A DNA stretch of 34,378 bases from positions 1-34,378 of the forward strand of contig UZAE01012663.1 in the NCBI GenBank assembly GCA_900617975.1. The letters are read 5' to 3'. The stretch is from Rodentolepis nana (Eukaryota > Platyhelminthes > Cestoda > Cyclophyllidea > Hymenolepididae). Position numbers and translations under genes: made by a program. This document shows positions 1 to 34,378 of this stretch, in pieces; position 1 is the first letter of the stretch; each line of letters starts with the position of its first letter. The notes below the pieces were generated by a model. The model saw only the letters and a list, made by a program, of their open reading frames with translations. It ran no database searches and was not told where the DNA came from.

Positions 1-54
1 AAGTATAGAGTGAATGTGTCAACAAAAAGAGCAATGACTTGTATGCCAACCCAA
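1..54 (-). mobile_element. Mariner 5' terminal fragment, cut by window edge
   Basis: The first 54 bases are the reverse complement of the 5' terminal inverted repeat and leader of the mariner at 2812. They end in ccaacccaa, followed by a TA at 55-56 that would be one half of the target duplication. A few bases inside the repeat differ (gtatgcc instead of agttgcc). The rest of the element lies upstream of the window. The flanking DNA from 57 onward is repeat family P. Confidence 0.9.
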
Positions 55-56
55 TA

Positions 57-1640
57 GTATGATACGCACACTGTAAAATGAAAGCCTCTTCACCAGTGTA
101 TAGTTTTAATTATTTGCCCTTGAAAGCAATGATGGCAAGATACTTTTGTAATTCTGTTCGAAAAATTTATGAATTCTACTTAAGCAAATAAGTAACAATT
201 TTGCCAACACATGTTTCGCATTCAGGTTCGGAGTTACCTTATATATAATTTAAACTATTCTTGTTTAAACGAAACGCTCTCAATTTTATTTCCGTGCAAT
301 TTACCTACACATCGAAAAATTTAATCTTTCTACTAGTTTGTCAACCCTAATAACTAAACATCATTTTGAAGAAAATTGAAGCATTGCAATGCTTAAAAAA
401 TTTCGTGCGTTAAATTAACAGGGACTCATAATATTGAAAACATCACCTCTTTGCTAATTAATATGCGAAGATCAATCTAAAATGCAAATAATACACTAAT
501 GAATGGGTGTATATTAGGTCGTAATAACAAACCTCAATAAAATTGGCAAACACATAAAAGGAGTTTAGTGTTGAAAATCGAAATGTTTCTTAAAATCACC
601 GAAAATAAGATATCTTTATTGATCTCACTTGGAATTATAATGCTTCAATAGAAATATACATTTTGCTACTTTTGAATTGAAAAGGATCATGTGAAGAATA
701 CACTCTAAACTATATAGAATTATATAGATATTAGCATCTATCAGCTTCAATTTGTCATAAACTTTTAACCATTTCGTCCTATTCATTTCTCTTGCCATTT
801 CGTTTCTAATCCAATAACATCAACACTCCATTTAGACCATTCAATTTAATCCTCTAATGAACATGAAAAATTTTATTGTTTAAATGTTAGTAAACATATT
901 TGCGTTGAAATAATATTATAAAGCTAATGTGTTTGTGTTTCAAAGATACAAATCTCAATCTGTATTCCATCAATAAATGTTCTCGTGATCTGCATTACGT
1001 AATAAAAACGAATTCTCCAGAGAACACATAATTATATGCTGCCTTCTGATTTCATCAAGTTTAATTAAAATAATGGTAGTATTACTGTAATCGCATATGC
1101 AAAATATTACTTCCTGAAATCCAAATTTGAATATTTACGCATTGTTTCGATTTCGTTTCCTGTTCACTTTGAACCTCGTTTCACAGTTCCGTTAATCTTG
1201 TAATTCCTCAAACATAAATACTTTTAGATGACATTATTTTGTTCAATCGAAAACTCAACCAATGAATAACGCCATTCCGTAACCATATGCAGACAAATTG
1301 CCCATTTTGTAAAGCAGATGGAAAGTGAAGATAGGAACCACTTCTCACTATGCACACCACTCCACGGTTTATGTTTCACATCTAATTGATCAAATTATTT
1401 AAATATGAGATGATGGCAAGAATATTCAGCAGCGGATAATAATTTTAAATAATTACTCACTTTCACTCAATATTATTTGTCAGCATGAAAGCAGTAAGTT
1501 GGAGTTAATTTCAAATATTCCCATGACCCATTTATCATAATCATCATATTGCAAGACACGTCATCGTACCCACGCACTCGCGAAATCTGACTTTAAAATA
1601 TCTTTCCACTTTTAACTATTACTAAACACAAAATGCATCG
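57..1640 (-). repeat. Interspersed repeat family P, long copy
   Basis: This AT-rich non-coding stretch aligns by eye, with many substitutions and small indels, to 26037-26952 over its outer parts and to 14270-15760 over its middle. Recognisable anchors are the block ending in cagtgtatag near 100, the cttaagcaaataag block near 180 and the aaaataagatat block near 605. Orientation is given relative to the copy at 2112, which is the reverse complement. I see no open reading frame worth calling and no terminal inverted repeats. Confidence 0.7.
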
Positions 1641-2111
1641 TTCTCCTTGCTTCTACCATGTGATATTTTCAAATATTTTCGGCCGATGGTAAAATCTCAC
1701 GCACTGTGACTTAAATTTTCCAAATTAGTTCAACTCACAATTTCTAATCATATTCATATGACAACAATATTATTCTACTCAACTGTCAAATCAACCAATA
1801 AATGACTGCGTGCATTTTAACTGACAGGTGTAAAGTGAAAGAAGTAAACTTTACTTCAACAAACCAATTGAAAACTGTTCTTCTCTCTAAGACCTATACT
1901 AACTAGATCATTCGACAATTTTCAAGCACTTAAAATAAAAATCAGTTTAAAGAAAAACAAAGTTAGCAGTGCTCCGTAGTCGGAAGAAGTTGATACAATT
2001 AACTTCCCATTACACAGGATAGTACACAAATGCCTACATATTAATAATATATCTTCTACTCTCTAAGGCTATTATGATATTTTAACAAAATACCTTGTTC
2101 TTCATGCAGGT
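1641..2111. other. AT-rich DNA, nothing recognised
   Basis: There is no open reading frame, RNA gene or clear relation to the other repeats here. It may be further family P sequence that has decayed too far to align by eye. Confidence 0.4.
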
Positions 2112-2811
2112 TCAAGGCGTTATCGATGTGGACACCAAAACACTGATTGATTTTATCGAAATATTATTTCATCAACCTATTTAATATTGAAATTCGACTT
2201 CATATGCGCAGAAATAAGTTGTGAATGGACTAACATGCTACTTAGCCACTTAAGTAGTTTCCATTAATTCACGGAGAGTAACACATAAAATAACACTCCT
2301 TCACTGCTTGTAATGGCATATAATTAGAACTATATACTGGTGATGAAACATCCAAGTTCGTCATTAACATTTATAAGATATGAATCATAAGGATTTCCTT
2401 TTGAAGTTCAAGTTAACACTTTAAAGAGCTAAATGCGGTTGTTTGGATTCAAGCATAGTATGGTTTTTCATATTTGTCATTTTTTTCGGCACGCTGCCTT
2501 AATACATTTGGCTACAAATATCGACAATATAAAAGTGCCGTTCGATATCGGCTTGAATATATGCATGTTTAGATCAATTAATCCCATGCAATAGACCAAT
2601 TATTTAATTTACCATTTTAATGGATAGTTGAAGTGAGCATATCTTAATATATTTCTTACTGATCATAGATTTTCAGGGTTCTCTATATATTCGTAGTCAA
2701 TTTTCACATTAATATTATTGCCATATATTTTCGGTCCAAAAACATTGTTGTAACTCAAAATATTTTTATTATAAATCTTTCAAATCTTGTTGATTAATTT
2801 TTACACAACTA
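2112..2811 (+). repeat. Interspersed repeat family P, copy hosting mariner A
   Basis: This copy contains the gacttcat block near 2198, the cacttaagtag block near 2250 and the tgatgaaacatcc block near 2340. These recur at 7711-7880, 11988-12160 and, partly, 20972 and 22550-22660. The segment 2164-2732 is base-for-base the same as 11954-12522 as far as I can read, while 2117-2163 matches its counterpart only loosely. Mariner A sits at its right end. Confidence 0.75.
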
Positions 2812-4114
2812 TTGGGTTGGCAACTAAGTCATTGCTCTTTTTGTTGACACATTCACTCTATACTTTCTTTTGTTTTGTTAACGTGGCCAGAGCATCTTAC
2901 CTATATTTTTTTCTTACTGTATGGGCTTCTAGGTTAATTAGTAAAAAATTTTTTTTGTTTAGTTCTTTAGTTTTGTTTTTATCCCAATTTAAAAATGAAT
3001 GAACAGGACGTGCACTTCCGACACATTTTATTGTATTACTTCCGAAAAGGCAAGAAAGCATCGCAAGCACAAAAGAAGTTATGTGGCGTATATGGAGATG
3101 AAGCCTTAAAAGAAAGGCAGTGTCAAAATTGGTTTGGAAGATTTCTTTCCGGTGATTTTTCACTGAAGAATTCACAACGATCTGGCCGCCCAGTCGAAGT
3201 GGGTGAAACACATATCAAGGCCATTATCGATTCAAATCGTCACAGCACAACACGAGATGATATTGCAGAGAAGCTCAATGTGTCGCATACATGCATTGAA
3301 AAAATTAAAAATCCTCAGCTATGTCAAGAAACTTGATTTATGGATCCCTCACCAGCAGTTAAAGGAAATTCATTTGACGCAACGGATTAGCATCTGTGAT
3401 TCGGCGCTACTGAAACGCAATGAGAATGATCCATTTCTGAAGAACCTAGTTACTGGCGACGAAAAGTGGATAGTATATAACGATGTTACTCGCAAGAGAT
3501 CATGGGTGAAGCAAGATCAACCAGCCCAAACAGTATGAAAAGCAGAGATTCAGCAAAAAAGGATTATGCTGTCAGTCTGGTGGGATCACAAAGGAATTTT
3601 GTATTTTGAACTCATGCCGCAGAACCAAACAATAAATTTAAATGTGTATGTTGAAGAACTCGAAAAACTGGAGGATGCAATTGAAGATAAGTGGCCGGCA
3701 TTATCAAATCGGCGGAAGGGTGTTGTTTTCCATCATGATAACGCAAGGCCCCTCCCCCCCACACATCTTTGGTTACTCGGCAAAAATTATTGGAACTGGG
3801 TTGGGATATTTTGTCACACCCACCATATAGCCCTGACCTTGCGCCTTCGGATTACCATTTGTTTCGTTCCATGCAAAACTCTATAAATGGTAAAATTTTT
3901 AACAACGCAGATGATGTCGGATCACACCTAATTCAGTTTTTTAATAGCAAAGACCAGACATTTTACGAACGAGGAATTTTACTCTGCCAGAAGGATGGAA
4001 AAAGGTTATCGACAAAAACGGTTAATATCTAATTACATAAAGTTATATTTTTAAACAAAAATCCCGAATTTGCCTTCTTATTTGAAATCGGCAATGACAT
4101 AGTTGCCGACCTAA
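2812..4114 (+). mobile_element. Mariner transposon, copy A, full length
   Basis: This is a 1303-bp element with near-perfect terminal inverted repeats. It starts ttgggttggcaactaagtc and ends with the reverse complement of ttaggtcggcaac. TA dinucleotides at 2810-2811 and 4115-4116 are the expected target duplication. The length and single transposase frame fit the mariner/Tc1 superfamily. The transposase motif TGDEKW and the PYSPDLAPSDYHLF signature place it in mariner proper. The terminal sequence resembles the cecropia-like subfamily, a placement I hold only loosely. The transposase is dead (separate entry), so movement would need enzyme from another copy. Confidence 0.95.
2995..4032 (+). 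pseudogene. Mariner transposase pseudogene (copy A)
   Basis: Transposase cuts out and reinserts the element at TA sites using a DD34D catalytic triad. The start at 2995 (MNEQDVHF) opens a helix-turn-helix DNA-binding half (FRKGKKASQAQKK and RQCQNWFGRF, then SGRPVEV and a second HTH around HSTTRDDIAEKLNVSH). The reading is broken four times. There is a one-base loss in the A-run near 3300, a TGA at 3536-3538 where copy C has a sense codon, an 8-base C-rich insertion near 3752-3760 just after the second catalytic Asp (HHDNARP), and a lost T near 3980 that scrambles the C-terminus. The first Asp (TGDEKW) and third Asp (PSDYHLF) are still readable. Total coding length of about 345 codons is normal for mariner. 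Confidence 0.92.
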
Positions 4115-4269
4115 TATATTTCTTGAGTGTGTTAGCAACACCAGACTCAACAACAAAGGGTATAATACAGCACATGAAAAATACTAACAATTTATTTTTA
4201 TTTAGGTATAAATGAATATCAAATAATTAAAATTATACACAAGCCCCACATTTTTACTCAAAAAGCTAA

Positions 4270-4450
4270 TTTTCTCGACAAGTTCGTCATTTCACTGCAG
4301 GCCCCGGTGATTTGCATTAGATATTTGAACTAAATTATTTTTCAATCTTGTGGGAACTAATGATTACACATATTCATCTACCCTGCAAATTATATGTAAT
4401 ATTATGATCGATTTTATTTCCAGAAGAATTTGATTACATTACCTTTGTGG
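4270..4450 (-). repeat. Family P fragment
   Basis: The segment around 4310-4395 (gatttgcattagatatttga, ccctgcaaattatatgtaat) aligns with 19070-19165 and 16020-16100 in the same orientation. Mariner C is inserted in another copy of this same segment. It is short and non-coding. Confidence 0.6.
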
Positions 4451-4632
4451 TCCTGCATGGATAAGCCAACACAATTTTAAAATGTTCCACATATAATTAT
4501 ACAAAAGTGTCATTTATTCATTTCTATATTTTTTCAATTTATTTTTATATAATTGAATTTCTTTATTGTTTTTGGAAAAGCAAATCCAATAACGAAATGC
4601 ATTTTTAAGAACATAAAATACACTACCTCTAC

Positions 4633-4775
4633 TTATTTATTTAAATATAATGAATATTATTATTATTATATCAAATGGAAGGCGTTTTAATGGTCATTAT
4701 TAGTCCTTTAGTTGACTTCAGCCTTCACAGAGGGGATGGAACACCAAAGTGTAAAAAATCAATTAAAAATATGCT
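4633..4775 (-). mobile_element. 5'-truncated copy of the LINE-derived short element
   Basis: Read on the minus strand, this stretch carries the tail seen at 34270-34345: ccctctgtgaaggctgaagt, a divergent middle, gccttccatttg, then a run of TAA/TAAA units. The plus-strand start is the tail tract (ttatttattt plus attattatt). Upstream of the shared tail it retains the cactttggtgttccatcccc stretch of the short element rather than the LINE 3' end, so it belongs to the short family. The ribozyme head is absent, as expected for a 5' truncation. Confidence 0.7.
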
Positions 4776-4899
4776 TATTCCCCACTTTTATGAACCAATG
4801 GCCAAATTTTGAAGCGACAAATGGGTAATGGAAAATATATTAAACTATTAAAATAAGTATAATATTTTGACTAATATTGACTATCTCAAATAGCACATT

Positions 4900-5220
4900 A
4901 TACTGCAAGTCAGGCTTTTGGAAACATAGTTTTAATGGCATCTGAGTTTTAACTGTAGAATTTAGTCTCAGGTGTGCAGCCTTGAAATTAATCGGCTGCC
5001 TAATAGTCACCCAATAAAGTGTTGTCACTCTAAGCAATTTTGTACGTTTAGGAATTTTCGCCGTTTAAAATTGTTTGCCTGTGATATTCATATCGACGCA
5101 TCTTGCATTAAATGATGATGTCGATCCAGCAATACATTCCAATGGTTATCTATTCCATTTACAAGCTATAAGAAAAAGCATGATTATAGTTAATTTTCCA
5201 CTTGTGTTTTCAACACTATT
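4900..5220 (+). repeat. Family P fragment with stem-loop
   Basis: This aligns with 17050-17315 without indels over at least 130 bases. It contains a strong stem-loop at 4976-4999 (arms gcagcc and ggctgc around a 12-nt loop), which recurs in six other copies. A 69-codon open frame at 5075-5284 falls within it, but its substitutions against the 17187 counterpart do not favour synonymous sites, so it is not called as a gene. Confidence 0.65.
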
Positions 5221-5819
5221 TGCCATGTTATCATTGGAAAAACTGTTCAACTTCTGCGTAAAGCGCTGTGCATCGAAGTTTTAAACAGATCACAATTGCA
5301 GCATACAAGTTGGAATGAAATAAATCATTTTGTCTCAATCGCTATCCAAATCAGCCTATTTTTGCAATCCAGTGATGATTGATCTATGCCAACTAGCTTT
5401 TAGCGTTTTTAAAATTATTATATTTAAATTTTGATGCGCAATTACTTTCAATGTTTTTTCGCACACAGCATGAGCATGTTTCCTTAAGTAAGAGACATAA
5501 GTAGCCGTGAATTTAGAATTTCCAAGTAGAACTATCTGTGACTTGATGGAATTGCCTTAAATGGCTGAGGTGACTTGTTTAGTGATTAATTCATTTTAAT
5601 ATATTTGAAGTCAATTCCAGCAATAGTTTACATAATATTCTTTCCTAACCTATTTGACTAAAAATTAGAAAAAGTTTTTTCACTACAATTTAATTTTAGA
5701 TCAAGAAAACGCTTCCATTGTCTTCATTTTGACGTGGATTTTGTCCTTTCGGATTGTCCGATTTTATTGCTAAGCAGAATTAGTTAATTTGGCTGATCTA
5801 TCAAAAAAATACAATTTTT
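5221..5819. other. AT-rich DNA, nothing recognised
   Basis: There is no supported gene or clear repeat relation in this stretch. Confidence 0.4.
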
Positions 5820-5837
5820 GTGAATAATTGCACTATA

Positions 5838-6195
5838 ATGCATACTTATGTATTATTGTTCATATTGTTGTTGATGTTGTTTACGTACAAATATACATCA
5901 AGACAAAAATTAAACTTTGCATTAACTTGGATGATCATGTATGGCATTGTCGGTGTTTGCGCATCTATAATTACCTCTAAGCCCTTTGAATTCCTCAATT
6001 TTGCTGGTGATGCACTCGTAAAACTGGTGTTTTCCTGTTCCGTGAATCCATTACCGAGAACTATATTTTTTTAACAAATTTATGTATTTTTGTTCATAAT
6101 GCTGTTGCTGTTGTTGTACGAGTATATATTCAGACAAAAAAATATTGCAGTAACTTGAATGGCTATGTATGACATTACAAATAATGTTGCTAAAT
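5838..6195 (+). repeat. Diverged tandem duplication with parallel hydrophobic reading frame
   Basis: Bases 5838-5960 and 6079-6195 are about three-quarters identical. Translated in the same frame, both give a hydrophobic segment followed by RQK and a MYxI motif (YVLLFILLLMLF...RQKLNFALTW... and YVFLFIMLLLLL...RQKNIAVT). The two indels visible between them are both 3 bp. The second copy has TGA where the first has TGG. The first copy lies in an 84-codon open frame (5820-6074) with one predicted membrane segment. No known family is recognised. This may be a decayed exon duplication or plain repeat DNA. Confidence 0.45.
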
Positions 6196-6538
6196 TCGGC
6201 ATAGTTGATGACAATTCAAGCAATTATTTGCTTAGTTTAAAATTTGTCTAGAGAATTTAATCATAATGTTATTAGTGTTAATGAGATGTTTTCTGACGTT
6301 CACAGAATTGTGTTGCATTCTCGAGGCATTCACGTCAACCCTCAACTTGTCAACAGATTGAATTTATAACTTCAAGTGTCTGCTAATTAAGAAGGAATGA
6401 GAGTTACACGAGAATTTCTGAAGAACGACGCGTGCGAGTCTCTAGTTTTGGGAGCGCTGTGTAGCTTATTTACCTCCAAAGATGACTTTGAACGCAATTA
6501 AGTTTCCATTGCAAATATCTTGCCTCAAAGCAAATCAA

Positions 6539-6540
<2 letters not shown>
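6196..6540. other. AT-rich DNA, nothing recognised
   Basis: I see no coding or repeat signal in this stretch apart from the microsatellite that follows. Confidence 0.4.

Positions 6541-6570
<30 letters not shown>
6541..6570. repeat. (TA)15 microsatellite
   Basis: There are thirty bases of uninterrupted TA repeat. It is expected to be length-polymorphic. Confidence 0.98.
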
Positions 6571-6575
<5 letters not shown>

Positions 6576-7016
6576 GCTAAGTAAATTGTTCATTCGCTAA
6601 ATAACGCCATCCAAATTTAAGTAAATATGCAATTGTTTCCCTTATCATTCATAAAATATGTCATTGCTTTTACTGTCCATTTCGAAATCATCAATCTTTG
6701 CTGAAATTTTAAAGAGCTAATATGAAGCTAATACATGAATTTATTTATTGAGAGAAATAACAACTTGTAGCATAAATAGCATAACATCACTACTTGCTCA
6801 CTAAAGTAGGTTTGTGTAACGGAAAGCACAAATATATTGCAAAGTCTTTATTTTAAATAGTTAAAATATCTAAAATTTGCAGCGATGTCATGACTTTCAA
6901 AATACAATAATATGGTCAATATTAAATTCTAATTTAAATATCGCTACAAAATTAAATAGCATTTTATACTTCGAGTCACCATTTCGTAGACGCAATTCAG
7001 TGGTGTTACTCGGAGT
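6571..7016. other. AT-rich DNA, nothing recognised
   Basis: There is no recognisable gene or repeat in this stretch. Confidence 0.4.
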
Positions 7017-7900
7017 CTATGGTTTACAATACAATTTTCTGGAGTGCAGTCACATAATTAATTGGCTGCAAAAAAATCCGAAAATAACAAGATCTGCGGA
7101 TCTCATTAAACAACGTTAGTGAGATTTCATAATGCATTTTGGAAGTTCCATTCTGGGTCGATTTTTAAATGAACTTTCTTTCGTTAAGAAATGATTTTGA
7201 ATTCAAATACATATGACTAAAAATTCAACATATTTAATAACTTTTGTTTGAAAAATCTGATGGTATTCAGTGAACTGCTTCCTTATGTGCCTCTATATTC
7301 AAGGTTTCCTTGAAATCACTGTTTACTTCCCTACAACTTAATAGTTGGGTTGGGGTTAATGAAAATGCGCACTGTGTAAAGATTCTACCAATTAAGTGTC
7401 TTCTCCATGTCTACAGAATTATGTCGACTTCTTTAACCTAGCATATTAAGCCATTCTAAGATAAGAATCAGCAACACAATTAAAATTGGCAAACTAAAAT
7501 GTGCTGAAGTTCAACAAAATTGAGTTTTATTTAGTAAATATAGTTACATATGAGAAAATTTAACTTACAGGGCCACCATTCTAGAAATCTCAATTAGAAG
7601 CGGGTAAAATTATTACTTTCAGATAATATCTTGAACATTGTATTTTGTCGATATGTTCCACCGACGCCAGATATAGCTTTTATCGAAATCTTTCTTCATC
7701 AGCATAATTAATATTGTAAATTGACTTCATGTGCACGGAACTGAGTTGAGGATGGACAAACGTGCTACTTATCCACTTAAGCAGTTTCTATTAATTCACG
7801 GAGAGTTATACGTAATAGGATTCCTTTACTGCTCATAATAGCATGCAATTACGGCTATATACTGAAGATGAAACATCCATCATTCAAGTTCATGTATTTG
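7017..7900 (+). repeat. Family P copy
   Basis: A stem-loop at 7046-7069 (gcagtc/ggctgc) starts the copy. Bases 7470-7680 align with 20460-20640, and 7680-7885 align with 2150-2360, including gacttcatgtgcac, cacttaagcag and gatgaaacatcc. This places the stem-loop and the downstream blocks in one unit about 850 bp long. There is no coding potential. Confidence 0.65.
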
Positions 7901-10309
7901 CATCTATAATGATTACACCTTTAATTTGAGCAGCAGTTCATGAAGAATGCTTTTTTAATTTTATTCTATTTCATTCATTTTATTGTGAAGGTTATGATTA
8001 GCTGTCTCTACCATCTACTTCCATGTCTCATGCCAAATCTTTTTGATCACTTTATCAACAATTTGCATTTCCTTCTGGTAGGAGGGCTGAACATATCAGC
8101 TTTAAGAAGTCAGTATAGTTCTGTGGATATGGAAAAGACATCTAATTGGCAATCTCATCATACAGTATACAGTCTCATATATGGAAAGTGAACAGTAATT
8201 TCTAAAGCTTGAAAATAGAGACACATACACAAGTAGTTTATTGACTATCATAACGTTTTACAAACTGAAGGTAAATAAATATAATGAATTGACAGTCATA
8301 TGAATAAGTTAATTTACATCATTCATAAATAGTAGTGTATAATGGAAACAAAGTTTTAGATTAAAACAGAACAATTTCGTTCCCGGTTGTTCAAACTCAC
8401 ACTTGATAGATTAGTCAATCAACGTGATGTTGTAGACGTCGACAACGCCTTGAACTTGGCTTCTCTAATTATGCATTTTGTGTCCAACACGTTTCTATTT
8501 ATTGTTGCATTACTGAAATATATTATGGTTTAATATATAATTTTAAAATAACTCAAAAGTCTTAGGGAGCAGAAGATATATTATGAATACGTAAGCGCTC
8601 GTGTATTATCCTGCGTGTGAAAGCAAGTAAAATGTAATACATTCTTTTAACTGCTGAACATTGTTCGATAAAAGCTTCGTATCTGTGTATTTGAGAACTT
8701 TGTGAGTTCCTCTGCAAAATGGCTAAATCTATAAATTCTTTTTAAAATGCGGTGAATGCAAAACACAGAACATCCTTCAGGAAATCGTTAACGAATCAAA
8801 GCACTGGAAAGATATGAAGAGTTTTAAATACTACTTATACTATTTTTAAATACCAATTGTACAGAACACGTTCCATTTCCTGGCCGATTTGGGGCTTTGA
8901 TTGTGCAAAATTGAAGGAATGAAATGGAAATAATTTCATAAAATCAACCTGCACTATTTACTTCAATAACTCTCTCAAGGGATGTTACGATTTTGAATGA
9001 TAACATAAACTGAGCAGAAATAAAATGGAAAGATATCGTTAGAATAAAATGTATTCAAATATTTTACTAAATTAATAAAGCGTGATCAAACTTGATTTGT
9101 TACCTAAAGGACATGCATTCATCGTTCGAAATAACAAAAAAAATCGATAAATCTATAATTCAGTTTCCACAACAACATGAATGAAATATCGATGAAATTA
9201 AATTTAGAATCGAAGTTCAGATAATTAATTTTAAAAAGACTAATGCGTGAATTTATATCTCATGCACTCTTGGGCCAGGTAAACTCATAATGCAAAAATA
9301 TTCCATAAAGCAGAGCAAGTTAGTAATTCAGCCATAGAGAAGATTGTTCAATATTTAATATAATTAATATTTTTCAATATTCATATTACCAAAGAAGTTA
9401 AGAATGTTGAGCATAATTAACGCATAAGAGTTTGCTTCTAACTACAAACCACCACGATCTGTATCTGTTTCAAATTCCCCAGAGGTACAGTACTCATCTT
9501 ACCATTTTTCCCCACCTTTGTGTCAGTTGCATTTAAATATGTGAATATCGTCGCTATTATTCCTCAAATTTTTGTGGCTTTAATGATGCTGGAAATCAAC
9601 TAAAGAGCAAGTGATAATGATCGCTAATCCGACAATTCGAAACAAATAAATTACTATTTCATGTACGGCTTGTAGAATTATACTGCTTGTTTCATTATTT
9701 AATATAGCTGAGAGAAATGACAAGAAAATTATGCTTCAGGACAAATTATAATTTTGCTAATTTAACTTGGAATTTTATAGAAAGCGAAGATATAATTTAG
9801 CATTTAGAGAGGTGAGTGAAATAATATATCAATTATACCAAACAGTCTCTAAAGTTAAGCCTTTTTAAGCTAACTCTCAATTTTTACAATAAATTTCTTA
9901 TGTTGCAAATCAATGAGCCAAACACCTTATTGGTAACATAAAATGGTAGAAATTAAAGGAGCGTAATGTGTGAAATACAGTCAATTAAAGCAGTACATAA
10001 TTGTTGATAGCAAAAACTAATTTTATTGTTAATAAACATAATTACATATTATGATTACTTCAGATATTGAAGTTTATAGGCATATTTAGAAGTGAGTCAT
10101 GTTAATGGAAATGAAACATATCATGTCACATAGATAGACCTAAATCGTTTGGTGATAATAGTTTTTAGGGCGCAAAAACAATTAAATCTTGAAGTTATGA
10201 ACTCTTATATAATGATTATTTGAATACGATTTCATGAATATATCTGTTTAAGTTCCAGAAAAATGCAGCATAAGCAAACATCCAAGCAGATAAAAAGCGT
10301 TATTATTAT
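7901..10309. other. Long AT-rich stretch, nothing recognised
   Basis: About 2.4 kb has no supported gene, transposon or tRNA-like structure. Open frames here (for example 7940-8191, 83 codons) are short and hydrophobic, and resemble chance frames in AT-rich DNA. Confidence 0.4.
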
Positions 10310-10590
10310 TTTGTCAACATTGGCAGCCAAAATTATAAAGGCTGCATCCCGGAAAATCTACAGAGTGTGATTATTATTAACATAGGAACGACCGCATTCG
10401 GTTTTTTTAATTATTGCTTGAACTTCGAAAGAAAAATTTTTATTGGCAAATATGAATAATAGATATTTAATCACCAGTAAAAAATGAAGGTATCTTTTTC
10501 GAACAATTCTACGTGAATTAATGGAAACTACTTATGTTGTTAAGTAGCACGTTTGTCCATACTTGACTTATTATTATCTCAACTCAATTG
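10310..10590 (-). repeat. Family P copy with stem-loop
   Basis: On the plus strand this shows gcagcc ... ggctgc at 10323-10345. It then carries the reverse complement of the tgcggttt block (near 10390) and of the cacttaagtagtttccatta block (near 10510-10560). These are the same landmarks as at 2250-2513, in the opposite orientation. Confidence 0.6.
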
Positions 10591-11192
10591 ACTAATGTTA
10601 GAAGGATAGGATTGAAATAGGATAGAAAAAATTTGCGGAGATAAAAGAATATTTTTTTGGATTGGAAACATGGTCCCAATAACAATCGTGAAGAAAATGT
10701 TATCTGATGGATAAATCACATTGAAAATCTTGTTTTCCGTTTGGTAGCATTATGATCTCCTGAATAGTTGCTCTTTGATCCGTAGAAAATATATTAAGAT
10801 ATATCAACTTAATTTAAATCAACTGTCCATTAAAATTGCAAAATAAATTATTGGTCAATTAGATGCAATCTACCTTATCAAAATGTGTACTGACAATTCA
10901 TTTACGGCTTTATTCATGCACAAGCTCCTTCTAGCAATGCATTTTATATTTTCTCCAAGAAAGTGAAATGGACTAGCATACCATCTAAAATTTTGCAAAT
11001 TTGAAGTTCGATCGAAATCAAAAGAATGAACCAAATGAAATATAATAAAAAAAGTATTCATTATGAACGGCTGTTCTAAATAAAGGCATAAGTAACAGAC
11101 GCCTGTTTAAAATACGGCTTGATTGAATGTTGCGTTTTCAATGATTAAAATGCTCATAACAAAAAATAAAATTGTCTCCTATTCTTGATTAA
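10591..11192. other. AT-rich DNA, nothing recognised
   Basis: There is no supported gene. The 63-codon minus-strand frame at 10870-11061 has no recognisable features. Confidence 0.4.
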
Positions 11193-11345
11193 TATTTATT
11201 TACTTAGTTATTTCAAATGGCAGACTATATGGTATTTATCATCAACCCTTAAACTTTGACTTCAGCTTCCACCAAGGGTGAGGGGTACATATATAGCAGT
11301 TAATAAACAGCAGTTCATTAGATGTCTACTTGCTTCCCAGTATCA

Positions 11346-11860
11346 CTAGCTTTCCGTTCTTGTCTTTAGAGGTGGACACTGAATCAGGTGGGTCTTTTTC
11401 ATTTCCTCATGTAGGTTACATAGGGAACATGTGGGTTGAGTGTATACTCCCGCTCTGTGAAGGTGTTTTGCCAAGCAATCGTGTCCGGTGCGAAGTCCAA
11501 ACTCAGCAACGACTTCGATTCTTGGCCAGTCGGGTATGTCGGAGAGTGCCACTGTCCATTGTTTATCCTTTGTTCGAGCTAAAATTTCGTGGTATCTTGA
11601 GGCCTGGAATTCTCTCATGATTAAGGTCTTCATTGTGTGGAAAAGTCCGTGCATTGCAATATCTTTGTCCCCATCTTAGCAAGTGTGTCAGCAAGCTCAT
11701 TGTCTTTAATGCCTACCAGGCGGTCCGTGCATTGCAATATCTTTGTCCCCATCTTAGCAAGTGTGTCAGCAAGCTCATTGTCTTTAATGCCACAGTGCCC
11801 ATGAATCCATTGTAAGATCACTGTTTGGTTTTTCTCTCTCAGTAGCTGATTGAGTTTTCT
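11346..11860 (-). pseudogene. LINE ORF2 C-terminal fragment: RNase H end and CCHC finger
   Basis: The minus-strand reading begins with the last RNase H catalytic block (LQWIHGHCGIKDNELADTLAK, where ELAD carries the final catalytic Asp). It continues after a frame change into FHTMKTLI, KDKQWTVALSDIPDWPRIEVVAEF and LRTGHDCLAKHLHRAGV. It ends with a CX2CX9HX3C finger (CSLC ... HLIQC), typical of the C-termini of RNase H-bearing non-LTR elements such as the I and R1 groups. This copy keeps all four finger ligands, unlike the copy near 29190, where the first Cys is lost. It is not functional because everything upstream is missing. Confidence 0.88.
11645..11791. repeat. 69-bp direct duplication inside LINE fragment
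   Basis: The sequence starting gtccgtgcattgcaatatc at 11645 is repeated at 11723, identical for 69 bases, with a 9-base spacer. The period of 78 bp is exactly 26 codons, so the RNase H block GIKDNELADTLAKMG appears twice in one frame. No other copy of the family in the window has this duplication. Confidence 0.95.
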
Positions 11861-11896
11861 TTCATTCTCTTATCTCAGCTGTTTATCTCGCCATGC

Positions 11897-12522
11897 CAAG
11901 TTCAAGGCCTTGTCGATGTGTACAACTAAGCGTTAATAGATTTAATCAAAATCTTATTTCATCAACCTATTTAATATTGAAATTCGACTTCATATGCGCA
12001 GAAATAAGTTGTGAATGGACTAACATGCTACTTAGCCACTTAAGTAGTTTCCATTAATTCACGGAGAGTAACACATAAAATAACACTCCTTCACTGCTTG
12101 TAATGGCATATAATTAGAACTATATACTGGTGATGAAACATCCAAGTTCGTCATTAACATTTATAAGATATGAATCATAAGGATTTCCTTTTGAAGTTCA
12201 AGTTAACACTTTAAAGAGCTAAATGCGGTTGTTTGGATTCAAGCATAGTATGGTTTTTCATATTTGTCATTTTTTTCGGCACGCTGCCTTAATACATTTG
12301 GCTACAAATATCGACAATATAAAAGTGCCGTTCGATATCGGCTTGAATATATGCATGTTTAGATCAATTAATCCCATGCAATAGACCAATTATTTAATTT
12401 ACCATTTTAATGGATAGTTGAAGTGAGCATATCTTAATATATTTCTTACTGATCATAGATTTTCAGGGTTCTCTATATATTCGTAGTCAATTTTCACATT
12501 AATATTATTGCCATATATTTTC
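11897..12522 (+). repeat. Family P copy, mostly identical to 2164-2732
   Basis: Bases 11907-11953 are only loosely similar to 2117-2163. From 11954 to 12522 I find no difference from 2164-2732. The identity ends at an N. The abrupt step from a diverged to an identical match within one repeat copy points to gene conversion or an assembly join, not to old repeat homology. Confidence 0.85.
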
Positions 12523-12523
12523 N
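12523..12523. other. Single N: sequence gap or forced join
   Basis: The only ambiguous base in the window replaces 372 bases present in the matching region (2733-3104). It therefore removes the end of the flank plus the terminal repeat and the first 293 bases of mariner B. Confidence 0.98.
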
Positions 12524-13451
12524 CTTAAAAGAAAGGCAGTGTCAAAATTGGTTTGGAAGATTTCTTTCCGGTGATTTTTCACTGAAGAATTCACAACGAT
12601 CTGGCCGCCCAGTCGAAGTGGGTGAAACACATATCAAGGCCATTATCGATTCAAATCGTCACAGCACAACACGAGATGATATTGCAGAGAAGCTCAATGT
12701 GTCGCATACATGCATTGAAAAAATTAAAAATCCTCAGCTATGTCAAGAAACTTGATTTATGGATCCCTCACCAGCAGTTAAAGGAAATTCATTTGACGCA
12801 ACGGATTAGCATCTGTGATTCGGCGCTACTGAAACGCAATGAGAATGATCCATTTCTGAAGAACCTAGTTACTGGCGACGAAAAGTGGATAGTATATAAC
12901 GATGTTACTCGCAAGAGATCATGGGTGAAGCAAGATCAACCAGCCCAAACAGTATGAAAAGCAGAGATTCAGCAAAAAAGGATTATGCTGTCAGTCTGGT
13001 GGGATCACAAAGGAATTTTGTATTTTGAACTCATGCCGCAGAACCAAACAATAAATTTAAATGTGTATGTTGAAGAACTCGAAAAACTGGAGGATGCAAT
13101 TGAAGATAAGTGGCCGGCATTATCAAATCGGCGGAAGGGTGTTGTTTTCCATCATGATAACGCAAGGCCCCTCCCCCCCACACATCTTTGGTTACTCGGC
13201 AAAAATTATTGGAACTGGGTTGGGATATTTTGTCACACCCACCATATAGCCCTGACCTTGCGCCTTCGGATTACCATTTGTTTCGTTCCATGCAAAACTC
13301 TATAAATGGTAAAATTTTTAACAACGCAGATGATGTCGGATCACACCTAATTCAGTTTATTAATAGCAAAGACCAGACATTTTACGAACGAGGAATTTTA
13401 CTCTGCCAGAAGGATGGAAAAAGGTTATCGACAAAAACGGTTAATATCTAA
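12524..13451 (+). pseudogene. Mariner transposase pseudogene (copy B)
   Basis: This carries the transposase from the middle of the DNA-binding half onward (RQCQNWFGRF). It has every lesion of copy A: the A-run frameshift, the TGA at the end of DQPAQTV, the C-rich insertion after HHDNARP and the lost T before the C-terminus. TGDEKW and PYSPDLAPSDYHLF are still visible in separate frames. Start codon and promoter are absent because of the gap at 12523. Sharing all lesions with copy A means the two derive from one dead sequence, or are the same sequence assembled twice. Confidence 0.9.
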
Positions 13452-13533
13452 TTACATAAAGTTATATTTTTAAACAAAAATCCCGAATTTGCCTTCTTAT
13501 TTGAAATCGGCAATGACATAGTTGCCAACCTAG
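12524..13533 (+). mobile_element. Mariner transposon, copy B, missing its 5' part
   Basis: This is equivalent to 3105-4114 of copy A, with one internal substitution seen (13359) and two differences in the last ten bases. The 3' terminal inverted repeat ends in ccaacctag, followed by TA at 13534-13535. The right flank is family P and unrelated to the right flank of copy A, although the left flank is identical to that of copy A. Confidence 0.93.
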
Positions 13534-13535
13534 TA

Positions 13536-13728
13536 AATGAAATATGGACAAATATTAATTTCCAATCGAGGGGCAAGTAATCAGTCTTGAAGGCTAAATT
13601 TGGTTTTCCTTGGAAAATTGATAGAAAGATAAATATATTCTCTGGACTGCAGTCATTAGTTTATTTGGCTGCCAATTGTGACAACATATTTTTGCCTATA
13701 TTGCACCTATATGTTTTATTTTTGACAT
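13536..13728 (+). repeat. Family P fragment between mariner B and a LINE head
   Basis: The reverse complement aligns with 25850-26036, including a tttgtccatatttcatt block, a gattacttg block and the stem-loop (13649-13672, gcagtc/ggctgc). Both copies continue from the stem-loop through ttttgaca into the 5' end of a LINE. Mariner B and the mariner at window position 1 sit at the same TA of this repeat. Confidence 0.75.
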
Positions 13729-14238
13729 GAGTGCAGGATAGACCTTCATCGGACAGCTTATATTCATCTGGCGAAAATTTTATTACTGGGTATTTGACTT
13801 TGGTTTATTATGATTAGCTTGAAACCTAGCAATAAGAGAAATCGCCTTCGTCAGGGTGAATCCCAACGCCTACAGACCCTTCAGTGGACTGCTGAAGGGA
13901 TATCACAGAACATGAAGACCCGAATTCAGAATATCCTTTTTACTCATGATATAGACATATTCACAAGCATGGGAGCAAATCTTTTGGATGACAAACTCAA
14001 ATACTTCCGATTGCTAGGTTACACCTTTTACCTTCTCCCTAAATTCCGGTCAGTCGCAAGTGGATTTCTGATTGGAGTCAAAGAAGGAATCACATCACAT
14101 AACGATCTAATCAAGAGTATGGATTCGACGTAAGAGATATACGAAATTATTCGTTTAGGTGTTTGGTAAAGTCAATACCACTTCAATAATCCACTTCAGA
14201 GTAGCCCCAAATTTGATCTTTTGAGCATCTTACACAAA
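13729..14238 (+). mobile_element. LINE 5' fragment (leader and start of endonuclease)
   Basis: The plus-strand copy begins with a decayed version of the leader seen at 33607 and 34026 (gataga, ttatattcat and ggcgaaaa blocks remain, but P3 and the 3' strand of P1 are deleted). It continues through the ORF start at 13810 into the endonuclease. Homology ends near 14238, where family P begins. A deletion and stop follow the EIIRLGVW segment. Confidence 0.85.
13810..14170 (+). pseudogene. LINE endonuclease N-terminal fragment
   Basis: The reading starts MISLKPSNKRNRLR, then LQTLQWTAEGIS (the first strand of APE-type endonucleases, usually LQWNAEGI). Next come DIDIFTSMGAN, where other copies read FTIMEAN with the glutamate that normally binds metal, and YLLPKFRSVASGFLIGVKEG. 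A TAA after DST at 14131-14133 and a further stop after GVW near 14167 break it. The loss of the Glu (EAN to GAN) alone would probably inactivate the nuclease. The matching ATG in the copy at 33504 supports this start. Confidence 0.85.
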
Positions 14239-14269
14239 GCTGAAAAATATCAATATTTAACAAAGGCAC

Positions 14270-15764
14270 ACAGATAAATAAATTAACAGGCACTCATAAA
14301 CACCAAAACATCACTTCTTTGCAAATTTATATGCGGTGATTTATCCAAAATGCAAATATTAGCCTTATGAATGAGAGTATTTTAGGTCGTAATAACAAAG
14401 TTCAATAAAATTGGCAAGCTTATAAAAGAAGTTTAGTGTTGAAAATCAAAAGATTTCTTAAAATTACCAAAAATAAGATATTTTATTGATCTCACTTGGG
14501 ATTATGTTTTTTCCTTAAATATATATTTCGCTACTTTTGAATTGAAAAGGATCGTGTAAAAATCTGGAGAAATATGAAATTGGATTTGGTTGGGAAGGTA
14601 TGTTTTTCAATTCCGTTTGAGAATGTTGCTGATTTGTCATTCCAATTACTTTAGTGTGTGGATACACCATAGACTTAATAGAATTATATAGACATTGACA
14701 TCTACCAGCTTTAATTTGCCATAAACTTTTAACCATTAAATTATGTTAATTACTCGCGCCATTTCGTTTCTACTTGATCTGATTTTATCTCGATCAAGCC
14801 ACACCTTTGCATTATTTTGTCAACTTTAAAGGCTAAAAATTACTTTTGAATAAAAGAAAGCGTTGCAATGGTTTAAAAATTTTGCTAGTTAATTAATTCA
14901 GAAAGAGCACCTCTTTTAAGATACAGTGTTAATTAATATGCGGAAATAAATCTAAATCTAAAATGCTTAAGCTCTTTTGATCGACATTCATTTCCAACAT
15001 TGGTATCATATGTCGTTATATCAATGCGTATTTAACTTGGCAATCATATAAATGAAATGTTGTGATTAATGCGAAATATTTTTTAAAATCGCCGGAAACA
15101 AGATATTTTTATTTATCTCAATTGGGATTATAATTTTTCTTTAAATATATGCATGTATTTTGCTAATCATAAATAAAAAAGATCGTGTAAAGATCTTAAA
15201 AAATATTGAATAGGGTTTGTTAAGGAAGGTATTTTATTCAGTTCTGATTGAGTATGTTCCACATTTGTCATTCCAAATAACTTTAGTGTGTGAATACACT
15301 CTAGACTAAATAGAATTATATAAATATTAGCTTCTACCAATTTTATTTGCCATACATATTTAACCATTCCATCCTTTGACCTTTCAATTTAGCCTTTTAA
15401 TGAAAATTAAAAATTTTAATTTTTGAAATGTTTGTAAAAATATTTGTGTTTTGAAAAATTATTATAAAGTTAATGTGTCTTTAGCGCGAAGATACAAATC
15501 TCAAACCGTTTCTAGTCAATAAATTTCCTTCCTGGTCTGCATTTTGTGATTATAACGAATTATACAGTGAACAGATAATTATATGCTGCCTTTTGTTTTC
15601 ATCCCATTTTATTTAAGAAAATGTTAATTTTTTTACTGCATGTGTGAAATATTACTTTCTGAACTCAACAGTGTCATCACTACACATTGTTTTGAATTCG
15701 CTTCCTGTTCAATTTGCCCCTCATTTTACATTTACGTTTAACTTGTAAGGAAGCTATCATAAAG
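14270..15764 (-). repeat. Family P, long copy
   Basis: This aligns with about 415-1220 of the copy at the window start (aattggcaag, gtttagtgttgaaaatc and aagatattttattgatctca blocks). Within it, 14270-14720 and 14880-15370 look like two diverged passes over the same stretch: both carry an aaaataagatat or acaagatatt block, a tttaaatatat block, a gatcgtgtaaa block and a tttaaccatt block. It is non-coding. Confidence 0.65.
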
Positions 15765-16110
15765 CTTACTTATTTTGCCAAAATTGGCAGCCAAAGTATA
15801 CAATGGCTGCTAGTTGGAAATCAGCGCGATACAAAACTTTAAAAGTGCGAACTATCACATTGAGTTCCTTTCAATTGATTACATAAATTTTGAACGCAAA
15901 TAAGGTTTATCATCCATATTTCTTCCATTTGGAATCCGCGAGTGTATAATGGATGCTCCAGTACTGGTATATTTCCGTAATTATATGCGAACATTGAATT
16001 GGTCATTTCAATGCATGTGAATTTAATTTACATTAGGAAATGGAAGTAAATTATATCGCAATTTAATGTGAACTAATGAGTAAAATATTCATCTAACCTA
16101 TAAACCAATT
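15765..16110 (-). repeat. Family P continuation with stem-loop
   Basis: It starts with the stem-loop at 15787-15810 (gcagcc/ggctgc). It continues through a ccagtactggtatatttcc block near 15960 and a gaatttaatttacatt block near 16020, which match reverse-complement landmarks of the copies at 2198-2360 and 19060. Confidence 0.6.
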
Positions 16111-17004
16111 TTTGTTGATAGAAATCACTGACAGCCAGATATTCCAGTATATTTCCATTGAAATTCTATCTTTACAGAGGTGGAACTAGAGCCTTTGCTA
16201 ATTCTGTTCTGTATGTTCTTGTAATTTTATTTTCAAACTTTTGCAAATAAGTATAATTAACTAGTTCATATGATAAAGTTTGCGTTCAGGTTTCCGTTTC
16301 ACTATTTTCTCGGAACAGTGTGTGAAGTGGATCAAGTTGAGCTGCTTTAAGCTATTTCTAATGTCCAGTGCAATGTTAACCTGAATAATTAGATTACAGT
16401 CTATGGTCCAGTTGTTCCATAACTCGATACTTCTTAGGTTAAAATTGAATTACGTTCGTCTGCATTTAGCATTTTTCAGATAAGTGATTGAAATAAGCAT
16501 GTCACTTTTTATTTTGCCAATATTAATTCATGTAGGCATGGTTGATGCATTATATATTCTTCCGCAACAGTAAATAGCCTTCACATTTTACCACTTCAAG
16601 CCTTTAATGAATGACATTTACGCAAATCTATTCGTGAACAAGTGAAATCTACGTAAATGACCTAGAAGTAACTTAAATGAATCTAATTACATTTCATAAA
16701 TTGTTTAAAATGTAGCATTCAACACGCAGAAGCAAACCCAATTTTTATTTGTGTATTTTTCAGTAGTTTAACAATATCATTATCGTTACTATTGTGAACA
16801 TGACTTAAACCCTTTTAAATTGAATGGAACAGTGTATAACCCAAGAAAAAATGTCTTTCCAACAGCCTCATCAAAAGAAGCAGTTCAAATTCTGAGAATT
16901 CAAAAAGAGTGCAAGAAGATGTGGAGACGTGGAGAACATCCAACTTAGCATTCACTTAGTCAATAATAACCTGCGTGCAACTAACGGTTAATTTGGTAGT
17001 CAAA
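16111..17004. other. AT-rich DNA, nothing recognised
   Basis: There is no supported gene or transposon in this 0.9 kb stretch. Confidence 0.4.
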
Positions 17005-17050
17005 TACTACGATGATGACGACAACGACGATGATGATGATGTTAAAAGCA
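17005..17050 (+). repeat. Acidic-codon tract resembling the end of the 17316 frame
   Basis: Read in one frame this encodes YYDDDDNDDDDDVK. That parallels YYYDYDDDDDDDDKK at about 17443-17490 in base sequence as well as in protein. The mixed GAT/GAC codon pattern is similar in both. It may be a partial exon duplication 437 bp upstream, or an independent GAY microsatellite. Confidence 0.5.
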
Positions 17051-17315
17051 GATCGGTGTTTACAGCTGTAATATTCAGTCTTAGGAGTGCAGCCTTGAAA
17101 TTAATCGGTTGCCGTATAATCACCCAACAAAGCGTTTCATTCTAAGCCATTGTAAAGGTTTAGGGGTTTTTGTCGTTTGAAGGTGTTTGCATGTGATTTC
17201 CATATGTACGCACTTTGCATTGAATGATAATATCAATCAAACAAAACATTACAAAGGCTATCTGCTCAATTTACAATCTCTAAGGAAAAACCTGATTATA
17301 GTTAATTTTCCACTC
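17050..17315 (+). repeat. Family P fragment with stem-loop
   Basis: Homologous to 4950-5215, with a stem-loop at 17089-17112 (gcagcc/ggttgc, one G.U pair). The homology stops right where the acidic frame begins. A longer open frame starting at 17187 is formed only by reading through this repeat. Confidence 0.65.
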
Positions 17316-17510
17316 ATGCTTGAAGAAGGTGCTACGGAAGAGATAATGACGGAAGGACCTGCCACTGATGAATTAATTGAATTTACTACAGAAGAAGAAG
17401 TAGTCACTGATGAAGTGACTGAAGGTGTTACTGATGGTGATTACTATTACGATTATGACGACGACGACGATGATGATGATAAAAAGGGCAAGCAAAGCAT
17501 ACGACCTTGA
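17316..17510 (+). CDS. Acidic low-complexity open frame, possible terminal exon
   Basis: This is a 64-codon frame from the ATG at 17316 to a TGA at 17508-17510. It is rich in Glu and Thr (ATEEIMTEGPATDEL, EEEVVTDEVTEGVTDG), then ends in a Tyr/Asp stretch (DYYYDYDDDDDDDD) and a basic tail (KKGKQSIRP). The upstream in-frame codons back to 17187 are repeat DNA, so the true start may be a splice acceptor (for example the AG at 17299-17300) or the ATG at 17316. No family is recognised. Similar acidic stretches occur in secreted matrix proteins, but that is only a resemblance. No other exon or clear AATAAA was found nearby. The base composition and regular TE/TD periodicity differ from the surrounding DNA, which is the main reason to list it. 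Confidence 0.4.
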   Translation: MLEEGATEEIMTEGPATDELIEFTTEEEVVTDEVTEGVTDGDYYYDYDDDDDDDDKKGKQSIRP

Positions 17511-17773
17511 TATCCATATGAGAGACTTCGCCACCACTTTAAACATTGTAACTCCCTCTTCTCAAACATAGATCGAGATGTCCCTTATATAAATCGAAAT
17601 TTTGCTTCCATTTACTACTGTATTAAAAATTTGCTTTAGGTCTTACTTTTAATAAGATTGTCTATTCCTTCATTGCTTAGTTCGTAAGATATTAAAATTC
17701 TGGTGGAGACCAGTATTGGTGGTTAGTTAGCTGAAGAAGTGCAAAGTCGTGCATCTGAAACACATTGGCGCAA
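17511..17773. other. Unassigned DNA downstream of acidic frame
   Basis: It could be a 3' untranslated region of the acidic frame. No canonical polyadenylation signal is visible close by, and nothing else is recognised. Confidence 0.3.
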
Positions 17774-18028
17774 TATTTATTTATTTATTAATTTGGAATG
17801 GCAGACCATTTGTTAATTATCGTTAGCCTTTAGCTGACTTCGCACTTTGTAGTTTGTAGAAACATCAAAGTGGAAAAAGTGGAGAGTGGGGAAAAGTAGA
17901 GTGATTCAAAGAAGTTAAGTAGACAGGCAGACACAAAGGCAGAGAAAGGGAAATATGATTACGGTGAAAGCGGAAAACCATGACATACAGTGAGGTAATA
18001 ATAGTTAGAAGTCAGGATTCTACTAATA
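17774..18028 (-). mobile_element. 5'-truncated LINE-derived short element
   Basis: The reverse complement parallels 34098-34345 throughout: a gacttctaa start, cctcactgtatgtca, a pyrimidine-rich middle, gtgcgaagtcagctaaag, gtctgcc and a TAAA-type tail. It lacks the ribozyme head. It sits inside family P sequence whose right part (tacaaaatatt onward) is the same segment that mariner C interrupts elsewhere. Confidence 0.8.
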
Positions 18029-18029
18029 A

Positions 18030-18380
18030 GTACAAAATATTAACCTATCATGCAAATTATATGTAATATTATAATTGTCTACCTTCGCAGAAGAAAACAT
18101 CAATTTCATTCGATAAAGATACTCATACGCAAGCAAAAAGTTTTATTAATTAATCTTTCTTTCCATAATTAGTGACTTAGAGACTTTGGTGAATTATATT
18201 CAAATATTTTACGACATCAACATCACTGCTCAACGAAAAACTTGTGGATTCGTTTGGCACATAAGAACGGTTATAATCCAAATTATACAAATTTACCATT
18301 TGACTGCATTACAAATGCATTTTACTCGAATTTCATTCTTTAAGCAAAATCAACGAATTGCCCTTTCAAAATAACGACTC
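18030..18380 (-). repeat. Family P segment, direct duplicate of 19130-19480
   Basis: Bases 18040-18360 align with 19145-19465 in the same orientation, with roughly 80 percent identity by eye (attcgataaagat, catcaacatcact and tttaccat blocks). No target duplication or terminal repeat was seen. Frames within it are not conserved between the two copies. Confidence 0.7.
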
Positions 18381-19014
18381 GACATGTAAAATGCTTGCAA
18401 TTAACAAAATGTCGAAGTTGCTGTTCTTTTGCACTTTTCGATATTTAGTTGTACCAAAGTCGTATAAGTGCATTAGATCCCCCTCAGTTCCTTATCGATT
18501 ATTAATTAATACACATTTGAGAAACAAATTGACTCAATTAAAAACTCATTTAAAAGTGCCAAAATGTGAAATTCGGAACGATAATTAGTCTGGCCAGAAT
18601 TTGTACCCTAGTTGATTCATTTATTTTACAGGCGCAGTATTGGCGTACTTGTTTGGTTTTGACTACTCAAAATTAATATAAGTAACAGTAAATAACTTTG
18701 ACAACAAACGTGATAATTTAGTTCATTTATTAAATTATACATTTATGGCTTTCGATAATTCGCACCCTGTTGTTAACTATTATGAATAAAAGTCTTAGAT
18801 TTTTTAAAAATAAGCTATTACTGAATTATGGCGATATGTTATGAATCGGACACAACAAGTTCGCTTAAATGAAATAAATTACAATTTCTTTAAAACAAAT
18901 TAAAATAGAGATTTATTTAATGAAAGTTAATAGTGGCACAAAGCATTTGAACTTACCTTTAATATCAGAATATAATATGAGCTGCGGATGAAAGAGACAT
19001 TGTAAATTAATGGA
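18381..19014. other. AT-rich DNA, nothing recognised
   Basis: There is no supported gene. The 76-codon frame at 18358-18588 begins in repeat sequence and has no recognisable domain. Confidence 0.35.
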
Positions 19015-19480
19015 ATCTAACTGAGTGGCTGGGTAGCAAGTTCGTCCGTGCTTGGTTCATTTCAATGTGCTACGAGTCGATTTACATTGGATATTTGAAG
19101 TAAATTATTTCTCAGTCTAATGTAAGCTAATGAGTACAAAATATTCACTTCCCTGCAAATTATGTGTAATATTAAAATCGTCTATATTATCAGAAGAAGA
19201 AAACATCAATTGCCATTCGATAAAGATATTCATACGCAAATAAAAATGTTTATTTTATTAATCTCTTTTTTATAATTAGTGTCTTTGAGACTTTGATGAA
19301 CAGTCATTCAAATATTTTATGAAATTAACATCACTTATCGACGAACAACTTGTGAATTCGTTTAGCTCACAAGAACGGTTTTAGTCTAAATTATACAGAT
19401 TTACCATATGACTGCATTACAAAAGCATTTTACTTGAATTTCATTCTTAAAGTCGAGCCAACGAATTGCTGCTTGGGCAT
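19015..19480 (-). repeat. Family P copy
   Basis: It starts with the reverse complement of the actaacatgctacttagcc landmark, runs through a gatttacattggatatttga block (compare 4310) and ctgcaaattatgtgtaat, and then the 18040-18360 duplicate. Confidence 0.65.
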
Positions 19481-20229
19481 ATTAAAAATAACAACCCATT
19501 AATTTGCATTTTGAAAGCTCATGGATCGCTGATAATATATGTTATTTCAATGTCTCGTAATTGAGCAAGTAGTGAAGGTATGTGTTATACGATGCAAAAT
19601 GCATGGTTTTTGCATATATCAATGAACAAATATATCATTAGCAAAACGTCCCTATAACACGGTTAGTAAAACATGCATTTAATTAACATGTTAGAAAAAC
19701 ATAGAAATATTTTATTTCTGGTTAATTTAAGCAGAATTCTTAACTTTCTTTATATGTGAAAAATATGGAAATTTAAACGATGAGAAGCCATTATCATAGT
19801 ATATAGTCTTTGATGGATAAACAAACACAAGTTGAAAATATTTCCTGCAAAATGTATAAAATTAGCAATGGGCCTTTTAATTTTTTAGATTTCATTTCTT
19901 TTCAATTAAATTTCAGTATTGCTATGAAAAAATCAGATCTAACCACGAAGAAAAATCTGCAGCATATGAAATACCATATTATTTACATTATTATACAATA
20001 AAATACAATACAATATTATTTAATTAAGTATAATTGAATTTGAAATAAGTGCAACGGACCCAAATTTCAATTTTTTACTCAAATGTATAAATTTTGAAGT
20101 CATTCACGGGTGTGGGCAAATCAATGCACCCGTTAAAAAAAGCTCACTGTTAAGCAAGTATTGATTAGATAAAATAGCATAAAATACTTCAAATCAGGCT
20201 TTCGGGAGCATAATTTGAGGTGGCATTGG
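19481..20229. other. AT-rich DNA, nothing recognised
   Basis: There is no supported gene or repeat. The 63-codon frame at 19810 has no recognisable features. Confidence 0.35.
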
Positions 20230-21010
20230 ATACTCCACACTTTCACTATAGTTTCGGGCATGAAGTCTTGAAATTTATAGGCAGTTTAAAGAACTATTAA
20301 TAAAGTCAATTCGATTATTTTGAAAGAGCGAGTTGTTGAAAAGGTGAATTAATAACTTTGACATCAGACAAGAACGCAGCTTGTTGTCGTAGCCAGTCAT
20401 AGCCTTCACATAATGTTCTATGAACGCAAAAATAACAAAACTTGTGACATGATTTGAATAGTCCATTGCAACAGCACAATTAAGTTAGTAAACCAAAATT
20501 TAATGAAGGTCAAGTGAATCGAAGTTTTATAAAATAAATTTAGTTTCATGAGACGTAAATATATCGTGCCTAACCAATATTGCAGTAAAATCCTATTTGA
20601 AGTGAGTAAATGACTTTTTCAGAAAATATCGTCAACATGTGTCAAAGAGGGAACTCTGAATCTCTGAAAAGACATCAGAGTTGCAATGGCTAACTGTTTT
20701 AGCACAATAAAATATCTTACGTTCTTTGTTATTGCAAGTAATATCCAACGTACAAGTCATCAATTCACTTAGATTCTTTTCCCAATAACTTTTGTTAACG
20801 TGAAGAAAAGATTTATGTATTATATTAAAAGAAATACTTGACCCATCACATGTGAACCGGTGATTTCCAATAATAAATTTCCATAAATTAATTTTTTCGA
20901 TGCAATAAACCAACAACCAGATAAGTCGTTATCGAAAAGTCATTTTTCTGGTAAAAATTAATATCAAAAATCGGCTTCATGTGCACTAAAATAAGTCATG
21001 AACCGAAAAA
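20230..21010 (+). repeat. Family P copy
   Basis: A decayed version of the stem-loop lies near 20250-20285. Bases 20460-20640 align with 7470-7680, and 20925-21005 carry the ttatcgaaaa and cttcatgtgcac landmarks. The order and spacing match the copy at 7017-7900. Confidence 0.6.
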
Positions 21011-21139
21011 AATCATGGCTAGATTAGATTTAGCAACAGCTCTAATTATAATGAAGAAAAGATATCAATGGAAAGCATGGGAAAATGTCTGGTTATCAGT
21101 GATATTCATCAACAGAATTATACTTTGCAGGACAAATTA

Positions 21140-22446
21140 TTAGGTTGGCAACAAAGTCATTGTCGATTTCAAATAAGAAGGCAAATTTGGAATTTTTTTT
21201 TTAAAAATATAACTTTATTCAATTAGATATTGGCCGTTCTTGTCGATGACCTTTTTCCATCCTTCTGGCAGAGTAAAAATTCCCCGTTCGTAAAATGTCT
21301 GGTCTTTGCTATTAAAAAACTGAATTAGGTGTGATCCGACATCATTCGCGTTGTTAAACATTTTACCATTTAAAGAGTTTTGCATGGAACAAAACAAATG
21401 GTAATCCGAAGGCGCAAGGTCAGGGCTATATGGTGGGTGTGACAAAATATCCCAACCCAGTTCCAATAATTTTTGCCGAGTAACCAAAGATGTGTGGGGT
21501 GGGGGGGGGGCCTTGCCTTATCATGATGGAAAACAACACCCTTCCGCCGATTTGATAATGCCGGCCACTTATCTTCAATTGCATCCTCCAGTTTTTCGAG
21601 TTCTTCAACATGCACATTTGAATTTATCGTTTGGTTCTGCGGCATGAGTTCAAAATACAAAATTCCTTTGTGATCCCACCAGACTGACAGCATAATCTTT
21701 TTTTGCTGAATCTCTGCTTTTGATACTGTTTGGGCTGGTTGATCTTGCTTCACCCATGATCTCTTGCGAGTCACATTGTTATAAACTATCCACTTTTCGT
21801 CGCCAGTAACTAGGTTCTTCAGAAATGGATCACCCTCATTGCGTTTCAGTAGCGGCGAATCACAGATGCTAATCCGTTGCGTCAAATGAATTTCCTTTAA
21901 CTGCTGGTGAGGGATCCATAAATCAAGTTTCTTGACATAGCTGAGGATTTTTAATTTTTTCAATGCATGTATGCGACACATTGAGCTTCTCTGCAATATC
22001 ATCTCGTGTTGTGCTGTGACGATTTGAATCGATAATGGCCTTGATATGGGTTTCATCCACTTCGACTGGGCGGCCAGATCGTTGTGAATTTTTCAGTGAA
22101 AAATCACCGGAACGAAATCTTTCAAACCAACTTCGACACTGCCTTTCTTTTAAGGCTTCATCTCCATATACGGCACATAACTGCTTTTGTGCTTGCGATG
22201 CGTTCTTGCCTTTTCGGAAGTAATACAATAAAATGTGTCGGAAGTGCACGTCCTGTTCTTTCATTTTTAAATTGGGATAAAAACTAAACTAAGGAGCCAA
22301 ACAAAAACATTTTTTACTAATTAACCTAGAAGTCCATACAGTAAGAAAAAAATATAGGTTAGTTGCTCTGGCTACGTTAACAAAACAAAAGAAAGTATAG
22401 AGTGAATCCGTCAACAAAAACGACAATGACTTAGTTGTCAACCCAA
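21140..22446 (-). mobile_element. Mariner transposon, copy C, full length
   Basis: This is a 1307-bp element. The left end reads ttaggttggcaac (the 3' inverted repeat) and the right end is the reverse complement of ttgggttgacaac. The target duplication is TA at 21138-21139 and 22447-22448. It is inserted in a copy of the family P segment seen at 4370 and 19140: the flanks rejoin to give the aaaatatt ... ctgcaaatt landmark. It is the least damaged of the three copies. Confidence 0.95.
21215..22264 (-). pseudogene. Mariner transposase pseudogene (copy C)
   Basis: Starts at 22264 (MKEQDVHFRH). The DNA-binding half is RQCRSWFERF ... SGRPVEVDETH ... AEKLNVSH. A one-base loss in an A-run near 21955 shifts the frame. 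The long middle frame then reads YVKKLDLWIPH, TGDEKWIVYN (first Asp), KIMLSVWWDHKG and VVFHHDKARP (second Asp). A second shift is caused by an 11-base C-rich insertion (G-run on the plus strand at 21502-21511). The last frame gives PYSPDLAPSDYHLF (third Asp) and an intact C-terminus FTLPEGWKKVIDKNGQYLIE. Only these two lesions are seen, and both sites are also broken in copies A and B. The Asn normally following the second Asp is Lys here. Confidence 0.92.
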
Positions 22447-22448
22447 TA

Positions 22449-22945
22449 ATATTTCTTATTCATTAGTTCACATAAGATTGTCAAATAATTTACTCCGAAT
22501 TCCAAATAAGAGTGTATGGAATTGAAATAAGCACAGAAAATTCTGATATTTAGCAACTTAAGTAGATTTCATAAATTCAATGAGATTTGCACATAGAAGT
22601 ACATTCCTTTGCTGATTGTAATGGCAAATATTAAGACTAGACACTGGTGATGGAACATCCATTATACAATAGCAGTACCAAGGTGGATGAGTTATGGGCG
22701 AAAATAATTTTATTTCTAAGTTCAAGTAATCATGTTAAAAAGCCAAATGCGGTTGTGGGGAGTTTAACAAGTCTGGTCAGTACCAAGTATTTTTCTCACA
22801 ACAAATATATATTTGGCTGGCAATATCGACCAAATAATAACAACGCTTTACATGTATTTGAATGTTTGCGAAGGCTGTTTGTTTCTGCGACTTCAATAGG
22901 TCTTCATTATATTGTATTCAATGAAAAATTACATTAGAATACTTC
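22449..22945 (+). repeat. Family P copy between mariner C and LINE
   Basis: Carries an aacttaagtagatttcat block (22554), gatggaacatcc (22648), aaatgcggttgt (22745) and ggctggcaatatcgacc (22815), in the same order as 2250-2525. The inverted arms of the stem-loop are no longer complementary in this copy. Confidence 0.65.
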
Positions 22946-23219
22946 TCCTCAAGATTATTATTATTATTTTAAATGTCAGGCTTTATGATATTTGTCACTA
23001 GCCCCTTAGCTGACTTCGGATTCGATAAGAGAAGGGTACATATATGTAGTTAATCAATAACAGGTTATTTTTTCTACTGGCTTCCCTGTAACCCTTTGGT
23101 TTCTTCGTCGTCTTTAGGACTGGACAAAGAAACAGATGGGTCTTCCTCATTTCCTCCTGCAGGTTACAAAAGGGGTATGTTTGGTGAGTGCATACGCCTT
23201 GTCTGTGAAGAGAGCAAAA

Positions 23220-23660
23220 TTGTTATCCGGTTCTTAGCAAGTGCGTCAGCAAAATCTTTGCGTTTAATGCCACAGTGCTCAGAAATCTATTGAAGAACCC
23301 CCGTTTTCTTTGTTTACTTTCAGCAGCTGAAAGAGTTTTTTCATTGGTATATCTCAACTGTTGTGTAAGGCTCTCTGTTTCCGTTAGAGTTTTTTACTGA
23401 CTGTGAGCCAAAAGTATTTCCGCTTCGGCGAATTTCGCGTTCAGGCAACATAATTGGCTTAGTACTATCCTAATGGTCTTCATTTACCCTTTGAAAGCGG
23501 ATCTATTGTGTCCCGCTGCTGAGTAGAAATAGAAGATTTCAGGATAGACACATCCACCAACGGTTGCATAGTGTTCTACGTGTGACTCATCAGTGAAGAC
23601 TTGGAGCCATTGATCTGTAGTATATTAGGCATTGATTGCGAAATTAGTTACCTTAATGGT
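23220..23660 (-). pseudogene. LINE RNase H fragment (copy 1)
   Basis: Minus-strand reading LQVFTDES near 23600 is the start of RNase H (first catalytic Asp; TDES instead of the usual TDGS). The region from 23400 to 23560 parallels the E and D blocks seen intact at 29640-29790. Near 23270 the last block can be traced (ELAD equivalent degraded, with a tail matching KGNELADTLAK only partly). Frames change several times. It is clearly non-functional. Confidence 0.7.
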
Positions 23661-23699
23661 TTTTATCTAAAGTAGTATCCTTGTACCTTAAAAGCGCGT

Positions 23700-24450
23700 T
23701 TATGCTGTGACGGGAAAAGAAAATATTTGAAATGCAGTTTTTGCGGTGTTGATAATCATTCCGTTGTTGTTGCTCCAGCTGGCAATTTGTTTAAGTGCAT
23801 AATTAAGGTCACCTTCCGTCCACTCCTGAGCGTTTTTCATAAAGGCGAAATGCCATAGCACAAGAACATCTGCATTAATTAAGCGCTTTATGTCCGTTGG
23901 TGTCTGTACCGATTCGGCTATGATATTGATGAAGACATTGAAAAGAGTGCAGCTTGGTATAGCTCTCTGTAGAAAGCCCTTTTGTAATAGATTGAATTTT
24001 GATAGAGCATTTCCGTATCTGACTTCACACGATCTTTGTTCAATGAATGCTTTTACCCCGTTTATCATGTTATGCTTTATACTAATCTTTGCCAAGTGAC
24101 CGCTTGTTGGTTATTCGATTTTTTGCGGCCTTAAACCGGCTTGTTCGATGCTTAGAATATATTTCATTTTAAGAAACCAGATTAGCCTCCTGTTAACCAT
24201 TCTTTCCATAAGTTAAGCTAACACGCTGGTAAGGGAGATAGGCTTATATTTGTCAAGGTTCCAGGATCTTTGCACTTTTAGTACTGGTAGTAATATGGTA
24301 ACTTTCCATTGGTTAAGTACGAGAGCGTCAGTACGGTTTACTTGGCTATTCGTCCTATTCTAATTAAAAAATTCCGGATGAATACCGTCTTCGCTTGGAG
24401 ACATTTTGCAATTTTTATCACAGCATTAAGTTAGCAGGTTCTTAATGGTT
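23700..24450 (-). pseudogene. LINE reverse transcriptase fragment (copy 1)
   Basis: The 131-codon frame at 23700-24095 covers the palm: SCEVRYGNALSKFNLLQ, then FLQRAIPSCTLFNVFIN where the other long copy reads GLPQGAVTSCTLFNVFIND, and LINADVLVLWH where the catalytic YADD should be. Both Asp residues of the YADD box are therefore not in place. Upstream (24100-24250) the finger region corresponding to LMERMVNRRLNWFLE and EQAGFRPQKS is still recognisable but shifted. The C-terminal side continues into ALKQIASWSNNNGMIINTAKT, the usual region after YADD. Confidence 0.88.
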
Positions 24451-24499
24451 CATTCAGTACACTATTTGTTGTTGTTTTGTCTTACATAATTTCACCAAA

Positions 24500-25000
24500 C
24501 TGTCTTACTTGTATCTTTAAAGCTCTCGAAGATTTTCTGACAAAAAGGTTTTCTTTTGCCTGTGGGAATAGAACCTCGCAAAGCAGTTGGCTATTTCGGA
24601 GTCGGTGTTGAGCAATTTGTTCTTAAACGTATTGGTTCTTTCTTGGGTCTTTCTCTGTTGTTTTGGAGGCTACCCAGAAATTCGAAACTGCGTTAGCTAT
24701 CACTTTGATAGTTGATATTTGAGATGAATTTGTTGAAGAAAGTTCGTTTAGCTTGTAAGATGGCTTGCCTTAGGACAGCAGACTGCCGTCTCCAGGCTTG
24801 TACGTCTTCCGTACTTCAAGTCTGATCAGCAGTGTTGTGAAGGGAGTCCCGCTTTATTTTCAGTTTCTCATAGTGTTTAGACCATAACACTCGATAGTGT
24901 TAAGAAATGGCACGGGGAATAGTTTTTTTGTTCATCCCATTATAATATTAATGATATTTTAGCAAATTTTGTCGAGGTGTTGGTTAAAGTCGAGGTGACT
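24500..25000 (-). pseudogene. LINE endonuclease-RT linker (copy 1)
   Basis: It aligns base by base with 32040-32400 and 26953-27175. The best frame in the latter reads KHYRAFWSVHLEERKGKRDALCNIADQTGR and AVLRQAILQAKR, the helical linker between endonuclease and reverse transcriptase. In this copy the frame is broken in several places and only the nucleotide match is convincing. Confidence 0.75.
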
Positions 25001-25049
25001 TGTTCGAAGTTCATTCTCTAGCAGGTTTGTGAATCTACATCAGTCGGCC

Positions 25050-25760
25050 TTCATGAAGTTCAATGATAACTTAGTTGGCATGTTCGTTGTCATGCTTTAG
25101 CTGTTGATGGTAATACTATCAATGACTAGTTTGTGACCAGTATCAGGATTGTCATTTATTTTCTCTGCGTATGCTCACTGATGGCGCTTGAAACCAGGAG
25201 TAAGTCAGTTGCTGTTCTGGTTCCATAGCAATGCAAATATGTAGTACGATTTTTATTGCTATAAATAAGTTCTAGAAGGTGGCTGTTAAGCATGTTTTCG
25301 ATTACAAAACAAACAATGTTAATATTTATATAGCCCCATCTGGTGGAATAGGCGGTGAAGTCTCCTAATACCACAGATTTGTGTGAGCAGCTCAGAAAAT
25401 CAAAGTTGAGACTATTCTGGGGTCGATTTCAACCTGCCTATATCTTAAAGTGGTTTTGAAATTTCTAAAAATCTAATGTAATTTTTTCGTATATGCCTTA
25501 CATCGAGCCCATGCTCTTGATTATATCGTAATGTGATGAGAGGCCTTCTTTTACTCAAGTCACAATTCCACCTGTAGAAGATGTAAAGTGTAACTTGGCC
25601 TTTGATAGTGTATGAGTTTGTCTTCCGTATGATATGCTTCCATGATTGTGAATATGTCTATTTCATAGATATGTAGGAAGGATCGATAGAAGGTGAGATT
25701 AACCTGACAAGAGCGGTTTCTCTTAGTGCTTGGTTTCAAACTTATCATAATTAATTGGAA
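25050..25760 (-). pseudogene. LINE endonuclease (copy 1)
   Basis: Pieces in order on the minus strand: MISLKPSTKRNRSCQ (start near 25749), DIDIFTIMEA (metal-binding Glu present), LVLGDF-like MVLGDFTAYSTRWGY (the GDFN box, 25374), and TYLHCYGTRTATDLLLVSS. The final SGHKP box reads TGHKLVI near 25140, so the catalytic His survives. The first-strand block LQWNAEGI is deleted and frameshifts separate the pieces, so it is inactive. Confidence 0.85.
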
Positions 25761-25846
25761 CCAAATATCCGGTAATTGGTTTTTTTGCCGTATGAATATA
25801 AGCTGTCCGGTGTATACCACGAGGATGTAGGTCTATAGTGTTCTCC

Positions 25847-26952
25847 TGTCAAAAATACTTTAAAAAGTGCAAAATATACAAAATTATGTTGTCATAATTG
25901 GCAGCCAAATAAACAAATGGCTGCACGCCAGAGAATATAATGGTTGAAATTGATTTGTAGAGAAAACCGCATTTAGTCAACAAAACGGATTACTTGATCC
26001 TCGATTAGAAGTTGTTATTTGTCCATATTTCATTTAGGATGATGCGCACACTGTAAAACGAAAGGCTCAGCGCCAGTGTATAGTTTTAATTATTTGCCAT
26101 TGAAGGCAGTGAGGGCAAGATATTAATGTATAACTTTTTGAAAAATTAATGAATTCTACTTAAGTATCTAAGTAGCAATTTTACACACACATGTATTCTC
26201 TTCATACAAGGGGTTATCTAATATATAACTTAATAAATCTTGTTTAAACGACACTTTCTTAATTTTAATTATGTGCGATTTTCCTAAATATCGGGAACGT
26301 GTCTTTTCTTTAAACTAAACAATAATAATTAAGTATTACTTTTGAAGAAAATGTAAATAGATAAAGATTCTAAAGATTCTATTAAAAAAAGAAAGTTTTT
26401 GTCATCGGAGGTGTGAAATATTACTTCTTTAACTCATAATGTGAATATCTACACATTGTTTCGAACTCTTTTCCTATTCACTTTGATCCTAATTTCACAG
26501 TTTTGTTAAACTTGTAATTCCCTAACATAAACACATATAGATGATATTATTTTTCAACCGAAAACTCAACAAATGAATGACGATATTCTGTAAGCATATC
26601 GCAAAAATGTGAGCCTTTTGTAAATCAGATAAAAAGGAAAGATAGGAATCACTTCTTCACTATGCCTCTTTAAAACAGAGCACTTCTCCAAGGTTAAGGT
26701 TCGAAAAAAAATCGATTAAATTATTTAAATATGGGTTGAAGGCAAGAATATTTAGCAGCGAATAATAATCAAAAATTGTTACTCACTTCAACTCAAAATT
26801 ATTTGTCAGCGCGAAAGCAATAATTCGGAGTTTATTTCAAATCTCCATATGACCCATGTATCATCATCATCATCATATCGCATACACGCACTTTCGAAAT
26901 CTGACTTTAAAATATCTTTACACTTTAAACTATGACTAGACGAAAAATGCAT
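25847..26952 (-). repeat. Family P, copy flanking two LINE insertions
   Basis: The stem-loop at 25901-25924 (gcagcc/ggctgc, 12-nt loop) is followed by the gattacttg and tttgtccatatttcat blocks, and then the sequence that parallels 57-1637. It is broken at 26952 by a LINE fragment. A small matching piece follows that fragment at 27890-27940. Confidence 0.75.
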
Positions 26953-27889
26953 CGTTTAGCTTGCAAGATGGCTTGCCTTAGGACAGCTGACTGCTGACTC
27001 CAGGCTTGTACGTCTTTTATTCTTCCAGTCTGATCAGCAATGTTGCAAAGAGCGTCTCGCTTTCCTTTTCGCTCCTCAAGGTGTACAGACCAAAACGCTC
27101 GATAATGTTTAGTCTTGCCACGGGAATAGTTTTCTTTGCACGTCTGAGCATAATATTCGTGATATCGTTGCAAATTTGTCAGGATGTTGGTTGAGTTTGA
27201 GGAGACTTGTTTGAGGTTCCATTGTAGGGAAGATATGTAGCTGGATCCTCATTTCTGCAAATACGTTCTAGAGGGTTGTTGTTAAGCATGTCTTCAATTC
27301 CCAATTCAGCTATGTGTGTTATTGTATAGCTCCACCTAGTGGAATAGGCGTTGAAGTCTACTAATACTAAAGGTGTGTGCAAGATGCTCCGAAGATCAAA
27401 ATTGTGTCTATTCTGGGGTGGAATATAGGCTGCTTTTATCTTGAAGTGGTTTTGACATTTCCATGCAACTTATCTGATTATTTCGTATATGCCTTGCGCC
27501 AAACCCATGCTCTTGATTAGATCGTAATATGATGCTAGGTCTTCTTTTACTCCAGTCAGAATTCCACTTGCAATTTTCCGGTATTTAGGTAGAAGGTATA
27601 GAAGGCAACCTGTCAATCGGAAGTATTTGAGTTTGTTACCCAAATGGTTTGCTTCCATGATTGTGAATATGTATATATTATAGGTATGTATGAATTTCTG
27701 GATTTGGATATTCATTTCCTATGATATCCCTCCAGCATTCCACGAAGGACTTCTAGATATTGTGAGGAGGTTGATGTCTCTTATTGCTTGGTTTCAAGCT
27801 AACCATAGTAAATTAAAGTCAAATTTAGAATAAAAGTTTTTTTGGGGTATAAATTTAAGCTGTCCGGTGTATACCACGTGAACGTAGAT
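26953..27889 (-). mobile_element. LINE 5' half fragment
   Basis: It runs on the minus strand from a partial leader (27889-27850, with the cacgtggtatacaccgg piece that corresponds to L3, P3 and the 3' strand of P1 in the ribozyme) through the endonuclease to the middle of the linker, where it stops at 26953. Family P sequence lies on both sides. Its leader belongs to the older subtype shared with the copy ending at 25846. Confidence 0.88.
26955..27799 (-). pseudogene. LINE endonuclease and linker fragment
   Basis: Pieces: NIYIFTIMEANHLGNKLKYF and LLPKYRKIASGILTGVKE (27715-27470), LVLVDFNAYSTRWSY and NEDPATYLPYNGT (27382-27179), then the linker KHYRAFWSVHLEE and AVLRQAILQAKR (27173-26925). GDFN is VDFN here, and the SGHKP region appears deleted between the last two pieces. 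Frameshifts separate them. Confidence 0.85.
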
Positions 27890-27940
27890 TCGGAAAATTA
27901 ATGAATTCAACTTAAGTAACTAAGTAGCTTTTTTCCCACA

Positions 27941-28048
27941 GAGGACAGAATTCAAGACCTCAAATCCAACGAACCTATAGCTCAAAAAAAGGAGAAGCAG
28001 TGGACAGTGGCACTCTTCGTCATAGCCGACTGGCCAAGAATTGGAAGA
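27941..28048 (+). mobile_element. Small plus-strand LINE fragment
   Basis: About 108 bases correspond to the region just after RNase H, opposite in strand to its neighbours. The best reading is KEKQWTVALFVIADWPRIG, matching KDKQWTVALSDIPDWPRIE at 11500. It has no tail and no head, so it looks like a rearranged scrap, not an insertion. Confidence 0.85.
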
Positions 28049-28976
28049 ATATTTTATTGCAAAGCTTTGCCTTACACTTTCCAAAGGTACCTCAAATTGG
28101 TAGAAATTTCAAGAGCGTGACTACATAGCTAATATTTGAAATACAATCAAATAAACCAATAAATAGTTTTTTTTAAAAATTGCCCTTGATTGAGATCTTG
28201 AAATAAATGGTATTTTCATAATAACAATGCTATATTACATTTGCTCTCCTTATATTCCATTTGGAACCTTCGAAATTATTTGACAATTCAATAATTATTT
28301 TGAGAAATTTAATTTTTACTAACGATTTTAAGGTATCTTACGAAGTCAAAATTAATTAATTTTCCTAGGAGTCAAGGAGTCAAACTCAAAGCGCTTCCAA
28401 TTTTCAAATCAATATTTCAATTTTTATTGGACGTAAGCTTGTCTCTTTCAAACAAAAATGGATTCCATTATTAAAACTATGATGTCATCCTTTTATATTA
28501 AAAATGTGTCAAGTAAAATCGAACGCGATTGAATCAAATATTCAAGTTTGGTGTCTTCAAGTAAATTTTAATCGATTTTTAAAACGTTAAGAAAGTTTTG
28601 TAATGGTTACTTAAAAATATATTAAATCTCAAAAATGCACTTGTTTGAACATTGGCATACACAAATATATCGCGAAATCATTGTAATTGGCTACTTCATG
28701 TTTAATATTTTGGTAAACGCTGAATAAGATAGTTCAAAAAAAGTAATTTCAAACTTTATGCCCATATTATCCACGCCATTAATATTCTGACATAAAGTTA
28801 ATGCGCAAATGCTTTGACGCAATTAAATTTTATTCCTATTTTTAATTTAATGAATGAGCAATCACTATACAAAATCTAATACAATTTTTCATGATTAGCT
28901 GCATTAAATGCGCAAACACCTACAATATCATATGTAATCAATTAAGTTAAGGGAATATTTAATTTTTGTCTAAATG
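28049..28976. other. AT-rich DNA, nothing recognised
   Basis: There is no supported gene or repeat in this 0.9 kb stretch. Confidence 0.4.
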
Positions 28977-29149
28977 TTATTTATTTCAAACGGCAGGCTT
29001 TATGATATTCATCATTAGCTCTTAATCTTTGACTTCAGCTTCCACCAAGATTGCGGGAGGAAGATTTATAGCAGTTAATAAATAGCAATTTATTAGCTGT
29101 CTTCTTGCTTCCCAGTATCTTTGGCTTTCCGTCGTTACCTTTAGAGCTG

Positions 29150-29340
29150 GACACGGAAACAGGTGGGTCTTCTCCATTTCCTCATGTAGGTTACATAGAG
29201 GGTATGTGAATTGAGTCTATACACCCAATCTGTGAAGGCGTTTTGCCCAGCAATCGTGTCCGGTACGTAGTCTTAACTCAGCAACGGCTCTGTCCGATAC
29301 GTAGTCTAAACTCAGCAACGGCTTCGATTCTCGTAGTCGG
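29150..29340 (-). pseudogene. LINE C-terminal finger region (copy 2)
   Basis: The minus-strand readings VAEFRLR and then VAELRLRTGHDC show a partial duplication (a block of about 45 bases repeated, 29237-29325). They are followed by a stop and YPLCNLHEEMEKTHLFPC, the CX2CX9HX3C finger with the first Cys replaced by Tyr. A frameshift separates this from the RNase H frame. Confidence 0.8.
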
Positions 29341-30540
29341 CTATGTCGGAGAGTGCCACTGTCCACTGTTTCTCTTTTGTTGGAGCTTTGAGTTCGTTGA
29401 ACCTTGAGGTCTGGAATTCTCTTTGATTAAGGTCTTCATTGTGTGGAAAGACATCGGCCGGTCTTGTCGCTTCTTAGCAAGTGTGTCAGCAAGCTCATTG
29501 CCTTTAATGCCACAGTGACCATGAATCCATTGTAGGACCACTGTTTTCTTTTTCTCTACCAGCAGCTGATAGAGTTTTCTACATTCTTTTATCTCAGCTG
29601 TTTTGGGTGTCTCTTTGTTTCAAATTGCGTTTATTACTGACTGTAAGTCCGAAAGTATCACCGCTTTAGAGAATTTTGTATTCAGACAACATATTTGGCA
29701 TAGTGCTATCTTAATGGCTTCTATTTCTCCTTCGAAAATGAATCTATTGTGTCCCGTTTGTGCGTAGAAAGGTAAGAGTTCAGAATAGGCACCTGCACCA
29801 ACGTTTGCTTCGTTTTCTATGTATGACCCATCAGTGAAGACTTAGAGCCCTTGATCTCCAGGATAGTTGACATTGATTGTCTCAAGGGCCAGAGAGCGCA
29901 TTTGCTCTGGAGAAGTGTTTGATTTCCTGAAGAAGTCGAACAGTTGGGTGCAACACACTACATCAGTGTCTGCAAATGGGTCCATGAGGAGAGAGAGGCT
30001 TTTTGGTTTGCCATCGATTTGCAATTCTTTCTTCAGTTCTATGGATTTCTGTATTAGACCAGATTGCGTTTTCAGATGTCTTGGACTATTCTCATAGGTG
30101 CTGAAGAACTTGTCCATGGGAATGCGCAGTAGCTTCTTATACAGGATCAAGGCCTTCTCTTTGATAAGGGAACCTTTTGTGGTGCTTCCTGTAACTAGGA
30201 GCATTGCATCAATGGGTGTTGATTGTATCCCTCCAGTAATTAGTCGGAATGCTTGTTTGTGTGCCTTCTCGAGGGGTTTGAGAGTCACCTCTGTGGCTGT
30301 AATGAGTGGCTCACAGCAATACAGCTTTATTGGCTGAATAAACATCTTGTAAGTGGTGTTGAGAGTTAAGCGTGCACAGTTCCATTCGCTACCAGTAAGA
30401 CGCTTCAGGATATTCAGTCTATTGGAGACGCGTTCTGCTATTTTAGCAATGTGACTTTTCCACGTTAGCTTTATGTCAAACGTCATTCCGAGATAAGTGA
30501 ACTCATTGGTTTTTTCTAGGGTAATATCCTTTTACCTTAA
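29341..30540 (-). pseudogene. LINE connection and RNase H domain (copy 2)
   Basis: One frame is open from about 30540 to 29341 except for TAA at 29842-29844 and TGA at 29620-29622. Both look like single C-to-T changes: copy 1 has CAA at the first site, and the second context fits CGA. The upstream part reads EFTYLGMTFDIKLTWKSHI, NRLNILKRLTGSEW, TYKMFIQPIKLYCCEPLITA and KAHKQAFRLITGG, the usual region between palm and RNase H. RNase H follows with FTDGSYIENEANVGAGAYS (first Asp), GEIEAIKIALCQ (Glu), AVILSDLQSVINA (Asp) and LQWIHGHCGIKGNELADTLAKK (last Asp). All four catalytic acids are present. It is the best preserved protein segment of this family in the window. Confidence 0.92.
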
Positions 30541-30626
30541 GAGCGGGTTTATGCTCTGATGGGCGAAGGAAAATGTTTGGAATGCAGTTTTGCGGTGTTA
30601 ATTTCCATTCCATTGTTGTCACACCA

Positions 30627-31040
30627 GTTTGCTAGTAGTTTGAGTGCACTATTAAGAGCACCAAGTTTGCTAGTAATTTAAGTGCACAATTTAGGGCACT
30701 TTCCAAGCGTTTTTCTTAGGGGTGGAATACCATAGAACAAGATCTAAATAAGTGCACTATTAAGAGCACTTTCTGTCCTCTCCTTAGCGATTTTTCCAAT
30801 TTAGGGCACTTTCTGTCCTCTCCTGAGCGTTTTTCTCAGGGGCGGAATACCATAGTACCAGATCATCTGCATAAAGCATGGGGGGGGAATACCATAGTAC
30901 GAGATCATCTGCGTAAAGTAAGCACGGGCACTTTCTGTCCTCTCTTGAGCGTTTTTCTTAGGGGCGGCAGATCATCTGCGTAAAGTAAGCACTTGGTGCC
31001 CGTGAAAAACCATCTGCCTAAAGTAAGCACTTGATGCCCG
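30627..31040. repeat. Stuttered block within LINE reverse transcriptase
   Basis: The same short stretch of coding sequence is traversed about four times with small differences: agtgcactattaagagca at 30643 and 30751, ctttctgtcctctc at 30770, 30808 and 30931, ggaataccatag at 30725, 30845 and 30887, and agatcatctgc at 30859, 30902 and 30967. The equivalent region in copy 1 (23783-23930) is a single pass of roughly 150 bp. The effect is to destroy the YADD region of this copy. Confidence 0.9.
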
Positions 31041-31044
31041 TGAC

Positions 31045-31800
31045 TGTCATTGATGAAGACATTGAAAAGAGTGCAGCTTGTGACAGCTCCCTGTGGAAGG
31101 CCTGTTTGCAAAAGATTGGATTTTGATAGAGCATTTCCGTATCTGACTTCACACGATCTTTGTCCAATGAATGCTTTTATTTAGTTAAGCATGTTATGCT
31201 TGATACCAATCTTTGCCGATTTTAGAATTAGCTTCTCTTTCCATACTAAGTCATATGCTGATTTGAAATCGTCGAAAACAGTCGTATGGGTATTTCTAGC
31301 ACCAAGGTCATCTTTGATGTGTTGGGAGAAAGTGGATATTTGTTGGTTCGTTGATTTTTGCGGCCTAAAACCAGCTTGTTCATTCCTAAGAATATTGTTG
31401 GTCTCAAGGAACCAGTTCAGCCTCCTGTTAACCATTCTTTCCATAAGTTTAGCCAGTGTGCCTCCTGTTAACCATTCTTTCCATAAATTTAGCCAGCACG
31501 CTTGTGAGGAAGACAGGCCTATAGTTGTCAAAGTTGCTAGGGTATTTGCCTTATAGTTGTCAAAGTTGTTTTTTTTATTTCTGGTATTACTATGGCAACT
31601 TTCTATTTGCAAGGTTCGAGACTGGTCTCCCAGATTTTGTTGTAAAGTGTCAGCATGGTTTCCTTGGCTTTTGGTCCCATTCTAATTAGAAATTCTGGAC
31701 TTGGCTTTTGGTCCCATTCTAATTAGAAATTCCGGATGGATTCTTTTGGACCCATTCTAATTAGAAATTCTGGATGAATACCTCCCATTCTAATTAGAAA
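31045..31800 (-). pseudogene. LINE reverse transcriptase (copy 2)
   Basis: A frame from 31612 to about 31045 is interrupted by one TAA at 31181-31183. It reads LAKLMERMVNRRLNWFLETNNIL, EQAGFRPQKSTNQQI, TVFDDFKSAYDLVW (first catalytic Asp block, usually VDFKSAYD) and GIKHNMLN. After the stop come IKAFIGQRSCEVRYGNALSK and GLPQGAVTSCTLFNVFIND (the PQG box). LLYADDL is found at about 30930, but separated by inserted duplicate sequence. A 41-bp near-duplicate at 31420-31500 repeats the MERMVNRR block. Upstream (31640-31810) the finger region is repeated four times in short pieces. Confidence 0.9.
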
Positions 31801-32039
31801 TTCTGAATGAATACCGTCTTCGCCCGGAATTTTTGCACTTAAGCTGTTTTATCGCAGCATTGAGTTCGTGTTTGCACTTGAGCTGTTTTATCGCAGCATT
31901 TGGTTTGCAAATGTTCAGGATTACATTATTTGGTGTTGCTATGTTTTCCTTAATTTCGCCAAACTGATTATTTGGTGTCGCGTCTTCCTTAATTTCACCC
32001 AACTATCTTACTTTGATGGTTGATATTTGAGATGAAGTT

Positions 32040-33504
32040 GTCGAAGGAAGTCCGTTTAGTGTTTGCCTTAGGACAGCTGATTGTCGTCTCCAGGCTTGTA
32101 CGTAGGACAGCTGATTTTGTTTAGCTTGTAAGATGGCTTGCCTTAGGACAGCTGATTGTCGTCTCCAGGCTTGTACGTCTTCCGTTCTTCCAGTCTGATC
32201 AGCAGTTTTGCGAAGGGCGTCCCTTTCTTTTCAGTTCCTCAAGGTGTTTAGATCAAAACACACAATAGTGTTTTGTCTTGCCTCGGGGATTAGTTTTCTT
32301 TGCACATCTGATCATAATATTTGAGATATCCGTGCAAAGTTTGTCAGGATGTTGGTTGAAGTTGAGGGAACTTGTGTGAAGTTCTTTGTCTAAAAAGGTT
32401 AGTGAATCTAGACCAGTCAGCCTTCTTGAAGTTCCATGAGAGCTTAGTTGGAACTTTCCTTGCCATGCTTTTGCTGCCGATGGTAATACTAGCAATGAGT
32501 GGTTAGTCACCAGAACCAGGATCGTCAATTATTTTGCGGCGTGTGTGCTCATTGATTTTGCTTAAAGCCAAGAGTAAATCAGGAGTTGTTCTGGTTCCAT
32601 TGTAGTGCAAATATGTGGCCGGATCCTCATTGCTGTCAATAAGTTCCAGAGTGTTGCTGTTTAGCATGTCTTCAATTTCCTTTCCAAAGAGGGTTGCTGT
32701 TTAGCATGTCTTTAATTTCCTTTCCAGCTATGGTGGTAAATCAGGAGTTGTTCTGGTTCCATTGTAGTGCAAATATGGGCCGGACTCTCATTGCTATAAA
32801 TAAGTTCCAGAGGGTTGCTATTTACCATGTCTTCAATTCATTGCTATAAATAAGTTCCAGAATGTTGCTTTTTAGCATGATGTTTAGCATGTCTTCAATT
32901 TCCTTTCCAGCTATGTGGCTATGTTTGAAACCTTGTAGCCCCATCTGGTGGAATAGGAGCTGAAGTCTCCTAATACTATAGTTTTGTTAGAGTTGTTCAG
33001 AAAGTCAAAGTTTGGATAATTCTGGCGTGGAATATAGACTGCATATATTTTGAAGTGGTTTTGACATTTCCAACCATTTAATCTGATTATTTAAAATATG
33101 TCTTATGTCGAAGCCATACTTTTGATTAGATCGTAGTGTGAGGTGAGGCCATCTTTTACTCCAGTTAGAATTCCACTTGCAACTTGCCGGTATTTAGGTA
33201 GAAAGAACAGGGTGTAACCTGTGTATTGGTAGTACTTCAGTTTGTCATCCAAAAGATTTGCTTCCATAATTGTGAAAATGTCTACATCATAGGTTTAGGG
33301 ATTTTCTGTACTTGGATCTTTTTGTCCGGCGACATTCCTGATTCCATAATTGTGAAAATGTCTACATCATAGGTTTGTAGCCTTTTCTGTATGGTTCTTC
33401 TTGTTCGGTGACATTCCTCCAGCATTCCACTGGAGGATCTGAAGACGTTGTGATTCGGCCTGACGAGGGCGATTTTTCTTATAGCCTTTTTTAAAGCTAA
33501 TCAT
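32040..33504 (-). pseudogene. LINE endonuclease and linker (copy 2)
   Basis: The ATG is at 33504-33502, 103 bases from the element 5' end. Recognisable boxes in order: DVDIFTIMEANLLDDKLKYY (Glu present), LPKYRQVASGILTGVKDG, TIVLGDFSSYSTRWGY, NEDPATYLHYNGTRTTPDLLL and IIDDPGSGD followed by a stop, where the family reads SGHKP, so the catalytic His is lost. The linker with LEEL-type helices follows to about 32040. Duplicated blocks at 33255-33420 (the FTIMEAN-coding stretch twice), 32640-32910 and 32055-32180 interrupt it. Confidence 0.85.
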
Positions 33505-33535
33505 AATAAATCGAAGTCAAAAACGAATGCCGAGT

Positions 33536-33607
33536 GATAGACTTTTTGACGTAAGAAAATACGTTGTCCAGGGTGCACCACGTGGAGGTAAGTCTATCGC
33601 GCACCCC
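33536..33607 (-). ncRNA. HDV-like self-cleaving ribozyme at LINE 5' end
   Basis: Read on the minus strand from 33607. P1 is GGGGTGC (33607-33601) with GCACCCT (33576-33570), 7 bp, and the first pair is the G.U wobble typical of this fold. P2 is GATAGACTT (33598-33590) with AAGTCTATC (33544-33536), 9 bp. P3 is ACC (33589-33587) with GGT (33579-33577), closing loop TCCACGT. P1.1 is CC (33585-33584) with GG (33569-33568). P4 is ACGTA (33564-33560) with TACGT (33553-33549). J4/2 contains a C at 33548 followed by A residues, the position of the catalytic cytosine. Cleavage would free the element 5' end exactly at 33607. Compared with the copy at 34026, P1 pair 7 is C-G instead of U-A, a compensatory change. 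Activity is inferred, not shown. Confidence 0.85.
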
Positions 33608-34011
33608 AAATTATGAAGACATAATTTTTGAAAACAATATCGTAGTTACGAAACTAGTCGCCCTTAGCTAGGTGAAGAAACGCAGATTTCAAGATGCTTT
33701 TAATTAACTCGTCAATCGAATCTACACATCATCGACTTCAACTAAACAAGGGGAATCCATGATGCTAACTCTGTAAGATTAAGAAATGGCATAGTATGCT
33801 AAGCCGATTGAGGCGATGTTCATCGACTGATGACTACATAACAAAATTGAATGTAGAGTGTGCAGTCAAGGTAATCTCGATCCTATTTGGTAACTTGGAA
33901 AGTGAGACGTGCGTATGAAGGCCCTCTCAGTCCATCTCTGCTCAATATTCAATCAAAGTTGTGTTCACTGATAATTTTCTGCACCTGATCATGGTGGCAA
34001 TACACACTATT
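33608..34011. other. Spacer between two divergent element heads, nothing recognised
   Basis: There is no gene or repeat relation seen. A short inverted repeat (attatg/cataat) lies at 33610-33625 next to the LINE 5' end. Confidence 0.45.
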
Positions 34012-34025
34012 ATATCGATCCATCC
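34012..34025. repeat. Left target-site duplication of short element
   Basis: atatcgatccatcc here recurs at 34346-34359 directly after the TAAA-type tail. The first two bases could belong to the tail, so the duplication is 12-14 bp. It fixes the element 5' boundary at 34026. Confidence 0.93.
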
Positions 34026-34097
34026 GGGGTGTGCGATAGACTTACCTCCACGTGGTACACCCTAGGCAACGTATATTCATACGGCAAAAAGTCTATT
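34026..34097 (+). ncRNA. HDV-like self-cleaving ribozyme at 5' end of short element
   Basis: All five helices of the nested double pseudoknot can be drawn. P1: 34026-34032 GGGGTGT with 34057-34063 ACACCCT, 7 bp, G.U first. P2: 34036-34043 ATAGACTT with 34089-34096 AAGTCTAT, plus a G.U at 34035/34097. P3: 34044-34046 ACC with 34054-34056 GGT, 7-nt loop TCCACGT. P1.1: CC 34048-34049 with GG 34065-34066. P4: 34070-34074 CGTAT with 34079-34083 ATACG, 4-nt loop. J4/2: GCAAA with the candidate catalytic C at 34085. The predicted cut is immediately before 34026, exactly where the target-site duplication ends. The fold family is known from R2, L1Tc, RTE and other non-LTR elements. Its presence here is read from sequence, and activity is inference. 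Confidence 0.9.
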
Positions 34098-34345
34098 AAC
34101 TGGCAGTTGACTTCTAATCTTCAAACTACCATCACCTCACTGTATGTCATATTCGACTACTTCCATAGTACTCACCTCACCTTTGTTCTACCTTTGTGTT
34201 TGTCTCTTACATCTTTGAAACATTCTTCCCTCCCCCCCACCCTCTCGACTTTTTTCAAATTGATGTTCCTTCCCCTCTGTGAAGCCTGAAGTCAACTAAA
34301 GAGCTAATGGTAACCATCAAGACGCCTGCCGTTTGATATAAATAA
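34026..34345 (+). mobile_element. Complete LINE-derived short non-autonomous element
   Basis: This is a 320-bp insertion with a target-site duplication on both sides. The head of about 80 bases (34026-34105) is homologous to the 5' end of LINE copy 2. The middle (34106-34280) is pyrimidine-rich on this strand and has no counterpart in the LINE copies here. The tail of about 64 bases (34282-34345: gaagcctgaagtc, agagctaatg, cctgccgtttga, then AAAT units) is homologous to the LINE 3' end. It has no protein. By analogy with ingi and RIME in trypanosomes, it would use the LINE protein in trans, recognised through the shared tail. The intact duplication and intact ribozyme suggest it inserted recently. 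Confidence 0.9.
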
Positions 34346-34359
34346 ATATCGATCCATCC
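34346..34359. repeat. Right target-site duplication of short element
   Basis: Copy of 34012-34025. It follows the AAAT tail. Confidence 0.93.
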
Positions 34360-34378
34360 TGCACCCTCAATGCTCTTG

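What the first reader, a model, noticed from the sequence alone, without database searches (positions are those of the whole stretch)
34026..34097. Complete HDV-like ribozyme at the 5' end of a short retroposon, cut site coinciding with the insertion boundary
Seen directly: P1 (7 bp with leading G.U), P2 (8-9 bp), P3 (3 bp, 7-nt loop with CC), P1.1 (CC/GG), P4 (5 bp) and a C in J4/2 all fall in the order and spacing required by the HDV-like fold within 72 nt. The target-site duplication independently ends at 34025, so the ribozyme's first G is the element's first base. Known: HDV-like ribozymes process the 5' ends of R2, L1Tc, RTE and related non-LTR transcripts out of read-through RNA. Inferred: this element and its LINE use the same trick. 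I do not know of a description for this family.
Basis: partly seen in the sequence, partly recalled or inferred. Interest (0 to 1): 0.9.

Follow-up and report, generated by a model that had tools for sequence, protein, structure and literature searches.

The report
Ribozyme-headed SINE swarm in a tapeworm
A tapeworm genome holds thousands of copies of a short RNA motif found at the front of two kinds of jumping DNA, and this motif is predicted to cut its own transcript exactly at the insertion edge, which would likely let the elements spread from other genes' transcripts without a promoter of their own.

Summary
At 34026-34097 every helix of the HDV-like fold is present, with the J4/2 C at 34085. 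In the window only this head and its LINE counterpart at 33607(-) pass a strict descriptor; 134 random sequences gave 1 hit. RF02682 scores this copy 37.9 bits, below its cut-off of 44, but 37 of 61 scored genomic matches exceed it. The 320-bp element is flanked by a 14-bp duplication ending at 34025. In 30 of 36 usable copies a duplication of 8+ nt is found, abutting G1 in 23.

The element is a non-autonomous partner of a LINE: it shares the LINE's 5' head (86%) and 3' end (75%), with an unmatched middle. The LINE carries the same head just before its start codon. The host is a tapeworm; its assembly has 4,250 exact ribozyme cores.

Self-cleavage is untested. Compensatory changes are inconclusive in structure-blind copies. 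The Drosophila R2 SIDE has the same build and self-cleaves, so this is a new family of a known kind; the host, the dispersed insertion and the copy number stand out.

The parts
34012..34025 (+). 5' copy of the 14-bp target-site duplication
   Evidence: Exact direct repeat ATATCGATCCATCC, 334 nt apart
34026..34345 (+). Non-autonomous retroposon (SINE/SIDE), 320 bp, 5' ribozyme, ATAA-type tail
   Evidence: Bounded by the duplication; 39 further places matched over nearly the full length at 90-93% among the 41 scored matches; tails
34026..34097 (+). HDV-like ribozyme: P1 34026-34032/34057-34063, P2 34035-34043/34089-34097, P3 34044-34046/34054-34056, L3 34047-34053, P4 34070-34074/34079-34083, predicted catalytic C 34085
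   Evidence: Sequence; RF02682 37.9 bits and RF00094 29.7 bits, both below cut-off; descriptor hit
34120..34262 (+). Pyrimidine-rich middle, no match inside the LINE copies compared; no Pol III A/B box by consensus in the element on either strand
   Evidence: BLASTN against two window LINEs and 13 loci; box scan
34263..34345 (+). LINE-like 3' end and tail
   Evidence: 75% to 29065-28977 and 68% to 23041-22964 of the two window LINEs
34346..34359 (+). 3' copy of the target-site duplication
33536..33607 (-). HDV-like ribozyme at the 5' end of the partner LINE
   Evidence: 86% to the element head over 80 nt; descriptor hit; RF00094 28.6 and RF02682 27.8 bits, both below cut-off
28977..33607 (-). 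Partner LINE, decayed copy with internal duplications; start codon at 33504-33502, RT remnant, shared 3' end
   Evidence: Sequence; RT PF00078 35.3 bits on 31184-31681; endonuclease and RNase H found in sister copies
22964..25846 (-). Second decayed LINE copy with a decayed ribozyme head (25768-25846)
   Evidence: R1 47.6 bits; RT fragment 16.6 bits, below the Pfam cut-off; 3' end match
26950..27886 (-). 5' fragment of a third LINE copy with a decayed head
   Evidence: BLASTN self-comparison; sequence

Best explanation
The 320-bp element is a non-autonomous retroposon whose first 72 bases are predicted to fold into an HDV-like self-cleaving ribozyme that likely frees the element's RNA from longer host transcripts by cutting just before its first G (34025/34026). 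Shown: pairing letters for every helix of the fold, the exact boundary, a head and a 3' end shared with a LINE in the same genome, no Pol III promoter boxes by consensus, and thousands of copies of the ribozyme core. Inferred: the element is copied as part of read-through (Pol II) transcripts; the ribozyme makes the 5' end; the LINE's protein recognises the shared 3' end, reverse-transcribes the RNA at a nicked target and rebuilds a complete element, ribozyme included. The LINE would process its own RNA the same way, with its start codon about 105 nt from the cut end. Because the ribozyme lies wholly inside the element, every full-length insertion would carry its own 5'-end-making device, whatever the flanking DNA.
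For: Fold: the 26 pairs of the expected structure form in 95.3% of 2,335 cells over 90 distinct heads found by DNA similarity alone. RF02682: 37 of 61 scored genomic matches above the cut-off; of the 14 control genomes 8 have sub-threshold matches and none one above it. Descriptor specificity.

Boundary: 30 of 36 usable copies have duplications of 8+ nt, 23 abutting G1 and 7 with 1, 2 or 4 bases between, against 1.7% for mismatched flanks. In 29 LINE heads no upstream position is fixed, while 27 of 29 begin with G1 and positions 2-6 are invariant.

Core retained: of 24 body-selected copies outside the first set, 23 were examined and all 23 carry the head directly upstream; of the 20 of them aligned in detail, the J4/2 C is present in 20 and the four helices (P1 6+, P2 7+, P3 3, P4 4+ pairs) in 15.

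LINE partnership: head 86%, tail 75%. Of 107 heads with enough downstream sequence, 97 lead into this element's body and 10 into the LINE.

Copy number: 4,250 exact cores and 2,723 exact 33-nt 5' ends in 107 Mb, backwards-pattern controls 0.

Precedent: the R2 SIDE of D. willistoni (same architecture) and NARTco self-cleave in vitro.
Against: No cleavage data. The window copy is below both Rfam cut-offs, no genomic match reaches the RF00094 cut-off (0 of 71 matches), and this copy carries A at the first P1.1 position. In structure-blind copies only 3 of 114 pair-breaking changes are restored by the partner, against 1.75 expected (128 of 500 shuffles reach it). In the set mostly picked by Rfam models, 19 of 293 are restored against 10.8 (24 of 500), mostly in P4, but that choice favours pairing; P2 shows 4 against 6.0. 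With partners slid by 1-3 columns, 10-14 pairs have double changes against 14, and 18-30 cells against 20. The head is not more conserved than the rest of the element among 38 recent copies (96.4% against 95.6% for the middle and 97.4% for the 3' end).
Confidence: 0.85

Rival explanations
1. The head is kept as a DNA-level internal promoter (as Pr77 of L1Tc is reported to be, in addition to a ribozyme), and the ribozyme-like fold is secondary or no longer used.
For: Pr77 at the same place in L1Tc is reported to work as an internal promoter and as an HDV-like ribozyme (passages). The head is no more conserved than the rest of the element.
Against: A promoter needs neither the full fold nor the J4/2 C, yet the pairs form in 95.3% of cells of 90 structure-blind heads and the C is in 20 of 20 body-selected copies. 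The two roles can coexist.
Confidence: 0.1
2. The ribozyme was active in the ancestral LINE, but most present copies, this one included, are dead passengers that no longer cut.
For: The window copy is below both Rfam cut-offs and has a P1.1 change; both longer window LINE copies are decayed; P1, P2 or P4 is weakened in 5 of 20 body-selected copies, one of them cut by a contig end.
Against: Thousands of exact cores and 5' ends and duplications still exact over 8+ nt in 30 of 36 copies suggest recent spread from intact sources.
Confidence: 0.3
3. Chance resemblance, or an ordinary SINE head without ribozyme function.
For: Unremarkable nested folding energy; covariation inconclusive in young copies.
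Against: Descriptor rate of 1 per 134 random sequences against two heads in the window, both at element starts; 37 of 61 scored matches above an Rfam cut-off; G1 at the insertion boundary.
Confidence: 0.03

Closest known systems
R2Dwi_SIDE, Drosophila willistoni (PMC3414825; part of the abstract and passages seen)
   Same: Short element (529 bp) with an HDV-like ribozyme at the 5' end, a 197-bp middle without match to the LINE, and the LINE's 3' end; identities to the LINE of 64% and 81% at the two ends; self-cleaves in vitro. The same paper's R2/R1 hybrid SIDEs sit in 14-bp duplications and are thought to use another LINE's machinery.
   Different: The R2 SIDE sits in the 28S gene and would be cut out of the 28S co-transcript; this one is dispersed, with duplications of 8-16 nt, an ATAA tail, a partner LINE with Exo_endo_phos endonuclease and RNase H, thousands of ribozyme cores, and a tapeworm host.
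L1Tc/NARTc, L1Tco/NARTco and SIDER elements of trypanosomatids (PMC4035085; passages seen)
   Same: LINE and short partner share a 5' HDV-like ribozyme of about 77 nt; several tested active. One ORF with endonuclease, RT and RNase H is how I recall L1Tc; no call shows it.
   Different: Unicellular hosts; the short partners NARTc and RIME are described as truncated LINE versions; Pr77 also acts as a promoter. No Pr77 sequence was compared here.
Rfam RF02682 (HDV-F-prausnitzii) and RF00094 (HDV ribozyme)
   Same: Same helices and core letters, including ACCUC-ACGUGGU and AGGCAACG.
   Different: By their titles a bacterial and a viral ribozyme; the window copy is below both gathering scores.
Metazoan non-LTR retrozymes (PMC7229834, start of abstract in a listing; PMC7761336, passages)
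   Same: Short non-autonomous retroelements with a self-cleaving ribozyme, regarded as possible SINEs.
   Different: Hammerhead, not HDV-like, and expressed as small circular RNAs.

Membership tests
HDV-like ribozymes | Double pseudoknot with P1 (7 bp), P2, P3 (3 bp), P1.1 and P4 in order | tested here: met
   P1.1 reduced to one in-register pair in the window copy
HDV-like ribozymes | Catalytic C in J4/2 | tested here: met
   C34085; C in 20 of 20 body-selected copies and 172 of 180 heads of the union set
HDV-like ribozymes | Covariation supporting the helices | tested here: inconclusive
   Structure-blind set 3 against 1.75 expected; model-selected set 19 against 10.8, mainly P4; P2 not above chance
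HDV-like ribozymes | Self-cleavage 5' of G1 | not testable with these tools
   Needs an in vitro assay
Rfam RF02682 (HDV-F-prausnitzii) | Score at or above the gathering score of 44 bits | tested here: not met
   Window copy 37.9 bits; 37 of 61 scored matches elsewhere in the genome do reach it
Rfam RF00094 (HDV ribozyme) | Score at or above the gathering score of 50 bits | tested here: not met
   Window copy 29.7 bits; 0 of 71 genomic matches
Short non-autonomous partner of a LINE (SINE/SIDE) | LINE-like 3' end; target-site duplication; many copies | tested here: met
Short non-autonomous partner of a LINE (SINE/SIDE) | No transposition protein encoded | tested here: met
   Longest of the three forward open stretches is 87 codons with its first Met at codon 80; no Pfam family above cut-off, best E 0.12
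Classical SINE | Pol III promoter from a small RNA gene | tested here: not met
   No A or B box by consensus on either strand; no Rfam family at its cut-off in the window
R2 SIDE | Insertion in the 28S gene | tested here: not met
   The 36 insertions compared have different flanks, after removal of two duplicates
L1Tc/ingi (Pr77) elements | Pr77 hallmark sequence; ingi-clade RT | not tested
   No reference sequences were fetched; no RT tree was built

The most novel reading that the evidence does not exclude
A class of SINE that has replaced the Pol III promoter by self-cutting: each full-length insertion turns any transcript running through it into a new source RNA, so the tapeworm's transcription units are seeded with thousands of built-in RNA cut sites, driving both the spread of the family and the breakage of host pre-mRNAs.
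Probability: 0.4. Interest if true: 0.75.

Novelty: new member of a known kind. Interest (0 to 1): 0.5.

Why it matters
If active, this would be a very large natural set of self-cleaving ribozymes in one animal genome (4,250 exact cores in 107 Mb; no comparison with other animals was made). It sits in a tapeworm group whose genomes have been described as dominated, among typed repeats, by LTR and DNA transposons (PMC12471100, passages; for H. microstoma 1% from LINEs within 23% transposable elements, PMC7653826, passage) and which lack a canonical piRNA pathway (PMC6880638, passages). It offers a dispersed system outside rDNA for testing how a promoterless short element gets transcribed and keeps an exact 5' end, and whether ribozymes inside introns damage host transcripts.

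Tried and rejected
Rejected: chance fold; a Pol III SINE; an element made only by internal deletion of the LINE, since the middle has no match in the two window LINEs, and the four of 13 loci that did match do so outside the LINE stretch, at other copies of the short element as I read their positions. The idea that other short families share the head was dropped: all 107 heads with enough downstream sequence lead into this body or the LINE (31 of the 138 rows were left out as short, from three tandem-array loci, or near an end).

Led nowhere or weak: pair counts on the first 36 heads were uninformative. My model R1 was built from heads that include the window's two, so its high scores for them are no test. 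The third head of the window, at 25768-25846, is decayed. A stretch further down one LINE (L162) had no open frame of 100 aa. LINE clade was not settled: the names given to two spider relatives (X-element, BS) are database labels; that RNase H without an upstream ORF suggests the I/ingi/Vingi group is recall only. Literature: no paper with Hymenolepis and ribozyme or with Rodentolepis and retrotransposon in the held library; most subscription papers are not held, so absence is weak.

Full report
What is there. The element runs from 34026 to 34345 and is flanked by the 14-bp duplication ATATCGATCCATCC at 34012-34025 and 34346-34359. Its first 72 bases fit the HDV-like plan: P1 34026-34032/34057-34063 with a leading G.U, P2 34035-34043/34089-34097, P3 34044-34046/34054-34056, the L3 loop UCCACGU, P4 34070-34074/34079-34083, and a C at 34085 in J4/2. 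The first base of the P1.1 strand is A in this copy where most relatives have G.

More than chance. RF02682 aligns end to end at 37.9 bits (E 2.9e-5 for 979 nt), RF00094 at 29.7; both are below the curated cut-offs, and a scan of the whole window at the cut-offs lists nothing. A strict descriptor of the fold, run on both strands, finds in the window only this head and the LINE head at 33607/33605(-); 134 random sequences of the same length and dinucleotide make-up, one strand each, gave one hit. In the whole assembly 37 of 61 scored RF02682 matches (25,212 first-look candidates) exceed the cut-off; 8 of 14 control genomes, those named being prokaryotes and so smaller, have weaker matches and none one above the cut-off. 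RF00094 gives 71 matches, none above its cut-off, with sub-threshold matches in 4 of 14 controls. Neither Rfam model scores P2; its 8 inner pairs arise in 0.16% of local shuffles.

The insertion boundary. Of 40 copies (39 places and the window), two were duplicate insertions and two lacked 3' flank; of the other 36, 30 have an exact duplication of at least 8 nt, abutting G1 in 23, one base away in 4, two in 2, four in 1; mismatched flanks give 1.7%. These copies were found by similarity to the full element, so that all 36 begin with G is partly selection; the duplications are independent of it. In 29 LINE heads (29 of the 40 places, one head per locus) no upstream position is fixed while positions 1-9 nearly are, so the LINE begins at the same G.

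Ribozyme and body go together. Of the 40 best body matches, 24 were not in the first set; 23 of these were examined (one begins too near a contig end) and all 23 have the head directly upstream. In the 20 fetched for this, the J4/2 C is present in 20 and P1 (6+), P2 (7+), P3 (3) and P4 (4+) in 15, one of the five failures being cut by a contig end. Conversely, 97 of 107 heads lead into this body and 10 into the LINE.

Covariation, told in full. On a set mostly picked by Rfam models and aligned to my own model, the tool counts 14 pairs with changes on both sides against 7.4 in shuffles (0 of 500), but structures slid by 1-3 columns reach 10-14 pairs and 18-30 cells against 14 and 20, while their paired fraction falls from 89.9% to 34-46%. 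On 113 cleaned rows of it (23 dropped, 2 identical), 24 of 286 pair-breaking changes are restored by the partner against 10.1 in shuffles (0 of 500); realigned without structure, 19 of 293 against 10.8 (24 of 500), P4 8 against 1.55 (0 of 500), P2 4 against 6.0. In 90 heads found by DNA similarity alone it is 3 of 114 against 1.75 (128 of 500). The family is too young, or the sampling too structure-aware, for covariation to be decisive. P4 double changes such as L144 (U-A to C-G) and L140 (G-C to A-U) are single cases.

The partner LINE. The inverted copy 33607-28977 has the same head (86% over 80 nt) and the same 3' end (75% over 89 columns). In the 14 sister copies read (14 of 29 loci), an ATG lies at nt 103-105, the only one listed between nt 81 and 130; an endonuclease follows (PF14529, PF03372; two copies tested), and RNase H (PF00075) in one of them; an RT remnant is in the window copy (PF00078). 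Many copies are internally deleted. The middle of the short element (34120-34262) has no match inside these LINEs, and no Pol III box was found by consensus. Its longest forward open stretch is 87 codons with no Met before codon 80 and no Pfam match above cut-off.

Host. The LINE's closest proteins are from the tapeworms Rodentolepis nana (26 of 56 rows, 23 of them 58-91% identical over the part aligned) and Hymenolepis microstoma (56-72%), then spiders (34-48%). The assembly's COX1 (flatworm code) is 89% to an unnamed protein and 86% to Pseudanoplocephala crawfordi; the further best-scoring named rows are cestodes. So the genome is a tapeworm, probably a hymenolepidid (that P. crawfordi and Rodentolepis belong there is recall), of unnamed species.

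Scale. Exact matches: ribozyme core 4,250, 33-nt 5' end 2,723, a 22-nt body word 465, a 23-nt LINE word 188, backwards controls 0. Some cores lie in tandem arrays, so cores are not insertions.

Known and new. The R2 SIDE of Drosophila willistoni has the same three-part build, and its ribozyme self-cleaves (PMC3414825, passages); trypanosomatid LINEs and their short partners share active HDV-like ribozymes (PMC4035085, passages); R2 elements, planarian ones among them, carry them too (PMC3774820, passages). So the kind is known. New, as far as searches of the held library show, are the family, the cestode host, the dispersed insertion outside rDNA and the number of copies. In the R2 work cleavage at the junction goes with variable added bases at the 5' junction; the 7 of 30 duplications with 1-4 bases between them and G1 agree with that model (inference).

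Mechanism. Shown: pairing letters of the fold, boundary, shared ends, copy number. Inferred: release from read-through transcripts by self-cleavage, capture by the LINE protein through the 3' end, target-primed reverse transcription, and regeneration of the ribozyme at each full-length insertion.

Noticed in passing
L126:497-1101, L127:559-806, also L125, L079: Tandem arrays of a 39-nt unit made of the ribozyme core (P3, L3, P1 3' strand, P1.1, P4): about 15 units in L126 and 6 in L127, a minisatellite grown from the ribozyme; several model matches in a row in L125 and L079.
   Followed up: partly
window 2103-4121, 11892-13536, 21134-22448: Three copies of a mariner-like transposon region (PF01359 tested only in 21373-22092); 3105-4113 and 12524-13532 are 99.8% identical, which suggests a recent local duplication or an assembly artefact.
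   Followed up: partly
window 28977-33607: The LINE copy contains many short internal direct duplications, as if built by repeated template switching; another copy (L050) joins endonuclease directly to RNase H parts.
   Followed up: no
window 17785-18024 (-) with flank to about 18140; 9264-9649: Old copies of the short element: one seems to have an inverted ribozyme fragment upstream, the other a decayed head separated from the body by roughly 120 nt (read by eye).
   Followed up: partly
L074 open frame against P0005, P0027, P0037: After tapeworms, the LINE's nearest named proteins are from spiders and a psyllid, which fits horizontal transfer between arthropods and tapeworms or patchy survival; no tree was built.
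   Followed up: no
L040/L042, L041/L043: Pairs of contigs carry the same insertion with the same flanks: allelic or redundant contigs in the assembly.
   Followed up: no
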